A DNA stretch of 64,000 nt, from assembly GCF_000247605.1 (NCBI RefSeq), contig NC_016894.1, positions 1,725,732 through 1,789,731 on the forward strand. Reading direction: 5' to 3'. This document shows, piece after piece, positions 1 through 64,000 of the stretch. Both the position numbers and the translations under genes were made by a program. The stretch's first letter is position 1, and every line of letters starts with the position of its first letter. This stretch comes from Acetobacterium woodii DSM 1030 (GTDB lineage: Bacteria; Bacillota; Clostridia; Eubacteriales; Eubacteriaceae). The notes beneath the pieces are model-generated. The model worked only from the letters and a program-made list of their open reading frames with translations, did not search any database and had not been told where the DNA came from.

Positions 1-307
1 CCTTTGCAAGGGCGTTTACCAATTCATCACCTCGGATCATGTTGGAAAGGCTGGAAAGCCCCATTAAGATAGCGGAAAGATCGGCAGTCGAAAAAACCTT
101 TCGATCAATTTTGTATTCCGGCATGATTTCAAAGCCGCCGCCCACTCCCGCGGCCCCGTGAACAGGAATACCGGCCATGTTGATTGCGTCGATGTCGCGG
201 TAGATTGTGCGGGGTGAAACTTCAAACATCGCTGCTAGCTCCTGTGCGCCGATACGCTTTTTATCAAGGAGGATCATAATAATGCTAACCAGTCTGTCAA
301 CTTTCAT
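1..307 (-). CDS. YafY-type HTH/WYL transcriptional regulator, N-terminal part (runs off the window)
   Basis: The gene starts with ATG at 307 and is read leftwards off the window edge, so only about 102 N-terminal residues are present. They read as a DeoR-like winged helix (MKVDRLVSIIMILLDKKRIG, then EVSPRTIYRDIDAINMAGIP), which is the signature of YafY-type regulators that normally carry a C-terminal WYL ligand-binding domain, here outside the window. It is divergent from the DJ-1/PfpI gene at 425 and its promoter (340-368) overlaps that gene's upstream region, so regulation of that neighbour is a reasonable inference. Family assignment is confident; the ligand is unknown. Confidence 0.85.
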   Translation of the reverse strand, partial: MKVDRLVSIIMILLDKKRIGAQELAAMFEVSPRTIYRDIDAINMAGIPVHGAAGVGGGFEIMPEYKIDRKVFSTADLSAILMGLSSLSNMIRGDELVNALAK

Positions 308-339
308 CGGATCACCACTTTCCTAAATTTCTTGTTATT

Positions 340-368
340 ATTATAGATTGTTGCCATACTGTTGTCAA
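340..368 (-). promoter_or_regulatory. Consensus sigma-A promoter of the YafY-type regulator
   Basis: On the minus strand a perfect TTGACA (368-363) is followed after 17 bases by a perfect TATAAT (345-340). The -35 lies inside a TGTTG...CAACA inverted repeat (about 350-370), a plausible operator shared with the divergent gene, whose own -10 (TATAAT, 380-385) has no good -35. Confidence 0.7.
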
Positions 369-424
369 CAATTGCAAGGTATAATAAAAAAGCAAACAAA
401 TTAATCAAACGAAGGAGGAAATTG

Positions 425-1063
425 ATGGTTACAATTTATGTTTATATTCTTGATACGCTAGCCGACTGGGAACTGGGGTATGTTATTTCGGAGCTGAATT
501 CTGGCCGATTTTTCAAAAAGGGTGAGCAACGGGTATCGCTCAAAACGGTTAGTTATGCTAAAGAACCAATCAAAACAATGGGGGGGATGACAATAGTGCC
601 CGATTGCTTAATTGATGATATTGTTGTGAGTGAAACAAGCACATTGTTATTACCGGGCGCAGATACATGGAACGACCCAAAACATGGCGCGATCATCGAA
701 AAAGCAAGCGAATTTCTTTCTTTAGGGGCGATGGTGGGTGCCATCTGTGGAGCGACCGTCGCGCTTGCCAACTTTGGGATACTTAATAACCGTCCGCATA
801 CCAGTAATGGACCGGGATTTCTTGAAATGTTTTCGCCTGGTTATAAAGGGCAAAGTTTTTATATTGACAAACCATCAGTAGCGGATAACAACCTTTTTAC
901 AGCAAGTTCCACCGGAGCTTTGTTGTGGGCAAAACAAATTATTGAGCATTTAGGCGTTTTTCAATCAAATACACTGGAATCTTGGTATGCATATTTTAGT
1001 ACCGGCAAACCTGAACATTTCTTTGCGCTGATGCAAACTTTGCCGTCCAGTAATGCAAACTGA
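425..1063 (+). CDS. DJ-1/PfpI family (type 1 glutamine amidotransferase-like) protein
   Basis: A 212-residue cytosolic protein of the DJ-1/ThiJ/PfpI superfamily. The nucleophile-elbow motif GAICGAT places the likely reactive cysteine near residue 108, and the preceding LLLPGADTWND segment is typical of this fold. Members include stress-related hydrolases, chaperones and deglycases; the specific activity cannot be read from the sequence. The start is ATG 425 because a strong AAGGAGG lies 6 bases upstream; an upstream in-frame codon at 362 falls in the promoter. It is divergent from the YafY-type regulator, a frequent arrangement for regulator and target. Confidence 0.85.
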   Translation: MVTIYVYILDTLADWELGYVISELNSGRFFKKGEQRVSLKTVSYAKEPIKTMGGMTIVPDCLIDDIVVSETSTLLLPGADTWNDPKHGAIIEKASEFLSLGAMVGAICGATVALANFGILNNRPHTSNGPGFLEMFSPGYKGQSFYIDKPSVADNNLFTASSTGALLWAKQIIEHLGVFQSNTLESWYAYFSTGKPEHFFALMQTLPSSNAN

Positions 1064-1246
1064 TCGTCATAAATTTAGGGATCGCAGATGAATTTGCAAA
1101 AAAGTAGAATTAAAGAGAACAGTAATTTAGCCGATATTAATTCATGTTTTTAAAGAGCAAACCATAATAATAAACGGAACTGTCGGAGGGTCGCTTTTTG
1201 AGAAAAGGTTAAGTTCTTTTGTTCGTGGTTTTACCATAATAAATAA

Positions 1247-1298
1247 AACAAGTGTTTATGATTGACCCAATTCAGGCACTATATCATAATCACTTGTT
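1247..1298. repeat. Long imperfect inverted repeat in spacer
   Basis: Two 16-base arms (1247-1262 and 1283-1298) are complementary with one mismatch and enclose a 20-base loop. There is no T-run after either arm, so it is not a classical terminator; it may be an operator or an RNA hairpin between two convergent genes. The rest of the 1064-1375 spacer shows nothing I can name. Confidence 0.5.
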
Positions 1299-1375
1299 AA
1301 TAATAAATTATAAACGATCAGGAAGTTGTTACGTCCTTAAGAAATAGCCTAAAAAACAAATAGACTGCTTGGCTT

Positions 1376-2254
1376 TTATAGTTCCTTCATTTTTTTATTT
1401 TCAATCGGCAGTATCCCTGCCATTTCGCCAATGACATTTATTAGTTGCGTATCAGATGGGATCACAATTTTGGCATTGTTTTTTAAGGCAGTTTCGGTGG
1501 CCTCCAATTGTCTTAATAGTTGAGCATTACCAATAAAGTATAACTCGGCAGCTTCATTCACAAGCTTGATGGCCTGAGCTTCACCTTCGGCATCAAGGAT
1601 TCTTGCCTGTTTGATACCTTCAGCTTTTTTGATTTCAGCACGTTTGATTCCATCAGCGGTTGTTTCAGCTGCGGTAGCAAAGTCAATGGCAGCTACTTTT
1701 TCATTTTCTGCTTTAACAACCTTGTTCATTGTTTCTTGAACATCTTCCGGTGGATCTATTTCTCTTAATTCGGTTCGGACAATATCAATCCCCCATTTAT
1801 CGGTTTCTTCCTTAAGGGTTTTGAGTAAGTCGGTGTTAATTCGGCTTCTTTCACTGTTTGCAGATTTTAAAGTCAGGGTTCCAATGATATTACGAAGGGT
1901 TGTTCTGGCAAGATTAACAATCTGAACTTTGTAATTATTAACATTGTAGATTGAATTTTTTACGCTTTCTTCGTCAGCTTTAACTTTAAAGTAAACTTGG
2001 GCATCGACAGTTGCATTCAGATTATCATTAGTAATAATCACCTGCGGTTCGGCATTAAACATTTGCTCGGTGATGTTCACGATAAAGACCCGCTGAACGA
2101 AAGGAATAATCCAATGGAAGCCGGGTTCTGCATATTTTGTATACCTCCCAAGAGTTTCAATAAGGCCCCGACTTGTGGGTCGGACAATCCGAATGCCGGA
2201 CAAAAATACAGCAAGAGCTAGAATAAAGACAATAAGGATAAATAAATAAATCAT
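1376..2254 (-). CDS. SPFH/band-7 family membrane protein (stomatin/prohibitin-like)
   Basis: A 292-residue protein with one N-terminal transmembrane segment (about residues 2-20, IYLFILIVFILALAVFLSG) followed by a band-7 domain (TSRGLIETLGRYTKYAEPGFHWIIPF; ITEQMFNAEPQVIITNDN) and a charged Ala/Glu-rich coiled-coil (about 175-250), the classical stomatin layout. Such proteins oligomerise on the inner membrane face and organise membrane microdomains or control membrane proteases. ATG 2254 is preferred over the in-frame TTG at 2260 because the AAGGAG lies 10 bases before the ATG and only 4 before the TTG. No NfeD-type partner gene is adjacent, so the client is unknown. Confidence 0.88.
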   Translation of the reverse strand: MIYLFILIVFILALAVFLSGIRIVRPTSRGLIETLGRYTKYAEPGFHWIIPFVQRVFIVNITEQMFNAEPQVIITNDNLNATVDAQVYFKVKADEESVKNSIYNVNNYKVQIVNLARTTLRNIIGTLTLKSANSERSRINTDLLKTLKEETDKWGIDIVRTELREIDPPEDVQETMNKVVKAENEKVAAIDFATAAETTADGIKRAEIKKAEGIKQARILDAEGEAQAIKLVNEAAELYFIGNAQLLRQLEATETALKNNAKIVIPSDTQLINVIGEMAGILPIENKKMKEL

Positions 2255-2672
2255 TTTCAATTTTCTCCTTCTAAATTAAATTTTTTACCACCTAAATTTT
2301 CACGTCAACTTAAATAACACTCTAATTTCAAATGATTTACGAAGAATTAAATTTCAATAGCAAAGTAGATTATATCAAAGTAGCATCGTTTTAATATGGC
2401 TCATTTTAATTTTAGAATGTAAGGTTTTTTTCAATAAGATCAAAAAAACTGTCATTTTTGACATTCACAAGCAAGTTATAAAGAGGCTCTCATTTGATAT
2501 TAAAATATTTGATTTGAAATGAATTTTAGTAATAAGTCAATTTTTCACATAGTATTTGTTTTTATATAGCTACCCAATAAACAAGTTGTAAAACATAAAA
2601 TATGAATATAGTATCTATCTTCGGACAGAAATTCTCAAGTAACTATTTACATTAGAATGTGTTATCGGATTA
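2255..2672. other. AT-rich spacer, nothing recognised
   Basis: About 420 bases between the LysR stop and the band-7 start, both on the minus strand. I see no coding potential beyond very short frames, no clear terminator hairpin and no repeat copy. Confidence 0.5.
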
Positions 2673-3557
2673 TTATGTACGAGCTTCAAAATATCGAAAA
2701 AAGTATTCGCAAAATTTTTTGGCGCCTAAAGAAAGAGGTGTATTTTTTGAGGTTAGGATATGGATTTGCGGTATGTTTGGACATCGATATGGTTGTACAA
2801 TAATATCTTCTGAACTTGGGAGTGCTTTATTCATACCAAGGATAAAAGGACTCACTCCCAGACCGGATTGAACACATTGCATGGTTATATTAATGTCAGT
2901 AGAACAAACGACGATGTTTGGAATAAAGTTAGCCTCGGCACAATCTTTAACCACGGTATAGTAATTGGTGGAGCCGCACAAGACAAGTTTTGTATCGCGG
3001 AGGTCTTCAACAGTAATGAAGTTTTTTCTTGCAAGAACATGGGTCTTGGGGACATAGACAATAGAATTAAGGGCGTAGAATGGAGAAACATTAAATTGTT
3101 CACTATCGACCGATTTTACAGCAAAAAAAACATCAGCAGTCCCATCAGCAAGCTGGGATTGACAAATAGTCTCACGATGTTCACCAAACCTGAGATCAAC
3201 ATTAGGATACTCTTCAATAAAGCATAAAAATGGAGATAAAGTTAAAAGAGGAAGGCAACCAAGTTCTAATACAACGTTTACAGTACCATGGATTAAGCTA
3301 TTTTTTAAGTTGATCGAGTCGGTTACATTTTGATATTCGTTTAAAATTTTTTCGGCATGTTCCCAAAGAATTTTTCCCTCGACCGTTGGAGTAACACCGC
3401 GATTGCTACGCCTAAAAAGTTTTACACCAAGTTCATTTTCCATTCGTTTGATCATTCGACTCAATCCTTGTTGGGAAATGAATAAGTTTTCAGCGGCAAC
3501 AGAAACGTTACTATCCTTGCATAGTCGCACAAAGAATTCAAGACTTTTGATATCCAA
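2673..3557 (-). CDS. LysR-family transcriptional regulator
   Basis: A 294-residue LysR-type regulator: an N-terminal winged helix-turn-helix (about residues 1-60, SLEFFVRLCKDSNVSVAAEN and QQGLSRMIKRMENELGVKLF) followed by a two-lobed periplasmic-binding-protein-like effector domain. The start is a TTG at 3557, supported by AGGAG 8 bases upstream. It is divergent from the DeoC-like aldolase gene, and the spacer between them holds a 16-bp palindrome (3765-3780), so it most likely controls the aldolase/kinase/alcohol dehydrogenase set. The effector is unknown. Confidence 0.9.
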   Translation of the reverse strand: MDIKSLEFFVRLCKDSNVSVAAENLFISQQGLSRMIKRMENELGVKLFRRSNRGVTPTVEGKILWEHAEKILNEYQNVTDSINLKNSLIHGTVNVVLELGCLPLLTLSPFLCFIEEYPNVDLRFGEHRETICQSQLADGTADVFFAVKSVDSEQFNVSPFYALNSIVYVPKTHVLARKNFITVEDLRDTKLVLCGSTNYYTVVKDCAEANFIPNIVVCSTDINITMQCVQSGLGVSPFILGMNKALPSSEDIIVQPYRCPNIPQIHILTSKNTPLSLGAKKFCEYFFRYFEART

Positions 3558-3764
3558 AATTAAAACTCCTATTAAAATTTGTAATTATTTTAAAAAAGTA
3601 GTATTGACTTATTCAAAATGAAACCACAATGCAAATTATAAAAATCATAGCAAAATATAAAATGTCTTTATATTCCCAAGAACAAAGGATTTTATGAATT
3701 TATCTTATCAAATTGAGAACAAGCTGTCAATTTTTGATATTTTTTTTACAATCTTTTAAATTGG

Positions 3765-3780
3765 TTGTAATGGGTTACAA
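3765..3780. promoter_or_regulatory. Candidate LysR operator
   Basis: Perfect palindrome TTGTAA-N4-TTACAA in the divergent LysR/aldolase spacer, about 175 bases before the aldolase start. LysR regulators typically bind dyads of this size (T-N11-A class). The binding is inferred, not shown. Confidence 0.55.
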
Positions 3781-3954
3781 TTAATCGTTGTTTTACTCGG
3801 TTTTGGTAAGGTGCTATACTGAAATTGTGGAAAGATTAAGGTCGAATTTTAGTTATTTAAGCGATTTGTTTTAAAGATGTTCCACATTAGGATTTGTTAA
3901 AAGGTCGAGAGGTTACTTTATACTCTGGCTAATTTAAAATAAAAGGAGAAAAAG

Positions 3955-4674
3955 ATGTTAGTATTAAACGGTAAAGAAATTAACAAAGCGTCCTTAGCCA
4001 AAATGATTGATGGTTCATTGCTTAATCCATTTACAACAACTCAGGAAATTGATGAACTCGTAAAGATTTCATTGGATTATAACACAAATTCTGTTTGTGT
4101 AAATCCAAACTATCTTGAAAGAGTTGTAAAACAATTAAAAGGTACTGATGTTAAAGCTTGTGTTGTGATTGACTACCCATTTGGAACCGGATCAATTGAA
4201 GATAAGGTAAATCAGGCCAAAGTGGCGATTGAGCATGGTGTAGAAATTATTGATTTTGTGATTGATTATGGCCATTTAAAAAGTGGAAACAAAGATCATT
4301 TGTTAAAAGAAATCAAAGCTTGTGTTGCAGCAGCAAATGGTCGTGAAACAAGATTTATCATTGAAGTATGCTATTTGACACCGGAGGAAATTGTAACAGC
4401 TTGTGAGTGTGTTATTGACGGTGGTGGGGATTTTGTAAAAACCTCTACAGGTCGATTTGGCGGTCCTGATATGGAAATCATAGACCTCCTTGTAAAAACC
4501 TGCAAAGGGCGCTGTAAATTAAAAGTTGCGGGAACAGGTCAGTTTTGGACTGCAAATATTGCATTAATGTGTATTGCAGCGGGGGTAGATATTATTGGCA
4601 CACGTTCGGCTAAAAAAATTGTTGACGCGTTAGAAATTTTTGAAAGATTTGCAAAAGGCATTGAAGTTAAATAA
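3955..4674 (+). CDS. DeoC-family class I aldolase (deoxyribose-phosphate aldolase-like)
   Basis: A 239-residue TIM-barrel aldolase of the DeoC/LacD group. The Schiff-base lysine motif is present (FVKTSTGRFGG), as is the second lysine (KLKVAGTG) and the acidic residue of IIDFVIDYG. Canonical DeoC enzymes have a GGIRT phosphate-binding loop after the second lysine; here this reads GTGQFWT, so the substrate is probably not plain 2-deoxyribose 5-phosphate. AAGGAG precedes the ATG. It opens a plus-strand set with an FGGY kinase, iron alcohol dehydrogenase and HAD phosphatase, suggesting kinase then aldol cleavage to a C3 phosphate and an aldehyde. No transporter is present. Fold and mechanism are confident, substrate is not. 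Confidence 0.85.
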   Translation: MLVLNGKEINKASLAKMIDGSLLNPFTTTQEIDELVKISLDYNTNSVCVNPNYLERVVKQLKGTDVKACVVIDYPFGTGSIEDKVNQAKVAIEHGVEIIDFVIDYGHLKSGNKDHLLKEIKACVAAANGRETRFIIEVCYLTPEEIVTACECVIDGGGDFVKTSTGRFGGPDMEIIDLLVKTCKGRCKLKVAGTGQFWTANIALMCIAAGVDIIGTRSAKKIVDALEIFERFAKGIEVK

Positions 4675-4722
4675 TTGTCTTGTTGGAATAACAGAAAAAA
4701 GGCTCTGAATAAAGCATGACAA

Positions 4723-4755
4723 GAGTGGTTTCAAAATAGAAACTGCTCATTTTTT
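4723..4755 (+). terminator. Rho-independent terminator or attenuator after the aldolase
   Basis: A 10-bp stem with two G-U pairs (4723-4732 with 4739-4748) closes on a 6-base loop and is followed by ATTTTTT. It separates the aldolase from the kinase and could lower expression of the downstream genes. A cre-like half site (TGTAAACG, 4765-4772) follows just downstream; that reading is weak. Confidence 0.6.
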
Positions 4756-4962
4756 CCAAAGTAATGTAAACGATTATTTACGGGCATACAATAATGATAT
4801 TAAATAAAAATTCGCTTATTTAGTTTTAAGTGATAACAAATGCGACGAACGAAAAAGAATTCATTCGCAACATGCTTTGACATTTTAACCCCAAAGAACT
4901 TAAAAAACAGGATGCTAAATCGAGGTATTGTCAAAAAATATTAAAGTTGAGGAGAAAAAGTC

Positions 4963-6522
4963 ATGGGTAACTATGTAGTAGGTATTGATGCAGGAACAAT
5001 GGGCGTGCGTTGTGTAATTTTTGATTTAAAAGGAAATGAAGTTTCAAGTGCTTATTTTGAGACCCCAACGTTTTATCCAAAACCAGGATGGGTTGAACAA
5101 GATGCTAATGACGTAATTGCTTTGGCTTATAAGTCAGTTGCAACTGCATTATCTAAAAGCAATGTGGATGCTTCTGAAATTATTTCAATCAGCTTTACCA
5201 ATCAAAGAACAACTTGGGCGCCAATTGATAAAGATGGGAAATTTTTACATAACATGTTTATTTGGCAAGATCAACGGGGCGCTGAAATTTTTCCTTGGGC
5301 GAGAGCACAGCTTGAAAAATATGGAATGACTGAAATGGATCTATACAATCGTTGTGGGCATCCATTAGGCTCAGTGGAATGTGGAACAAAAGCATTTTGG
5401 TTTAGAATCAATATGCCAGAATTATATGAAAAAACCTGGAAAATGGTGACACCTCATGCGATGCTTGCGTACGCCTTTGGTGCAGATGATTGGTATGATG
5501 AAGAAGATGATGCCAATTGGTGGTTAGTGACAAATTGTGATACCTTTGAATTTGACCAAGAGCTATGTGATATTTTTGAAATGGATATTGATAAATATCC
5601 GAGAAATATGAAAGCGGGAACACCTATTGGTGCAGTTACGGAAGACGTTGCCGAAAAAACAGGACTTGCCGTTGGAACACCATTATTTGTTGGTTCAGGT
5701 GACCAACAATGTGGCGCAGCAGGGGTTGGAAATTCAGGAACACCTGGTCTTGGATCGGTTTGTTTGGGGACTGCGGGATTATGTATTGGTTATTCTAAAA
5801 CGCCAGTAAGAGATCCAAATGGAAAATGTCATGTTTTAGGACATCCGGCAGGTGGATACACCATGGAAGGACATGCTTCTGCGGCAGCCTCATCATTTAG
5901 ATGGTTAAGAAATGCAATCTCTCAATTTGAAATGACCGTGTCAGAACTTTCTGACATTGATATCTACGATATTATGACTGCAATTGCTTTTAAAGCGCCG
6001 ATTGGATCAAAAGGAACTATTTTTTTACCTTGGCTGGCTGGAGCAAATTGCCCAAATTATAATGATGAAGCTCGTGGCGCTTTGGTAGGGATGACATTAG
6101 GTACAACAAAAGCTGAAATTTTAAGAGCTGCCATGGAAGGAATCTGTTTTGAAATGAAAGAAATGCTGGCGGCGTTAAAAGATGCTGGTTTTGCCGAATT
6201 CAAAATACTTCGTATCACTGGTGGAGCTGCGCGCTCAAAGCTATGGAATCAAATGCAGGCAGATATTTATGGTTGTCGGGTGGAAACAGCGGATGCACCA
6301 GAAGCGACAGCACTTGGGGCAGCGATGATTGGAGCTGTTGGCGCTGGTGTATTCAAAAATCTTTATGAAGCAGCCGAACATATGGTACATGTGAAGGATA
6401 GCTATGAACCAATTCCAGAAAATGTAGCACGGTATAATGAAGTGTACAAAATGTTCAGAGCATGCTACAAGGGATTAGCTGAGAGTGGATTTTCAGAAAT
6501 TTACGAATTTCAAAACAAATAA
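4963..6522 (+). CDS. FGGY-family carbohydrate kinase
   Basis: A 519-residue kinase of the FGGY/ASKHA fold (xylulokinase, glycerol kinase, erythritol kinase relatives). The N-terminal nucleotide-binding motif GIDAGTMGVRCVIFD, the WVEQDAND segment, the SFTNQR motif, the C-terminal IEG-like MEGICFE and the RITGGAARSKLWNQM adenosine motif are all present in order, so both domains are complete. It should use ATP to phosphorylate a sugar, polyol or ketose; the specificity cannot be read. Together with the upstream class I aldolase and downstream alcohol dehydrogenase it looks like an entry kinase for a short catabolic route. GAGGAGAAAAAG precedes the ATG. Confidence 0.9.
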   Translation: MGNYVVGIDAGTMGVRCVIFDLKGNEVSSAYFETPTFYPKPGWVEQDANDVIALAYKSVATALSKSNVDASEIISISFTNQRTTWAPIDKDGKFLHNMFIWQDQRGAEIFPWARAQLEKYGMTEMDLYNRCGHPLGSVECGTKAFWFRINMPELYEKTWKMVTPHAMLAYAFGADDWYDEEDDANWWLVTNCDTFEFDQELCDIFEMDIDKYPRNMKAGTPIGAVTEDVAEKTGLAVGTPLFVGSGDQQCGAAGVGNSGTPGLGSVCLGTAGLCIGYSKTPVRDPNGKCHVLGHPAGGYTMEGHASAAASSFRWLRNAISQFEMTVSELSDIDIYDIMTAIAFKAPIGSKGTIFLPWLAGANCPNYNDEARGALVGMTLGTTKAEILRAAMEGICFEMKEMLAALKDAGFAEFKILRITGGAARSKLWNQMQADIYGCRVETADAPEATALGAAMIGAVGAGVFKNLYEAAEHMVHVKDSYEPIPENVARYNEVYKMFRACYKGLAESGFSEIYEFQNK

Positions 6523-6567
6523 AATTTTAAGAATTAATGGCTAAGGGGAATTAATCCCCATTAGAGG

Positions 6568-6745
6568 TTGTCGATAAACGACCGTACCGATCAATTGTTA
6601 ATCTGTTGCATGCACGCAATTCGTACAGTTGCAATTAAAGCTTTGGTTAAAGACAGCCTTTTCGCTGCAACAGTTCGCTGTACAGTGTAGAAATTGTTTT
6701 GCGAGAAACTGGGCCTAAAGCTCACGGCATTTTCGCAATTATCTA
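6568..6745 (+). repeat. Chimeric palindromic element: left part family 2, right part family 1
   Basis: The left part (about 6568-6670) matches, inverted, the element at 44007-44186, including an identical 28-base stretch (6594-6621 against 44130-44157). The right part (about 6670-6745; CGCTGTACAGTG through CGCAATTATCTA) matches the right half of the family 1 copies at 15042-15206 and 28590-28755. It lies between the kinase and the alcohol dehydrogenase, and may be a recombination or nested-insertion product. Confidence 0.7.
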
Positions 6746-6769
6746 CTAGGATAGAAACAAGGAGGAGTT

Positions 6770-7921
6770 ATGGAATTTTCGTTTTTTACAGCAAATAAGA
6801 TCGTTTTAAAACAAGGCGTGATCAAAGAATTAGATCAATACGTATGTAATTTTGGAACTAATTTTTTAATTGTGGTGGATAGCTTTTTTGCAAATTCGCC
6901 TATTCTGGAGAGTATTAAGACTCAGCTTGAAAGTAATGGCAAAAAAACTGTTTTTTATAGTGCGATTCAGGGAGAACCTACAGTAGAACAAGTCGATGAA
7001 GTTACGGATATAGCAATAAAAAATGGATGTGATTGTGTTATCTCAATTGGTGGTGGAAGTTGTATTGATGTTGGGAAAGCAGTTGCAGCACTCATTACGA
7101 ATGGTGCACCGGCACTTGATTATATGGAGGTGGTGGGAAAAGGTAAAAAAATTACCGAGATGCCAGTTCCATTTGTAGCTTGTCCAACAACAGCTGGCAC
7201 TGGTAGTGAAGTAACTAAAAACGCTGTTTTAGGCTCACGTGTTTTAAATTTTAAGCGTTCAATGCGTTCGGATACGATGATTGCCAATATTGCACTTCTT
7301 GATCCAGAATTAACGAGAGAATGTCCTAAAAGCGTTACCGCATTTTCAGGAATCGATGCCTTAACACATTTAATTGAGGCCTACACAACTTGGAGAGCAA
7401 CACCAATTAGTGATGGTTTAGCTTTAAGCGGTATTGGACTTGGGGGAAAATATTTAAAAAGAGCTTTTGATGATGGTAATGATATGGAAGCACGGGAGGG
7501 GATGTGTGCGGCATCACTTCTAGGTGGAATGGCATTCGCAAATTCGGGATTAGGAGCAGTTCATGGTATCGCAATGGCCGTTGGCATTGCCTATCATGTT
7601 CCTCATGGAGAATCTTGTGGAATTATGCTTCCTCATATTATGAAAATTAACGCGGATGTTGCGCAAGAACGCATGGATATTATTGGTGAAATTTTGACAG
7701 GAAAGCGTTATAATAAACCAGGAGATGGAGCGAAAGCGGCAGTTGATTTTATTTTTGAACTTAATAATTATATGGGAATTAAGCCTAATTATAAGCATTT
7801 GAATATAGCACCAAAAGACTTTCCAATATTGGCAAAGGCTAGCTTTGGGACGAGTATGTCGAGTAATCCTAAACAGTTATCCAATGAGGAATGGATCTCG
7901 TTTTTTGAGACTGTCATGTAA
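6770..7921 (+). CDS. Iron-containing alcohol dehydrogenase
   Basis: A 383-residue group III (Fe-dependent) alcohol dehydrogenase. The NAD-binding GGGSCIDVGKA motif lies in the N-terminal domain, the TTAGTGSE phosphate/loop motif in the middle, and the metal ligands in GIDALTHLIEAY, GAVHGIAMAVG and HVPHGESCGIMLPH. This family interconverts small aldehydes or ketones and alcohols with NAD(P)H. Next to an aldolase and a kinase, the simplest role is reduction of the aldehyde released by aldol cleavage. AAGGAGGAG precedes the ATG. The family assignment is firm and the substrate is inferred. Confidence 0.92.
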   Translation: MEFSFFTANKIVLKQGVIKELDQYVCNFGTNFLIVVDSFFANSPILESIKTQLESNGKKTVFYSAIQGEPTVEQVDEVTDIAIKNGCDCVISIGGGSCIDVGKAVAALITNGAPALDYMEVVGKGKKITEMPVPFVACPTTAGTGSEVTKNAVLGSRVLNFKRSMRSDTMIANIALLDPELTRECPKSVTAFSGIDALTHLIEAYTTWRATPISDGLALSGIGLGGKYLKRAFDDGNDMEAREGMCAASLLGGMAFANSGLGAVHGIAMAVGIAYHVPHGESCGIMLPHIMKINADVAQERMDIIGEILTGKRYNKPGDGAKAAVDFIFELNNYMGIKPNYKHLNIAPKDFPILAKASFGTSMSSNPKQLSNEEWISFFETVM

Positions 7922-7987
7922 GTAAATTTAAAATCATTTTAGATTGTATTTGTGTATTTGGGATAAAGTATGGGACAAGGAGTTCGT

Positions 7988-8788
7988 ATGATTAAGATTA
8001 TTGTGTCAGATCTTGATGGAACATTACTAAATAGTAAAAAAGAATTACCAGAAAGATTTCCAAAGCTAATTAAAGCCTTAAATCGTGAAGGAATACGATT
8101 TGTTCCAGCAAGCGGAAGAGCAGTACATACCCTTAAAGTTCAATTCTTCGAATATTTTCATGAGATTGGGTTGATTTGTGAAAATGGAAATGTGGTGTTA
8201 GATTGTGGTGAGATGATCTACCATGTGTCTATTGAAAAAAAAGACCTCGTGGAATTACTGGGACTGATTGAAAAAATTGATGAATTACGTCCAGCACTAT
8301 GTGGGATTCATGCGACTTATATAATGGATCGATTACCGGCTTTTGAAGCACAGGTAAGACGTTTTTTTTATAATACAGTAATTGTCGAAAATTTTGAAGA
8401 AGTGATTAATCAGGAAGAAATTTGTAAGATATCAAATGTTGATGGGATTAACCCTTTGACAAATGCGTGGCCAAAACTTTTCTCAATTACCGATCATTAT
8501 GATCTCATTCCTTCAGGAGAAAACTGGATTGACATTGTCAAGAAAGGGGAAAACAAAGGAAAAGCTTTGCAGATGTTGATGGCAAACATTGGAGCAAAAC
8601 CGGAGGAAACAATGGTCTTTGGTGACTTTCTCAACGATCTGTCGCTAATGGAAGTTTGTGAACATACTTTTGCGATGAAAAATGCTCATCCAGATTTAAA
8701 AGCAGTTGCCAAAAATATCACACATAAAACAAATGAAGAAGAGGGGGTGATTGATACAATTATTGAGGTGCTTAACTTAAAATTATAA
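7988..8788 (+). CDS. Cof-type HAD-IIB phosphatase
   Basis: A 266-residue haloacid-dehalogenase superfamily hydrolase of the Cof/YbdK type. Motif I is VSDLDGTLLNS (nucleophile Asp near residue 9), motif II is in PASGRAVHT, the motif III lysine lies in the GENKGKALQ region, and motif IV is VFGDFLNDLSLME. These enzymes dephosphorylate sugar phosphates and related metabolites. The start is ATG 7988, which has ACAAGGAG 5 bases upstream; an ATG at 7970 has none. It is 66 bases after the alcohol dehydrogenase and probably co-transcribed, ending at the terminator at 8801. Confidence 0.88.
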   Translation: MIKIIVSDLDGTLLNSKKELPERFPKLIKALNREGIRFVPASGRAVHTLKVQFFEYFHEIGLICENGNVVLDCGEMIYHVSIEKKDLVELLGLIEKIDELRPALCGIHATYIMDRLPAFEAQVRRFFYNTVIVENFEEVINQEEICKISNVDGINPLTNAWPKLFSITDHYDLIPSGENWIDIVKKGENKGKALQMLMANIGAKPEETMVFGDFLNDLSLMEVCEHTFAMKNAHPDLKAVAKNITHKTNEEEGVIDTIIEVLNLKL

Positions 8789-8800
8789 AAAAACAAAAAA

Positions 8801-8831
8801 ACACTATTTCAAAATGAATAGTGTTTTTTTA
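8801..8831. terminator. Bidirectional terminator between convergent operons
   Basis: Stem ACACTATT/AATAGTGT (8801-8808 with 8817-8824) is flanked by an A-run on the left and T7 on the right, serving both the HAD gene (plus) and activase 1 (minus). Confidence 0.85.
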
Positions 8832-8870
8832 AGCGGTCGCATCTTAAGTGGCTCAGGGAGTCCCGAAGAA

Positions 8871-9830
8871 TTAGTGAACGGTTACCGGTAGTCCATACTC
8901 TTCAAAGATCCTCTTCAGTTTCTCTATATAGGCATCGTTGGGAAGCGTTGCTTCGGCAACCGGATCATCACTGAGACGCAAATATTTCATTACGCCCAAA
9001 TTATGATAGGGAAGCAGTTGAACAACTTCTACGGCATTTCCCAATCGTTTACAGAATTGGGCCGTATCACGGATATTTTTTTCGTCGTGATTAAACATCG
9101 GGATTACCGGAATCCGGATCTGTAGTTTTTTGCCATTTTCGGCAAGTTTTAGTGCGTTGTCCAGGATAACTTCATTGGGGACACCGACAACCGCCTGATG
9201 CTTTTCGCTATTCAGGTGTTTAAGGTCATACAGATATAAATCGACATAAGGCATGGTCATTGCTATTTTTTCCCATTCTGCATATCCGGTCGTATCCAGA
9301 GCGGTATGAATGCCTTCGTTTTTCAGGCGCTTTAATACCGCAATGACAAAATCCAACTGACTCAGGGCTTCTCCGCCAGAGATCGTCACACCGCCTCCGG
9401 AACGGTCATAGAATTTTTTATCCTGCAGAAGTCGGTTGACAAGTTCATCGACCGTATAATCTTTACCGCACAGATAAAGCGCTTCCACATAACATGCATC
9501 CGCACACTTGCCACAGTTATCGCAGAGGTCACGCTTGACATGAATAAGCTGTAGATCGGTGCCAGTTTTTACGTCTTTTTGGGTAACCCCAAGCTCAATG
9601 GCATTCTTGGGGCAGGCCTTAATACATCGTTGTTTACAGGCATCGACGCCGAGACACCGCATGGACATCCAACTGAGCTGTTTATAGAAAGCCTGCGATT
9701 CCGGACTATGGCACCAGGGGCAATGAAGCGGGCAGCCTTTCAGGAAAGCAGTGGTTCTGACCCCTGGTCCATCCTGGACGGAAAATCCCTGCACATCATA
9801 CAGGCGTCCAGTCAATATTTTTTCTTCCAT
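8871..9830 (-). CDS. Glycyl-radical enzyme activating enzyme 1 (radical SAM)
   Basis: A 319-residue radical SAM activase. The N-terminal signature YDVQGFSVQDGPGVRTTAFL is followed by the CxxxCxxC cluster motif (Cys33, Cys37, Cys40), then two ferredoxin-type Cys sets (CLGVDACKQRCIKACP and CDNCGKCADAC) typical of activases of GRE eliminases and decarboxylases, absent from the pyruvate formate-lyase activase. GGEALSQ and the rest of the TIM barrel are intact. It should install the glycyl radical by hydrogen abstraction. ATG 9830 is chosen because GGAG lies 6 bases upstream. It lies 36 bases downstream of GRE1, its presumed client. This gene and GRE1 look richer in G+C than the neighbours. Confidence 0.93.
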   Translation of the reverse strand: MEEKILTGRLYDVQGFSVQDGPGVRTTAFLKGCPLHCPWCHSPESQAFYKQLSWMSMRCLGVDACKQRCIKACPKNAIELGVTQKDVKTGTDLQLIHVKRDLCDNCGKCADACYVEALYLCGKDYTVDELVNRLLQDKKFYDRSGGGVTISGGEALSQLDFVIAVLKRLKNEGIHTALDTTGYAEWEKIAMTMPYVDLYLYDLKHLNSEKHQAVVGVPNEVILDNALKLAENGKKLQIRIPVIPMFNHDEKNIRDTAQFCKRLGNAVEVVQLLPYHNLGVMKYLRLSDDPVAEATLPNDAYIEKLKRIFEEYGLPVTVH

Positions 9831-9866
9831 AATGTTCTCCAAATCATTTATTTTTAAGATTCTTCC

Positions 9867-12290
9867 TTACATGTTCATTTCTGTTCGGAGGATCAAATCG
9901 TCCTGGCACTCCTTAAATACTTCGACAAAGTAGGCCGAGAATCCAGCTACCCGAACCACCAGATCCTGATAATCTTCTGGATGCTTCTGCGCTGCGCGCA
10001 GGGTGTCCCCGGAGACGATATTCAACTGCAGTTCCATACCGCCGCCTTCAAAATAGCTTTGCATCACACTCTGTAGTTTTTTAATGCCATCCGCCCCATT
10101 CAGAGATGTGGGATGGAATTTCATATTGCAAAGCGTTCCATTGCCATAAAGGGTCTGATCAAACTTCAGGATAGAGTTGATTGTCGTCACCGGGCCGCCC
10201 TTGTCCTGCCCCTGCAGTGGAGAGATACCATCCGACAGCGGTTCGCCAACTTTACGACCGTCAGGTGTTGCTCCCGTAAACATACCAAATACAACATTCA
10301 GCGTTACCGGGTAGCAGCCGGCAGAAAAATGATTTCCACGAGGTCCGGTTGCCCGGTTGATGGCATTTGCATAGGTAGAGGCAGCAAAAGAAAGGTATTT
10401 ATCGGCATTCTCGTCGGCATTGCCATAATGTGGGGCCTTGCCGATGACCATCTGATGCAGATCCTCATAACCTTCCCAGTTGTGCATGATTGCCTCATAG
10501 AGATCTTTTGTCGTTGCCAGCTTTTCACGAAAACAGATATAATCAATCAGGTTCAGGCTGTCGGCAACGTTTCCAAGGCCAACACAAGAATTGCCCGTTG
10601 AATTGTATTTTGCTCCGCCGGACTGGATATCCTTACCCTTTTCCATGCAGCCCGTTACCGTTGCCGAGAGCATTGGTAATGGGGTATGAAAGGAGCTCAT
10701 GGATTCCCAGGCGTTGATACAACTGCATTGCCATTTGCAATAAAAATCAATCTGTTCCTTGACCGCAGCGAGAACTTGATCGATATTTTCCATCTCGTAA
10801 AGATAGCCGGTTGCCGGACCTGTTCTTGTAGGTTCAGGCGCTCCGGGGAACGCAAAGGGGTTTACCCCATTATTGATTGCCTGCAGGAGGGCCGTGACAA
10901 TATTGATATACGATTCGGTGCCGGTTCCACCCGGCTGGGCCCATTCACTGCCGCATATCTGCGGCTCCACACAGCCGATTAGACAATAATTTCGGGCATC
11001 TTCCAGCGGAATGCCCCGTTTCATCAAAGCAGGGATAATGGTTTCATCATACTCATAGCTGGGAACACCGCCAGCTAGCTTGTTGGTCATAATTGCTGCT
11101 TCCCAGAGTTCATCGGGAGTATTCTGGTGAATACGCAGCGCCTGTGGCGGGGTATGCAGAAGCAAACGCCCACAGCACTGCAGCATCATATAGGAAACTG
11201 GATTGGAAGCATCACTGCCATCCTTGTTTACGCCACCCAGTGTCATCAGCTGTCCGCTGGTGTAGCCCGGATTTGAGGCAGTCGCGGCATCAGACCAAAT
11301 TTTGTTGCATTCGGCCACCTTCAGATAAAAAAGATCCATTAATTCCTGGGCTCGTTCCGGAGTGATCGTTCCTGCGGCGAGGTCTTTTTCGTAATACGAT
11401 CCAAGATACTGGTCGATACGACCGAAGCTGATACCATGCTGCTGTCCATCCAGACATAGTGCTAACTGGTACAAATAAATGCACTGCACCGCATCGTGAA
11501 AACTACGACAGGGATGTTCCATAATCCAATTCAGGGTATCGGCCATTTCCAGAAGTTCCTTCTTGCGATCCGGATCTGCCGTTACGCCAGCCAGCCGCTC
11601 ACATTCTTTGGCATATCGCTTAGACCAGATAATGATACCCTCGGAAACGATTGAGATTGCACGGTAAAAATTGTACTGATAAATGGACTCTCCAAAAATG
11701 CCTTCCTGTTCGAATTCATGAATCTTTTGCTCCGCTTCGTCATGAATTGCTCGAAATCCTTTTTGGGTTGCAGTCCAGAAATTGGCAACGAAGTGACCAA
11801 CCGGTGACTGACAGTTATCCTGTTTGCCAAAGTACAATACGCCATTATTGGCAATATCCTTATACCCTCTTGGCATATATTCATCAACAATGGCACTCAT
11901 ACAATTTTTCACCCAGTAATCGCCCGTTTCTAACAGATATTTGGTATCCTCCGGATCGAGAACATAGGGGTCATTTTTGCGAGTTGGAATTATCCCGGCG
12001 CGAAGTTCTTCCATAAACCACTTAAAGGAAGTTTCCGGATACAATGCACAACATCGATATGCCGTTCCCTGAAATCCGACGATAACCTCATCATCAAATA
12101 CTGGTGTTGGCATCTGCTCGAAAAGATTTTTTAGGTTTTGGGCGCGCTTTAAGATACCGGTCAGTTGTGGATTTTGCATATAAAATTCCGTTACCAGCCG
12201 ATAGCGGTTGATATCAATCTTGGGTTTTGTCTCACGATATTTTTTCCTGATGGTCTTAACACGATCGGTAATAGGACTTAATTTGTACAT
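9867..12290 (-). CDS. Glycyl radical enzyme 1 (eliminase/decarboxylase class)
   Basis: An 807-residue GRE of the PFL-like superfamily. The thiyl-radical motif is GCVEPQ with Cys440 and the general-base Glu442, so it belongs to the CxE group (dehydratases, choline or isethionate lyases, hydroxyproline dehydratase) and not to pyruvate formate-lyase, which has Cys-Cys. The glycyl radical site is RVAGFSA with Gly783. The N-terminal PFL domain (about 1-660) and glycine-radical domain (about 680-807) are complete. AAGGAG precedes ATG 12290. It is downstream of GRE2 and just upstream of activase 1. I cannot assign the substrate; no microcompartment shell genes are nearby. Confidence 0.93.
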   Translation of the reverse strand: MYKLSPITDRVKTIRKKYRETKPKIDINRYRLVTEFYMQNPQLTGILKRAQNLKNLFEQMPTPVFDDEVIVGFQGTAYRCCALYPETSFKWFMEELRAGIIPTRKNDPYVLDPEDTKYLLETGDYWVKNCMSAIVDEYMPRGYKDIANNGVLYFGKQDNCQSPVGHFVANFWTATQKGFRAIHDEAEQKIHEFEQEGIFGESIYQYNFYRAISIVSEGIIIWSKRYAKECERLAGVTADPDRKKELLEMADTLNWIMEHPCRSFHDAVQCIYLYQLALCLDGQQHGISFGRIDQYLGSYYEKDLAAGTITPERAQELMDLFYLKVAECNKIWSDAATASNPGYTSGQLMTLGGVNKDGSDASNPVSYMMLQCCGRLLLHTPPQALRIHQNTPDELWEAAIMTNKLAGGVPSYEYDETIIPALMKRGIPLEDARNYCLIGCVEPQICGSEWAQPGGTGTESYINIVTALLQAINNGVNPFAFPGAPEPTRTGPATGYLYEMENIDQVLAAVKEQIDFYCKWQCSCINAWESMSSFHTPLPMLSATVTGCMEKGKDIQSGGAKYNSTGNSCVGLGNVADSLNLIDYICFREKLATTKDLYEAIMHNWEGYEDLHQMVIGKAPHYGNADENADKYLSFAASTYANAINRATGPRGNHFSAGCYPVTLNVVFGMFTGATPDGRKVGEPLSDGISPLQGQDKGGPVTTINSILKFDQTLYGNGTLCNMKFHPTSLNGADGIKKLQSVMQSYFEGGGMELQLNIVSGDTLRAAQKHPEDYQDLVVRVAGFSAYFVEVFKECQDDLILRTEMNM

Positions 12291-12374
12291 ATCAATACTC
12301 CTTTTAAAATATAGTTAGAATTTAATTTGAGGTCCGCTTAATTTATTTTTTAAGATTTAAAAACACCTGATATT

Positions 12375-12403
12375 TTTTTGGTCATAATTTTGGGGACCAA
12401 AAA
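12375..12403. promoter_or_regulatory. Inverted repeat in GRE1 leader (candidate operator)
   Basis: Arms TTTTTGGTC (12375-12383) and GACCAAAAA (12395-12403) are perfect 9-base complements separated by 11 bases, about 85 bases before the GRE1 start. The dyad has the geometry of a dimeric-regulator operator. Confidence 0.45.
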
Positions 12404-12423
12404 TGGAAGGCTCAAGGAATCAT

Positions 12424-12468
12424 GCTTAAAAGATGATGTTATTTTAAGTAATAATTTAATCTTTTAAG
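12424..12468. promoter_or_regulatory. Second inverted repeat in GRE1 leader
   Basis: Perfect 10-base arms CTTAAAAGAT and ATCTTTTAAG (12424-12433, 12459-12468) separated by 25 bases in the GRE2/GRE1 spacer. No T-run follows, so an operator pair or an RNA hairpin is more likely than a terminator. Confidence 0.4.
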
Positions 12469-12543
12469 AAACTCTATTGCAAACAGGAACATGTTTCAAA
12501 AAACAATCGTCAAAAATTAAAACTAAGATAAATGCTTGGGCAA

Positions 12544-15006
12544 TTAAAGAGCACAATGCTCTGTTCTGGAGATGAAATCATCCTGTAAAACTTTAGGCAT
12601 TTCCACAAAATAGACTGAAAAACCGGCAATGCGTACGATTAGATTACGATATTCATCAGGATTTTCCTGAGCCTGATAAAGTGTTTGAGTGTCCACAACG
12701 TTAAACTGGACTTCCATGCCGCCATTTTCAAAGTAAGTCGTAATTAATTGACGAAGCTTCTCAACACCTTCTTTATTAGCGACACAAGAAGGACTGAAAC
12801 GGAGGTTCATCTGATCGCCATTGCCTAAGATGCTTTGCGGTAGTTTAGAAACAGTATTAAGATAGGAAATAACCCCATTTCGATCAAAACCTTGTCGGGA
12901 AGAGATCGCTTCAGCAAGTGCTTCACCTTTTCGTCGGCCATCAGGAGTTGCAGCAGTTTTGGAACCATAATCAACATGGACTGTCATGGTGAAGGTTCCA
13001 AAAGCCCAATTACCGCCTCGCGGATTGGTAGCTGCGGAAACATAGTTGTTAGCTAAATTCATAACCCATGCGGCAAGTTCATCAACCTCATCAATGTCAT
13101 TTCCGTAATGAGGAATATCAAAAACAATGGTTTGATAAAGTGATTCATATCCTTCCCAATTTGCACACAAAGCCTCGTAAAGTTCTTTGGTCGTAACGAT
13201 TTTATCATCAAAGCATAATTTTTTGATCGCAATCAGACAATCAGCAACATTGCCGATTCCGCAACCAGTCAAACCAGTAGAATTGTATTTGCAGCCGCCT
13301 GAGAGCGCATCTTTTCCGCTTTCTACACAGCCGTCCATTGTTGTAGAGGCAACAACGGCGGGGAAATGATCGGCATACATTAATTCAAAACAATTTCCGC
13401 CGGTAATCTGCCAATCGAGGAAATATTTCAATTGGGCAGCGAATGCTTCCTTGAAGGCTTCAAAAGTTTGGTAATCGTAGAGATAACCGGTTTTAAGACC
13501 TCTTTTGAAGCCGGTAAGCGGATTTTCACCGTTATGGATTGCCATAATGATGGGTCCCAGAAGGTTAAAGAAAACTTCAGAACCAGGACCACCACTGGCA
13601 GACCATTCATTTCCTGAACCGGATGGTTCGACACATCCGATGATGCAGTAGTCGCGAGCATCTTCTAGGGTTCGTCCGCGTTTGACAAGCATGGGGATGA
13701 TAAGCTCATCATTTTCGAAGGAGGGGACCCCACCGCAGGCTTTGCTCGATTCAATCGCTAATTCCCACACATCGGAAGGTGTGTTTTTATGGATACGGAT
13801 GTCGACAGAAGGGTCAGCAAGAAACATGCGACCAGTGGTATGAAGGAGACATCTTGTTAAAACGTTTGAGGCATCGGTGCCATTTTTTTTAACACCGCCG
13901 ATGGTGAAGTGGTGACCACCGGTGTTATACGAATAACCTTTGCCACTGTACATTTTTGACAGCATATCGTTGCTACTCATGCGAACTTGGATAAGATTGT
14001 CATTTAATTTAAGGAAGAAAGCATCTGAATAATCCTGGAGCGTTGCCATTGTGAGCGTTCCTAATTTTAACTCATTTTCAGCAAACCAGCCGGCGTATTG
14101 ATCAACTCGACCTTGTGATAACCCATGTTGCTGACCGTCGGCAACAAGCATTAACTGGTAGAGAATAACCGCTTGTAGGGCTTCCCAGGTATTACGAGCC
14201 GGATTTTCCATGATCCAATTAAGCGAATCAGCCATGTTAAGCAGTTCCGTTTTACGCTCTGGATTAGCGTGGTTCTCAGCTTGGCGGGCGCATTCCTGAG
14301 CATATCGTTTAGAAAAAATGATCGCGGCATCACAAACGATATCGGTAGCCTGATAAAAGAGAAATTTAGCGGCGTCATTTCCATAGATTTGCCCTTGGAG
14401 TTGATCAATTTTTTGGCGAATTTCTCTTTTAATACTACCAAATCCTTCAGCAATGACTTTCTGATAGTTGGGACTATAATGGCCCTGAGGAACACCACCT
14501 AAATTAGGTTTGCGGGCAAAAAAATCTGAGCATCCGTTTCCTTGAAAATTTTGAAGAAACGGTGGAATAATTTCAAGATAACGTGCTGATAGTGATCGAT
14601 CGATCCAGTATTCGGAAGCCTCTTTAAAAATCTCCCGATCGGAGTCACTCATGTAGGCAAAGGAATCTTTACTTTGCCAGGCGGTTTTAAAGTTATTATC
14701 ATCATCATGAGAGGCTTGATGAAGCCAAGTCGCATCCCACTCAACGAAGCTGTTTAGAGCCCGGTAGGTGCGACCGAGCTGCCCTACAAAAATATCCTCA
14801 TCTTCAACTAAAATGGTTTTATTTGAGCACCACTCATAAAGACAATGAGCGCGTTTTAAAATGTTGGGTTCGGCTTCATGAGCTTTATAGTAGTCAGTAT
14901 ATATTTTGGTTCGCTCACCATCCAGAATAGTCCGCCCTTTATTGGCAGCACTGCGTTTGTCGCGCAAGACTTGAATTCTTGGACTTACTGCAGCAAATTT
15001 AAACAT
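12544..15006 (-). CDS. Glycyl radical enzyme 2 (eliminase/decarboxylase class)
   Basis: An 820-residue GRE paralogous to GRE1 and GRE3. The active-site motif is GCVEPS (Cys458, Glu460) and the radical motif is RIAGFSV (Gly795), in a complete C-terminal glycine-radical domain. The second conserved Cys-containing stretch (DGCVESGKDALSGGCKYNS) is also present, as in GRE1 (TGCMEKGKDIQSGGAKYNS). Length fits the dehydratase/lyase group (about 790-850). AGGAGGTAATT precedes the ATG. It lies 255 bases downstream of activase 2, with a palindromic mobile element inserted in the gap. Substrate not assignable from sequence alone. Confidence 0.93.
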   Translation of the reverse strand: MFKFAAVSPRIQVLRDKRSAANKGRTILDGERTKIYTDYYKAHEAEPNILKRAHCLYEWCSNKTILVEDEDIFVGQLGRTYRALNSFVEWDATWLHQASHDDDNNFKTAWQSKDSFAYMSDSDREIFKEASEYWIDRSLSARYLEIIPPFLQNFQGNGCSDFFARKPNLGGVPQGHYSPNYQKVIAEGFGSIKREIRQKIDQLQGQIYGNDAAKFLFYQATDIVCDAAIIFSKRYAQECARQAENHANPERKTELLNMADSLNWIMENPARNTWEALQAVILYQLMLVADGQQHGLSQGRVDQYAGWFAENELKLGTLTMATLQDYSDAFFLKLNDNLIQVRMSSNDMLSKMYSGKGYSYNTGGHHFTIGGVKKNGTDASNVLTRCLLHTTGRMFLADPSVDIRIHKNTPSDVWELAIESSKACGGVPSFENDELIIPMLVKRGRTLEDARDYCIIGCVEPSGSGNEWSASGGPGSEVFFNLLGPIIMAIHNGENPLTGFKRGLKTGYLYDYQTFEAFKEAFAAQLKYFLDWQITGGNCFELMYADHFPAVVASTTMDGCVESGKDALSGGCKYNSTGLTGCGIGNVADCLIAIKKLCFDDKIVTTKELYEALCANWEGYESLYQTIVFDIPHYGNDIDEVDELAAWVMNLANNYVSAATNPRGGNWAFGTFTMTVHVDYGSKTAATPDGRRKGEALAEAISSRQGFDRNGVISYLNTVSKLPQSILGNGDQMNLRFSPSCVANKEGVEKLRQLITTYFENGGMEVQFNVVDTQTLYQAQENPDEYRNLIVRIAGFSVYFVEMPKVLQDDFISRTEHCAL

Positions 15007-15036
15007 AAAAATTACCTCCTTGAAAATATAGTCACT

Positions 15037-15207
15037 TAGACAATTGCAAAATTAAAAAACATCAAACAACGGTTGCTTTGGGTACAGTTTTCACAAACAA
15101 TTTTGTAACGTGTAGGCGAACAGTTCATCGAACTGTCCGCTGTACCGTGTAGAAATTGTTTTGTGCGAAACTGGGCCCAAAGCTCACGGTATTTTCGCAA
15201 TTACCTA
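15037..15207. mobile_element. MITE-like palindromic element, family 1, copy with clear target duplication
   Basis: About 170 bases that fold on themselves over their whole length: outer arms (GGTTGCTTTGGGTACAG against CTGGGCCCAAAGCTCACGG), middle arms (ACAAACAATTTTGTAACG against AGAAATTGTTTTGTG) and a central hairpin (15116-15126 with 15130-15140, one mismatch). Ends are TAGACAATTGC and GCAATTACCTA, and it is flanked by a 12-bp direct repeat AATATAGTCACT (15025-15036 and 15208-15219). No coding capacity. It sits between activase 2 and GRE2. Confidence 0.88.
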
Positions 15208-15261
15208 AATATAGTCACTACAACCAGATTAATGGTGTAATAATCAACTTAAAGTATGAAA

Positions 15262-16218
15262 TTAGTGTATTTGAATAGGTGTAAAATAGCTTTCTAAGAG
15301 TTGCTTGTATTCTTGCATCACGGCATCGCTTGGCGATTTTAAATGCTTAAGTTCATTTTCTTTTCCCAGTTTATCATATTTGAGAAGGCCCAATTGGTGA
15401 TAGGGAAGTAGTTGGAGCAGCTGGATCGAAGGACCAAGCGCTTTAATGAATTTACCGGTGGCGTGGAGATTTTTTGCAGAATCGTTGACACCTGGAATAA
15501 TCGGAAAACGAAATTGAATTTTTCCGCCAGCGGTAACTAATTTTTGGGCGTTTTCAAGGATCAGTTCATTAGAAACCCCGGTATATTTCTGATGTTGGTT
15601 TGGATCCATATGTTTTAAGTCGTAGAGATATAAATCAACATAAGGGAGGGTTCTTTCCAGTGTTTTCCAAGCAGCAAAGCCGGTTGTGTCTAAACACGTG
15701 TGGATATTTTCATTTTTGGCGGCTTTTAATAACGCAACCGTAAAATCAATTTGTGCGAGGGCCTCGCCGCCGGAGATGGTTAGACCACCGCCGGAGTTAT
15801 TAAAGTAAGCCCGATCTTTTAGAATTCTAGCCATGACATCTTCAAGTTTCATGTCTTTTCCTGAAGCTATAAGGGCTCTTGGCTTGCATACTTGAGTACA
15901 GTCGAGGCAATCGGTGCATTTTTTCCGGTCAACGTCAATAAGAGTAATATCGCTTTCCGACAAAGGTGAATAGTTTGGCTGGCTGGCTTTAATGGCATTT
16001 TTTTTACAAGTCGATAAACACAATCCGCATTTCTCAATGCCAATGCATTTGACTGAAGTATATGAGAGTACATAGTGAAAAGGAACGGATTCTGGATTAT
16101 GACACCAGAGGCAACTTAGCGGACAACCGCTAAGAAAAACACTTGTTCGGATACCTGGACCATCATGAACGGAGAATCCCTGGATGTCATAAATTCGGCC
16201 GATTATTTCTTGACTCAT
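15262..16218 (-). CDS. Glycyl-radical enzyme activating enzyme 2 (radical SAM)
   Basis: A 318-residue radical SAM activase paralogous to activase 1. YDIQGFSVHDGPGIRTSVFL leads into CxxxCxxC (Cys32, Cys36, Cys39), followed by two ferredoxin-like clusters (CIGIEKCGLCLSTCKKNAI and CTDCLDCTQVCKPRAL) and the SAM-binding GGEALAQ. It should generate the glycyl radical on GRE2, the next gene on the same strand, and could also serve GRE3 (18328), which has no adjacent activase. GGGAGGAGAGATATC precedes ATG 16218. It is divergent from the URO-D/GRE3 set across a 0.7-kb spacer. Confidence 0.93.
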   Translation of the reverse strand: MSQEIIGRIYDIQGFSVHDGPGIRTSVFLSGCPLSCLWCHNPESVPFHYVLSYTSVKCIGIEKCGLCLSTCKKNAIKASQPNYSPLSESDITLIDVDRKKCTDCLDCTQVCKPRALIASGKDMKLEDVMARILKDRAYFNNSGGGLTISGGEALAQIDFTVALLKAAKNENIHTCLDTTGFAAWKTLERTLPYVDLYLYDLKHMDPNQHQKYTGVSNELILENAQKLVTAGGKIQFRFPIIPGVNDSAKNLHATGKFIKALGPSIQLLQLLPYHQLGLLKYDKLGKENELKHLKSPSDAVMQEYKQLLESYFTPIQIH

Positions 16219-16444
16219 TGATATCTCTCCTCCCTTGGAGTTTGTACTTGGAGTTTGTAGTAGTTTTAAGATATATTATTTAAAAACGTTTGTTATAATA
16301 AAATTTTATAGCAATGAAACCGTTTAAACAATGATATATCAGGACCAGAAAAAAAAAAACGCGTCCTTACAAGTATTTGGGCAGGGGTTTGCTCAATTAA
16401 AAATTCTTAAATAAGGAATTAATTGTTTGAAACCGGACAAAATG

Positions 16445-16461
16445 GGGACAAAAGATGTCCC
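16445..16461. promoter_or_regulatory. GGGACA-N5-TGTCCC dyad with flanking repeats
   Basis: Perfect dyad GGGACA (16445-16450) and TGTCCC (16456-16461). A further GGACAAAA upstream and GATGTCC downstream repeat the half-sites, giving a cluster of four half-sites just before the promoter at 16482. Candidate operator of the URO-D/GRE3 transcript; the protein could be the AraC regulator at 20976 (inference). Confidence 0.45.
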
Positions 16462-16481
16462 TTTGATGTCCTTTTAATGCA

Positions 16482-16510
16482 TTGTAGAGAATATGTCAAG
16501 TAGTTATAAT
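16482..16510 (+). promoter_or_regulatory. Likely sigma-A promoter for the URO-D/GRE3 set
   Basis: TTGTAG (16482-16487), a 17-base spacer and a perfect TATAAT (16505-16510), about 400 bases upstream of the URO-D gene. Confidence 0.55.
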
Positions 16511-16600
16511 TAAGTTAATTCAATTTATTTTGGAAAATTATAAAATTTTACAAATGAATCGGTAAATATAAAACGACAAGAAAGGAGACAACCGGGCAAA

Positions 16601-16684
16601 ATGAAAACGATTAAATATAGTTATTTGGGCAATAAATACGACCTCCATTGCAAGTGGAAAGGGAAATTTGGGGCAGACGAATGA
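16601..16684 (+). CDS. Short ORF (27 residues), possible leader peptide or gene remnant
   Basis: ATG 16601 is preceded by AAAGGAGACAACCGGGCAAA and opens a 27-codon frame (MKTIKYSYLGNKYDLHCKWK...) ending in TGA at 16682. It lies between the promoter at 16482 and the SDR relic, in the same reading frame as the relic. It may be translated as a leader, or be part of the same decayed region. I recognise no family. Confidence 0.3.
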   Translation: MKTIKYSYLGNKYDLHCKWKGKFGADE

Positions 16685-16748
16685 TTAAGTCGTGAAGGTT
16701 GGGGTGATCAGGATGATAAAGATATTGAGTAAGGAACCAATAAGTGAA

Positions 16749-16873
16749 GAAATCCGCTGAAACATGGCAGAAAAACTGATTTGGTTGCCGAGGCAGTATG
16801 GTTCTTGGCAGCCAATCAAGGATCGTCTATTATGAGCGATGTTTTTAATGTAAACGGTGGAATGCATGTCTAA
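16749..16873 (+). pseudogene. C-terminal relic of a short-chain dehydrogenase/reductase
   Basis: The frame ending at TAA 16871 reads RNPLKHGRKTDLVAEAVWFL then AANQGSSIMSDVFNVNGGMHV. This is a textbook SDR C-terminus (PLxRxG, AVxFLAS, SxxITGxxxxVDGGM). In-frame stops at 16730 and 16745 cut it off and no N-terminal Rossmann domain is present upstream, so only about 40 codons of a lost oxidoreductase gene survive. It lies 38 bases before the URO-D gene. Confidence 0.75.
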
Positions 16874-16911
16874 ATTAAATAAAAAAAGCCGCATGGTAGA
16901 GGAGTAATGAT

Positions 16912-18075
16912 ATGACGAAAGAAATATTAAGTACAGAGTATAAAACACAACTATTTACGGATATTTATTCAGGAAATAAGCCGGATCGAGTTCCTGAAAA
17001 AGTGGGCGTTAACGCTTGCGCGGCGTTAGAATTAGCCGGTTATGATCTGCGATATGCACAATATGGAATTACAAAGGTATTGGATGCAACGGAGAAAATA
17101 AATGCAAAATATAATACCTATACTTTAATTGGAACATGGCCGGGAACACCATGGTTGAATAAATTCACCGGAAGTCGAACAAATGTAATGGGTGATGATG
17201 GTTTTATACAGCATCCCAATGTTCATGGAATGGAATCGGATGAATACGATCAGCTTTTGGCAGACCCATTGAAATTTATTTGGGAAACGGTAATTCCGAG
17301 GATATTTACAGAGTTTGATGCCCCGCCAATGAAAGCGGCGCTAGCGATGGCGAAAACAATTAAGGCTTCAGATCATATAAACGGAAAAATAGCTCAAGGA
17401 AATATCGCCCTTATGAAAAAATATAACAAGTCGACATTTCCGACTTTTGTGGGAATCAGCCGTGCCCCTTTCGATTATCTGGCAGATTATCTCAGATCAT
17501 TTACTGGAGCACTGGTAGATATGAGAAGAAAGCCGAACGAAGTACTTGAAGCCGTTAACCTGATTACACCGTTGATGATAAAATCGGGTTGTCCGAGACA
17601 GATAGAGAATCCAAACAGATTGTCCAGAATTTTCTTTGCACTTCATATGCCGACTTTTATGTCTGAGAAATTTTTTGCAAAATTCTGGTGGCCTTCTTTT
17701 AAAGAAACGGTATGGGCAATTTATGAAAAAGGTTTTGGAATAAATATATTTTGCGAAGAAAACTGGATGCATTTACTGGATTATTTAAATGAACTGCCAC
17801 CAGGTTGTGAACTTCAATTTGAGTATGGTGATCCTAAAATGATCAAAGAAAAAGTTGGTGATCGACATATTATCTCAGGACTTTTTCCAGTAAGTATTAT
17901 GAAAAGTGGAACAAAACAGGAAGTATGTGATAAGGCTAAGGAATATTTGGACATCCTTGCAGTGGATGGCAAGTATATATTTAATTTTGACAAATCGATT
18001 TTAACCGCAACACAAATAAATTGGGATCTTTTTCAACCACTCTTAGACACTGTTCATGAATACGGAAGGAATTAG
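16912..18075 (+). CDS. URO-D superfamily protein 1 (uroporphyrinogen decarboxylase/methyltransferase fold)
   Basis: A 387-residue TIM-barrel protein related to uroporphyrinogen decarboxylase and MtaA/MtbA-type methyltransferases. The classical zinc motif of those methyltransferases (His-x-Cys and a late Cys) is not kept: the equivalent stretch reads NIFCEENW (Cys281, Glu282, Glu283) and the late site reads NFDKS. Other conserved blocks are QFEYGDP, SGLFP and LHMPTFM, shared with the paralogue at 62560. Glu283, Glu304 and His319 are spaced 20 and 14 residues apart and could form an alternative Glu/Glu/His metal site. No corrinoid protein is adjacent. GAGGAG precedes the ATG. It heads the set with the 51-aa protein and GRE3. 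Not true HemE; function unknown. Confidence 0.8.
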   Translation: MTKEILSTEYKTQLFTDIYSGNKPDRVPEKVGVNACAALELAGYDLRYAQYGITKVLDATEKINAKYNTYTLIGTWPGTPWLNKFTGSRTNVMGDDGFIQHPNVHGMESDEYDQLLADPLKFIWETVIPRIFTEFDAPPMKAALAMAKTIKASDHINGKIAQGNIALMKKYNKSTFPTFVGISRAPFDYLADYLRSFTGALVDMRRKPNEVLEAVNLITPLMIKSGCPRQIENPNRLSRIFFALHMPTFMSEKFFAKFWWPSFKETVWAIYEKGFGINIFCEENWMHLLDYLNELPPGCELQFEYGDPKMIKEKVGDRHIISGLFPVSIMKSGTKQEVCDKAKEYLDILAVDGKYIFNFDKSILTATQINWDLFQPLLDTVHEYGRN

Positions 18076-18085
18076 GAGGCATATT

Positions 18086-18241
18086 ATGGATAAAAAAATT
18101 ATAAGTGAATATTATACTGAATTGGATGAGACTTTGAAAAAATATGGAATTCCGGAAGAAGCGAAAGACGATGTTGCTGAGACAATGCAATGTATCGAGG
18201 ATATGATTCTTTATTTTACAATGACAACCTTAAGTAACTAA
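18086..18241 (+). CDS. Small acidic protein (51 residues) between URO-D protein and GRE3
   Basis: ATG 18086 has AGGAGG 6 bases upstream, starts 10 bases after the URO-D stop and ends 86 bases before GRE3, so it is very likely translated in the same operon. The product is acidic, predicted helical (ISEYYTELDETLKKYGIPEE; DVAETMQCIEDMILYF) and has a single Cys. It does not look like the Cys-rich small subunit of 4-hydroxyphenylacetate decarboxylase or like the small subunits of benzylsuccinate synthase as I remember them. I recognise no family. Position suggests an accessory subunit or chaperone of GRE3 or of the URO-D protein. Confidence 0.7.
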   Translation: MDKKIISEYYTELDETLKKYGIPEEAKDDVAETMQCIEDMILYFTMTTLSN

Positions 18242-18327
18242 GTACAATACTGGCACCTCGAAATACATTAAACGCTCGGTATTAATGATTTTATTGAATT
18301 TAGAATGTAGATAAAGAAGGAGCTATC

Positions 18328-20772
18328 ATGTATGAATTTAAACCTGTAACAGAACGAATAAACCAGATGAGACAGCTTATTAGAGACCGAGTTATTGCGG
18401 TCGATGCTGAAAGGGTAGAGCTGATAACTAACGCATACCAAGAATGGGATAAAGTTCCCCCCAGTATAAAAATGGCTTTAGTCACGCATGAAATTTGCAC
18501 AAATATGACAACGAGAGTCGAAGACTTTGAAATAATCGTCGGAAATATCGGAAAAGAGTTTTTAGGTTCAGGTATGTGGCCGGAATGGGATGCCAGTTGG
18601 TTGTGGAATGAACTGGAAAAAAAGGAGCTTTGGGAATGTTGGGATGATGGATTGTACCACCGTACTGACAAATCCGGGGTTCATTTAAGTATGAGTAAAG
18701 ACGAGATTGAACGGTTTATGAGTTATCGTGATTTCTGGAAAGATAAAACCATTACCCAGTATTTAGATTCATGGGGACCTGACGGCTTTGAAGAAATTGC
18801 TGGTTTGGGGATTTTAGAAATGGGCGAAAAAATGAGAGCACCCATTCAAACCGGACATCTGGTTGCCGGTTATGAGAAAATCATTAATAAAGGTTATGGA
18901 ACTATTAGACGCGAAGCTCAGAATTGGATTGACACCCATAAAGGGAATCTAATGGGAGATGATGTCGAAAAATACATGTTCTATAAAGGGGCGGTTATCG
19001 TTTGTAATGCCGCAATCGGGATGATCAAAAATTATGCTAAAGCATGTATTTTAAAAGCGGAAGCTTGTCACGATGCCAGTAGGAAAGCAGAACTTAAAAA
19101 AATGGCGGATGGACTTGAATGGATATCTGAAAATCATGCCAGAACATTTTGGGAGGCTTGCCAGGGTGTAATCATGTATCAGGTTTTGCTCTATATGGAG
19201 GCAAGACACCCGGCCCTTGCATTTGGAAGATTTGATCAATATACATGGCCTTTCCTGGAGGCTGATCTGAAAGAAAAAAGATTGACATTGGACGAGGCAC
19301 AAGAAATAGTCGATGCATTTTTTCTTAAATCGAATTGTTTTTACAGGGCCTCAAATCCCCAAATTGCAGCATATACCGGGGTAGGTGTTACCTACCATCA
19401 TACAACCATTGGTGGGGTAAATAAAATAACCGGTGAAGATGCCTCAAATCCAGTAACCTATATGGTCCTTGAAACGTTGGAGCGACTATCACTTCATGAT
19501 CCGACCGTATCGTTGCGGATCCATAAAAATTCACCTGAAAAACTATGGGATTTAGCAATTGAGACGACGCGAAAGGTTGGCGGATTACCGTTGTTTCAAA
19601 ATGATGAGGAAATTATTCCCGGTCTTGTAAAAGAACTGGGTATGACCATTCAGGATGCCAGAGATTATAGCATCATTGGTTGTCAGGAAATCGTTGGATC
19701 AGGGAATGATTATCCGGCCGGGAATGGTCTTCATGGAAAAGCCGGATTAGGAAGCCATGGGAATGTTTTGCTGACGGCTTTAAATAATGGGGTGAATCCT
19801 TCTAATGGAAAAGCGGGAGGGTTAGAGACCGGATATCTTTATGAGATGAAGTCGTTTGATGCCGTAAAAGGAGCATATAAAACCCAATTTGATTATCTCC
19901 ATAAATGGTCTGTCACCATTCAAAATTATGTTGAAAACCTTTCCGGATTTTATGCACCTTCACCAGCTTTATCCATTTCTATAGAAGGATGTATGGAGTC
20001 GGGTAAGGATTGTACGATGGGTGGTGCTAAATATAATTCCTATGGAGGGACAGCTACCGGTTTGGCTACTGTAGCCGACTCGTTGACGGCGATCAAATAT
20101 ATGGTGTTTGATCAGAAAATTTGTACCGCAAAAAATATTTATGACGCAATGATGGCCGATTGGAAAGGCTATGAAGTATTGCAACAGCAGATTTTAAATG
20201 AAGTTCCCCATTATGGAAACGATGATGAGTATGCCGACGAAATGATGAAGTGGGTTACGGATATCTATTATGATAATTGTCAGGAATGTTATAGTAAACG
20301 CTCTAAATTTTATAAAGCAGGACTTTATGGAGCTGCTCAACATGTTGTTCAAGGTGCTGTTACCCAAGCGACTCCCGACGGCAGAAATGCTGGTCAACCA
20401 TTGGCGGATGCCATGTCACCCGGACAGGGAAGAGATAAAAATGGGCCAACTGCTATTTACAATTCAGCCTGTTGTATAAACCACGGAAAATATATGGATG
20501 GAATCGCACTGAACTTGAAAATTCATCCGTCATCGTTACAAACGACAAGTGCGAAAAAAGCATTACTGAATATGACAAAAGCTTATTTTGAAAAAGGCGG
20601 AATGGAGGTTCAATATAACGTAGTAAGCACCGAAACAATGCGAGCCGCACAAAAAGATCCCAATGCTTACAGAGACCTCGTGGTAAGAATTGCCGGTTAC
20701 TCAGCTTACTTTAACGAGTTGAGTGAGGCGATGCAAAATGATGTAATAAGCAGAAATGAAGTAGAGATTTGA
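18328..20772 (+). CDS. Glycyl radical enzyme 3 (divergent, GCQE active site)
   Basis: An 814-residue GRE. The radical site is RIAGYSA (Gly790) and the active-site motif is GCQEIV (Cys452, Glu454): the CxE pair is kept but the V and P of the usual GCVEP are replaced by Q and I. The substrate-side loop after it (GSGNDYPAGNGLHGKAG) also differs from GRE1 and GRE2. The EGCMESGKDCTMGGAKYNS block is kept. AAGGAG precedes ATG 18328. No activase gene is adjacent on this strand; activase 2 lies 2.1 kb away on the other strand. Association with a URO-D-fold protein and a 51-residue protein is unusual for a GRE. Substrate unknown. Confidence 0.92.
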   Translation: MYEFKPVTERINQMRQLIRDRVIAVDAERVELITNAYQEWDKVPPSIKMALVTHEICTNMTTRVEDFEIIVGNIGKEFLGSGMWPEWDASWLWNELEKKELWECWDDGLYHRTDKSGVHLSMSKDEIERFMSYRDFWKDKTITQYLDSWGPDGFEEIAGLGILEMGEKMRAPIQTGHLVAGYEKIINKGYGTIRREAQNWIDTHKGNLMGDDVEKYMFYKGAVIVCNAAIGMIKNYAKACILKAEACHDASRKAELKKMADGLEWISENHARTFWEACQGVIMYQVLLYMEARHPALAFGRFDQYTWPFLEADLKEKRLTLDEAQEIVDAFFLKSNCFYRASNPQIAAYTGVGVTYHHTTIGGVNKITGEDASNPVTYMVLETLERLSLHDPTVSLRIHKNSPEKLWDLAIETTRKVGGLPLFQNDEEIIPGLVKELGMTIQDARDYSIIGCQEIVGSGNDYPAGNGLHGKAGLGSHGNVLLTALNNGVNPSNGKAGGLETGYLYEMKSFDAVKGAYKTQFDYLHKWSVTIQNYVENLSGFYAPSPALSISIEGCMESGKDCTMGGAKYNSYGGTATGLATVADSLTAIKYMVFDQKICTAKNIYDAMMADWKGYEVLQQQILNEVPHYGNDDEYADEMMKWVTDIYYDNCQECYSKRSKFYKAGLYGAAQHVVQGAVTQATPDGRNAGQPLADAMSPGQGRDKNGPTAIYNSACCINHGKYMDGIALNLKIHPSSLQTTSAKKALLNMTKAYFEKGGMEVQYNVVSTETMRAAQKDPNAYRDLVVRIAGYSAYFNELSEAMQNDVISRNEVEI

Positions 20773-20975
20773 TAATTTAGGTCGTAATGTCGAGTTCGGA
20801 TTAAGAAGAAGTTCATCTGAGGAGGTGCTCATAATAGGTCTTATTTTTTTAGCAATTCAATGAAAATAGAATAACAATGCAAAAAAAAGATAAGATATGG
20901 TATAATTGTGACAAATTATAGATGCAAACGATTTCTGCTTGCATGGGAATAATTAATAAAAACAGGAGGGCTAAA

Positions 20976-21977
20976 ATGAGTTATTCATTTGATGAGCGCA
21001 GAAGATATAATGATTTGATGGGAACATACATGATATTATCTTATGACTCTTACAGTATTGTAATCCATAATAGCCAGTTTATGAACCAGGATCATATTGA
21101 ATTCCCACACAGTCACGATTTCCATGAACTTTATTATGTGTTAAACGGCCGAATGGTTGTTATCTGTGATGGCAAAGAATTGGAACTTGAGAAAAATGAT
21201 ACGCTTTATTTGGCACCCAATGTTGATCATAATATGAAGACAGATACTTTTTATGGAAATGAGCGATTTCTGATTACCTTTGAAATAATAAAAAACAAAT
21301 GTGATGATAGCAAAATGACAGCATTGGAATATCAAATTGATGAAATGATTACGATCTTAAAAAATAGTGGCAAATTTTCGGTATCTAAAGATACCAATAA
21401 TGTAATCGCATTGATCGATGACCTTTGCGGAGAGTTTCTCAATAGACAGCATTTTTATTATTTGAAGCTTCAAGGATTAATATCACTTATATTAATGAGC
21501 ATGATTCAAAATATAATTAATGGAAAAGATAATGGACTAAATGATTATTTAGAATATGAAAATAGAGCACTGCTTATGACAAAGTATATTCATAATAATA
21601 TTGGTGAAAAAATAACACTTGAAAAAATGGCAGTAATTTTTCATACCACACCTCGACATGTTAACCGAATATTTAAAAAGTATTTCAATACGTCTTTTAA
21701 CAAAACATTGCTGGAAATCAGATTGGGATATGCCAAAAGATATCTGGTTGAGTATGATTGTTCAATTGAAAAAATAGCAGAGCTAGTCGGATTTGATTCA
21801 GTTAGGACATTATATAAACTTTTTAAAGAAAAAGAGTTCATGAGTATGAACGAATATCGTAATAAGTATCTAGGTAAGTTGAATTTCAGTGCTGATAAAT
21901 TTAATTTTGATAACCATATTTCTGCAGTAAAGGCTAAAAAATTCAAAAATTCGGTACCTGAAAAAGTATTGTTTTAA
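20976..21977 (+). CDS. AraC-family transcriptional regulator with cupin sensor domain
   Basis: A 333-residue regulator: an N-terminal cupin-like domain (about 15-110, with HSHDFHELYYVLNGRMVVIC and LYLAPNVDHNMKT) followed by a C-terminal pair of AraC helix-turn-helix motifs (about 200-300, KITLEKMAVIFHTTPRHVNR and CSIEKIAELVGFDSVRTLYK). ATG 20976 is chosen for its AGGAGG 6 bases upstream; a TATAAT at 20901-20906 fits a separate promoter. It lies between GRE3 and the Mop-like oxidoreductase and probably responds to the pathway substrate, activating one or both sets. Confidence 0.9.
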   Translation: MSYSFDERRRYNDLMGTYMILSYDSYSIVIHNSQFMNQDHIEFPHSHDFHELYYVLNGRMVVICDGKELELEKNDTLYLAPNVDHNMKTDTFYGNERFLITFEIIKNKCDDSKMTALEYQIDEMITILKNSGKFSVSKDTNNVIALIDDLCGEFLNRQHFYYLKLQGLISLILMSMIQNIINGKDNGLNDYLEYENRALLMTKYIHNNIGEKITLEKMAVIFHTTPRHVNRIFKKYFNTSFNKTLLEIRLGYAKRYLVEYDCSIEKIAELVGFDSVRTLYKLFKEKEFMSMNEYRNKYLGKLNFSADKFNFDNHISAVKAKKFKNSVPEKVLF

Positions 21978-22060
21978 AATAAGTAACCAAATGAAAATAA
22001 TTAAAGCGAATTTTGCGTTTCCAATGGTTAGCGTGGATTCTTATTTCAAAATATTATATT

Positions 22061-22166
22061 TAGGTAATTGCGAAAGTGCGATGAGCTTGGGGCCCAGTTT
22101 CGCACGAAACAATTTCTGCACCCAAAGCAACCGTTGTTCGATGTTTTTCAATTTCACAATGACTTA
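22061..22166. mobile_element. MITE-like palindromic element, family 1, internally deleted, reverse orientation
   Basis: A 106-base copy in inverse orientation: GGTAATTGCG, then AGCTTGGGGCCCAGTTTCGC, then CACCCAAAGCAACCGTTG. The central hairpin and about 60 bases around it are missing. It is flanked by a 12-bp direct repeat AAATATTATATT (22049-22060 and 22067-22078 after removal of the element, that is 22167-22178). It lies directly before the ribosome binding site of the Mop-like gene, so it is part of that leader. Confidence 0.82.
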
Positions 22167-22193
22167 AAATATTATATTCATAAGGAGAAAAAA

Positions 22194-25022
22194 ATGGCGA
22201 AAAGAAAAATGATGTTGTTAATTAATGGCGCAGAACGGATGTTAGTTTGTGACCAAGAGTCGGATACGCTGTCTGATGTATTAAGACGGATTGGTTTAAC
22301 AGGGACTAAGGTTGGTTGCGGAACCGGCCAATGTGGGGCGTGTTCAGTGATCCTTGATGGCAAGGTTATTCGTTCCTGCACAAAAAAGATGAAAAATGTT
22401 GAATATGGCAGTGAAATAACAACGATTGAGGGAATTGGTTCACCAACACATCTACACCCTCTTCAACTGGCCTGGATTGTTTATGGCGGGGTACAATGTG
22501 GATTTTGTACGCCGGGATTTATCGTTTCGGCAAAAGGTCTTCTTGATATAAATCCAAGTCCGACCAGACAGGAAGTCCGGGACTGGTTCCAAAAACATCG
22601 TAATGCCTGTCGTTGTACCGGCTATAAACCTCTTGTTGATGCCGTAATGGCGGCGGCAAAAGTAATTCGGGGCGAAATGACGATGGAAGAATTGAGCTTT
22701 GATATACCTGAAGATGGACGCATTTATAATACCAGGTATCCAAGACCGGCGGCTTTGGCGAAAGTAACGGGGGTGTGTGATTATGGTGATGATATCGGCA
22801 TGAAAATGCCGGAAGCACTCCATCTTGCGGTTGTATTGGCACGGGTTTCTCATGCCAAACTGTTAGCGATTGATACATCAGAAGCAGAACAGATGCCGGG
22901 AGTCGAAAAAGTAATAACACATAAAGATGTTAAAGGCATTAATCGCATTACTTTTCCAGTTGGTGGGGCCCGGGCCAAAGCAAATGGATTTGATCATGAA
23001 ATCTTAGTGTCTGACAAGATATATAGATATGGCGATATTGTCGCTGTTGTAGCCGCACGAACGAAGAAAGAAGCGCGGGCAGCGGCAGAAAAAGTCACAT
23101 TTGAATACGAACAGTTGCCAGAATATTTGAATATCCTTGAAACCATGGCAATTGATGCACCACAGATCAATCCGGAATACCCGAACATATATATTGAAGC
23201 ACCACTTGTTAAAGGACAGGATACCAGAGAAGTGATTAAAAATTCAGCCCATGTGGTTGAAGGCAGTTTTTATTCTCAACGACAGCCGCATCTTGTTATT
23301 GAACCGGATACTGATCAGGCATATTTTGACGATGAAGGCCGTCTGACCATACAATGCAAAAGTTTAGCCCTTGGTCTGACCCAGGGCGTTATTGGTGCCG
23401 GCATTGGATTCCCGGTGGAGAAGATTAGAATTATTGAAAATCCGACTGGGGCCAGTTTTGGCTATGCCATTTCACCACTGATGCCGGCAATTGTGGCCGT
23501 GGCAACCATGGCGACTGAAAAACCGGTGACGATTACGCTCAGCTATGAAGAACATCAGCATATTACCGGGAAGCGGGCACCAGCTTTCTCAAATGGAAAA
23601 CTTGCCTGTGATGAAAAAGGAAAACTGACAGCAATGGAATATGAAATAGCCTATGATAAAGGATCTTGTACGGAGGCAGCGGATGTACTCATTCAGAAAG
23701 GTCTGCGTTTTATGGGGGCACCTTACGCCATCCCCAATGCCATAGGTCTCTCCAAAGCGGTTATTTCCAATCATGCACATTCAACAGCCTATCGAGGGTT
23801 TGGTTCGCCGCAGTGTTACACTTGTTCGGAGCAGCTCATGGATATGCTGGCCGAAAAAGTTGGCATGGACCCATTGGAGTTCCGCTATATCAACGTTTAT
23901 CGAGAAGGTGATCGCAGCCTGAATGGGAATCAATTCGATACTTATCCGATGGTTGAGATATTGGATAAGCTGAGACCACATTATCAGGAAGCGATGGCAA
24001 GAGCAAAAAAAGAATCCACTCCTGAACGAAAAAGAGGGGTGGGGATTGCCAGTGGTGAATACAATGTCACCAGTGGTCCGAATGATCATGCCGAGGTTGC
24101 GTTAGGACTCAATCCCGATGGAACCGTGACGCACTATAACACTTGGGAGGATCAGGGCCAGGGGGCAGATATTGGCACGCTTGTGCATACTCATGAAGCA
24201 CTCAAACCACTGGGATTACGACCGGATCAGATTCATTTGTGCATGAATGATACAGCACTGGCTCCGATTACCGGACCGGCAGCGGGGAGTCGTTCTCACT
24301 ACATGGCCGGTAATGCAACAATTAATGCGGCTGAACAACTGATGAACGCCATGCGTAAAGAAGATGGTACTTACCGGACCTATGATGAAATGGTCAGTGC
24401 CGGGATTCCCACAAAATATTTAGGGATCTCGGATACGACCGGACAAACGACGGATCTTGACCCGAATACCGGTCAGGGAAATCCCACCGCCGAGTATACT
24501 TTTGGCGTATTTATGGCAGAGGTTGAGGTTGAAGTCGCTACTGGAAAGACTACCGTGCTCAGCATAAAATGTATTGCTGATGTTGGTGTCGTTGGTAATT
24601 TTTTAGCAGTTGAAGGCCAGGCTTTTGGCGGAATGGAACACGGGATTGGGATGGCGTTATCAGAGGATTATGATGATATTCAAAAACATACCAGTCTCAT
24701 TGGCAGCGGATTTCCATTTATTAATACGATTCCGGACAATATAAGTATTGAATTTATCGAAACGCCGAGACCGACAGGACCGCACGGTTCGTCGGGCTGT
24801 GCTGAAGCTTTCCAGAGTTCGCCGCATGTCGCTGTTATCAATGGCATTTATAATGCCTGCGGCGTGAGAATTAAAGAATTACCGGCCCGACCGGAAAAGG
24901 TAAAGGCGCTGTTAGCAGCGAAAGCAGAAGGCCGTGAAATAGAAGATAAGAAATATTTCCTCGGTTCTGATTTGCACGAGACAATTGATTACATTAAAGC
25001 AAACCCAGTGACGGTTGGGTAA
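22194..25022 (+). CDS. Mop-like molybdenum aldehyde oxidoreductase (xanthine oxidase family)
   Basis: A 942-residue single-chain molybdenum hydroxylase. The N-terminal [2Fe-2S] domain (Cys42, Cys47, Cys50, Cys62 in GCGTGQCGACS...RSC) is followed by the helical [2Fe-2S] domain (QCGFCTPGF...CRCTGY) and the large molybdopterin-binding domain (from about residue 190) with the late active-site glutamate in GCAEAFQSS. There is no FAD domain, as in Desulfovibrio aldehyde oxidoreductase (Mop, about 907 aa). It should oxidise aldehydes to acids and pass electrons out through the 2Fe-2S centres. ATG 22194 has AAGGAG upstream; earlier in-frame ATG codons lie within the mobile element. The next two genes are its likely electron-transfer partners. 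Confidence 0.9.
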   Translation: MAKRKMMLLINGAERMLVCDQESDTLSDVLRRIGLTGTKVGCGTGQCGACSVILDGKVIRSCTKKMKNVEYGSEITTIEGIGSPTHLHPLQLAWIVYGGVQCGFCTPGFIVSAKGLLDINPSPTRQEVRDWFQKHRNACRCTGYKPLVDAVMAAAKVIRGEMTMEELSFDIPEDGRIYNTRYPRPAALAKVTGVCDYGDDIGMKMPEALHLAVVLARVSHAKLLAIDTSEAEQMPGVEKVITHKDVKGINRITFPVGGARAKANGFDHEILVSDKIYRYGDIVAVVAARTKKEARAAAEKVTFEYEQLPEYLNILETMAIDAPQINPEYPNIYIEAPLVKGQDTREVIKNSAHVVEGSFYSQRQPHLVIEPDTDQAYFDDEGRLTIQCKSLALGLTQGVIGAGIGFPVEKIRIIENPTGASFGYAISPLMPAIVAVATMATEKPVTITLSYEEHQHITGKRAPAFSNGKLACDEKGKLTAMEYEIAYDKGSCTEAADVLIQKGLRFMGAPYAIPNAIGLSKAVISNHAHSTAYRGFGSPQCYTCSEQLMDMLAEKVGMDPLEFRYINVYREGDRSLNGNQFDTYPMVEILDKLRPHYQEAMARAKKESTPERKRGVGIASGEYNVTSGPNDHAEVALGLNPDGTVTHYNTWEDQGQGADIGTLVHTHEALKPLGLRPDQIHLCMNDTALAPITGPAAGSRSHYMAGNATINAAEQLMNAMRKEDGTYRTYDEMVSAGIPTKYLGISDTTGQTTDLDPNTGQGNPTAEYTFGVFMAEVEVEVATGKTTVLSIKCIADVGVVGNFLAVEGQAFGGMEHGIGMALSEDYDDIQKHTSLIGSGFPFINTIPDNISIEFIETPRPTGPHGSSGCAEAFQSSPHVAVINGIYNACGVRIKELPARPEKVKALLAAKAEGREIEDKKYFLGSDLHETIDYIKANPVTVG

Positions 25023-25053
25023 TTTGATAAAATTAATTTAATCATTTAATGAC

Positions 25054-25100
25054 ATAACAGTGGCAATATTTATTGATATTGCCACTGTTATAAATTTTTT
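25054..25100 (+). terminator. Terminator after the Mop-like gene
   Basis: Perfect 16-bp stem (25054-25069 with 25076-25091), 6-base loop, then AAATTTTTT. It may give partial read-through into the Fe-S flavoprotein gene 27 bases further on. Confidence 0.8.
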
Positions 25101-25126
25101 AAAATTAAACCAATGAGGACAATGTT

Positions 25127-27415
25127 ATGGATATGATGACACTTGAAAATTTGAAAAAAAAATGTACCAGAGATGAACCGGTATTTTGTACAAACCAGTG
25201 CCCTCTTAGTGTTGACGTAAAAAAACTGGCGGCCAGGATTGCTTCAGGAGATTTTCAAGGGGCTTATAAATATTATAGCAGTCAGGTGATTTTTCCGGAG
25301 ATTATCAGCAGACTTTGTGATAAACCCTGCCAAACAGTTTGTTTAAGATCAAAAATAGATGAAGTAGTAGCGGTTAAAAACCTAGAGCAGGCTTGTTGTG
25401 ATTACGTTGATACAAAAGAAACGTCCCAATATTACATCTCCCGAAAAAATAAACATATCGCCGTTATCGGGGGAGGACTTGGCGGATTGAGTTGCGCTGT
25501 TAAATTAGCTAGAAAAGGCTATGCGGTTGATCTATATGAAGAAAAAGATGGTTTGGGAGGATATTTAAGGGAATCAGAAAATTTGATTCCACTCCAGATT
25601 ATCGAAAAAGAATTAGCCCGAATCATTCAGAAAGAAGAGATCAGACTGCATTTAGGCACGAAAATAAACACCCTTGATGAAATTGAATGTGACGCGCTTT
25701 ACATTGCAACAGGATGGGACGGTAATGGCTTTGGCTTAAAACCAGGATTTGATCCAGTTTCTCTGGGCACATTGAGGAAGGGCGCGTTTATTAGTGGAAG
25801 CATAATGAAGCGAAGCGAAAGTTCAGTTTTAATTCCGGTGCGGGAAGGGATTCGGGTTGCGCAAGCGATTGAAAATTATTTAAAAATTGGAACAATGGGC
25901 GGGATGGCCGGCTGTCATGAGGTGGTTCCATCACGACTCAGCGTGGATATCGATGGGGTGGTGTTTGAAAAGCAGATAGTGGCTGAAAATCAAGAATCAT
26001 ACACGATACCGGAAGCGATAGCAGAGGCAAAAAGATGTCTTCAATGCGGGTGTGATATGTGCATGAATTCCTGTGAGATGTTGTCGTTTTTTGAAAAAAA
26101 TCCTAAAAAAATCATCGATGATGTTGAAGCTTCGATGAATATCGTAAAAGCATTTACGACAAATATTGCTTCCCGGGAAATTAACTCTTGTAATACCTGT
26201 GGTTTATGTAAAGAGGTGTGTCCGGAAAATATTGATTTTGAAGAATTGTTTATGTCCAGTCGAAGAGTTCTGCACAAAGGTGGCAAGCTACCACTGGCTT
26301 TTCACGATTTTTGGATGCGGGATATGGAATTTTCCAACTCGGAAGAAGCATTTGTGATGATAAATGCCAATGGCGGCGATAAAAGCAGTTATCTTTTTTT
26401 TTCAGGGTGTCAGCTGGGAGGCTCTGATCCGAATTATGTCATCAATGCCTATACCTATCTAAAAAAGCATCTTGAGGAAGAACCAGCGATGATGATTGGA
26501 TGTTGTGGTGCCCCGGCGCAGTGGGCCGGCAGAGAAGATGAACATCGGGCAGTAATTGATTGGATCAGAAATATTTGGGAAAATCAGGGAAGACCGGAAG
26601 TAATTTTGGCCTGTCCTTCCTGTCGGAAAATGTTTGAAAAATATCTGCCTGAAATACAAGTGCAATCGCTTTGGCAGGTAATGGCAGCGCAGGAAAATAG
26701 TGTAAATAAAAGCGTTGCAAGTAAAAAAATGACGATATTTGATCCTTGTGCCAGCCGCTATGATCCAGAAACTCAGAATAGTATAAGAATTATTCTAAAA
26801 AATTCAGGCTACGAGCTGGAGGAATTGCCTTATTACCCCGGGAAGGTTCAATGTTGTGGTTATGGGGGCCAGATTCAGGCAGTAAATAGGCCTCTTTTTG
26901 ATAAAATTGTGAAGATTCGGGTCGAAGCGACAACGCATGATTATGTTACCTATTGTACCAATTGTCGAGACACTTTTGCAGCCGCTGGCAAATCAGCGGT
27001 TCATATTCTTGATTTGCTCTTTAGTGACGATATCACGGCCAGCGCAGCCAGAAAACCACCGACGTTGACTCAGCGTAGAGAAAACCGGATTAAGCTAAAA
27101 AAGGTGCTTGAGACAGAAAGAGAAGGAATGAAAATGGCGTCCGAAGATAAGCCGATAAAGAAAATCAAGGTCTTTATTGCCCCGGAAGTTTATAATAAAA
27201 TGGACCGAAGTTTTATTTTAAAGGAAGATGTTCAGAGGACGATCGAGTATTGCGAATCAACCGAGAAAAAGATCATGGATATGTCAACCGGGAATTTTAT
27301 CGGTCATCTCCAGGATGGAAACATCACCTTTTGGGTTATATACAAACCTGAAAGAGATGGATTCCGGTTGGAAACTGTTTATAGTCATCGGCTCGTAATA
27401 GAGGAGGGCTTGTGA
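25127..27415 (+). CDS. Pyridine nucleotide-disulfide oxidoreductase / CCG dicluster-binding fusion protein
   Basis: A 762-residue modular redox protein. In order: a GltD-type N-terminal Fe-S domain (CTNQCP...CDKPCQTVC, about 1-90), an FAD/NAD-binding domain starting at VIGGGLGGLS (about 108), two Cys clusters (CLQCGCDMC and CNTCGLCKEVCPEN, about 305-370), two CCG domains (CCGAPAQWAG and CCGYGGQ), and an 80-residue C-terminal domain. This matches the architecture of the protein encoded beside Mop in Desulfovibrio (DVU_1558 family), and likely moves electrons between the aldehyde oxidoreductase and NAD(P) or a quinone- or disulfide-like acceptor. It overlaps the next gene by one base. Confidence 0.85.
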   Translation: MDMMTLENLKKKCTRDEPVFCTNQCPLSVDVKKLAARIASGDFQGAYKYYSSQVIFPEIISRLCDKPCQTVCLRSKIDEVVAVKNLEQACCDYVDTKETSQYYISRKNKHIAVIGGGLGGLSCAVKLARKGYAVDLYEEKDGLGGYLRESENLIPLQIIEKELARIIQKEEIRLHLGTKINTLDEIECDALYIATGWDGNGFGLKPGFDPVSLGTLRKGAFISGSIMKRSESSVLIPVREGIRVAQAIENYLKIGTMGGMAGCHEVVPSRLSVDIDGVVFEKQIVAENQESYTIPEAIAEAKRCLQCGCDMCMNSCEMLSFFEKNPKKIIDDVEASMNIVKAFTTNIASREINSCNTCGLCKEVCPENIDFEELFMSSRRVLHKGGKLPLAFHDFWMRDMEFSNSEEAFVMINANGGDKSSYLFFSGCQLGGSDPNYVINAYTYLKKHLEEEPAMMIGCCGAPAQWAGREDEHRAVIDWIRNIWENQGRPEVILACPSCRKMFEKYLPEIQVQSLWQVMAAQENSVNKSVASKKMTIFDPCASRYDPETQNSIRIILKNSGYELEELPYYPGKVQCCGYGGQIQAVNRPLFDKIVKIRVEATTHDYVTYCTNCRDTFAAAGKSAVHILDLLFSDDITASAARKPPTLTQRRENRIKLKKVLETEREGMKMASEDKPIKKIKVFIAPEVYNKMDRSFILKEDVQRTIEYCESTEKKIMDMSTGNFIGHLQDGNITFWVIYKPERDGFRLETVYSHRLVIEEGL

Positions 27416-27618
27416 TGAGCGAAGTTGAAAAAAGTTCGACATTAATTTGTCTGAAATGTAATGTTCCGCTAAAAATGCAGACAAATAAATTTTCATATCT
27501 CGGTTTTAATTTTAATACCGAAATCCCAACATGTCCTCGTTGTGGATTGATGTTTTTATCCGAGGAACTGGTTAAGGGAAAGGTAACAGAAGTGGAAAAG
27601 GGGCTTGAAGATAAGTAA
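27415..27618 (+). CDS. Small CxxC redox/zinc-ribbon protein (DVU_1557-like)
   Basis: A 67-residue protein with two Cys pairs, CLKC (about residue 12) and CPRC (about 42), like a zinc ribbon or rubredoxin-type site. Its start overlaps the previous stop (TGATG) and GAGGAGGG lies just upstream, indicating translational coupling. In Desulfovibrio a comparable small redox protein (DVU_1557) follows the same two genes, so it is probably part of the aldehyde oxidoreductase electron-transfer unit. The role is inferred from context. Confidence 0.75.
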   Translation: MSEVEKSSTLICLKCNVPLKMQTNKFSYLGFNFNTEIPTCPRCGLMFLSEELVKGKVTEVEKGLEDK

Positions 27619-27734
27619 ATAATTGGGATGGAAAAATATAATGATCTCAATAAAACTGAAATTACCGGCTAAAAAGCAATGATTATAGAATCGTTAGGAT
27701 TGTCAAAAAGAAAAATCTATGTAGACCTTAAGGC

Positions 27735-27760
27735 CGCAGCATTTTATATAAAATGCTGCG
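27735..27760. repeat. Perfect 26-bp palindrome
   Basis: CGCAGCATTTTAT followed by its exact complement ATAAAATGCTGCG, 26 bases without mismatch, between the CxxC gene and its terminator. No T-run follows. Operator or recombination/hairpin site; nothing more can be said. Confidence 0.6.
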
Positions 27761-27808
27761 ATGAATTGGCAATACTTATTATCTGTCTGCAATTTTATTA
27801 TCCAATAA

Positions 27809-27839
27809 CCGTCAGCTTTCGCTGACGGCTTTTTCGTTT
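27809..27839 (+). terminator. Terminator of the Mop/flavoprotein operon
   Basis: Stem CCGTCAGC/GCTGACGG (27809-27816 with 27821-27828), tetraloop TTTC, then CTTTTTCGTTT. Confidence 0.88.
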
Positions 27840-27888
27840 GCGAGGGATAGGATCGCGTAAACGATCGGAAAGAAGAATGACGGCCTAA

Positions 27889-28413
27889 TTAATACATCAC
27901 CACCATAAAAAAGCCGACTTTTTTATCACCGCCGTTATAGGTCATGTTGAGGCGGCGTGAAAGGGTGACAATGTCCATGCCGCTCCCTTCCATGGAGTAA
28001 CGTTTTTGGTCGGGAAAATGACAGGGTTCATCCGTTTTAGCGGCACAGGGATCGCAGTGGTCGCAGCCACCGGGACCGGCAATCAGCACGGGTTCGTCAG
28101 ATAAGCTCTCGCGCAGGCAGTTAAGCAAGTGGGCAACGGTATGACCACACGCTTCCATCTTTTCGTAGTAATTACCGAGGAACATGATTTTATTTAGAAT
28201 AATTGCTTGTTTATAGGCGGTAAAGCGGTTGCGGTTTTTTTGCATATCGCCGGACAGCGGTGGACATGAATGGTTTTTTCCGTAATTGCCGCAAGTATTG
28301 GCTTTGCAACTGGCAAATACATCCTCACTAAAGATCAGCTCCGTGGCTTCGATTTCCCGGTATTCATCAAATCCGACGGCCTCAATGGCCGCGATAATTT
28401 TTTCTCGTAACAT
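27889..28413 (-). CDS. DUF2284 family Cys-rich metal-binding protein
   Basis: A 174-residue protein with the DUF2284 pattern: CKANTCGNYGKNHSCPP near residue 35-52 and GGCDHCDPCAAKTDEPCHFP near 115-135, ending in a MEGSGMDIVTL segment. The Cys spacing suggests Fe-S clusters or zinc. Members occur in anaerobes, often near methyltransferase or Fe-S genes, but none has an assigned reaction that I know. AAAGGAAAAAAAG precedes ATG 28413. It stands alone, convergent with the Mop operon. Confidence 0.82.
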   Translation of the reverse strand: MLREKIIAAIEAVGFDEYREIEATELIFSEDVFASCKANTCGNYGKNHSCPPLSGDMQKNRNRFTAYKQAIILNKIMFLGNYYEKMEACGHTVAHLLNCLRESLSDEPVLIAGPGGCDHCDPCAAKTDEPCHFPDQKRYSMEGSGMDIVTLSRRLNMTYNGGDKKVGFFMVVMY

Positions 28414-28589
28414 CTTTTTTTCCTTTCGTCTGGCAGCTTTGTTTTTATTTTATCCGATTGTCTTCGTTTTCACCAGTAGAAAAATTTGTATTGAGTAAGT
28501 ATTTTTCGGTGTTAATAGTAAAAGCCGGTTCAAATACCTTAAGATATTTTCATTTGTAAATCTGGTAGGATATTAAAATATCTTATCGC

Positions 28590-28756
28590 TAATGGCGAAA
28601 TTAAAAAATATCGAACAACGGTTGCTTTGGGTGCAGTTTCCACAAACAATTTTGTAACGTGTAGGCGAACAGTTCATCGAACTGTCCGCCGTACCGTGTA
28701 GAAATTGTTTCGTGCGAAACTGGGCCCAAAGCTCACGGCATTTTTGCAATTACCTA
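28590..28756. mobile_element. MITE-like palindromic element, family 1, full length
   Basis: A full copy in the same orientation as that at 15037, with the central hairpin (GCGAACAGTTC/GAACTGTCCGC) and both outer arms. The flanks AAAATATCTTAT (left) and AAAATATTATAT (right) agree at 10 of 12 positions, a decayed target duplication. It lies immediately before the ribosome binding site of the TetR gene. Confidence 0.85.
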
Positions 28757-28785
28757 AAATATTATATTCAAAGGAGAATATCTAA

Positions 28786-29370
28786 ATGTCACAGACAACC
28801 AAGCGCGCGTTAGAAGCATCACTTAAAAATCTTTTACGGAAAAAACCACTTAATAAAATTACAATCGGAGATATTGCTAATGATTGCGGAATTAACCGAA
28901 TGACTTTTTATTATCACTTCAAAGATATCTATGATTTAGTAGAATGGTCATGCATGGAGGAAGCCGCACGAGCCATTGACGGGAAAAAAACTTATCAGAC
29001 CTGGCAACAGGGATTTTTGCAGACATTTCAGATGGTGCTTGAGAACAAATCGTTTATTACCAATGTTTACCATTCAATCAGCCGCGAACAAATCGAAGTT
29101 TATTTGTACACTGTTACTTATGATTTATTAATTGGCGTGGTGGAAGAAGAAGCGGTCGGTTTGAATGTTACCGAGTCGGATAAAAGTTTTATCGCTAATT
29201 TTTATAAATTTGCCTTTGTTGGTTTATTATTGGATTGGATCAAAAAAGATATGCAGGAAGATCCGCAAGAAATTATTGATCGGCTCAGTACCTTGGTTTA
29301 TGGCGATGTTTCAAGAGCTTTAAAAAGATATCAAAAAGACAAATCTTATCAAATTCCTCATAATGATTAA
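28786..29370 (+). CDS. TetR-family transcriptional regulator (DhaS-like)
   Basis: A 194-residue TetR-type repressor. The N-terminal helix-turn-helix (TIGDIANDCGINRMTFYYHF, about residues 24-43) is followed by an all-helical ligand domain of the type seen in DhaS-like regulators. AAGGAG precedes ATG 28786. It is 137 bases upstream of, and co-directional with, the oleate hydratase gene, which is its probable target. The leader contains a MITE-like element. Confidence 0.88.
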   Translation: MSQTTKRALEASLKNLLRKKPLNKITIGDIANDCGINRMTFYYHFKDIYDLVEWSCMEEAARAIDGKKTYQTWQQGFLQTFQMVLENKSFITNVYHSISREQIEVYLYTVTYDLLIGVVEEEAVGLNVTESDKSFIANFYKFAFVGLLLDWIKKDMQEDPQEIIDRLSTLVYGDVSRALKRYQKDKSYQIPHND

Positions 29371-29507
29371 AAATCAGACAATATTACCGACTTGATGTAA
29401 CTTTTATCATATCCATTGTTTTGTTTATTGTAACAAAAACAGAAAAATCTATAATGGTAAGTATAAAAGAAATCAAACACAAATCAAACACAAATGGAGG
29501 TAATATT

Positions 29508-31283
29508 ATGTATTATTCAAAAGGAAATTATGAATCACTGGCACGACCTGAAAAACCACAAGGCGTTGAACGTAAATCAGCTTATTTAATTGGTTCCGGA
29601 CTGGCTTCATTGGCCGCCGCCGCTTTTCTTGTTCGCGATGGTCAAATGGACGGCAAAAGAATTCATATTCTTGAAAAGGATGTTCTGCCAGGGGGGGCTT
29701 GTGATGGTTATAAATATAACGATCTTGGTTATGTCATTCGTGGAGGGCGTGAAGTTGATAATCGGTACGAATGTTTGTGGGACTTATTTCATTCCATTCC
29801 ATCATTAGAAACAGCTGATGCCAGTGTCTTAGATGAATTTTATTGGCTTGACAAACATGATCCAAACTCTTCATTGATGCGAGCAACCGTCAATCAAGGC
29901 GAAGATGCTCATACCGATGGAAAGTTTGCCTTATCCGATAAAGCGATGTTAGAAATTGTGAATTTGTTTTTTACCCCGGATGAAGCGCTATATAACAAAC
30001 GCATTTCCGAATTATTTAGTGATGAAGTTTTAAATTCAAATTTCTGGCTGTATTGGCGAACGATGTTTGCTTTTGAAAATTGGCACAGTGCGCTGGAAAT
30101 GAAGCTGTATATCAAACGTTTTATTCATCATATTGGCGGGATGCCTGATTTTACCGCGGTGCGTTTTACAAAATTCAATCAATATGAATCATTGATTCAG
30201 CCCTTAGTTAAGTATTTAGAAGATCATAATGTGCAGTTTCATTATGGTACTAATGTGAAAAATATAATTTTTGATACTAAAACAGATAAAAAAATCGCGA
30301 CGCGAATCGAGATCACCCGCGATAATAATGAAGAACACATTGATTTAACCGAAAATGATCTGGTATTTATAACCAATGGCGGTTGTGTCGAAAATTCATC
30401 ACTGGGGGATCAAAATACGCCGGCAACCTTCAACAAAGAAATAAAACAAGGCGGCGGCTGGGATATGTGGCGTAAGATTGCAGCTCAAGACCCCTCTTTT
30501 GGGCATCCCGATAAATTCTGTTATGATGCCGAACAAAGCAATTGGATGTCAGCAACGGTAACGACGTTGGATGATCGGATTCCGCCTTATATCCAGAATA
30601 TTTGCAAGCGCGATCCTTTTAGTGGCAAGGTAGTTACGGGTGGGATTGTTACAGCTAAGGATTCAAACTGGTTGCTTAGTTGGACATTCAATCGTCAGCC
30701 ACATTTTAAAACTCAACCAAAAGATCAGTTAGTCGGCTGGGTCTATGGTTTATTTACCGACAAACCCGGTAATTTTGTCAAAAAATCCATGCGTGAATGT
30801 ACCGGTAAAGAAATCTGTATGGAATGGCTGTATCATATCGGTGTTCCTGTCAATGAAATTGAAGAAATGGCAGAACGCAGTGCCAATACGATCCCTTGCA
30901 TGATGCCTTACATTACGGCTTTCTTTATGCCGCGAGAAGCGGGAGACCGACCCAATGTTATTCCTGAAGGAAGTGTGAATTTCGCTTTCTTGGGTCAATT
31001 TGCAGAAACCGTTCGTGATACCATCTTTACCATTGAATACTCTGTTCGTACGGCAATGGAAAGTGTTTATACGCTTTTAGATATTGATCGTGGGGTACCG
31101 GAAGTTTGGGGCAGTACTTATGATGTTCGTGATTTACTTAATGCTACCGCATGCTTGGGCGATGGTAAAAAGCTAACCGATTTGGACTTAGATCCAAATA
31201 AAAAAGCAATGATCATGGCGGTACTTAGTAAGATTAAGGGAACGGATATTGAAAAACTGCTCGTAGCGTACAAATTAATTTAA
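29508..31283 (+). CDS. ohyA: Oleate hydratase (fatty-acid double-bond hydratase)
   Basis: A 591-residue FAD-dependent hydratase that adds water to cis-9 unsaturated fatty acids to give 10-hydroxy acids; members detoxify free unsaturated fatty acids. The N-terminal FAD motif GSGLASLAAAAFLVRDG and the family blocks GGACDG, GYVIRGGREVDNRYECLWDL, FITNGGCVENSSLGD and MMPYITAFFMPREAGDRP are all present, and the length matches the family. ATG 29508 has TGGAGG upstream; an earlier in-frame TTG-type extension lacks family similarity. A TetR gene precedes it and a strong terminator follows. Confidence 0.95.
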   Translation: MYYSKGNYESLARPEKPQGVERKSAYLIGSGLASLAAAAFLVRDGQMDGKRIHILEKDVLPGGACDGYKYNDLGYVIRGGREVDNRYECLWDLFHSIPSLETADASVLDEFYWLDKHDPNSSLMRATVNQGEDAHTDGKFALSDKAMLEIVNLFFTPDEALYNKRISELFSDEVLNSNFWLYWRTMFAFENWHSALEMKLYIKRFIHHIGGMPDFTAVRFTKFNQYESLIQPLVKYLEDHNVQFHYGTNVKNIIFDTKTDKKIATRIEITRDNNEEHIDLTENDLVFITNGGCVENSSLGDQNTPATFNKEIKQGGGWDMWRKIAAQDPSFGHPDKFCYDAEQSNWMSATVTTLDDRIPPYIQNICKRDPFSGKVVTGGIVTAKDSNWLLSWTFNRQPHFKTQPKDQLVGWVYGLFTDKPGNFVKKSMRECTGKEICMEWLYHIGVPVNEIEEMAERSANTIPCMMPYITAFFMPREAGDRPNVIPEGSVNFAFLGQFAETVRDTIFTIEYSVRTAMESVYTLLDIDRGVPEVWGSTYDVRDLLNATACLGDGKKLTDLDLDPNKKAMIMAVLSKIKGTDIEKLLVAYKLI

Positions 31284-31346
31284 TTAAAACACCGACAATA
31301 GCGATTTAGCAAAATAAGATCTGAAAATTGATATAAACTAAATAAT

Positions 31347-31386
31347 CCTAAAACAGGCAAGAGCATTGGTTCTTGCCTGTTTTAGG
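31347..31386. terminator. Bidirectional terminator between oleate hydratase and the Cys-rich gene
   Basis: Perfect 16-bp stem (31347-31362 with 31371-31386), 8-base loop, ending in CTGTTTTAGG. Confidence 0.85.
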
Positions 31387-31411
31387 TTAAAAAGTGCCAA
31401 GTATTGAGACG

Positions 31412-31612
31412 TTATTCCTTAATAAATGCACCGTTGGGCATCATATTATCGGCAGGAAGGGTTCCGTTTTTTTCTTTGAAGGCTTTTCGTTTGCATTCGT
31501 TTTGTTTTTCTGTTTTGCAGTACAAATTAATAAATCCCTGGACAGCAAGACTTTTTGAATGATTGTATTTTTTGCAGAAACCACATTTTTGAAGATTAGG
31601 GCACTCAGCCAT
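31412..31612 (-). CDS. Small Cys-rich protein (66 residues) with MMPNG C-terminus
   Basis: ATG 31612 is preceded by AAGGAGGATCATT. The protein has Cys pairs CPNLQKCGFC (start), YC and ECKRK, and ends in NMMPNGAFIKE. This Cys pattern with a C-terminal (M/L)xPNG signature is one I associate with small uncharacterised metal-binding or Fe-S proteins of anaerobes. Monocistronic between two terminators/spacers. Function unknown. Confidence 0.7.
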   Translation of the reverse strand: MAECPNLQKCGFCKKYNHSKSLAVQGFINLYCKTEKQNECKRKAFKEKNGTLPADNMMPNGAFIKE

Positions 31613-31905
31613 AATGATCCTCCTTATCGTTATTAACGCAACTTGACATAGTACATAGCAATAGTTCTTACAAATTATACCGGAATGAATCTGAACGACC
31701 CGTAGTCAAGATTTTTAATAAATTTTTAAATTAGATTAAAAATACTTTGGAATTAAGTGATTAATTTATATTTAGTTTTTTTTATTATTCCCATTGTGCG
31801 GGTAAAAAAACAAAAAAATATGAAAATTCATAAAAAAAACTTGAATCAAATAAAAAATCGTGGAAATTTATAGCTTTGAACAGTTAAGGAAAACCAAAGA
31901 AGAAG

Positions 31906-31933
31906 TTGACAAAGTAATTTAAAGTAAGATAAT
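31906..31933 (+). promoter_or_regulatory. Strong promoter with no conventional gene behind it
   Basis: TTGACA (31906-31911), 16-base spacer, GATAAT (31928-31933). The next 400 bases hold only a 21-codon ORF and a hairpin, so the product is a small RNA or the small peptide. Confidence 0.6.
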
Positions 31934-32145
31934 AGTTTTAAACAATGATTTTTTGAAGTAAAAATAAATAAAAAAACTAATCAATCAAAAAATGCTTTAA
32001 ATGGTTTTTGAATCTTTTTTACATATTTTCTGCCATTTAACCAGGTGTGGATGTACAAAAACAAGCTATTTAGATTGCAATTAATTTAATCCAATTGTTT
32101 TAGTAGAGCGCACAGTGCTGAGGTTGAATATTTGGAGTAATTAAA

Positions 32146-32211
32146 ATGAATTCGATCGTTATTTGCTTAATGATATTAATAATTTGGTTGATTCAATTCG
32201 ATTCAAAATAG
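32146..32211 (+). CDS. Tiny hydrophobic peptide (21 residues), putative
   Basis: ATG 32146 has TTGGAG 10 bases upstream; the 21-residue product is nearly all membrane-type residues (SIVICLMILIIWLIQF) with a charged tail. It lies between the promoter at 31906 and a hairpin at 32234. The size and composition recall type I toxin or small membrane peptides. No homology can be claimed from reading alone. Confidence 0.4.
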   Translation: MNSIVICLMILIIWLIQFDSK

Positions 32212-32233
32212 GAAGAGTGGCAGCTAATCAAGA

Positions 32234-32290
32234 AAGGCAATCGCTAGGGATAAATTTATTTAAAGTTGTGGATTGCCTTGGGTGATTTTT
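32234..32290 (+). terminator. Possible terminator of the small peptide unit
   Basis: Nine-bp stem AAGGCAATC/GATTGCCTT (32234-32242, 32271-32279) with a long 28-base loop, then GGGTGATTTTTTGA. The loop is large, so moderate support. Confidence 0.45.
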
Positions 32291-32358
32291 TGATTATGGG
32301 TTATGAAATAGGTTAAAAAGTTTACGAAAGTATCGTGATCTTTATTGCTGCTTTCCTC

Positions 32359-33627
32359 TTAGGTGACGGGTACCGAGGTTAGATTTTCCAGAAAATCGAC
32401 ACACAAAATGTATTTTTTATTAAGATGTTTAAAAACCCGTGAATAGGTGATGCAAAGACTTCCAGTGGCCATTGATACATAAGGGTCAGTGATGTAAATA
32501 TCTTGTTTTCGTTTAATTAAATTGTAATAGAAATTTTTGATTGAATGGTCGACGCCAATTTTGGCTGAATGGAAAACCAATTTTTCACAGGCCCCAATAT
32601 TTTTTGCGCCGATCGTATCACTAAATTGAATTCCTGATTCATCAAGGATGTAGACACAATCGATTGAATCGGCATGATCGATACAATTTAGGAGTTGAAC
32701 GTTAAATTCGGCAGGCGTATCGACTATGATAAGGGCCTTTATTATTCCATTTACGATGTGGGTATAGTTTAAACATTTTTGATTATATGCTTCCAGTTCT
32801 TTAAGTAAAAGAGCTTTGTATTCGCCAACAACATCAGTTGCCTTATTAATGAGCGTCTCATTGCCAATAAAATGTTCCTGGGGTTTTGAAAAATAAAACC
32901 CTTGAATAACTTGACCGCCGAGTTTCAACACTTGAATCGCTTCATTTTTAGTTTCCACGCCTTCAGCAATAATTAAAGAACCAATTTTATTGGCTAAATT
33001 AACAAGTGATTTAAAAACTTCCTGTTTATGATAAATACAATCCATATTCTGGATAATTGATCGATCAATTTTAATGATGTCCGGTTTTAATTCGGCAACA
33101 CGATCCATATTTGAAAAACCAGCACCAACATCGTCGAGCGCGATTAGGTAGCCATAGCTTTTATAGGTATTGACAAATTGAGTAAGTTTTAAGGTGTCTT
33201 GAGCTTTGGACTCATTTATTTCAATGACGATATTTTTGCTGTTTAAACCAATTTTTTTGACCTGCTCGTTTAAATAATCGGAGCCACCGACATTATCAAT
33301 AATAGCGGTATCGAGGTTTAAAAATAATAGCAGTTCTGGATCGGATTGATAAAAGTGCTGAAATGCGGTCAGCACTTTATCCCGGCAGGCACGATCAAGT
33401 TCGGTGGCCAGGTTTTCTTTATAAGCACTTTCAAAAAGAAGCAGCGGGGATATAAATTCGGTGGTGGCGGGTTTAATGCCCCGGATCAAGCCTTCGAGAC
33501 CGATTATTTTCTTAGCCGTTACCGATATAATGGGTTGAAAATAAGCGACTAAATTTTTTGTTTGAACGATTTCATAAATATCAATTTTTTCTTCTGAAAT
33601 CGAATTTTCTTGATTTGATATACGCAA
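32359..33627 (-). CDS. EAL-domain c-di-GMP phosphodiesterase with C-terminal sensor domain
   Basis: A 422-residue protein. The EAL domain (about 15-250) keeps the catalytic signatures: ExLxR as EGLIRG, IEINES, the DD pair as ALDDVGAGFSN, KIDRSI, AEGVE and QGFYFSKP. The C-terminal 150 residues form a separate domain that looks like the PDC/YkuI-C-type sensor found in some soluble EAL proteins. It should hydrolyse c-di-GMP to pGpG. The start is a TTG at 33627 with TTGGAG 8 bases upstream. It is divergent from the split dinB gene. Confidence 0.88.
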   Translation of the reverse strand: MRISNQENSISEEKIDIYEIVQTKNLVAYFQPIISVTAKKIIGLEGLIRGIKPATTEFISPLLLFESAYKENLATELDRACRDKVLTAFQHFYQSDPELLLFLNLDTAIIDNVGGSDYLNEQVKKIGLNSKNIVIEINESKAQDTLKLTQFVNTYKSYGYLIALDDVGAGFSNMDRVAELKPDIIKIDRSIIQNMDCIYHKQEVFKSLVNLANKIGSLIIAEGVETKNEAIQVLKLGGQVIQGFYFSKPQEHFIGNETLINKATDVVGEYKALLLKELEAYNQKCLNYTHIVNGIIKALIIVDTPAEFNVQLLNCIDHADSIDCVYILDESGIQFSDTIGAKNIGACEKLVFHSAKIGVDHSIKNFYYNLIKRKQDIYITDPYVSMATGSLCITYSRVFKHLNKKYILCVDFLENLTSVPVT

Positions 33628-33927
33628 TTGTTTTTCTCCAATTTTCTAGTGATCTGTATTCAGCATGATAGTAAGCAATAATCTGATCGAAAACGAATTT
33701 AAATAATGCCAAGTTAGGTAGAACGAGAAAGGCATTGTTTGTGATGCTGGTTGTTATGGATGAACTTTCTAAACGCGTTAGTTAATAAAAATTTTTGCTG
33801 GAAAACACTGTTATTATTGTACTTTTTAACCATGATTAATTCAATCTTTTTCGTCTTGATCGTGAAATTTTTTATTTGTCAAACTAAATTTACAATCTTT
33901 TTTTACAATGATCTTTAAAGATAATAG

Positions 33928-33976
33928 TTGACAGATAATCATAAATAAGTATATGATAAGAATAGAACATATGTAC
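33928..33976 (+). promoter_or_regulatory. dinB promoter with LexA-type SOS box
   Basis: TTGACA (33928-33933), 18-base spacer, TATGAT (33952-33957), then GAACATATGTAC (33965-33976). This matches the Gram-positive LexA box GAACN4GTTC with one mismatch and overlaps the expected transcription start, so SOS control of the polymerase is likely. Confidence 0.72.
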
Positions 33977-34007
33977 TAATTTGCGTTAAGCTCAAAAGAG
34001 GTGAATT

Positions 34008-34331
34008 ATGGAACGCGTTATTTTGCATTCAGATATGAATAGTTTTTATGCGAACGTGGAGTGTTTATATCATCCCGAAATAAGAGAATTTCCCGTAGCA
34101 GTTGGTGGAAATCCGGAAAAACGCCATGGCATTATTTTAGCCAAAAATCAGAAAGCCAAAGAGGCTGGGGTAAAAACGGGAGAAGCTTTATGGCAAGCCC
34201 GAACTAAATGTCCAACGCTGGTCATCAGGCCTCCTAATTACGAATTGTATTTGCGTTTTTCCCGTTTGGCAAGAAAGATCTATAATCGTTATTCTGATCA
34301 GGTCGAACCGTTTGGGTTAGATGAAAGTTGG
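34008..34331 (+). CDS. dinB: Y-family DNA polymerase (DinB/UmuC type), exon 1
   Basis: The first 108 codons of a translesion polymerase: VILHSDMNSFYANVE with the catalytic Asp, AVGGNPEKRHGIILAKN, and VEPFGLDESW with the second acidic pair of the palm. It is cut after TGG (34331) by a group II intron. Without splicing the frame reads three more codons and stops at 34341. Joined to 36528-37457 it gives a 417-residue protein of normal length, the frame continuing as DESW|VDVTNS. AGGTGAATT precedes the ATG and a LexA-type box lies upstream. Confidence 0.93.
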
Positions 34332-34884
34332 GTGCGCCCGTAAGTTCTGTAATCAATCGGAACGTGGTCAGAAATAAAATGTGTCAATCGCAAGACACTA
34401 GACCAGACCTAAAAGTCTATCATCAACTGGCTTAATCGATAAGGGAAACCCGACGATGACAATAGCATGCCGGCAAAGACATAAGTCTGCCAATCAGCAG
34501 GCAGCGACTGAATGTTGAGATGAAAACAGCATATGAGGATAAAAGCTATACTGCCTGAATGATAACCAGAGATGTTCGATCATCAACCATAGCGAAAGTT
34601 GATTGAAACGCTATGCGATTTAAGCTGAATTTTAAAACCAACTTGAAATTCATAAGGGTCCTTAAATCGGTCGCCGCAATAAGCGGAAAAATGGTGAAAG
34701 TCATATCCGACAATGCTGAGGCGTTGTTTATTTCTGGACTAAACGGGGATTGCCTAAGTTCGAACGCAGTTAATACCTGCTATAAGATTAAGTCTTTGAA
34801 AATCGGATAAGGCAACGGAGCTTTTGTAGTAGTCTGCGTCAGGGAAAGCCTGGCACATGGCGAAGAAGAGCAGTCTATATATTA

Positions 34885-36324
34885 ATGCATAAATTAGGAA
34901 AGGTGCGTGAGGCATTGAGAAATCCCAATGATGTATTAAACAGCTTAGAAAATAAAGCAACCAGTCAAAACTACCAATATCAAAGAATCTATCGAAACCT
35001 TTATAATCCAAACTTTTACTTATTGGCCGATCAGAAGCTTTATCATAATAAAGAAAAGCGAACCGCCGGAATCACTGAACATCGAATAGCTGGGATTATC
35101 AAACGTCTAAAAAATTATAGTTATCAACCAAAATCTGTGAAACCAAAAGATCAGTTCCCGAAAAACGGTGAAACCAGATTATTGGAGATGTCATTCGCCG
35201 ATGATCAAATAGTACAAGAAATTATCTGCATGATATTGACGAGTATTTATGAACCAACATTTTCAGAACAATCCCATGGATTTCGCCCGGAAAAGAGTTG
35301 TCACACCGCCCTCAAGCAAATAAAGTCGCATTACAGCGGCCTAAATTGGTTTATCAAAGGCGATATAAACGGTTGCTTTAAGAAGATCGATCAACATTTG
35401 TTAATAAAAATTCTCCGCCGAAAGATCCACGATGAATGTTTTTTAGGATTAATCTGGAAGTTTATAAGAGCTGGATATCTTGACAAGTGGGAAGATCACA
35501 AAACTTATTCAGGTACGGCTCAAGGACCGGGGATCAGCCAAATACTCGCAAATATTTATTTGCACGAATTGGATGTTTTTATTGATGATGATAAAAAGAA
35601 TTTCGACAAAAGACATTGCAGGCTGATGTATTGCCGATACGCCGATACGTTTCTAATCGGAATTATTGGTAATAAAGAAGATGCCCAAGAAGTAAAAGAC
35701 GCTGTTAAAAATTTTCTTCAGGAACGGTTAAAACTGGAGTTATTGGAAAAACAAATACAGATCATCCATGCGACCCAAAAAGCCCGGTTTCTGGGATACG
35801 ACATTACAACATCACGAATAACAATTGATTTCATAAAACCAACCGAAGCAACCTTAAAAAAAAATAAAGGGTTAATTAAATTATATATCCCAAAAGAGAA
35901 ATGGATGGGGAGCCTGCTTGATCAAAAAATTTTATGGATTCAAAAAGACCGCAACGGAAAAGAAAAATGGATGCCAGTTGCCAGAAGCAGTTTTGTAAAT
36001 CGTCGCCCGGAAGAAATTATAGCGGCTTATAATGGTGAAATTAACGGAATGTATAACTATTATGCATTGGCAAATAATGTATCGGTGCTCAATAAATTCT
36101 ATTATGTAATGGCCTATAGTATGTATAAAACATTCGCCTGCAAATATCGCTGCTCAATGACAAAAATTAAAAAAAAATATACCCAAAATGGTGTCTTTGC
36201 AATTCCTGATCAGGCATCGTCAGGAGAAAACAAACAGATGATGTTTTATCAAAACGGATTTGGCCAAAGACAGGGCACAAAAAAATCAACCGTTGACCAA
36301 AAATATCCCAGCAGAAATAGTTAA
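34885..36324 (+). CDS. ltrA: Group II intron reverse transcriptase/maturase with YADT motif
   Basis: A 479-residue intron-encoded protein. Reverse transcriptase blocks RT0-RT7 (FADDQIVQEIICMILTSIYE, SHGFRPEKSCHTAL, IKGDINGCFKKID, GTAQGPGISQILANIYLHEL) and the X/maturase domain (RRPEEIIAAYNGEINGMYNY) are present. There is no C-terminal HNH endonuclease. The catalytic YADD motif reads YADT, so the third catalytic Asp is lost and reverse transcription should be impaired, while the maturase part appears intact. The predicted result is an intron that may still splice but hardly move. Confidence 0.92.
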   Translation: MHKLGKVREALRNPNDVLNSLENKATSQNYQYQRIYRNLYNPNFYLLADQKLYHNKEKRTAGITEHRIAGIIKRLKNYSYQPKSVKPKDQFPKNGETRLLEMSFADDQIVQEIICMILTSIYEPTFSEQSHGFRPEKSCHTALKQIKSHYSGLNWFIKGDINGCFKKIDQHLLIKILRRKIHDECFLGLIWKFIRAGYLDKWEDHKTYSGTAQGPGISQILANIYLHELDVFIDDDKKNFDKRHCRLMYCRYADTFLIGIIGNKEDAQEVKDAVKNFLQERLKLELLEKQIQIIHATQKARFLGYDITTSRITIDFIKPTEATLKKNKGLIKLYIPKEKWMGSLLDQKILWIQKDRNGKEKWMPVARSSFVNRRPEEIIAAYNGEINGMYNYYALANNVSVLNKFYYVMAYSMYKTFACKYRCSMTKIKKKYTQNGVFAIPDQASSGENKQMMFYQNGFGQRQGTKKSTVDQKYPSRNS

Positions 36325-36432
36325 GCGACGGGCAGGAAAACAGCAGATAAAAAAGATAACGACTTAAAAAGGAAAATGAGCATTGGTAGTAGCTCAAGAA
36401 GGTGAATAAAATTTAAAGCTGATATAGATGGA

Positions 36433-36466
36433 AAGCCGTATACATCGAGAGGTGTACGTACGGTTT
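36433..36466 (+). ncRNA. Group II intron domain V
   Basis: A 34-nt hairpin, AAGCCGTATAC ... GTACGTACGGTTT with a GAGA-type loop and the AGC catalytic triad, closely matching the bacterial domain V consensus. Domain VI follows up to 36527. Confidence 0.9.
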
Positions 36467-36527
36467 GGAGGCGAGTAACCTGAAACCTGTTATGGTGACA
36501 TAATAAGGCGCGGGGTGCTTAGCCTAC

Positions 36528-37457
36528 GTGGATGTTACAAACAGTATCAAAATTCATGGCAGCGGAGAAATAATTGCCCAAAAAATCAGCCGTGATATTC
36601 AGAACGAGTTAGGAATTACCGTTTCCATTGGCGTGTCATGGAACAAGATCTTTGCCAAGTTTGGTTCGGATTATAAAAAACCAAATGCGATCACGATGAT
36701 AACAAGGGATAATTACCAAAAAATTGTCTGGCCTCAGGAAGTTGGCGAGTTGCTTTATGTGGGCCGATCAACGAAGAAAAAGCTGATGAAATATGGAATT
36801 TATACCATTGGTCAATTAGCCCAAACATCGCGGGATTTTCTGGTACTTCAACTGGGAAAGATGGGTGCGGTGTTATGGCAGTTTGCGAATGGTCTTGATG
36901 ACAGTCCGGTAAAAAAATTTGATGAACATTATAATGGCAATGAACGAATGCTTAAAAGTATCGGGAACAGTATTACCACTCCCAGAGATTTAAAAGATTT
37001 CAAAGATGTAAATTTTATTATTTATATGCTCACTGAGAGTGTTGCGATGCGATTAAGAGAAACCGGGTGTTTTTGTTTAACGGTGGCCATTCATATCCGC
37101 AACAAAGAATTACATAGCTTCACCAGACAGTTAAAGCTGGAAAAACCATCCGATCTGACTAACGAAATTGCCGCCGCTGCGATTAAGTTATTTAAAGACA
37201 ACTATGATTTTAGCTCGGATATTCGGTCAATGGGGGTTCGGGTGACGGATCTGGTACCGAATTCGATCCCTATTCAGTTGGATGTTTTTGACAATGAAGA
37301 AAAGCGGGTGCGACAGGCCAGACTTGATGATACCGTTGATGGATTGCGAAAACGTTTTGGTAATTTAGCGGTTCGGAGAGCGGTAACGATTGGTGATCAG
37401 ATGAGTTGCCTGGATCCTAAAAAAGATCACGTAATTTACCCGATTGGATATTTTTAA
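36528..37457 (+). CDS. dinB: Y-family DNA polymerase (DinB/UmuC type), exon 2
   Basis: The remaining 309 codons of the polymerase, beginning VDVTNSIKIHGSG and continuing with the palm/fingers (GVSWNKIFAKFGSDYKKPNA), thumb helix-hairpin-helix (LLYVGRSTKKKLMKYGIYTI) and little-finger domain. It has no start signal of its own and lacks the Asp-Glu of exon 1, so it can only be functional after splicing. The end (37457) is followed 15 bases later by a small partner gene. Confidence 0.92.
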   Translation: MDVTNSIKIHGSGEIIAQKISRDIQNELGITVSIGVSWNKIFAKFGSDYKKPNAITMITRDNYQKIVWPQEVGELLYVGRSTKKKLMKYGIYTIGQLAQTSRDFLVLQLGKMGAVLWQFANGLDDSPVKKFDEHYNGNERMLKSIGNSITTPRDLKDFKDVNFIIYMLTESVAMRLRETGCFCLTVAIHIRNKELHSFTRQLKLEKPSDLTNEIAAAAIKLFKDNYDFSSDIRSMGVRVTDLVPNSIPIQLDVFDNEEKRVRQARLDDTVDGLRKRFGNLAVRRAVTIGDQMSCLDPKKDHVIYPIGYF

Positions 37458-37472
37458 AGGAGATGTTAGTGA

Positions 37473-37715
37473 ATGACAATTAAAAAATTTGTACCGGTGA
37501 TTGCAAAATTTGAAGAAGATGGACGAATCATGCCGCAGCAAATTTTATGGGAGGATGGTCGCATTTTTGAAATTGAACGAATCTTGGATATGCGTCCAGG
37601 CGTTTCGCTCAAAGTTGGCGGACAAGGGATGCGCTACATCTGTCAGATCCTAAATAAGGAAGTGTATCTCTATTACGAAGCGCCTAAATGGTTTGTCGAA
37701 AGTAAGGAAAGATAA
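37473..37715 (+). CDS. Small conserved protein downstream of the Y-family polymerase
   Basis: An 80-residue protein, ATG 37473, 15 bases after dinB with AAGGAGATG upstream, so presumably co-transcribed and SOS-controlled. It is predicted to be mostly beta strands (ILWEDGRIFEIERILDMRPG; MRYICQILNKEVYLYYEAPK). Its pattern (P-x2-ILWEDGRIFEIERILD) recalls small proteins linked to translesion polymerases in Gram-positives (DUF6504-like). Function unknown. Confidence 0.7.
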   Translation: MTIKKFVPVIAKFEEDGRIMPQQILWEDGRIFEIERILDMRPGVSLKVGGQGMRYICQILNKEVYLYYEAPKWFVESKER

Positions 37716-37729
37716 TTAAAAGGATGTAA

Positions 37730-37898
37730 TCGGCAATTGTAAAAGTGCCATGAGCTTTGGGCCCAGTTTCGCACGAAACAATTTCTACACGGTACGGCGG
37801 ACAGTTCGATGAACTGTTCGCCTACACGTTACGAAATCGTTTGTGGAAACTGCACCCAAAGCAACCGTTGTTTGATGTTTTTTATTTCGCAATTACCT
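37730..37898. mobile_element. MITE-like palindromic element, family 1, full length, reverse orientation
   Basis: A 169-base inverse copy (GAGCTTTGGGCCCAGTTTCG through GCAACCGTTG) with the central hairpin GCGGACAGTTC/GAACTGTTCGC. Perfect 12-bp flanking repeats AAAAGGATGTAA at 37718-37729 and 37899-37910 show it arrived by transposition. Confidence 0.9.
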
Positions 37899-37929
37899 AA
37901 AAGGATGTAAAATATGGAGGTTTGTCAGG

Positions 37930-38262
37930 ATGGCATCATCGCAAGAATTTGTAGATTACGTTTGTGAACAAATAAGTGGCGCTGGTGAAATTAGCAGTCG
38001 CAAGATGTTTGGAGAGTATGGCGTTTATTGTAATGGGAAGATTATCGGTTTGATCTGTGACAATCATTTTTTTGTTAAAAAAACTGCAGGCGGGGCAGTA
38101 TTACTTGTTGAACCGGAAGAAGCACCGCCTTATAATGGGGCAAAAGCGATGTTTTTGATCAGTGATCTGGATGATCGGGATTTTTTGACCACGTTTATTG
38201 CAAAGTCTTATCAAGAATTGCCAATGCAAAAAAGTCGGAAGAAAAAAGCAAGGAGCAGGTAA
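37930..38262 (+). CDS. TfoX N-terminal domain protein
   Basis: A 110-residue protein that is a stand-alone TfoX/Sxy N-terminal domain (RKMFGEYGVYCNGKIIGLICDNHFFVK; PYNGAKAMFLI), with a basic C-terminal tail (KSRKKKARSR). In Gammaproteobacteria TfoX/Sxy controls competence; single-domain versions in Firmicutes have no assigned role. AGGTTTGTCAGG precedes ATG 37930. A MITE-like element separates it from the dinB operon. Confidence 0.85.
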   Translation: MASSQEFVDYVCEQISGAGEISSRKMFGEYGVYCNGKIIGLICDNHFFVKKTAGGAVLLVEPEEAPPYNGAKAMFLISDLDDRDFLTTFIAKSYQELPMQKSRKKKARSR

Positions 38263-38284
38263 AATTTGCGAACAGGAGTAATAT

Positions 38285-38575
38285 ATGCAAAAAATCACGG
38301 AAGAAAAAGCTATTCTGGAATTTATGATAAAAAAATATTGTAAAAAAAAGCATCACACAAACGATTTATGTGATGCTTGCAATGAACTTCTGCGCTACGC
38401 ACTTAAGCGTTTGGAACATTGTCAATATGGTGAAAATAAAGGGGCCTGTAATAAATGTCACAGACATTGTTATAATCAGCAAAAGCGGCAGCAGATTAAA
38501 ATGGTGATGCGTTTTAGTGGCCCGCGAATGATTTTTTACAAACCGAAAAGCGTGATTAAGCATTTCTTAAAGTAG
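38285..38575 (+). CDS. YgbA-like 'nitrous oxide-stimulated promoter' family protein
   Basis: A 96-residue Cys-rich protein with the family pattern FMIKKYCKKKHHTNDLCDAC, LLRYALKRLEHC, CNKCHRHCY and KMVMRFSGPRMIFYKP. The six conserved Cys suggest a zinc or Fe-S site. In Escherichia coli the homologue is linked to nitrosative-stress regulation; its biochemical role is not clear. CAGGAG precedes ATG 38285. It converges on the helicase gene. Confidence 0.85.
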   Translation: MQKITEEKAILEFMIKKYCKKKHHTNDLCDACNELLRYALKRLEHCQYGENKGACNKCHRHCYNQQKRQQIKMVMRFSGPRMIFYKPKSVIKHFLK

Positions 38576-38587
38576 CTGCTTAAATCA

Positions 38588-40948
38588 TTACTTTTTCCAG
38601 AAACGTTGCAATGCTGTTCTTAGATCTTTGGGATTTTTGACCCGCGTATGAGGAAACCACTCTTGCGGAAACAACTGCTGATAATTTTGGTGGCTAAATC
38701 GGTCATCAATCAGAACAATGATACCCTGATCAGTTTCAGTCCGAATAACCCGGCCGGCGGCTTGCAGTACCTTATTCATGCCAGGATATAGATAAGAATA
38801 TTCATAACCGTGGTTATTTTCGGCATTGAAATAATCGCGGATAATATTTCGTTCAAAACAAATTTGAGGAAGACCAACACCAATGATAATTGCCCCAATG
38901 AGGGCTTCATGTTTTAAATCGACTCCTTCAGAAAAGATACCGCCTAAAACGCAAAAACCCAGAATTGCTTTGGGTTTGTCGGAGGGTATTAGTCGAAAAG
39001 CGTTTAAAAAAATCTCGCGGTCATCTTCGTTCATCTCGGTGGATTGTTTAATGGTGTCGATATCCGGATAAGTTGTGACAAACAGGTTGTGAATTTCATT
39101 CATATATTTATATGAAGGGAAATAAACAATGTAGTTGCCCTGCTTCTGAGTCAAGACAGTGTTGATACATTCGACAATGGCAGGAGCGGTTTTTTCGCGA
39201 TTCTTGAATTTAGTTGAAATGGTGTCGGCAATCAACAGTTCCCGATTTTTAGTTTCAAAAGGGGAGGCAAGACAAAGCTTATAACTTTCGTCTCCGCCAC
39301 CCAGGATTTCTGAAAAATAGTTAAGTGGGGATAAGGTTGCCGAAAAAAAGATCGCGGCTCGGCCGCGCTTAAACGCTTCACTCAACAGATGGGACGGATC
39401 AAGACAGAACAGTTTTATTTTGGTATCGTCATGAGTATTTTCGACGTAGGTGAGGTAGCGTTTATCATAGAACTCGCTGGTACGCATAAAGGTGAGGGCG
39501 TTAAAATAGAGTTCCAACAGTTTTTCATGCAGTTCATGGCCTTCATTTTTAACTAACCATTCTTCAGCTTGACTGATAAATTTCATCAGCAGCGGGAAGA
39601 GCTCTTTAGGTGCCTCTTTCTGAAGATGGTGTTGGTCGTTTATTTCGGCTAGTTTTCGTAATGAGATAAGATACGTATTTATTTTTCCCAGAGTTTTGGC
39701 GATATTGGGATCAACATCCTTAAACTGGCGTCTTAGTGCCAGGACCGGTTTTTTATAAAACTCGGCTGAAAACATCGAGCGGGCTCGATCAACCAGATTA
39801 TGAGCTTCATCAATAAGAAAGGTATAGTCGCCGCCGTTATCTAAAAAGAAGCGTTTAAGATAAACTCTGGGATCAAAGACGTAATTATAATCACAGATGA
39901 CACAATCAGACCAGAGAGCGAGATCCAACGAAAATTCAAAGGGACAAATCTGGTGTTTTTGGGCATAATTTTCAATCACTGGTCGCGTAAGTGTATTTTC
40001 CTGCTGAAGTAAATCAAGAATGGCATTGTTAACACGATTAAAGTGACCTTTAGCATATTGACAGTGATCCGGATCGCAGATGGATTCTTCCTGAAAACAG
40101 ATCTTATCTTTGGCGGTGAGGGTGATCGTTTTGAAGGCCAAACCTTTTTCCTGCATGTGGGAAAAAGCTTCTTCAGCCACTTCGCGAACGATGGTTTTGG
40201 CGGTGAGATAAAAGATTTTGGCGGTATGTCCTTCAGCCATCGACTTGATGGCGGGAAATAACGTCGACACAGTTTTTCCGATGCCGGTGGGGGCCTGAAC
40301 AAAAAGTTTTTTATTGTCACAAATGGTTTTGTAGACGGCTACGGCCAGCTCCCGTTGTCCTTTTCGATAGCTGGAAAAAGGGAATGGCAATGTTTTAATG
40401 GAGGCATCACGTTTAGTAATCCAATCGCTGGTGAGTCTTGCCCAAATCAGGTATTGATCAATAAGGTTAAAAAAGAAGCTTTCCAATTCTTTGTGGGTGA
40501 ATGGTTTTAAAAATTGTTTGAGTTCACTCGTTTCCAATTGGTAATAAGTCATCTGAACACCGATTGTTTTGATATTATTCTGAACACAGTAAATAAAGGC
40601 ATAACATTTTGCCTGAGCCCAGTGGGTTTCACTATAGTTTTCGTCGATCTGTTCGAGTGGGCGGCTGGTCGATTTTATTTCGTCCACAATGATGGCGCCA
40701 TCATTGGTGATGATGCCATCTGCCCGGCCTTCAATGAGAAAGATAAAACCTTGATATTCGGTACGATATTTTAAAGATACTTCCGGTTGATAACCTTTAT
40801 CCTGGTTGTCTTTTTGAATTTTTTGATGGGCCCGCGTTCCTTCCAGAGCGCTGGCATTGCTCATGAACTGGGAGTCAATATTCCCGGAACGAAGAATAAA
40901 TTCAACTAGATTTCGAACAGATACTTTTATTTCGGCTTTTTTTGTCAT
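38588..40948 (-). CDS. DinG/XPD-type Fe-S helicase with N-terminal PD-(D/E)XK-like domain
   Basis: A 786-residue superfamily 2 helicase. Residues 1-170 resemble a RecB/Cas4-type nuclease fold (GRADGIITNDGAIIVDEIKS). The helicase has Walker A QAPTGIGKT (about 218-226), four Cys of an Fe-S cluster (CDPDHC... CPFEF... CVICDYNYVF), the DEAH box as IDEAHNL, FFSATLSP, and the late SEGVD and QAAGRVIRTE motifs. It probably unwinds DNA during repair. The fusion of nuclease-like and XPD-type helicase modules is known in Firmicutes. It lies beside SOS-type genes but has no LexA box I can see. Confidence 0.9.
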   Translation of the reverse strand: MTKKAEIKVSVRNLVEFILRSGNIDSQFMSNASALEGTRAHQKIQKDNQDKGYQPEVSLKYRTEYQGFIFLIEGRADGIITNDGAIIVDEIKSTSRPLEQIDENYSETHWAQAKCYAFIYCVQNNIKTIGVQMTYYQLETSELKQFLKPFTHKELESFFFNLIDQYLIWARLTSDWITKRDASIKTLPFPFSSYRKGQRELAVAVYKTICDNKKLFVQAPTGIGKTVSTLFPAIKSMAEGHTAKIFYLTAKTIVREVAEEAFSHMQEKGLAFKTITLTAKDKICFQEESICDPDHCQYAKGHFNRVNNAILDLLQQENTLTRPVIENYAQKHQICPFEFSLDLALWSDCVICDYNYVFDPRVYLKRFFLDNGGDYTFLIDEAHNLVDRARSMFSAEFYKKPVLALRRQFKDVDPNIAKTLGKINTYLISLRKLAEINDQHHLQKEAPKELFPLLMKFISQAEEWLVKNEGHELHEKLLELYFNALTFMRTSEFYDKRYLTYVENTHDDTKIKLFCLDPSHLLSEAFKRGRAAIFFSATLSPLNYFSEILGGGDESYKLCLASPFETKNRELLIADTISTKFKNREKTAPAIVECINTVLTQKQGNYIVYFPSYKYMNEIHNLFVTTYPDIDTIKQSTEMNEDDREIFLNAFRLIPSDKPKAILGFCVLGGIFSEGVDLKHEALIGAIIIGVGLPQICFERNIIRDYFNAENNHGYEYSYLYPGMNKVLQAAGRVIRTETDQGIIVLIDDRFSHQNYQQLFPQEWFPHTRVKNPKDLRTALQRFWKK

Positions 40949-41450
40949 TTTAACACCTAACTATTATCATTGATCAAATTTTTCAGATGGGGGGCGATGT
41001 ATCGGTAATTTTGGCTTCTGACAGCAGTTATTATCGGTAATCGGATGGCTGCCAATAAAGCGATAAATAAAAAGCGATAAGGCACCCGGATTGTGTAGTC
41101 CATTTGAGAAAATTTCATTAACAACGAGAAGGCCGCTTTTTTATTAAATCTATGTGGCATGAATAAGCTTACTATGGCAATGGTATTCTGTCAATTAAAG
41201 CGTTACCCGCGTTCAAAAGTAGATTTTAGAAACTTTGGCATTACCGCGATTAAATAGGTTGAATAAAAAATAGAAGATGATGAAAGTTTAAAAACCGATT
41301 TAAATAACCAGATAAATCGAAATGATAAAAAGCCGATCTAAATTTGCAAAATAATAATAAAAATTATACTTGTTTTATTTACGATATGATATAAAATTAA
41401 AATAGTAATAATAACGCGTTTAAATTAATAATGAAGTGAAGGAGAAAAAA
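40949..41450. other. Spacer of 500 bases, nothing recognised
   Basis: Divergent spacer between the helicase and the PNPOx-fold gene. It is AT-rich, with no repeat copy and no clear hairpin. A 67-codon minus-strand frame lacks a ribosome binding site and was not called. Confidence 0.5.
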
Positions 41451-41843
41451 ATGGAAGAAGTATATGATTATTTAAAAAAATGTGGCACATATTTTTTAGC
41501 AACTGCAGAAGGCGATCAACCGCGGGTTCGTCCGTTTGGAACAATCAACATATTTGAAGATAAACTTTATATTCAAACCGGAAAAATAAAAGATGTTTCA
41601 AAACAGATGTTGACAAACCCCAAAGTTGAAATATCTGCTTTTGACGGAAAAACATGGATTCGTATTGAAGGAAGTGTCGTTGAAGACAATCGTATTGAAG
41701 CGAAACAAAGTATGTTAGATGCATATCCAAGTTTACAGAAGATGTATTCAGCATCAGATGACAACACGCAGGTTTTGTATCTGAAAGATGCGACCGCCAC
41801 GATTTCATCCTTTGTGGATGAACCCAAAAAGATCAAATTCTAA
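41451..41843 (+). CDS. Pyridoxamine 5'-phosphate oxidase-fold flavin-binding protein
   Basis: A 130-residue split-barrel protein (VYDYLKKCGTYFLATAEGDQPRVRPFGTINIFEDKLYIQTGKIKDV), the pattern of small FMN-binding PNPOx-like or NimA-like proteins. The length is that of single-domain members rather than of true PdxH. Reaction unknown, often an oxidoreductase in anaerobes. ATG 41451 is preferred over GTG 41436 because AAGGAG lies between them. A terminator follows at 41957. Confidence 0.85.
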   Translation: MEEVYDYLKKCGTYFLATAEGDQPRVRPFGTINIFEDKLYIQTGKIKDVSKQMLTNPKVEISAFDGKTWIRIEGSVVEDNRIEAKQSMLDAYPSLQKMYSASDDNTQVLYLKDATATISSFVDEPKKIKF

Positions 41844-41956
41844 AACTGGACTTGGGACATCCGCGATAAAAGCGGAAGGGCATTAAATTTTACGAGCGTT
41901 AAATTATTTTTGACAAGGCTTGAAAATAATTTAAATGCCATTAATTAATTTATCAT

Positions 41957-41991
41957 AAAAAAGAGATTTGCAAAAATCTCTTTTTTATTTT
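41957..41991 (+). terminator. Terminator of the PNPOx-fold gene
   Basis: Perfect 13-bp stem AAAAAAGAGATTT/AAATCTCTTTTTT (41957-41969 with 41974-41986), loop GCAA, T-rich tail. Confidence 0.85.
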
Positions 41992-42437
41992 GTCAATTTT
42001 CACAGTTACTATCTTAAGTAATGCTTAATTGAAATCGGTTTATTAAAGGAAATTTACCTTAAATGGGCTTCTGATCGTCATAAAATCGAATAATTAAATA
42101 GATGTAAAATAATATAAGATGATTTATTTGGTAATTTTTTAGGATCAATATATTTGAATCGCTACCTTTTCTGATATTTTTAATAAACAAAATAAAAATA
42201 TTAATTATTTAATAGCGCAGTCTCTAAATGTAACATCAAGTGCTAAATGGTTTAAAGTGATAGGATCAGCTTTTTTATCGTAGCAAAAAAATAAAAGCGT
42301 TTTTTATCTCGAAATAAAATTGAATTAGAATGATACAAAAGGTTTATTGGATAAGGTGATAAGAATATTAACGTTACCCGAAAAATAATCGATCACGATT
42401 AAAGAGAATAACCAAATAAAATTTGTTAAATAACAAA

Positions 42438-42499
42438 CAATATATTGCTTAAGTACTTACTTGTTTGAGAAATAACAAACAAGTAAATGCAATATATTG
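42438..42499. repeat. Nested inverted repeat in a long spacer
   Basis: Outer arms CAATATATTGC/GCAATATATTG (42438-42448, 42489-42499) and inner arms TACTTGTTTG/CAAACAAGTA (42458-42467, 42476-42485) are both perfect, around an 8-base loop. No T-run follows. The rest of 41992-42834 is AT-rich spacer without recognisable genes. Confidence 0.6.
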
Positions 42500-42834
42500 T
42501 CGCTAAAAGAAAAAATATTGACATATTAAAGAGAAGATGTTAACCTTATGAAAATCGAAAATCAGTGATAGCAATATTTATTTTCTTAAATGAAAATTTA
42601 AGAGCGTAACACAAATAAGGCGGTGGTAAAAAATTGATAAAAATTATGATGCCGAAAACTAAAGTTATTGAGTAAACGTTGAATTATCTAATACAAGCAC
42701 AAGTGGCAAGTAGCTAAAAATTATCAGAAGGAGAATTATTTAAAATGAATACCGAATGCATAAGTAGTAGAAGTGTAACCGACTGCAATGGTGCCCTGAT
42801 GATGGGATCAAGAATTTTGAAGGAGAATAAAAAT

Positions 42835-43338
42835 ATGGAATTTAAATTGAGAGACTGGAAACTGAAAGATGCCGAAAGTATTGTCCCATTAGCAAATAAT
42901 GAAAAAATAGCCGGAAATTTGCGAAATACGTTTCCTTATCCGTATACTTTGGATGATGCCCATCTTTTCATTACTAAAAGCATTCACCAAAATAAAAGAA
43001 TGCAATGGAACAAGGCTATTATTATTGATGATGCTGCATCAGGATCAATTAGTCTGTTGATGCAGGAAGATGTTAGCTGTAAAAGTGGCGAACTGGGTTT
43101 TTGGTTAGGTGAACCTTATTGGGGTAAAGGTATTATGAATCATGCGATTACTCAAATATGTGAAACGGCTTTTAATGAGTGGGATCTTGTTAGAATTTAT
43201 GCCCGGCCTTTTTCCGAAAATATAAGAGCCCGAAAAACTTTGGAAAAGGCAGGATTTCAACTGGAAGGGATTTTCAAAAACAGTATTTATAAAAATGGAA
43301 AGGTTCTTGATTCCTGTATGTATGCATTAACAAAATAA
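42835..43338 (+). CDS. GNAT-family N-acetyltransferase (RimJ/RimL type)
   Basis: A 167-residue acetyltransferase. The domain begins FKLRDWKLKDAESIVPLANN and contains the RimJ-type LGFWLGEPYWGKGIMNHAI acetyl-CoA loop and the C-terminal NIRARKTLEKAGFQLEGIFKNS. It should transfer an acetyl group from acetyl-CoA to an N-terminus or small amine. ATG 42835 has GAAGGAG upstream and starts exactly at the domain; an in-frame ATG at 42745 also has AAGGAG and would add 30 residues, so a longer form is possible. Confidence 0.88.
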   Translation: MEFKLRDWKLKDAESIVPLANNEKIAGNLRNTFPYPYTLDDAHLFITKSIHQNKRMQWNKAIIIDDAASGSISLLMQEDVSCKSGELGFWLGEPYWGKGIMNHAITQICETAFNEWDLVRIYARPFSENIRARKTLEKAGFQLEGIFKNSIYKNGKVLDSCMYALTK

Positions 43339-43413
43339 AATATCAGGTACCGATAAAATGCATTTATCGGATGCTTGAATCTTAAATTGATTAAAATAAT
43401 GAAAGGTTAATGA

Positions 43414-43884
43414 ATGAAAGATTATGCGTTGATTATTATGAAGCCGGATGCGCTTGAAAGAGAATTAGTAGACACGATCATCCAACGTTTTATTCAAGAT
43501 AGTTTCAAAATCGAAATGGTTGGTTATAAATGTGTTACTGAAGATTTGATTTTAAATCATTATCAGGAGGTAATTGAAAAATTAGGAGACTGGTTTAAAG
43601 CATTGGTTATTAAAGATTTTGTTGGAAAAGGGATGATCCCAGTGATTTTGAGTCAGGAAGGGAATGATGCGATTGCAAATGCAAGAGCTTTAACAGGAGC
43701 CACCGACCCCGCGGCAGCAGCTCACGGGACCATTCGCGGTGATTTGGGAAATGATTCAATGGAAGCGGCTAACCGAGAGAATAGAAGTTGTTATAACCTG
43801 ATCCATTGCAGTGATTCAAGCGAATCATATCAGAATGAATTAAAACTTTGGTTTAGTCAGGATATTGCGAAGGTTTATTCGTGA
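43414..43884 (+). CDS. ndk: Nucleoside diphosphate kinase
   Basis: A 156-residue NDK, balancing nucleoside di- and triphosphates with ATP. The N-terminal ALIIMKPDALER, the RALTGATDPAAAAHGTIRGDLG block and the active-site motif NLIHCSDSSES are present, with the phosphorylated His at 131. The usual bacterial sequence is NxxHGSDS; here Gly is Cys. Length is slightly above the usual 130-150 because of an insertion after the Kpn-loop region. GAAAGG precedes the ATG. Confidence 0.93.
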   Translation: MKDYALIIMKPDALERELVDTIIQRFIQDSFKIEMVGYKCVTEDLILNHYQEVIEKLGDWFKALVIKDFVGKGMIPVILSQEGNDAIANARALTGATDPAAAAHGTIRGDLGNDSMEAANRENRSCYNLIHCSDSSESYQNELKLWFSQDIAKVYS

Positions 43885-44006
43885 TTTTGATAAATCGGAG
43901 GCGTCAAAGCTGATCAGAAATAATGATAAATTTTCACCGTTTTACATAATGAGTTCCTGTTTTTACAATTTATTTAATGCTTAATAAAGTATAATTAAAT
44001 AAATTT

Positions 44007-44186
44007 ACTTTCAGATTGTCAAAAAAGATAATGTTGGACCGGCAATTATTCGATTATGCTGTGTGCCTCAAGGTGAACAGTTGCAGCAAAAAGGCTATCT
44101 TTAGTTAAATTTTTGATTGCAACGGTACCAATTGCGTGCATGCAACAGATTAACAATGGGTTGGTACGGTAGTTGATTGACAATCT
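44007..44186. mobile_element. Family 2 palindromic element with target duplication
   Basis: A 180-base non-coding element with inverted ends (AGATTGTCAA at 44013-44022; TTGACAATCT at 44177-44186). It is flanked by the 15-bp direct repeat TAATTAAATAAATTT (43992-44006, 44187-44201). Its inner part is the inverse of 6568-6670. It shares terminal CAATTATT- and CACGG-like segments with family 1 only loosely. Confidence 0.75.
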
Positions 44187-44212
44187 TAATTAAATAAATT
44201 TTAATTAAACGA

Positions 44213-44247
44213 GGGCGTTTTGTATTTATACAAGGCGCCCTTTTTTG
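44213..44247 (+). terminator. Terminator upstream of the amidohydrolase gene
   Basis: Thirteen-bp stem GGGCGTTTTGTAT/ATACAAGGCGCCC (two G-U pairs), two-base loop, then TTTTTTGG. It ends the ndk transcript or attenuates the amidohydrolase gene. Confidence 0.88.
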
Positions 44248-44290
44248 GTTTAATTAAAAAAGTAATGACTAAATTTTGAAATGGAGAATG

Positions 44291-45964
44291 ATGAAAATGA
44301 AAAAATTATGGTCGCCGACAGCAGATTTAATAGTTAAGAATATAACCGTCTATACAGTTGATTTAACAATTGATGAAATAAGGAAGGGGAAAACGGATTT
44401 TTCAATTATCGAAAATGGTTATGTGGCTTCAAAAGATGGAAAAACAATTGCAGTAGGAAGTGAGCTCGATGAAAAACTGATTGGTCCAGATACCGAAGTT
44501 ATCGATGGAAAAGGAAATATTTTAATTCCGGGCCTGATTGATTCACATATCCATGCAATGTTTGCTGGTTTGGAATTGGTAAATGTCAACTTGAAAGGGG
44601 CAAAAACAAAGATAGAGTTTATTGAATTACTAAAAGCCAAAGCCGCAGTTACTCCAAAGGGGGAGTGGATAACCGGAAACGAATGGAACGAATTAGTGTG
44701 GGACATCAAAGAAGCGCCAACTAAAGACGATTTGGATAAGGTATCAACGGAACATCCGATTGTATGCTCGCGACTATGTCATCATGTTTGCGTTATCAAT
44801 TCAAAGGTGATAGAATTGGCTGGTTTGACAAAAGATAGCCCCGATCCGGATGGTGGTATTATCGGACGCGATCAAGATGGAAATCCCAATGGGTTATTAT
44901 ATGAATCATCGGCAATCGGCTTGATCGAAAACATCATTCCCGAATTAACTGAGGAACAGCGAATTGAGGGAATTGTTGAGATGGGAAAAATACTCAATGA
45001 AAGTGGAATAACCAGTTGTATTGATGCCAATCTGGCTATCGATGATATGAAAGCGTATTTACAAGCTGATAAGAATCAAAAATTGACATATCGGGCGAAC
45101 ATGATGTTTTATCTTGATAAAAATAGCGGTGATATTCCCTATCATTTAAATAAAATAAAAGAAATGCCAGCCGTTACTGGTTTTGGTAATGACATGGTTA
45201 AACTGAATGGGATCAAGATTCTTTTTGATGGCATTCCGGCAACCGGTACCGCCGCGATGCGTAAGCCCTATGAGCATATTCCGGAGACCAGTGGTTATAC
45301 CACGATTACTGCCGCTGAAATGATTGATGTTGCCAAAATGGCAGCAAAGTATAATTGGCAGATTGGGGTTCATAGCTGCGGTGATAAATCAGCTGATATT
45401 GCAATTGAGTCGTTTGTTGAGGCCTACAAGGTCAATAATAATGATGCGCGACACTATATTATTCATCATGCAGTCATGCAGCCCGATCAGCTTCCGATTA
45501 TGAAAGCTTATAATATTCCCATTACCGTTCAGCCAACAATTAATTCATTGATGGGTGAACAAGGTCTTATTGGGAAAGAACTGGCAGAGCGATATATGCA
45601 ATATAAAACCTTTATGGATGCCGGTATTCTTGTTGGCGGCAGTAGTGATTGTCCCGTTATCAGCTGTAATCCATTTTTAGGAATGTATAGTGCAATTACC
45701 AGACTGAGTGTTGCCGATGGTGTTGTATGGAGTCCGGAACAGGTGTTGACAGCGGCCCAGGCGCTGATCATGTGGACTAAGAGTTCGGCTTATTTTTCGC
45801 ATGATGATGATAAAATGGGTTCGATTGAAGTTGGCAATTATTCCGATTATGTATTAATCGATACGCCGATATTAACAGCGACACCGGAAAAAATTCGTGA
45901 TACTACAGTCTTAAAGACGATTCTAAATGGTAAAGTGGTTTATCAGGTTCCTGACCAAAAATAA
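44291..45964 (+). CDS. Amidohydrolase family protein (YtcJ-like)
   Basis: A 557-residue metal-dependent hydrolase of the YtcJ/imidazolonepropionase-like group. The N-terminal composite domain (DLIVKNITVYTVD) leads to the metal motif DSHIHA (His86, His88), then HHVCVINS, VHSCGDKSADIA (metal His), and GGSSDCPV with the catalytic Asp. Substrates of characterised relatives are N-acyl or amide compounds; the one here is not predictable. ATG 44291 and ATG 44297 both follow GGAG at 44283; either could be the start. Cytosolic, monocistronic, terminated at 45998. Confidence 0.9.
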   Translation: MKMKKLWSPTADLIVKNITVYTVDLTIDEIRKGKTDFSIIENGYVASKDGKTIAVGSELDEKLIGPDTEVIDGKGNILIPGLIDSHIHAMFAGLELVNVNLKGAKTKIEFIELLKAKAAVTPKGEWITGNEWNELVWDIKEAPTKDDLDKVSTEHPIVCSRLCHHVCVINSKVIELAGLTKDSPDPDGGIIGRDQDGNPNGLLYESSAIGLIENIIPELTEEQRIEGIVEMGKILNESGITSCIDANLAIDDMKAYLQADKNQKLTYRANMMFYLDKNSGDIPYHLNKIKEMPAVTGFGNDMVKLNGIKILFDGIPATGTAAMRKPYEHIPETSGYTTITAAEMIDVAKMAAKYNWQIGVHSCGDKSADIAIESFVEAYKVNNNDARHYIIHHAVMQPDQLPIMKAYNIPITVQPTINSLMGEQGLIGKELAERYMQYKTFMDAGILVGGSSDCPVISCNPFLGMYSAITRLSVADGVVWSPEQVLTAAQALIMWTKSSAYFSHDDDKMGSIEVGNYSDYVLIDTPILTATPEKIRDTTVLKTILNGKVVYQVPDQK

Positions 45965-45997
45965 CCGGAATTTAGCGCCATTAATATTATTGAATAA

Positions 45998-46040
45998 GAA
46001 CTCCAAGGAATTTTTTTAAAGAATTCCTTGGAGTTCTTTG
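45998..46040. terminator. Terminator of the amidohydrolase gene
   Basis: Perfect 15-bp stem GAACTCCAAGGAATT/AATTCCTTGGAGTTC (45998-46012, 46022-46036), 9-base loop, then TTTGGGTTT. Confidence 0.8.
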
Positions 46041-46054
46041 GGTTTGAAAGCGCT

Positions 46055-46224
46055 TGCAAATTGCGAAATTAAAAAACATCAAACAACGGTTGCTTTGGGT
46101 GCAGTTTCCACAAACAATTTTGTAACGTGTCGGCGAACAGTTCATCGAACTGTCCGCCGTACTGTGTAGAAATTGTTTCGTGTGAAACTGTACCCAAAGC
46201 TCACGGCATTTTCACAATGATTTA
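46055..46224. mobile_element. MITE-like palindromic element, family 1, full length
   Basis: A full copy in the same orientation as that at 15037 with the central hairpin GCGAACAGTTC/GAACTGTCCGC. The ends are CAAATTGCGAAATT and TTTTCACAATGATTTA. I see no target duplication, so it is older or was rearranged. Confidence 0.85.
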
Positions 46225-46252
46225 GTTATTTTGAATAAGCTGAAGGTTGGTT

Positions 46253-47896
46253 TTATGCATCGAGCAGAGCGCTTTGGTCAGAGGCGCTAAATGGGGCATA
46301 TTTCATAATTATTTTTTCAGCAGTTTTTACGCCATCAACCGCTGAAGACATGATCCCGCCGGCATAACCGGCACCTTCGCCCATGGGGTATAGTCCTAAA
46401 ACATTTGAGACATTGTCATCATCTCGGTTGATTCGAACAGGTGAAGAACTGCGGGTTTCGACTCCGGTCATGATGCTGTCAGCCATGGTAAAACCGTTAA
46501 TTTTATTGTTAAAATGAAGCAGGGCTTCTTTAATTGTCGTAACGACATAATCCGGGAGACAGTCCTTGAGCTGGGCAAAAGTAAGCCCGGGGGTATAGGT
46601 TGGCTTTACGCTACCCCACTGCTTGCTTGGTTTGTCAGCGAGAAAGTCGCCGACAAGTTGAGCTGGAGCATGATAATTACCGCCCCCTAGCGTAAAAGCA
46701 AGACCTTCCCATTTTCTTTGAAATGCGACTCCAGCCAAAGGATGGTCACTTTCAAAATCTTCAGGTTGGACGCCGACCAGCAGCGCGGCATTGGCATTTT
46801 CACCATTACGCTGATGTTTACTCATGCCATTGGTGACAACTTTGTTTTCTTCAGAGGCTGCCGCAACGACATAGCCGCCAGGGCACATACAAAAGGTGTA
46901 GGCCGAGCGTCCCTTGGGTGAATGGTATGAAAGTTTGTAATCGGCCGCCCCCAGTCCTTCGGTTGTGGCAGCGGAACCGTATTGGGAACGGTTAATGAGT
47001 TGTTGGGGATGTTCAATACGGACACCAATTGAAAACGGTTTGGGGGTAAGTGTGATTCCACGATGATAAAGGGTTTCAAAAGTATCCCGCGCACTGTGGC
47101 CGATTCCCAGCAACGCGGTGGTACAATCCAGTTTTTCCGTATCATTAATGATTAATCCGGTAAGTTGGTGATCTTGAATGATAAAATCGGTCACTTTAGC
47201 TCGGAAGCGGACATCACCGCCGTTTTCGATAATTTGTTTTCGAATCGTTTTTACCGTTTCTCGTAAAAGATCCGTACCGATATGAGGTTTACTCAGATAC
47301 AAAATTTCCTCGGGAGCACCGGCGTTGATAAAGGTTTCCAGGATACTGCGGCAACGGGTATCATTAATAAGGGTTGTAAGTTTGCCATCAGAGAAGGTTC
47401 CAGCACCACCTTCACCAAATTGAACATTGCTTTCGGGGTCCAGGCGGCCGGTTTTCCAAAATGTTTCAATTTTATCAGTCCGGACATCGACATCATCACC
47501 GCGTTCGAGAATGATTGGGGCATAACCATTGCGAGACAACATTAAACCGGCAAAAAGACCGGCCGGACCCATTCCGATGATCACGGGTCGGTGAACAAGG
47601 GATTCCTTGCCTGGGTTTACTTTTTTATACGATAAATCCGGAGTGGGCGTGATACCGGCTTTAACAGCTTTTTTGAGGATCGCAGGTTCATTTTTGATGG
47701 TTGCATCGACAGTATAAACGTAAAGAATGGCATCTTTTTTCCTGGCATCAATGGATTTTTTAAAAATCCTAAAGGTAATTAATTCATTACGATTAATTTT
47801 AAGTTTAGAAAGGATCAGATTATGTAGCGCCTGTTTTTCAGCGTGATGATTTGCCGCTTCATTGATTCTGAGTTTAAGATTAGGAATTCGAATCAT
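46253..47896 (-). CDS. COG2509-type FAD-dependent dehydrogenase
   Basis: A 547-residue flavoprotein. The N-terminal 100 residues form the alpha/beta domain typical of this family, followed by the FAD motif VIIGMGPAGLFAGLMLSRNGY (about residue 105), the VQFGEGGAGTFSDGKLTT block, and the C-terminal GLYPMGEGAGYAGGIMSSA. Members are widespread in Firmicutes without an assigned substrate. AGGAGGCTTAA precedes ATG 47896. Confidence 0.88.
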   Translation of the reverse strand: MIRIPNLKLRINEAANHHAEKQALHNLILSKLKINRNELITFRIFKKSIDARKKDAILYVYTVDATIKNEPAILKKAVKAGITPTPDLSYKKVNPGKESLVHRPVIIGMGPAGLFAGLMLSRNGYAPIILERGDDVDVRTDKIETFWKTGRLDPESNVQFGEGGAGTFSDGKLTTLINDTRCRSILETFINAGAPEEILYLSKPHIGTDLLRETVKTIRKQIIENGGDVRFRAKVTDFIIQDHQLTGLIINDTEKLDCTTALLGIGHSARDTFETLYHRGITLTPKPFSIGVRIEHPQQLINRSQYGSAATTEGLGAADYKLSYHSPKGRSAYTFCMCPGGYVVAAASEENKVVTNGMSKHQRNGENANAALLVGVQPEDFESDHPLAGVAFQRKWEGLAFTLGGGNYHAPAQLVGDFLADKPSKQWGSVKPTYTPGLTFAQLKDCLPDYVVTTIKEALLHFNNKINGFTMADSIMTGVETRSSSPVRINRDDDNVSNVLGLYPMGEGAGYAGGIMSSAVDGVKTAEKIIMKYAPFSASDQSALLDA

Positions 47897-48173
47897 TTAA
47901 GCCTCCTGTAGTTGGTTAATTAAGCAAAGATATTAAAATAAAGTATTTTTCATCGAAGCTAAAATTATTATAACATGAGCTTTGTCAGAATTATAAAAAA
48001 ATGATGGATTAATAGAGGAAGTTTAAAATCATCTAAATTTAAATTTAGGCGAGATAAAACGCAAAACGTTAATCGTTTAATAGAGGAATAAATTAAAAAA
48101 ACCTAATATTATTGAAAAGGGGGGTAAAAAACAAAAAAATCGTGCAAATTTTATAAAAAATTCACATAAAAAG

Positions 48174-48229
48174 TTGACAATTCACATTGAGAGGATATAA
48201 TTTTAATGATAGGAGTAAACATTCACTCC
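48174..48229 (+). promoter_or_regulatory. Promoter and operator of the chemosensory cluster
   Basis: TTGACA (48174-48179), 16-base spacer, TATAAT (48196-48201). An 18-bp dyad GGAGTAAACATTCACTCC (48212-48229) lies at the expected transcription start, the place a TetR repressor would bind to autoregulate. The TetR gene starts at 48246. Confidence 0.75.
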
Positions 48230-48245
48230 GGTTAGGAGTAGAGAT

Positions 48246-48827
48246 ATGAATGGATCTTTAATAAAAAGACGTGAGAGTATTATTGTTTCTACCATTGAAA
48301 CATTAAATGCTGTTGGGCTTCAAAATTTATCCACGAAATTGATAGCACAAAGAGAAGGTGTATCGGAAGGAACGCTGTTTCGGCATTTTAAGAATAAAAC
48401 GGCGATCATGCAGGCAGTGGTAGATCAATTCAGTCAATATGATGATGCAATTGTTGAAACTTGTGGTCGGAAAAAATTTTCACCAATCGAGTCTATTCGA
48501 TATTTTTATAACGCCTATGCCGAATATTATCAGAACTATCCGGAAATAACAGTGGTAGTTCAGGCTTATGACAGTTTAATGTGTGATGCGGAATTATCAG
48601 AAAAAGTTAGTAATATTATTAAAAAGCGAGCCGCGTTTATTATAAAAACAATAAAGAATGGCCAAGAACAAGGATTGATCAAGTCTGATATCGATCCAAT
48701 TTTACTCGAAAATATTTTGACTGGCGGGAGCAAAGAAATTTGTTTGCGGTGGCGAATGAGTCAATTTGGTTTTTCAATAAAAGAAAAAACATCCGCAATG
48801 GTTCAAGAGATTTTAAATGGGTTTTAA
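48246..48827 (+). CDS. TetR/AcrR-family regulator heading the chemosensory cluster
   Basis: A 193-residue TetR-type regulator with an N-terminal helix-turn-helix (TKLIAQREGVSEGTLFRHFK, about residues 28-47) and a helical ligand domain. TAGGAG precedes ATG 48246. It lies 26 bases upstream of cheA in the same direction, behind a strong promoter with a dyad operator, so it most likely represses its own operon until an unknown small ligand binds. Confidence 0.88.
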   Translation: MNGSLIKRRESIIVSTIETLNAVGLQNLSTKLIAQREGVSEGTLFRHFKNKTAIMQAVVDQFSQYDDAIVETCGRKKFSPIESIRYFYNAYAEYYQNYPEITVVVQAYDSLMCDAELSEKVSNIIKKRAAFIIKTIKNGQEQGLIKSDIDPILLENILTGGSKEICLRWRMSQFGFSIKEKTSAMVQEILNGF

Positions 48828-48853
48828 AAAATACAGTTTGAGGAGGGGAACGA

Positions 48854-50923
48854 TTGTCAGATCAATATATGAATGATCCCATGCAGGAAGTTTTTATCTT
48901 TGAAACTTCGCAGCAATTGGAACAAATGGAACAGTCCGTGATTAAAACTGAAACGCTTGGGTGCTATCCCTGTGATACCATCAATGAAATATTCCGGATT
49001 ATGCATACCATCAAAAGTTCAGCAGCGATGATGCTGATTAATAACATGTCTGTTCTTGCTCATACAACAGAGGATTTGTTTTACTTTATTAGAGAAGAAA
49101 ATCCTGAAAACATCGACGTTTCGGTACTTTCAGATCTTGTTTTTGAAGCGATCGACTTTATGAAACTTGAACTGGAAAAAATCAAAGACGGGAATAAGGC
49201 AGATGAAGATCCGGAACCATTAAGAGAAAAAATAAGAAAACACTTAGTGCTTTTAAAAGAAAAAAATGATTTGATGCATTCGCAAATTGTTAATAACGAA
49301 CCAATAAAAGAACAATATTATATCAGTGCCAACAAATCGGAAAAAGCCAGTGAAGTGAAAACGTATCAAGTGATTCTTGAATTTGAAGAAGACTGCGGCA
49401 TGGAAAATATTCGAGCTTTTACGGTGATTCACAATTTGAAGGAACTCACGGAAACGTTTAAGAGTATCCCGGAGGATGTCATCAATGATCCCGACTGTGT
49501 TGAAATTATAAAAAGAGATGGTTTTATTCTTCAAATTAGGATCGCGGAATCAATTGAAAAACTAACGGCTTTTTTTTCGGCAATGGCCTTTATTGAAACG
49601 GTAAAAGTTGAACCAATTAACAGCTGGCCGGAACTTCAGGAGGAGCCGGGAATCCGTCTTTCAGATGAGCCAATCATTGTGCCACAGCTTAAAGAGGTCA
49701 TAAAAGCCAGTGATAGAGGAAAAGATTGCAATAATGGGAATGGCAGTCACAGTCAGAGTATGATCGCAGTGAGTGTCGAAAAACTCGATAAACTCATGAA
49801 TCTGGTTGGTGAAATGGTTATTTCAGAATCAATGGTAACACAAAATCCCGATCTCAAGGGGTTAGTTTTGGACAATTTTAGCAAATCAGCCAGACAGTTA
49901 AAAAAAATAACCAATGAACTTCAGGATATGGTGATGTCGATTCGAATGGTACCATTAGGACCTACTTTTGCCAAGATGAACCGAATTGTCAGGGATATCA
50001 GTAAAAAATTGGACAAGGAAATCAACCTAAAGATTTTAGGCGAAGAAACAGAGGTCGATAAAAATATTATTGAACAAATTGGAGATCCGCTGATGCATAT
50101 TGTCAGGAATTCGGTTGATCATGGCATTGAAACGGCTGACACCCGAATCCGTCTGGGAAAACCAAGAGCAGGAACGATTACGTTAGAAGCTAAAAATGCC
50201 GGCGGCGAGGTTTTGATTGTTATCAAGGATGACGGGAAAGGTTTGAATAAAGAAGCCCTGCTAAAAAAAGGGTTGGAAAATGGATTAATTAATGATGACG
50301 TAGCAGAAAACATGTCCGATGCTGATATCTTTAATCTCATCTTTGCGCCGGGATTTTCGACAAAAGAGGCAGTTACTGAGTTTTCTGGTAGAGGGGTTGG
50401 GATGGATGTCGTGGCCAAAAATATTGAAGCTGTTGGCGGAAATATTTTGGTTGAAAGTGTTGAGGAAAAAGGAACAACAATTACATTGAAGATTCCACTT
50501 ACTTTGGCTATCATTGAAGGCATGAATATTCGCGTGGGAGAGTCTTGTTACACCCTCCCGATTATGTCCATTAAAGAATCGTTTATTCCCAAAGAAAATG
50601 AGATAATTAAAGATACCGATGAAAATGAGATGATTATGATCAGAGGTCAGTGTTATCCCATTATGCGTCTCAAAGAACGTTATAAAGTAAAAACTGGGGC
50701 AACTTGGATCGAAGAAGGCATTCTGATTATGCTAGAAGGTGAAAATAAAACGGTTTGTCTTTTTGCTGATGAACTATTGGGGGAACAACAAGTTGTGGTA
50801 AAAACCTTACCTCGATATATTCGGCGAATGAAAAAAATAGACGGCTTAGCGGGATGCACCCTATTAGGTGATGGAAATATCAGCCTTATTTTGGATGTGA
50901 ATGGTTTAATTGCCCATAACTAG
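48854..50923 (+). CDS. cheA: Chemotaxis histidine kinase CheA
   Basis: A 689-residue CheA. P1/Hpt carries the phosphorylated His51 in RIMHTIKSSAAMM; a degenerate P2-like region follows (about 165-260); P3 dimerisation starts at VSVEKLDKLMNLVGEMVI (about 305); P4 ATPase has HIVRNSVDHGIE, DDGKGL and SGRGVGMDVV; P5 CheW-like is at 555-689. It phosphorylates response regulators on receptor signals. The start is TTG 48854 with AGGAGGGG upstream. Complete domain set. Confidence 0.95.
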   Translation: MSDQYMNDPMQEVFIFETSQQLEQMEQSVIKTETLGCYPCDTINEIFRIMHTIKSSAAMMLINNMSVLAHTTEDLFYFIREENPENIDVSVLSDLVFEAIDFMKLELEKIKDGNKADEDPEPLREKIRKHLVLLKEKNDLMHSQIVNNEPIKEQYYISANKSEKASEVKTYQVILEFEEDCGMENIRAFTVIHNLKELTETFKSIPEDVINDPDCVEIIKRDGFILQIRIAESIEKLTAFFSAMAFIETVKVEPINSWPELQEEPGIRLSDEPIIVPQLKEVIKASDRGKDCNNGNGSHSQSMIAVSVEKLDKLMNLVGEMVISESMVTQNPDLKGLVLDNFSKSARQLKKITNELQDMVMSIRMVPLGPTFAKMNRIVRDISKKLDKEINLKILGEETEVDKNIIEQIGDPLMHIVRNSVDHGIETADTRIRLGKPRAGTITLEAKNAGGEVLIVIKDDGKGLNKEALLKKGLENGLINDDVAENMSDADIFNLIFAPGFSTKEAVTEFSGRGVGMDVVAKNIEAVGGNILVESVEEKGTTITLKIPLTLAIIEGMNIRVGESCYTLPIMSIKESFIPKENEIIKDTDENEMIMIRGQCYPIMRLKERYKVKTGATWIEEGILIMLEGENKTVCLFADELLGEQQVVVKTLPRYIRRMKKIDGLAGCTLLGDGNISLILDVNGLIAHN

Positions 50924-50963
50924 CTAAAAAATTAGCAATTATTTAATAGAGGAGTGCCAAAAG

Positions 50964-51464
50964 ATGTCAGATGAATTTGAAGAAATTGAACTGGATGAAG
51001 AAGATGAAACGGAGGAGGATAAGTTTTTAACTTTCGCGTTGGGAAATGAATCCTATGCGTTGGAAATAATTTATGTCGCCGAAATAATTGGAATTCAGAA
51101 AATAACCGAAGTGCCCGAACTGCCGGAATATGTAAAAGGGATTATCAGTCTTCGCGGTCAGATTATTCCGGTTGTGGATGTTCGGTTGCGATTTAAAAAA
51201 GCACCGCGAGATTACGATGAACGCACCTGTATTATTGTTGTGGATCTTGCGAATATGCCAGTCGGACTCATTGTCGATAGTGTTTCCGAAGTCATAAGAA
51301 TTCCAGCCGAGGCAATTGTTCCGCATCCGGAATTGGATCAAAGTTATAGTCGGCAATTTGTCCGTGGCATGGGAAAAGTGGGGACTGAGGTAAAACTGTT
51401 GATTGACTGTCATAAACTGCTCGAGGATGATGAAATGGAAAAACTGGATCAGGAGGAGGCATGA
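50964..51464 (+). CDS. cheW: Chemotaxis coupling protein CheW
   Basis: A 166-residue single CheW domain (FLTFALGNESYALEIIYVAE, VKGIISLRGQIIPVVDVRLR, GLIVDSVSEVIRI) that couples receptor and CheA. It has an acidic N-terminal tail of 15 residues. It lies 41 bases after cheA with GAGGAG upstream. Confidence 0.95.
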   Translation: MSDEFEEIELDEEDETEEDKFLTFALGNESYALEIIYVAEIIGIQKITEVPELPEYVKGIISLRGQIIPVVDVRLRFKKAPRDYDERTCIIVVDLANMPVGLIVDSVSEVIRIPAEAIVPHPELDQSYSRQFVRGMGKVGTEVKLLIDCHKLLEDDEMEKLDQEEA

Positions 51465-51668
51465 TTATCAAAAAATGAATTAATATTAAAAAAGCGTTTA
51501 AAGTAAGCACTGTGAAAGTGTAATGGCTCGGCACGCAATTTCACGCAGAATTATTTTTATTCAAGAGCCAATAAGTTATTAAATTGCTTGAAAACGGAAA
51601 CAGGATAATTTTTGTTAGAAGTTTTGGGTTTGGCAATTATCTAAAAAATTTGATGGAGGAAATACAGA

Positions 51669-53390
51669 ATGAAATTCTTTGAAAATCTCAAAATAAAACA
51701 AAAACTGCTCACCTGTTTTATCCTATTTGCTGTGGTAACTGCGGTCGTTGGGGGATTTGGCATTTATACCATGAACGGGATCAATAATCAATCGAAAAAC
51801 ATGTATTATGATAACTTGTTGCCTTCGCAAAAATTGGCTAATATTCAGGCAACATTGGGAGAGATCCGGGCTAATCAATTATTGGCACTTTACGAACGCA
51901 ATCCGGGAACGCTGCAAACGCGATTGGATGTGATTAATGCTGAGTCAGAAGAGAATAACACCTTATTAAAGGAATATGAAACAAATATTCGAAATGAAGA
52001 AGACCGGGCTTTATTTGCAACCCTGACAGAAAGTGTGGCGACGTATCGTGACATTCGTAATCAAAATATTGATTTACTGAAAAATGGAAAATACGATCAG
52101 GCGTTGGCAGAAATAAATCAGGTAACTCAGGCAAGAGAGGCAGTAGATCAGGATTTAGAGGCGTTAATAACATATAATACTACTTTAGCCGAGGAGATAT
52201 TAAATCAAAACACTGCCAGTTTTCAAACGCAAAGTACCATTATGATTATTTTTATTATGATCGGAATTGCCCTTGCGGTCGGCCTCGGTTTAATGGTTGC
52301 CAATATGATCAGCAAGCCACTTCAACGGATGGTTGAAGCGGCCGAAGCGATTGCCGATGGGAATCTGAATGTGATGATAAAAATTGATGGTCGGGATGAA
52401 GTGGGAGAACTCGGGTTAGCATTTGAAAAAATGACTGGTCATATTAACGAAATTATGACGAATATTGATTCAGCCGCCGAACAGGTAGCTGCTGGTTCAA
52501 AACAAATTGCCGATTCCAGCATAGGATTATCGCAAGGGGCAACTGAACAGGCAAGTTCGATCGAACAATTAACGGCATCGATTGAAGAAATATCGTCGCA
52601 GACCAGAATTAATGCCGACAATGCAAATGAAGCCAATGAATTAGCAGAAATTACGAAAGAAAATGCTGAACTGGGAAATAGTGAAATGAAATTAATGCTG
52701 CAGTCGATGGAAGAAATTAATGAGTCATCATCCAATATTTCTAAAATTATTAAAGTAATTGATGAAATTGCATTTCAAACGAACATTTTAGCGTTAAACG
52801 CTGCTGTTGAGGCGGCTAGAGCCAGACAACATGGTAAAGGTTTTGCCGTTGTAGCGGAAGAAGTCCGGAATTTGGCAGCACGATCAGCTGATGCGGCCAA
52901 AGAAACAACACGAATGATTGAAGGCTCAATTAAGAAGGTTGATGATGGCCGAAAAATAGCGTCTAAAACGGCCGATGCACTCGATAAAATTGTCGGTAAT
53001 GTTGCGAAAGTTTCGGATATTGTTGGTAATATAGCCTCAGCTTCAAATGAACAAGCCATTGGTATTTCGCAGATTAATCAGGGGATTATGCAGGTTTCAG
53101 AAGTGGTTCAAGTAAATTCGGCAACATCGGAAGAAAGCGCATCGGCTAGTGAAGAATTATCCAGTCAGGCGGAATTATTAAGAGAACAGGCCGCTTGGTT
53201 TCAATTAAAAAATATCGGGAATTTTAATCACAATGCCAGGGAAAACCAATCATCAGATCGATTTGATCCGCCGCGAGGAAATCAGCAACAAAGTAGACGG
53301 GGTAAACGGGGTAACCAAACTGAAGGTAAGGCGCCGATACCAAAAGTAACCCGAATTGCTTTAAGCGATAACGAATTTGGAAAATATTAA
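51669..53390 (+). CDS. Methyl-accepting chemotaxis protein
   Basis: A 573-residue receptor: transmembrane segment 1 (about 12-33), a four-helix-bundle periplasmic-type sensor domain (about 34-185), transmembrane segment 2 (about 189-211), HAMP (about 212-265), and the signalling domain with the conserved tip IAFQTNILALNAAVEAARA (about 368-386). The C-terminal tail (RGNQQQSRRGKRGNQTEGKA) is basic, with no CheR-binding pentapeptide. Ligand unknown. It probably signals to the CheA/CheW of the same cluster. Confidence 0.93.
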   Translation: MKFFENLKIKQKLLTCFILFAVVTAVVGGFGIYTMNGINNQSKNMYYDNLLPSQKLANIQATLGEIRANQLLALYERNPGTLQTRLDVINAESEENNTLLKEYETNIRNEEDRALFATLTESVATYRDIRNQNIDLLKNGKYDQALAEINQVTQAREAVDQDLEALITYNTTLAEEILNQNTASFQTQSTIMIIFIMIGIALAVGLGLMVANMISKPLQRMVEAAEAIADGNLNVMIKIDGRDEVGELGLAFEKMTGHINEIMTNIDSAAEQVAAGSKQIADSSIGLSQGATEQASSIEQLTASIEEISSQTRINADNANEANELAEITKENAELGNSEMKLMLQSMEEINESSSNISKIIKVIDEIAFQTNILALNAAVEAARARQHGKGFAVVAEEVRNLAARSADAAKETTRMIEGSIKKVDDGRKIASKTADALDKIVGNVAKVSDIVGNIASASNEQAIGISQINQGIMQVSEVVQVNSATSEESASASEELSSQAELLREQAAWFQLKNIGNFNHNARENQSSDRFDPPRGNQQQSRRGKRGNQTEGKAPIPKVTRIALSDNEFGKY

Positions 53391-53530
53391 CCAATAAAGA
53401 ACCCGACTTTTTTAGAAAAAGGTTTTATGGAAATAATGGTGTTATTTTCATCATCGGATTATCATGTCGGGAAACAGATATAATTATTTATCGGCGTAGC
53501 AATGCCAGCGTGGTAAGGAGATGACAAAAG

Positions 53531-53558
53531 ATATCAATTAAACTCAATAAATTGATAT
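53531..53558. promoter_or_regulatory. Inverted repeat before cheB
   Basis: Perfect 9-base arms ATATCAATT/AATTGATAT (53531-53539, 53550-53558) with a 10-base centre in the 247-base gap between the receptor gene and cheB. Possible hairpin or operator. Confidence 0.35.
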
Positions 53559-53637
53559 TTTAAACAATTATTCCAGGCTGAAAATATATAAACAACTATG
53601 TAGTGAAGACCGGATAGGGCGGAGAAAGGGATAGATA

Positions 53638-54675
53638 ATGAGGGATAAAAAAGATCAAATAAGCGTTCTGATTGTAGATGACAGCATCTTTTTTCGCGAA
53701 ATAGTTTCGCGAAAATTATCAATGGAGCCGTTTATTTATGTGATTGCAACTGCCAATAATCCTTTTGATGCCCGTGATAAAATTTTGAAATACGATCCCG
53801 ATGTTGTTATCTGTGATGTGGAAATGCCTAAAATGAATGGGATTGAGTTTATTAGGCGGCTACTTCCTCAATATCCGTTACCCGTGATTGTCGTCAGCAG
53901 CAATGCTGGTGCGGCGGCGGATGCTAAAAAAGCAGGGGCGCTGTATTTTGTGGAAAAACCCAAAGGCGACTTAGCAAAAACAATTGAAAAATTTATCGTT
54001 GAGTTAACCAAGAAGATTCGTATTGCTGCAAAAATGACAGTTGTTATACCCAGACCATTGGTAGTAGAAGAAATAAATCAACGGTTGGATGATGAGGCAC
54101 AATTTACAGACAGAATAATTGCAATTGGGGCTTCAACGGGTGGAACGGAAGCAATCTACGAAATTCTGAAAAATTTGCCATCGAATTGTCCGGGAATTGT
54201 CATTGTCCAACATATTCCGCCGATGTTTTCAAAAATGTTTGCCCAACGACTGGATGCCCAGACGATGTTTCAATGTAAGGAAGCAGCAACTGGTGATTAT
54301 CTAAAAAATGGTTGGGTATATATCGCTCCAGGAGACAAGCATATGCGCGTTAAACGGATCGGTAAAAAGTATCGTATTGAGGTGTTTGAAGGTGAGCGGG
54401 TTAATGGGCATTGTCCTTCGGTGGATATCCTTTTTGAATCGGTTGCTAAGGAAGCGGGAGCTCAGGCAATCGGGGTATTGCTCACCGGAATGGGTTATGA
54501 CGGAGCAAAAGGATTGCTTAATATCCGCCGCAAAGGTGCTCTGACAATTGGACAGGATGAAGCAACCTCAGTCGTATATGGAATGAACAAAGTGGCTTTT
54601 AATATGGGGGCAGTAACAATTCAGGCTTCCCTGGAAAAGATTCACACATACATACTTTCGGCTATAAAGGAATAG
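53638..54675 (+). CDS. cheB: Chemotaxis response regulator/methylesterase CheB
   Basis: A 345-residue CheB: an N-terminal receiver (LIVDDSIFFREI, VVICDVEMPKMNG with the phosphoacceptor Asp) and a C-terminal methylesterase with the catalytic triad in IAIGASTGGTEAI (Ser), IVQHIPP (His) and LLTGMGYDGA (Asp). It demethylates or deamidates receptors. ATG 53638. No CheR methyltransferase is encoded in the cluster. Confidence 0.95.
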   Translation: MRDKKDQISVLIVDDSIFFREIVSRKLSMEPFIYVIATANNPFDARDKILKYDPDVVICDVEMPKMNGIEFIRRLLPQYPLPVIVVSSNAGAAADAKKAGALYFVEKPKGDLAKTIEKFIVELTKKIRIAAKMTVVIPRPLVVEEINQRLDDEAQFTDRIIAIGASTGGTEAIYEILKNLPSNCPGIVIVQHIPPMFSKMFAQRLDAQTMFQCKEAATGDYLKNGWVYIAPGDKHMRVKRIGKKYRIEVFEGERVNGHCPSVDILFESVAKEAGAQAIGVLLTGMGYDGAKGLLNIRRKGALTIGQDEATSVVYGMNKVAFNMGAVTIQASLEKIHTYILSAIKE

Positions 54676-54683
54676 GTAAAAAC

Positions 54684-55154
54684 ATGAAAAAAGTTATCGG
54701 AATCGGAGAAATGGCGATTTCCAACAATCACAATGATACAATTAAGACCTTTGCATTGGGTTCCTGTGTGGGGATTACGGCATATTCGCCGCTTCAAAAG
54801 GTTGGCGGAATCATCCATATTGCTTTACCCAGGCCAGCCCGAATCGAAGATGCTAACAAGCGTTATTGCTATTATGCAACGACGGGGGTGCCATATTTTA
54901 TCCATCAATTTTCCCGAAAATACGGTTGTGCGGAAAATGAATTGGTCATTCGGATTTTTGGCGGCGCTAATTCAACGCGTCAGAATGATACCTTTAATGT
55001 TGGAAAAAGAAATCTGGAAATAATACAACACATTTTAAATGATCTGAATTTAAAAATCCGTTACGCCGAAATAGGTGAAACCGTTAGTCGAACGATTGAA
55101 CTGGAAGTTGGCAGCGGGGATATTAATATTTGGCATCAGAAGATGATTATTTAA
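54684..55154 (+). CDS. cheD: Chemoreceptor glutamine deamidase CheD
   Basis: A 156-residue CheD with the catalytic Cys of FALGSCVGI and the His of GGIIHIALPRP. It deamidates receptor glutamines and in some bacteria activates CheA through CheC. It starts 9 bases after cheB, clearly co-translated. No CheC gene is present here. Confidence 0.95.
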   Translation: MKKVIGIGEMAISNNHNDTIKTFALGSCVGITAYSPLQKVGGIIHIALPRPARIEDANKRYCYYATTGVPYFIHQFSRKYGCAENELVIRIFGGANSTRQNDTFNVGKRNLEIIQHILNDLNLKIRYAEIGETVSRTIELEVGSGDINIWHQKMII

Positions 55155-55255
55155 AGCGTTCTGGGGGGGAAATACAACCGCATTGAGATAGATAGGAGAT
55201 AATAAAATTTTAAGAGGCGTTTTCTAATAAACAAAAAAGTAAAAAGAAATACGCA

Positions 55256-58200
55256 TTGTTAAAGGAGATGTTATTTGATACGATGGAAATTGTAGATCAG
55301 GGTTTTGATGCTATTTCGGTCGGTGTGATCGTACTGGATGAAAACGAAAAAGTCATCAGGGTCAATAATGCGCTGGTGAATTATTTTAACAGAACCCGGG
55401 AAGATTTTATGGGGAAAGTTTTTGGTGATGCTTTTCAGTGCAAAAATAGTATGATAAACAAACAGGGCTGTGGTTTTGATCCGTCCTGTCAGTTTTGCGA
55501 ATTAAGAAATTCCCTCACAAAGGTGATTGAATTCGAAGACAATCCGATCAAGATAGAATTCCAGAAAAGTATTTTTGTAAATCACCAGGAAAATGATTAT
55601 TGGTTCAAAGTAAGTATTGCTTCAATGATCCGAAAAAACAGAAGAAATGCTGTGATAACTGTTATTGATATCACCGAACGAATAAACAAAGAAAAATCAC
55701 TTGAGCAAGCACGGGACTATTATTATCAGATATTTGAAAATTTTCCTTCCCTTATCTGGCAAACAGACCTGCAAGGAAATGTGATTTATTTCAATCGCAG
55801 CTGGTCATTGTTCACCGGTAAACAGAATAAAGACTACCTTGGAATTAAGTGGCTGGAACTGATCCATCCCGCAGACCGAGCGTTCTATGTAACAACGATA
55901 GACCAAGCTTTTCTGAGCAAAAGCTCTTTCAGTGTCGAGTATCGAATTCAGCACAATAGTGGAGAGCATCGCTGGATTGAGGCGATTTATAGTCCGACCT
56001 ATGAGGATGGTAAACATAACGGATATATTGGCGTTGGAATTGATGTAACCGAACGTAAAATCATGGAAGAAGGCTTGATTCGCTATAAAATGCTTGCTGA
56101 AAAAGTTCGCGATACGATTCTTTTTGTGAAAATGAATGGAGAAATTATTGATATCAATAATGCCGCGATAAATTTGTACGGATACAATCGCGAAGAACTT
56201 TTAAAACTTAAGGTTTTTGATTTGATTAAAGAAGGTAAATCAATCGCCATTGAAGAAATGAAAAAAGGCGATTCAACAGGGGTGTTTTTTGAAACCGTTC
56301 ATATCACCAAAGAGAAAAAACTTATTCCAGTTGAAGTTAGTGCCAAAACAACACTAATCAAAGATGAGCGCGTGATCGTTTGTATTATCCGGGATATTTC
56401 AGAACGGAAAAAATCGCAAAATGCGCTTATTGACAGTGAAGAAAAGTTTCGGCAAGTTTTTCATAACTCGGCTGATGCTATTTTTCTTCAGGAAGTACGG
56501 GAAAATGGTACTCATGGAAAACTAATTGAAGTCAATCAAACCGCTGGCGAGATGTTTCAATACAGTTATAAGGAGTTCTTTGAATTTGATGATCCTGTTT
56601 CAAAACTCATCGAGTCTTCAGCAGTTGAACGGTATTATAATGAATTGCTTGAAAAAAATCAAATTTCAGGTCAAGCACATGCGAAACGAAAAGATGGTTC
56701 TTTTATTCCCATTGAATTATTATGTAACCATTGTTATTTAAATGAAAAAAAGGTCGCCATTACGATGGTTCGGGATATTAGTGAACGTTTATCGGTTGCG
56801 CAGGCATTAAAAACAGCCAAAGAAGAAGCTGAAAGCGCTAATCAGGCAAAAAGTGAATTTTTGGCCAATATGAGCCATGAAATAAGAACACCCTTAAATG
56901 GCATTGTGGGTATGGTAAATTTAATGCGTTTGTCTAATTTGAATCAGGAACAGCAGGAAAATGTCAAGATTATTAAAACCTGCGTTAATGCGCTTTTAAA
57001 TGTCATTAACGATATTCTCGATTTTTCAAAAATGGAAGCCGGAAAAATGGAGATTAAAATTAAAAATTTTGATATCAAATCATTGATCGAGCATACCATT
57101 AAGGCTCAATCTTCCATTGCAACCAATAAAGGCATTGAACTAAATTATGCTTTTTCTGCATCTACACCGCGGTATATCAAGGGTGATTTTCATCGCATTC
57201 AGCAAATTCTTAACAATCTCATCAGTAATGCCATTAAATTTACGGATGATGGAGAGATATGGGTTAAGGTTAAAACCCTTTCCGTCGACGAAAATCAGGT
57301 GCAGTTGTTATTTATTGTTGAAGATACTGGGATCGGCATTACCGAAGAAAACAGACAGCGAATTTTTGAAAGCTTTAGTCAGGTGGATGGATCTTTCACC
57401 AGACGGTTTGGTGGCACCGGCCTGGGGCTTGCTATTACCAGGCAGCTTGTAGAGCTTATGGGGGGGAAAATTTGGGTGGAAAGTGAGGCTGATGTCGGTA
57501 GTCGTTTTTTCTTTCAATTGATTTTTGAATTAGGTCAAGCAGAAGAGCAGAAAATTGAAATCATTCCAAACTTTGAGAAAATCAATCGGGAATACAAAAT
57601 TCTTTTAACCGAAGACGATAAAATTAACCAACTGGTTATTTCACGGATGCTGAAAGAATGTGGCTATAGCGTAGACATTGCCAATAATGGTTTTGACGCG
57701 GAGAATATGGTGAAAAAGAATAACTATGATATTATTTTGATGGATATTCAAATGCCGGAAATGGACGGGATGGAAGCGACAAAACGGATCAAAAAAATTA
57801 ATAAAAATGTACCGGTTTTAGCGATGACAGCATATGCCCTCCAGGGAGATCGTGAAAAGTTTTTATCATTGGGGATGGATGGTTATATTTCTAAACCCAT
57901 TAAAGTTGAAACTCTTGTAGAAGAAATTGAAAAGTGTCTCACTCATGAAGATGAGTTTATCCAATCAAATGATTTTGAAATGAGTATTGATGAAAATGGG
58001 GAACTTATTATTAAAAAAAAAATTATAACAGATACATCGGTTAGAATAATTTATAATGAAAAGTTGGAAAATGAATTAACTGATGCAATTAAGCAACTGA
58101 ATATGAAAGTGGAAGAAGGAAAAGTTGAAGTATTTGAAAAGCTAGCGAATCGAATAAAAAAACTTTCAATTGAGTTGGGTATTGAAGATTTAAAGGTGAT

Positions 58201-58306
58201 TGCTTTCAAAATTGAGCTGGAGATCAGACGGGGAAATTATGAAACAATAGCAGAAAAAGTCAATCAAATCAATCATATTTATTCAGTTTATAAAAAAACA
58301 GTTTAA
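55256..58306 (+). CDS. Four-PAS hybrid histidine kinase with receiver domain
   Basis: A sensor kinase of up to 1016 residues without transmembrane segments. PAS1 (about 10-140) carries a Cys cluster (QCKNSMINKQGCGFDPSCQFC), PAS2, PAS3 and PAS4 follow (about 155-275, 280-395, 400-520), then the HisKA domain with His541 (FLANMSHEIRTPLNGI), an HATPase domain (IEDTGIGI, GGTGLGLAI) and a receiver with Asp in IILMDIQMPEMDG (about 785-900). The C-terminal 100 residues are helical and Hpt-like in size but lack an obvious HxxK. The start is uncertain: an AAGGAG abuts ATG 55268, and TTG 55256 or ATG 55283 are alternatives. Co-directional with cheD, suggesting integration with the chemosensory cluster. 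Confidence 0.9.
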   Translation: MLKEMLFDTMEIVDQGFDAISVGVIVLDENEKVIRVNNALVNYFNRTREDFMGKVFGDAFQCKNSMINKQGCGFDPSCQFCELRNSLTKVIEFEDNPIKIEFQKSIFVNHQENDYWFKVSIASMIRKNRRNAVITVIDITERINKEKSLEQARDYYYQIFENFPSLIWQTDLQGNVIYFNRSWSLFTGKQNKDYLGIKWLELIHPADRAFYVTTIDQAFLSKSSFSVEYRIQHNSGEHRWIEAIYSPTYEDGKHNGYIGVGIDVTERKIMEEGLIRYKMLAEKVRDTILFVKMNGEIIDINNAAINLYGYNREELLKLKVFDLIKEGKSIAIEEMKKGDSTGVFFETVHITKEKKLIPVEVSAKTTLIKDERVIVCIIRDISERKKSQNALIDSEEKFRQVFHNSADAIFLQEVRENGTHGKLIEVNQTAGEMFQYSYKEFFEFDDPVSKLIESSAVERYYNELLEKNQISGQAHAKRKDGSFIPIELLCNHCYLNEKKVAITMVRDISERLSVAQALKTAKEEAESANQAKSEFLANMSHEIRTPLNGIVGMVNLMRLSNLNQEQQENVKIIKTCVNALLNVINDILDFSKMEAGKMEIKIKNFDIKSLIEHTIKAQSSIATNKGIELNYAFSASTPRYIKGDFHRIQQILNNLISNAIKFTDDGEIWVKVKTLSVDENQVQLLFIVEDTGIGITEENRQRIFESFSQVDGSFTRRFGGTGLGLAITRQLVELMGGKIWVESEADVGSRFFFQLIFELGQAEEQKIEIIPNFEKINREYKILLTEDDKINQLVISRMLKECGYSVDIANNGFDAENMVKKNNYDIILMDIQMPEMDGMEATKRIKKINKNVPVLAMTAYALQGDREKFLSLGMDGYISKPIKVETLVEEIEKCLTHEDEFIQSNDFEMSIDENGELIIKKKIITDTSVRIIYNEKLENELTDAIKQLNMKVEEGKVEVFEKLANRIKKLSIELGIEDLKVIAFKIELEIRRGNYETIAEKVNQINHIYSVYKKTV

Positions 58307-58343
58307 TTTGATTTGTAAAAAAAGAAAAGGACAGGAATAGAAA

Positions 58344-58748
58344 ATGAGAATATTAATTGTAGAAGATGATATGGTAAGCCGACGATTTTTAGGAAAATTT
58401 TTAGCCCGGTATGGAGAATGCGATATTGTTGTGGACGGCATGGAGGCATTGGATGCGTATCTTATTGCAATTAAAGAAGAAGACCCTTATGATTTGATCT
58501 GTCTGGATATCATGATGCCCAAGGTTGACGGAGTCAAAGTTTTAAAAGCGATTCGGGATTTTGAAATACAACGGGGCATATTACCGGAAGATAAGGTAAA
58601 AATTATCATTATTACAGCTCTTGCCGATACAGAATTTGTGAATACGGCATTTGATATTGGTTGTGAAGCCTATGCGGCCAAACCGGTCGACACCGATAAA
58701 CTGGTCGAGGTCATGAATAAATTGGGGGTCATAAGATTGGATCAATAA
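58344..58748 (+). CDS. Single-domain response regulator
   Basis: A 134-residue stand-alone receiver (LIVEDDMVSRRF, LICLDIMMPKVDG with the phosphoacceptor Asp, IIITALAD with the switch Thr, AKPVD with the Lys). It starts 38 bases after the hybrid kinase and could serve as the CheY-type output of the cluster or as a phosphorelay intermediate. It lacks a DNA-binding domain, so output is by protein interaction. Confidence 0.92.
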   Translation: MRILIVEDDMVSRRFLGKFLARYGECDIVVDGMEALDAYLIAIKEEDPYDLICLDIMMPKVDGVKVLKAIRDFEIQRGILPEDKVKIIIITALADTEFVNTAFDIGCEAYAAKPVDTDKLVEVMNKLGVIRLDQ

Positions 58749-58884
58749 ACCGTTAAATATTTAGCGGCTTTAATGGTAACTTTAGAAGATCATATTATCG
58801 GTATAATTTTAATGGAAAAAGAGCAATTAAGCACTGTTTATAGACGAAATTAAAAAAATAAAATGGAGCCTGATCGCCTCATGT

Positions 58885-58922
58885 AAAAACCCACGTTTCG
58901 CTTGAAAAACATGGGTTTTTTA
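58885..58922. terminator. Bidirectional terminator between convergent genes
   Basis: Fourteen-bp stem AAAAACCCACGTTT/AAACATGGGTTTTT (58885-58898 with 58907-58920; one mismatch), 8-base loop. Confidence 0.85.
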
Positions 58923-58931
58923 ACAATCATT

Positions 58932-61451
58932 TTAACTTTTAGCGATTATTTTCAAAAATATTTTGACAATTTGGGGATCAAATTGAGTTCCTTCACCGGC
59001 GATAATTTCTTTAATTGCAGATTCAATGCTCATTGGTTTTTTATAGGGTCTACCATAAGTCATCGCATCATAAGCATCGGCAATTGCAATAATTCTTGCT
59101 TGAATGGGAATCTGTTTGCCCGCTAATCCCTTGGGATAGCCAGCACCATCAAAACGTTCATGATGAAGAAGAATAATATTGGCTAATGGCGCATAGTCAT
59201 TGACAGAGCTCAAGATGCTATAGCTGATTTCCGGATGCCGGCGTATTTCAGACCATTCGTAAGCACTTAAATTATCCGCTTTATCAAGAATTTCATTGTC
59301 AATCGCAATTTTTCCGATGTCGTGAAGAGATCCGGCGGTTATTAACTCATTAATTTCTTCATTCGTCAATCCCATTGCAGAACCAATGTAGCCACTGATT
59401 TTGCTGACTTGTTCCGAGTGATTCTGTTCTCTGGGCAGTTTCTCATAAAGTGTTTTCATGATGAATTGAATCGATTCGTTTCGAATACTGTTACGTTCGG
59501 AAATTTTATATTGATACATTTTATTTTCCGCAGCTTTAAAAACAGCTTCGATGGTCTCATCAACCATAGTTTTTACGCCCCAGCCACTGGATATCGAAAT
59601 TTGTCCAGCTTCCAGATGTTGCTGACTTAAAGTAGTATTAATTCGTTTTGCCAGTTTTTTGGCTTCATCGATTTCTGTTTTAGGAAGGAGAATCGCAAAT
59701 TCATCGCCACCAATACGGGCGATAATATCATCGCAGCGACACATTGACTTCATGGTATTGGCAACTTCAATTAACAATCGATCTCCGGCGATGTGTCCAA
59801 AGGCATCATTCGTTAATTTTAAGCCATTTACATCGAAAATTAACAATGACAAAGGAAGGTTGCGAAGGGTATTTAAGCGACTTAATTCTTCATCAAAAAA
59901 ACGACGATTATACAGACTAGTTAAGTGATCATGATAACTGAGATATTCAATTTGCGCCTGTTTTTCTTTTTTATCAGAGCAGTCTCTAAAAACAATGACA
60001 ACCCCGGTTATTTGACCATCTTGATCACGGATGGGAGCAGCACTGTCTTCAATGGGGAATTCTCGACCATTTTTTGATAGCAGAATGGTATGATTGTTAA
60101 GTTCAACAATTTCACCAACTTTTAAAACGTAATCGGCCGGATTATCACAAGGTTTTCTGGTGTCTTCGTCAAACAGATTGAGAACTTCATTCAAAGGTCG
60201 TCCATAAGCTTCAAGTTGGCACCAACCAGTGAGTATCTCAGCAACCCTATTGACGAGAGTTACACGCCCTTTGGCATCGGTTGAAATGACGCCGTCACCG
60301 ATGGATAATAAAGTGGTTTGTAACCGTTCTTTTTCAACAAAAAGAGATTTCTCCATTAGTTTTCGTTGCGTGATGTCTTGACCTTGAGCGATTGTTGCAA
60401 TTATTTGACCTTCTGAATTTCGAATATCAGCCTTGTTCCATAACACAATGCGTTCTTTGCCCGAGATATGCAGAATCGGAATTTCGGCACTTTCCCAACG
60501 TTCGCCATTAGCGAGTTGACGAAGAAAGAACATCGTTTGGAGTTTGCTGGCATTAGGAAAAAGCAACTTCAGGTGTTGTCCTAGAACATCAGCTCGACTT
60601 CTTCCGGTTAATTGTTCAAAAGCGAAATTGAATTCGGTGATTTTAAAATCCGGAGACCAGGTGATGATCGGGGCATTAGCATATTGAATCAGATTAACCA
60701 AATACTCCTTGGTCTCCTGAAGATCCTTTGCATGTTCTTTTTTTTCGGTAATATCATGAATGCTAACTACAAATTTTGGAGAGATTTTATCATCAAAATA
60801 AATTATTTCTGCCAGAAACCATCGTTCATCTGATAATATTGGCGATTTATATTCGAAATTCTGTTTTTGGTGGCTAGTACGGGCGACTTCAAAAAAGAAT
60901 AACATTTCAGCCGTGACAGTTGCGGTAAAAATATCAGTTAAGCGACTGCCGATAATATTATTTTTGGGGATGAAAAGGGATGTTTCATTGCGAACGAGGA
61001 CATTAGTAAAATAATAATCGCTACTGATTTCAAAGACAATATCATGAAGGGTGGTAAGTAGGAGTTTTTTTTCATCGATATCTTTTTTTTCCGTGGTAAT
61101 ATCTTCGATTAAGGTAATAAAATAGCTGGGTTTTGGTGAATAAGCATGAATGCGGTACCAACGATTTAAAGGTTGGATACAGTGCTCAATTTCATTGCTA
61201 TGATGGTTTAAGGCAATTTCACCGAAAAATTCAATCCAGTTAAATTTTGAATTTTTAATGTTGGGAAAAGCTTCAGTAATCTTCATGCCGATAATTTTTT
61301 CAGTGGGTAAACCCGAAATCATTTCAAAAGCCTTATTGGCATCAATAAATTGGGAATCCACCGGAAATCCTTGCGGATTGCAAATAATCCGATGATAAGC
61401 GTAACCAATAAAAAGATTGTTGATGATTTGATGATAAAAATTATTCGTCAT
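58932..61451 (-). CDS. Multi-PAS GGDEF/HD-GYP signalling protein
   Basis: An 839-residue cytosolic protein: four PAS-type sensor segments (about 1-500), a GGDEF domain with intact RIGGDEFAILL, and a C-terminal HD-GYP domain (HDIGKIAI and HHERFDGAGYPKGL). It could both make and degrade c-di-GMP, with direction set by the PAS signals. ATG 61451 with GGGAGGT upstream is preferred over the in-frame codon at 61487. Divergent from the Crp/Fnr gene. Confidence 0.92.
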   Translation of the reverse strand: MTNNFYHQIINNLFIGYAYHRIICNPQGFPVDSQFIDANKAFEMISGLPTEKIIGMKITEAFPNIKNSKFNWIEFFGEIALNHHSNEIEHCIQPLNRWYRIHAYSPKPSYFITLIEDITTEKKDIDEKKLLLTTLHDIVFEISSDYYFTNVLVRNETSLFIPKNNIIGSRLTDIFTATVTAEMLFFFEVARTSHQKQNFEYKSPILSDERWFLAEIIYFDDKISPKFVVSIHDITEKKEHAKDLQETKEYLVNLIQYANAPIITWSPDFKITEFNFAFEQLTGRSRADVLGQHLKLLFPNASKLQTMFFLRQLANGERWESAEIPILHISGKERIVLWNKADIRNSEGQIIATIAQGQDITQRKLMEKSLFVEKERLQTTLLSIGDGVISTDAKGRVTLVNRVAEILTGWCQLEAYGRPLNEVLNLFDEDTRKPCDNPADYVLKVGEIVELNNHTILLSKNGREFPIEDSAAPIRDQDGQITGVVIVFRDCSDKKEKQAQIEYLSYHDHLTSLYNRRFFDEELSRLNTLRNLPLSLLIFDVNGLKLTNDAFGHIAGDRLLIEVANTMKSMCRCDDIIARIGGDEFAILLPKTEIDEAKKLAKRINTTLSQQHLEAGQISISSGWGVKTMVDETIEAVFKAAENKMYQYKISERNSIRNESIQFIMKTLYEKLPREQNHSEQVSKISGYIGSAMGLTNEEINELITAGSLHDIGKIAIDNEILDKADNLSAYEWSEIRRHPEISYSILSSVNDYAPLANIILLHHERFDGAGYPKGLAGKQIPIQARIIAIADAYDAMTYGRPYKKPMSIESAIKEIIAGEGTQFDPQIVKIFLKIIAKS

Positions 61452-61617
61452 AAGCCTTGACCTCCCGTTAGAAAACCTTCGTTTCATTTGATAATGGAAT
61501 ATTTTTCTAAAATCTTGCGTGAACTGATTTTAAATTGGTATAATACCTATTATGCATAATTTCATTAATGATTACAATGATTTATTTGTAAATAAAAACT
61601 GTTACCGATTGAAGCGG

Positions 61618-61646
61618 TTGAAAAAATATTGAAACTTCAGTATACT
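61618..61646 (+). promoter_or_regulatory. Promoter of the Crp/Fnr-family gene
   Basis: TTGAAA (61618-61623), 17-base spacer, TATACT (61641-61646), about 70 bases before ATG 61719. Confidence 0.6.
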
Positions 61647-61718
61647 TAGGAAAATAATAAAACTTGATTCAATAAACAGGTATCGATAATAAATGATCTA
61701 AAAGAGGTTAGGTGTATA

Positions 61719-62381
61719 ATGCAACTACAATATTATTTTTCTGATGATTTTTCTGCTTTTGAAAATTACTTTTCAGAAATTAAACACAAAAAACGCAGAT
61801 ATAAAAAAAATGAACCGGTAAATGCTTATGGCGAACCAATGGATGAAATGTATTATATAATAAGCGGAATGATGTCAGGATCATTTATCCATGAATCTGG
61901 TAATGTTAAAATCTCTTCATTTTATGGAAAAGGGTATTTGGCGCCTTTGTATTTTCCTGGGGAAATTGAGATGATGCGTTCTTTTGCATTTACGGCAGTA
62001 ACTGATCTTGAGGTCTACGTATTTAAACGGAATACCTTTGACCAATACATTAATGGTAACCCAAACTTGAATATTGCGATGTATAGCGCATATATTAAAC
62101 TTGTTTCATTAAATGGCCAGGAACTGGCTAATCAATTATTTTCAACCGGGATGGAAAAAATTTGCAACTTTTTTTATGTATATTTAACCAATACAAGTGA
62201 TCATGAAAATAAAATCCCTTTTTCACAATATACCATTGGTGAGTTTGTCGGATTAAACAGGGCAAACGTTGCCAAATATCTCAAAGTATTGCGGGATGAA
62301 AAAGTTATTGAAACACATAGAAACCAGATATTTATCTTAAACATGGAAAAAATGCGAACTTATTGTTCAAAAAATATTTAA
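61719..62381 (+). CDS. Crp/Fnr-family transcriptional regulator
   Basis: A 220-residue regulator with an N-terminal cyclic-nucleotide-binding-like beta barrel (EPMDEMYYIISGMMSGSFIH; YGKGYLAPLYFPGEIEMM) and a C-terminal helix-turn-helix (YTIGEFVGLNRANVAKYLKV, about 172-191). No N-terminal Cys cluster of FNR type is present, so it is not an Fe-S oxygen sensor. It lies just upstream of the second URO-D-fold gene, separated by a terminator and a TTGAACGTTCAA palindrome, and probably controls it. Confidence 0.9.
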   Translation: MQLQYYFSDDFSAFENYFSEIKHKKRRYKKNEPVNAYGEPMDEMYYIISGMMSGSFIHESGNVKISSFYGKGYLAPLYFPGEIEMMRSFAFTAVTDLEVYVFKRNTFDQYINGNPNLNIAMYSAYIKLVSLNGQELANQLFSTGMEKICNFFYVYLTNTSDHENKIPFSQYTIGEFVGLNRANVAKYLKVLRDEKVIETHRNQIFILNMEKMRTYCSKNI

Positions 62382-62410
62382 TAATTCTTAAAATGATTAA
62401 CATTTACAAA

Positions 62411-62455
62411 AAAAAGCATCCTTCTGTCTTGTGCGAGACAGAAGGATGCTTTTTT
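62411..62455 (+). terminator. Terminator after the Crp/Fnr-family gene
   Basis: Perfect 19-bp stem AAAAAGCATCCTTCTGTCT with its complement, 6-base loop, then T6. Confidence 0.92.
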
Positions 62456-62486
62456 ATCTGTTATCATGACTTCATCGATGTAAACG

Positions 62487-62498
62487 TTGAACGTTCAA
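62487..62498. promoter_or_regulatory. TTGAACGTTCAA palindrome before URO-D gene 2
   Basis: Perfect 12-bp palindrome 62 bases upstream of ATG 62560. Its TTGA/TCAA ends are Crp/Fnr-like half-sites, but the centre is 4 bases, two shorter than a classical FNR box. A direct AACGTT repeat lies beside it. Confidence 0.45.
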
Positions 62499-62559
62499 TC
62501 TAATCAGTAGATCTAATTAAAAAAATTCTCACCCAGAATAATGATCATGGAGGAAAAAA

Positions 62560-63945
62560 ATGAGTGATATTTTAACTTTGCAGCAGGAACGTGGAAAACT
62601 GTACAGTGATTTTTATGGGAATATAATTCCTGAGAGAATGCCCGTTGGTATTACCATACCGCAGCATTTGCTGGCTGAATATGATGGGCAGAATCTCTTC
62701 GATTTTCAATTTGACTATTCAAAATTGGCAAATCCGACAAAAGCGCTTTGTGCAAAAATCTATTCAGATTCGTGTCCGGTTACGCCAACCAATTTTTTGT
62801 TATCCCGAACGCCATCAATGTATCAATTATACGGGTCACAATCATTTGTAATGGGTAAAGGTGGATTTGTTCAGCATCCCGAAGTTGTCGGAATGAAAGA
62901 GGATGAATATCCGCAATTGATCGAAAAAAAATTCGATTTTCTGGTAGAAACGGTCATTCCCCGACAACATAAAAATCTTGATCCTAAAAATCCCATTAAA
63001 ATGGCAACGGCTATCCAAATGGGAAAGATGGCACTGCAAAATGATGAAATGGCATCTTTACCAATCTTTTTTGAAATGATTCAGACGCATGGTTATTACA
63101 TGGGCAGTCCACTGGGATCATTTAATTTTACCGAAGCACCGATTGACTTTATCGCTGATCAACTGCGAAGTTTTTCCGGTATCAGCATGGATATTCGGCG
63201 TCATAAAACGCAACTAAAAGAAGCGGCGGAGGCAGTAATGCCGTTGTTGTATCATTGGGGATTGCCGGCAAATATTCATCCTGAAGGATCGATATTTATT
63301 CCTTTACATATGCCAACATTTATGCGGGAAAAAGATTTTGTGGATATTTATTTGCCGTCATATAAGACAATGCTTCAGCAATACGCTGCAGTAGGCGCCA
63401 GACCGAGTATGTTTTGTGAAGATGATTGGAGTCGTTACCTGGATATTTTATTGTCAGAAATACCTGCCGGTTGTCAAATGCAATTTGAATATGGCGATCC
63501 TCAAACGATTAAAGACAAGCTGAGTAAAAAATTCTTGATTTCTGGTTTATTTCCTAGTAGTTCGCTTAAAACCGATACGCCGGCAGAAATTAAAGATCGA
63601 GCCAAAAAATTCTTGGATATTATGTTACCGGGTGGCGGTTATATTTTTGGATTTGATAAAAATCCCCTAACATTAAAAGAAGTGAATTTGGAAACATTGG
63701 CGGCATTAACTGAGTTTGTCCGTGATTATGCCAAATACGAAAATCACGGCGAAACCTTTGGGCAGCCGCTTAATAGTGAAGGGTTTGTTTTCGATGAAAA
63801 GATTGTTCCAAAACCACAATCACAATATTTGTTTAATTGGGAAGAATTTAAGTTGAATTACCCACTAACACCAGATTTTGCCAGAGCAAATTTCGAACGA
63901 TTCAGTAAAGAAACATTTGATTTTTATATGAATCTGTTAATTTAA
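62560..63945 (+). CDS. URO-D superfamily protein 2 (paralogue of the one at 16912)
   Basis: A 461-residue protein of the uroporphyrinogen decarboxylase/methyltransferase fold, clearly related to the protein at 16912 (shared VMGxxGFxQHPxVxGM, ETVIPR, LHMPTFM, MFCEDDW with Cys286, QFEYGDP, SGLFP, FGFDKN). It differs by a 65-residue C-terminal extension and has Phe where protein 1 has the candidate metal His. The classical His-x-Cys...Cys zinc set of MtaA is absent. GGAGG precedes ATG 62560. It is downstream of a Crp/Fnr-type regulator, alone in its transcript as far as visible. Confidence 0.85.
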   Translation: MSDILTLQQERGKLYSDFYGNIIPERMPVGITIPQHLLAEYDGQNLFDFQFDYSKLANPTKALCAKIYSDSCPVTPTNFLLSRTPSMYQLYGSQSFVMGKGGFVQHPEVVGMKEDEYPQLIEKKFDFLVETVIPRQHKNLDPKNPIKMATAIQMGKMALQNDEMASLPIFFEMIQTHGYYMGSPLGSFNFTEAPIDFIADQLRSFSGISMDIRRHKTQLKEAAEAVMPLLYHWGLPANIHPEGSIFIPLHMPTFMREKDFVDIYLPSYKTMLQQYAAVGARPSMFCEDDWSRYLDILLSEIPAGCQMQFEYGDPQTIKDKLSKKFLISGLFPSSSLKTDTPAEIKDRAKKFLDIMLPGGGYIFGFDKNPLTLKEVNLETLAALTEFVRDYAKYENHGETFGQPLNSEGFVFDEKIVPKPQSQYLFNWEEFKLNYPLTPDFARANFERFSKETFDFYMNLLI

Positions 63946-63962
63946 GAATAAATAATTAAACT

Positions 63963-64000
63963 ATAATCGCCAGGTTGCCGTCTGCTAACCTGGCGATTAT
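63963..64000. terminator. Terminator of URO-D gene 2
   Basis: Perfect 14-bp stem ATAATCGCCAGGTT/AACCTGGCGATTAT with a 10-base loop, ending at the window edge. Confidence 0.85.

Follow-up and report, generated by a model that had tools for sequence, protein, structure and literature searches.

Seven genes that run in one direction in Acetobacterium woodii raise the question of whether a glycyl radical enzyme (GRE), a protein of the uroporphyrinogen decarboxylase (URO-D) fold and a molybdenum aldehyde oxidoreductase serve one pathway. The original prediction, made on the 64,000-nucleotide stretch of DNA that we call the window, placed them in a single module. Open reading frame and family searches found all the genes at the predicted positions on the + strand (Table 1), but split into two blocks. 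Block 1 consists of the URO-D-fold protein, a 51-amino-acid protein (SML), the glycyl radical enzyme GRE3 and an AraC-family regulator, and block 2 of the aldehyde oxidoreductase Mop, a flavin/CCG protein and a DVU1557 protein. For Mop we took the in-frame ATG at 22194 as the start; the mechanical ORF begins at a TTG at 22068.

Table 1. Features of the GRE3 region, in window positions
Feature	Position	Strand	Evidence
GRE2, another glycyl radical enzyme, oriented away from the GRE3 module	12544..15006	-	PFL-like and Gly_radical domains
ACT2, radical-SAM activase for GREs	15262..16218	-	TIGR02494, 332.8 bits (cut-off 174.35)
Operator-like dyad GGACA-N16-TGTCC, two overlapping copies	16435..16471	+	Conserved in relatives
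Deletion scar, SDR pseudogene fragment	16632..16870	+	blastn/tblastn comparison with A. bakii and G011
URO-D-fold protein, putative corrinoid-dependent methyltransferase I	16912..18075	+	CdmB match; dN/dS
51-aa protein (SML), predicted detached C-terminal domain of methyltransferase I	18086..18241	+	Invariant residues; position behind or fused to URO-D
GRE3, glycyl radical enzyme, G-C-Q-E active-site motif	18328..20772	+	PFL-like and Gly_radical domains; tree
AraC-family regulator	20922..21977	+	HTH_18 and cupin domains
Mop, single-chain molybdopterin aldehyde oxidoreductase	22194..25022	+	NF045668, 1332.3 bits (cut-off 1100)
Flavin/dicluster/CCG oxidoreductase, Mop partner	25127..27415	+	NF045663, 806.4 bits (cut-off 530)
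DVU_1557 family small redox protein, Mop partner	27412..27618	+	NF045645, 78.3 bits (cut-off 60)

Block 1 is a real unit. Of 67 genomes of the order, 7 have an orthologue of GRE3 (at least 70%), and the same 7 have one of the URO-D protein (at least 80%). The recurrent pairing foreseen for URO-D, the 51-aa protein and GRE3 is conserved: URO-D accompanies GRE3 in all seven genomes, although the two genes are adjacent in only four and unlinked in three. As these genomes are related, they do not represent seven independent events. In Alkalibaculum, where the two genes lie 76 kb apart, the set is divided: a symporter orthologue (77%) and an activase of the ACT2 type accompany GRE3, and HADH, thiolase, CoA-transferase, SDR and AraC genes accompany URO-D/SML. 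That AraC (56%) precedes HADH within the URO-D operon; in Alkalibacter mobilis AraC adjoins GRE3, and in the relative G011 it is one gene away. AraC goes with the GRE3/URO-D unit, not with Mop.

The neighborhood comparison gave another result for block 2. Its three genes are adjacent, and each scores above the curated NCBIfam cut-off, yet the cassette lies behind GRE3 only in A. woodii and A. bakii. G011 carries a 92% identical cassette approximately 1 Mb from GRE3, and the four other GRE3 genomes contain no close copy (best match, 55%). Such cassettes also occur elsewhere without GRE3. By the refuting condition set in the original prediction, Mop does not qualify as an obligate partner of GRE3; membership of Mop and its Fe-S partners in the module is not supported, and a single seven-gene module was rejected because Mop moves independently. 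Next to GRE3, Mop looks like a separate, movable neighbor. Whether it has any bearing on GRE3 is nearly an even question: with a probability just short of one half, Mop and its partners are a general aldehyde-oxidizing cassette that came to lie behind the GRE3 unit by chance in two Acetobacterium species. The distance in G011 argues for this, as do seven loci of 15 to 20 kb with the cassette and no GRE match (L054-L060), two of them (L056 and L060) from the A. woodii genome. Homology to the A. woodii Mop region begins 14 bp (G011) and 19 bp (A. bakii) before the Mop start, an edge which indicates that the cassette arrived in one piece. A terminator-like hairpin of 17 pairs, followed by T-rich sequence, also lies between the Mop and flavin/CCG genes (25054-25091), in a region with 20 such sites against 8.2 expected. 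On the other side, Sporomusa acidovorans (L066) and two Clostridiales MAGs (L071 and L117) have a Mop cassette no more than 8 kb from a GRE3-type GRE, and the G011 cluster includes the aldehyde oxidoreductase AFOR, as does that of A. mobilis, just past 8 kb. Neither Mop nor AFOR was found within 8 kb of any of 20 control GREs, two of which are on contigs <8 kb. Because AFOR is present in two relatives' clusters, aldehyde oxidation may be a step common to Mop- and AFOR-bearing clusters.

No microcompartment appears to be involved. The genome has 10 matches to the shell domain PF00936 and none inside the window, and a microcompartment-linked GRE was rejected on this ground. It is plausible that the GRE yields an aldehyde-like product which a Mo/W enzyme oxidizes outside any microcompartment; this part of the predicted aldehyde route finds support, with Mop in the cluster of A. 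woodii and A. bakii and AFOR in that of the two relatives, although Mop was lost as its fixed component.

The URO-D-fold protein has no Pfam match up to an E value of 10, and its fold was assigned through its relation to CdmB. The nearest solved structure is CdmB (9rui; E=3e-22 with the single sequence, 6e-32 with a 20-sequence profile), with similarity confined to residues ~107-383. CdmB, a biochemically proven corrinoid methyltransferase I (MTI), is also the sole clear solved relative, and a true uroporphyrinogen decarboxylase was rejected. The original prediction had the protein removing or transferring a methyl group; methyl removal is the best reading, and the protein is taken as a putative corrinoid MTI.

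The origin of the 51-aa protein had been overlooked. Among 398 genomes, all 13 free SML copies lie directly downstream of a URO-D gene, and in 4 further cases the SML domain is fused to the URO-D protein, so that all 17 profile matches are behind or fused to one. A corrinoid protein or MTII shares a stretch of approximately 3 kb with SML in 11 of the 17. Residues S7, Y9, K19, Y20 and E38 are invariant across 20 sequences. Judging by these sequences, the 51-aa protein is a C-terminal domain of MTI split off as a separate protein, and the MTI encoded at the A. woodii locus is correspondingly short. Around the module within the window, neither a corrinoid protein nor MTII turned up; elsewhere in the genome there are 26 matches to the corrinoid domain PF02607.

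GRE3 has the features of a GRE (PFL-like domain, E=2.4e-156; Gly_radical, 2e-29), with key residues C452, E454 and G790 in an RIAGYSA motif. It scores below the curated cut-off of every NCBIfam GRE model that it matched (529.9 bits at best, where TIGR01774 requires 678.2) and below the cut-offs of the equivalog models listed, as for CutC, HypD, sulfopropanediol dehydratase, PFL and the decarboxylases. In our tree GRE1, GRE2 and GRE3 fall in one deep clade, of 91 members, with no characterized member in the sampled set. ACT2 lies near GRE3, and an ACT2-type gene directly precedes the GRE3 homologues of Alkalibaculum and Sporomusa. A. bakii, G011 and A. mobilis also retain GRE2 next to the operon, the A. 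mobilis partner being 84% identical.

We then compared the corrinoid-methyltransferase surroundings of these enzymes. Such parts were present within 8 kb of GRE3 in all six loci fetched at ≥70%, and in the window, compared with none of six GRE relatives at 48 to 61% in the order and 5 of the 20 control GREs (7/7 versus 5/20, Fisher 0.0009; the MTII and RACo query genes came from two of the tested loci). The five control cases reflect the many copies in these genomes. The order set comprised 12 loci, four GRE1-type loci (L050-L053) being omitted, and the controls include the probable near-duplicates L155/L156 and two short contigs (L144 and L158). MTII closes the G011 cluster; in another genome (G054), GRE3 is followed by MTII, a corrinoid protein and another URO-D protein; in Alkalibaculum, RACo, downstream of GRE3, was the sole corrinoid part found. 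Less close GRE relatives (32 to 67%) had a methyltransferase part within 8 kb in only 4 of 60 named loci, so the wider GRE family is not associated with methyl transfer. Corrinoid genes were likewise not enriched across the wider GRE3 family (8 of 64 named loci at ≤8 kb, 11 of the 64 loci being shorter than 10 kb), where Pfam searches of the neighbors returned many ordinary genes (EF-G, PPDK, chemotaxis and tRNA synthetase). Six of those eight loci group together in a clade of 10 members within the GRE tree (6/6 versus 2/57, Fisher 4e-7, with the untestable L064 left out), a post hoc value because the clade was chosen after the data had been seen.

Relatives carry a fuller operon, parts of which, deleted in A. 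woodii, the original prediction had overlooked. HADH, CoA-transferase and SDR are encoded with URO-D in four relatives and a symporter in three of these; AFOR and thiolase genes also occur among the relatives' locus genes. The symporter is of the GPH family (PF13347), the CoA-transferase YdiF-like and the SDR FabG-like. A close CoA-transferase (at least 75%) was not found in 3 of the 7 genomes, the thiolase-like protein of G011 scores below the NCBIfam cut-off (170.9 against 240.55), and the A. bakii locus showed no thiolase.

In A. woodii an SDR fragment remains. It is interrupted by in-frame stops and has lost an internal piece in a second deletion, signs that the first deletion is not very recent; the genes for symporter, HADH and CoA-transferase, located upstream of SDR in relatives, are gone from the locus. 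The predicted promoter and dyad therefore need partial correction: the dyad is an exact, conserved repeat, but the SDR remnant identifies the promoter region as the one preceding the symporter gene in relatives. The two copies of the dyad (16435-16460 and 16446-16471) sit in the gap from which the ACT2/GRE2 and GRE3 units diverge, and the dyad is found at the corresponding site in A. bakii, G011 and A. mobilis. In A. mobilis the units are rearranged and each has its own dyad, before the symporter and before ACT2; these account for two of three exact sites in that genome. The dyad is absent from the URO-D and GRE3 loci of the three genomes where the pair is apart. The GRE3 unit is likely co-regulated with GRE2 and its activase, a link missed previously. 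The losses, the lack of a thiolase gene at the locus and the stops in the SDR fragment would also fit a functionless remnant decaying after the deletion. This is improbable, as URO-D, SML and GRE3 have open frames and dN/dS values, in pairs including A. woodii, were 0.04-0.11 for URO-D, SML, GRE3 and GRE2 (0.05-0.08 for URO-D), with similar values in pairs without it. URO-D, SML and GRE3 stay under purifying selection.

Starting from what the sequences show, namely the gene set, its co-occurrence, the fused small domain, the conserved dyad, the deletion scar and purifying selection, we give even odds to a core that is a methyltransferase-coupled glycyl radical system, in which demethylation is followed by radical cleavage of a C-O bond to give an aldehyde, by its oxidation and then, elsewhere, by CoA-dependent cleavage. 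The methyl transfer and its corrinoid partner, the order of steps, the aldehyde product and the substrate class are what we infer. An O-methylated, or possibly other methyl-bearing, compound would be imported. URO-D with its 51-aa subunit would pass the methyl group, via a corrinoid protein provided in trans, into the Wood-Ljungdahl pathway, and the demethylated skeleton would be the substrate (or product) of GRE3. GRE3 with GRE2, activated by ACT2, would break a C-O bond by radical chemistry, yielding an aldehyde or ketone. In relatives AFOR would oxidize this carbonyl product, the YdiF-like CoA-transferase would activate it, HADH/SDR would oxidize the 3-hydroxyacyl-CoA, and a thiolase-family enzyme would release acetyl-CoA. 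Conversion by the GRE of a terminal 1,2,3-triol or 2-ether-1,3-diol, R-CH(OH)-CH(OX)-CH2OH, to R-CH(OH)-CH2-CHO would need exactly these AFOR, CoA-transferase, HADH/SDR and thiolase steps. A. woodii, having lost the transporter and CoA-transferase/HADH/SDR here, kept demethylation, GRE and AraC, and Mop, which lies behind them, could perform the aldehyde step.

Other substrates were weighed against this scheme. An O-methylated polyol, cyclitol or sugar, imported by the symporter, demethylated and dehydrated by the GREs, is unlikely. The GPH symporter of the relatives' operon speaks for it, as does GRE1 in the window, which adjoins FGGY kinase, DeoC/LacD aldolase, Fe-ADH and HAD genes. However, symporters of this type also adjoin other URO-D paralogues, so GPH is no proof of sugar. 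Of the residues H164, H281, S282 and D447, which we take to be the substrate contacts of glycerol/1,2-diol dehydratases, GRE3 keeps only H164, lacking the three presumed polar glycerol contacts.

We consider quite unlikely a ring-opening route for methoxylated aromatic acids, in which the GREs would strip ring hydroxyls off reduced intermediates. A phloroglucinol-type scheme comprises O-demethylation, decarboxylation, reduction, hydrolysis and CoA-dependent cleavage. The CoA-transferase, 3-hydroxyacyl-CoA dehydrogenase, thiolase and SDR of relatives would suit it, and a UbiD-family decarboxylase adjoins the 77% symporter near GRE3 in Alkalibaculum, though serine dehydratase genes separate that symporter from GRE3. 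Aromatic O-demethylases belong to the MTI superfamily (PMC13222342), another point in its favor. Against it, no ring hydrolase was recognized in the operon, no phloroglucinol reductase is named among the 60 of 125 PDB matches listed (the library may hold none), and the SDR resembles FabG/acetoacetyl-CoA reductase, for which reason the route was set back from lead idea to rival.

Within the methyltransferase-coupled radical scheme, a more specific substrate is a long shot: side chains of the beta-aryl-ether or arylglycerol type in methoxylated compounds derived from lignin, cleaved in acetogens. URO-D/SML would demethylate the methoxyl group, GRE2/GRE3 would convert Ar-CH(OH)-CH(OX)-CH2OH (X being H or aryl) to Ar-CH(OH)-CH2-CHO, and AFOR or Mop, CoA-transferase, HADH/SDR and thiolase would give aroyl-CoA and acetyl-CoA. 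If true, this would be a radical route for anaerobic beta-ether cleavage. In the open-licence literature we found no paper on GRE, aryl ether, lignin and anaerobic together and none joining GRE, AFOR and thiolase.

The unit may open a breakdown route for a methylated compound in A. woodii and six relatives. Part of an uncharacterized deep GRE clade, some of whose members come from MAGs of the rumen and other gut sites, is tied to corrinoid methyl transfer, giving cultured acetogens as a handle on its chemistry. The class of ~50-aa proteins would be explained as detached methyltransferase C-terminal domains, and the scheme predicts hydratase-free cleavage of methylated triols or ethers.

Like the MTI proteins of CdmBCA and the O-demethylase systems (MtvB/OdmB/VdmB/MtoB), the A. 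woodii URO-D protein is a putative URO-D-superfamily MTI related to CdmB, and its paralogues sit with a corrinoid protein and/or MTII. Unlike the known systems, the A. woodii MTI is short, with a separate C-terminal domain, is linked to a GRE and has no corrinoid protein or MTII seen beside it in the window. In RdhUVWX of Desulfitobacterium hafniense, a corrinoid protein and a UroD-like protein are clustered with a MeTr and with a 48-aa protein that resembles nothing known; the cluster is reportedly tied to organohalide respiration, and no GRE is named in it in the accessible text (PMC9888536). The likeness to our URO-D/51-aa pair is one of cluster description. The same paper, the only open-licence one found on GRE, uroporphyrinogen decarboxylase and methyltransferase, treats GRE and UroD-like proteins separately in that text. 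The Mop cassette (NF045668, NF045663 and NF045645) is ordinary, with the same order in 7 other loci, and unusual in A. woodii only in lying behind a GRE. Compared with B12-independent glycerol dehydratase (PDB 1r8w) and CxE dehydratases, GRE3 has 34% identity over an 808-column alignment. It shares with 1r8w the catalytic Cys, Glu and Gly as well as H164, but differs in H281 (P), S282 (A), D447 (G) and the Q in place of V in GC-x-E, and belongs to a separate deep clade.

ORF calling and family profile matches in the window confirmed the gene list of the original prediction, which had placed a URO-D-like protein, the 51-aa protein SML, the glycyl radical enzyme (GRE) GRE3, an AraC regulator and a Mop aldehyde oxidoreductase with its partners in a single module. 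The first four genes (block 1) form a genuine unit, from which the Mop cassette (block 2: Mop, a flavin/CCG oxidoreductase and DVU1557, each above its own curated NCBIfam cut-off) is separate. GRE3 was found at 70% identity or more in 7 of the 67 genomes of the order and URO-D at 80% or more in exactly those seven, with SML directly behind URO-D in all of them. URO-D/SML adjoin GRE3 in four (A. woodii, A. bakii, G011 and Alkalibacter mobilis); they lie 76 kb away in Alkalibaculum sporogenes, about 324 kb away in G040 and on a separate contig in G054. As these genomes are kin, the co-occurrence does not represent seven independent events, but its persistence in three genomes where the genes are unlinked is telling despite this kinship.

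Coordinates of the features in the window and in the loci fetched for comparison (L numbers)
Feature	Sequence	Position	Strand
GRE1 with its own activase and neighbors	window	3955-12290	
GRE2	window	12544-15006	-
ACT2 (radical-SAM activase)	window	15262-16218	-
Region matching A. bakii	window	16100-16634	
Dyad, two overlapping copies	window	16435-16471	
URO-D-like protein	window	16912-18075	+
SML	window	18086-18241	+
GRE3	window	18328-20772	+
Place of the G011 thiolase-like gene	window	20782-20867	
AraC	window	20922-21977	+
Mop	window	22194-25022	+
Hairpin	window	25054-25091	
Flavin/CCG oxidoreductase	window	25127-27415	+
DVU1557	window	27412-27618	+
Longer URO-D-like protein	window	62560-63945	
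Truncated A. bakii Mop	L021	17662-18221	
Dyad before ACT2, A. mobilis	L024	1650-1675	
Dyad before symporter, A. mobilis	L024	16783-16808	
GRE3-like fragments, G040	L043	13399-13837	
Flavin reductase	L092	9758-11773	
Flavin reductase	L105	14601-16577	
DUF169 protein	L095	1613-2419	
DUF169 protein	L117	6366-7187	

GRE3 retains the catalytic Cys C452, Glu E454 and Gly G790 and equivalents of glycerol dehydratase H164 and Y339, and has Pro, Ala and Gly in place of H281, S282 and D447. In a tree of 115 GREs containing only one solved enzyme, the three GREs of the window and their relatives formed a 91-member clade (support 1.0), outside which fell 24 GREs, including 1r8w, 18 of the 20 control loci and the sulfopropanediol dehydratase-type control L149. 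All three fell short of the threshold for TIGR01774, a general model. GRE1 and its activase have as neighbors genes for DeoC/LacD aldolase, FGGY kinase, Fe-ADH and HAD proteins, and one Clostridiales MAG (L117) has a close GRE1/activase pair (75%/73%) in the vicinity of both a Mop cassette and a homologue of GRE3. G040 carries, beside its intact GRE3, fragments of another GRE3-like gene (59 to 65% identical), a decayed duplicate. A DUF169 (COG2043) protein adjoins GREs of the clade in two MAGs. Directly behind GRE3-type genes of two gut/rumen bacteria lies an Old-yellow-enzyme-type flavin reductase, perhaps indicating an unsaturated carbonyl intermediate in those bacteria.

The Mop cassette occurs with the same gene order at loci L054 to L060, where no GRE match was found. 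It stands behind GRE3 only in A. woodii (after AraC) and A. bakii (directly). G011 has a 92% identical Mop at 3.63 Mb, whereas its GRE3 is at 2.57 Mb, and the remaining four GRE3 genomes have no close copy (best 55%, in G054). The A. bakii contig stops within Mop, and pieces on three further contigs match the window Mop at 91 to 93%, which suggests a duplicated cassette. In G011, GRE3, a thiolase-like gene and AraC are followed by AFOR; in A. mobilis AFOR is divergent from a symporter, slightly more than 8 kb from GRE3. Of the 12 loci of the order in the GRE3 clade, 2 had a Mop or AFOR gene within 8 kb, as did 5 of the 64 named loci (L061, L066, L071, L116 and L117, of which L061 repeats the A. 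bakii locus and L116 is a GRE1-type match), compared with none of 20 control GREs. Thus, aldehyde oxidation by a Mo/W enzyme recurs near the GRE3 family, and Mop is not obligatory. Between Mop and the flavin/CCG gene, a 17-pair hairpin with a T-rich tail could serve transcript attenuation or processing.

In A. bakii, G011 and A. mobilis, genes for a GPH symporter, a 3-hydroxyacyl-CoA dehydrogenase (HADH), a CoA-transferase and an SDR precede URO-D. A thiolase gene lies between those for HADH and CoA-transferase in A. mobilis and Alkalibaculum; no such gene was seen at the A. bakii locus. Alkalibaculum groups HADH, thiolase, CoA-transferase, SDR and AraC with URO-D/SML; the transporter alongside resembles the symporter by only 25%, and the 77% symporter orthologue is by GRE3, 76 kb off. 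Window positions 16100-16634 match the activase end and the activase/symporter intergenic region of A. bakii, and at 16632 the match jumps to a point midway through the SDR gene; what remains of that gene is interrupted by in-frame stops and has undergone another deletion within it. Four of the seven genomes encode a CoA-transferase that shares 75% identity or more with the A. bakii enzyme, and A. woodii has a 54% homologue elsewhere in its genome. The thiolase-like gene of G011, a divergent family member under the NCBIfam cut-off, is absent from the corresponding place in the window and in A. bakii, reflecting either loss in A. woodii or gain in G011. The dN/dS values of URO-D, SML, GRE3 and GRE2 were 0.04 to 0.11 in pairs including A. 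woodii and 0.06 to 0.08 in computable pairs without it, except for SML between A. bakii and G011 (0.25, over only 51 codons). These low values indicate that the retained genes are probably still used.

The dyad, GGACA-N16-TGTCC, overlaps a second copy of itself in the window, and A. bakii, G011 and A. mobilis each have one copy at the equivalent position. In A. mobilis, where the units are rearranged, two of the three exact sites in the genome lie approximately 150 bp before the symporter and 120 bp before ACT2, so ACT2/GRE2 and the GRE3 operon are probably co-regulated there. Against this, every genome has 1 to 6 chance sites (0 to 4 with the control pattern, which was reversed), and the sites of Alkalibaculum, G040 and G054 fall elsewhere than at URO-D or GRE3.

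The enzyme set of the relatives fits a route in which a substrate would be imported and demethylated, radical chemistry would cleave a C-O bond to yield a 3-hydroxyaldehyde, and AFOR or Mop would oxidize the latter before CoA transfer. HADH and the FabG-like SDR would then oxidize either 3-hydroxyacyl-CoA enantiomer ahead of thiolysis. With a GRE acting on a terminal triol or a 2-ether, hydratase and acyl-CoA dehydrogenase would be unnecessary. The methyl-bearing substrate could possibly be of the aromatic, polyol or aryl-ether class.

Corrinoid-methyltransferase parts were present within 8 kb at all six fetched loci of the order with GRE3 at 70% or more, none of the six distant ones (48 to 61%), 5 of the 20 control GREs and 8 of the 64 named loci; four of the latter are the close GRE3 genomes again, and 4 of the other 60 (L065, L070, L090 and L105) had such a part. 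The URO-D-like protein has no Pfam match up to E=10, and its sole clear solved relative is CdmB, described as the chloromethane methyltransferase I (MTI) of A. dehalogenans, a zinc-independent member of the URO-D superfamily that acts with a corrinoid protein (PMC13222342). An SML profile of 20 sequences, all taken from beside URO-D genes, matched 17 places in 15 of 398 genomes of the phylum, two of the matches being A. woodii's own. Thirteen of them stand alone, always immediately after a URO-D gene, and four are fused to the C terminus of a URO-D protein of about 454 aa; a corrinoid protein or methyltransferase II is encoded within the same stretch of about 3 kb in 11 of the 17. From these arrangements, SML is best read as a detached C-terminal domain of an MTI. 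The loci together supplied 55 distinct URO-D-like ORFs, 10 of which (including the four fusions) have 430 aa or more; six of these match the first SML profile (E values of 1e-6 to 0.02) and eight a second one built with those six included. The remaining two, one of which is a second, 461-aa URO-D-like protein of the window whose C-terminal tail resembles SML, gave no match despite the similar-looking tail. Judged from the published description, the pairing of URO-D and SML looks like that of the UroD-like and 48-aa proteins encoded with a corrinoid protein and a MeTr in Desulfitobacterium RdhUVWX (PMC9888536).
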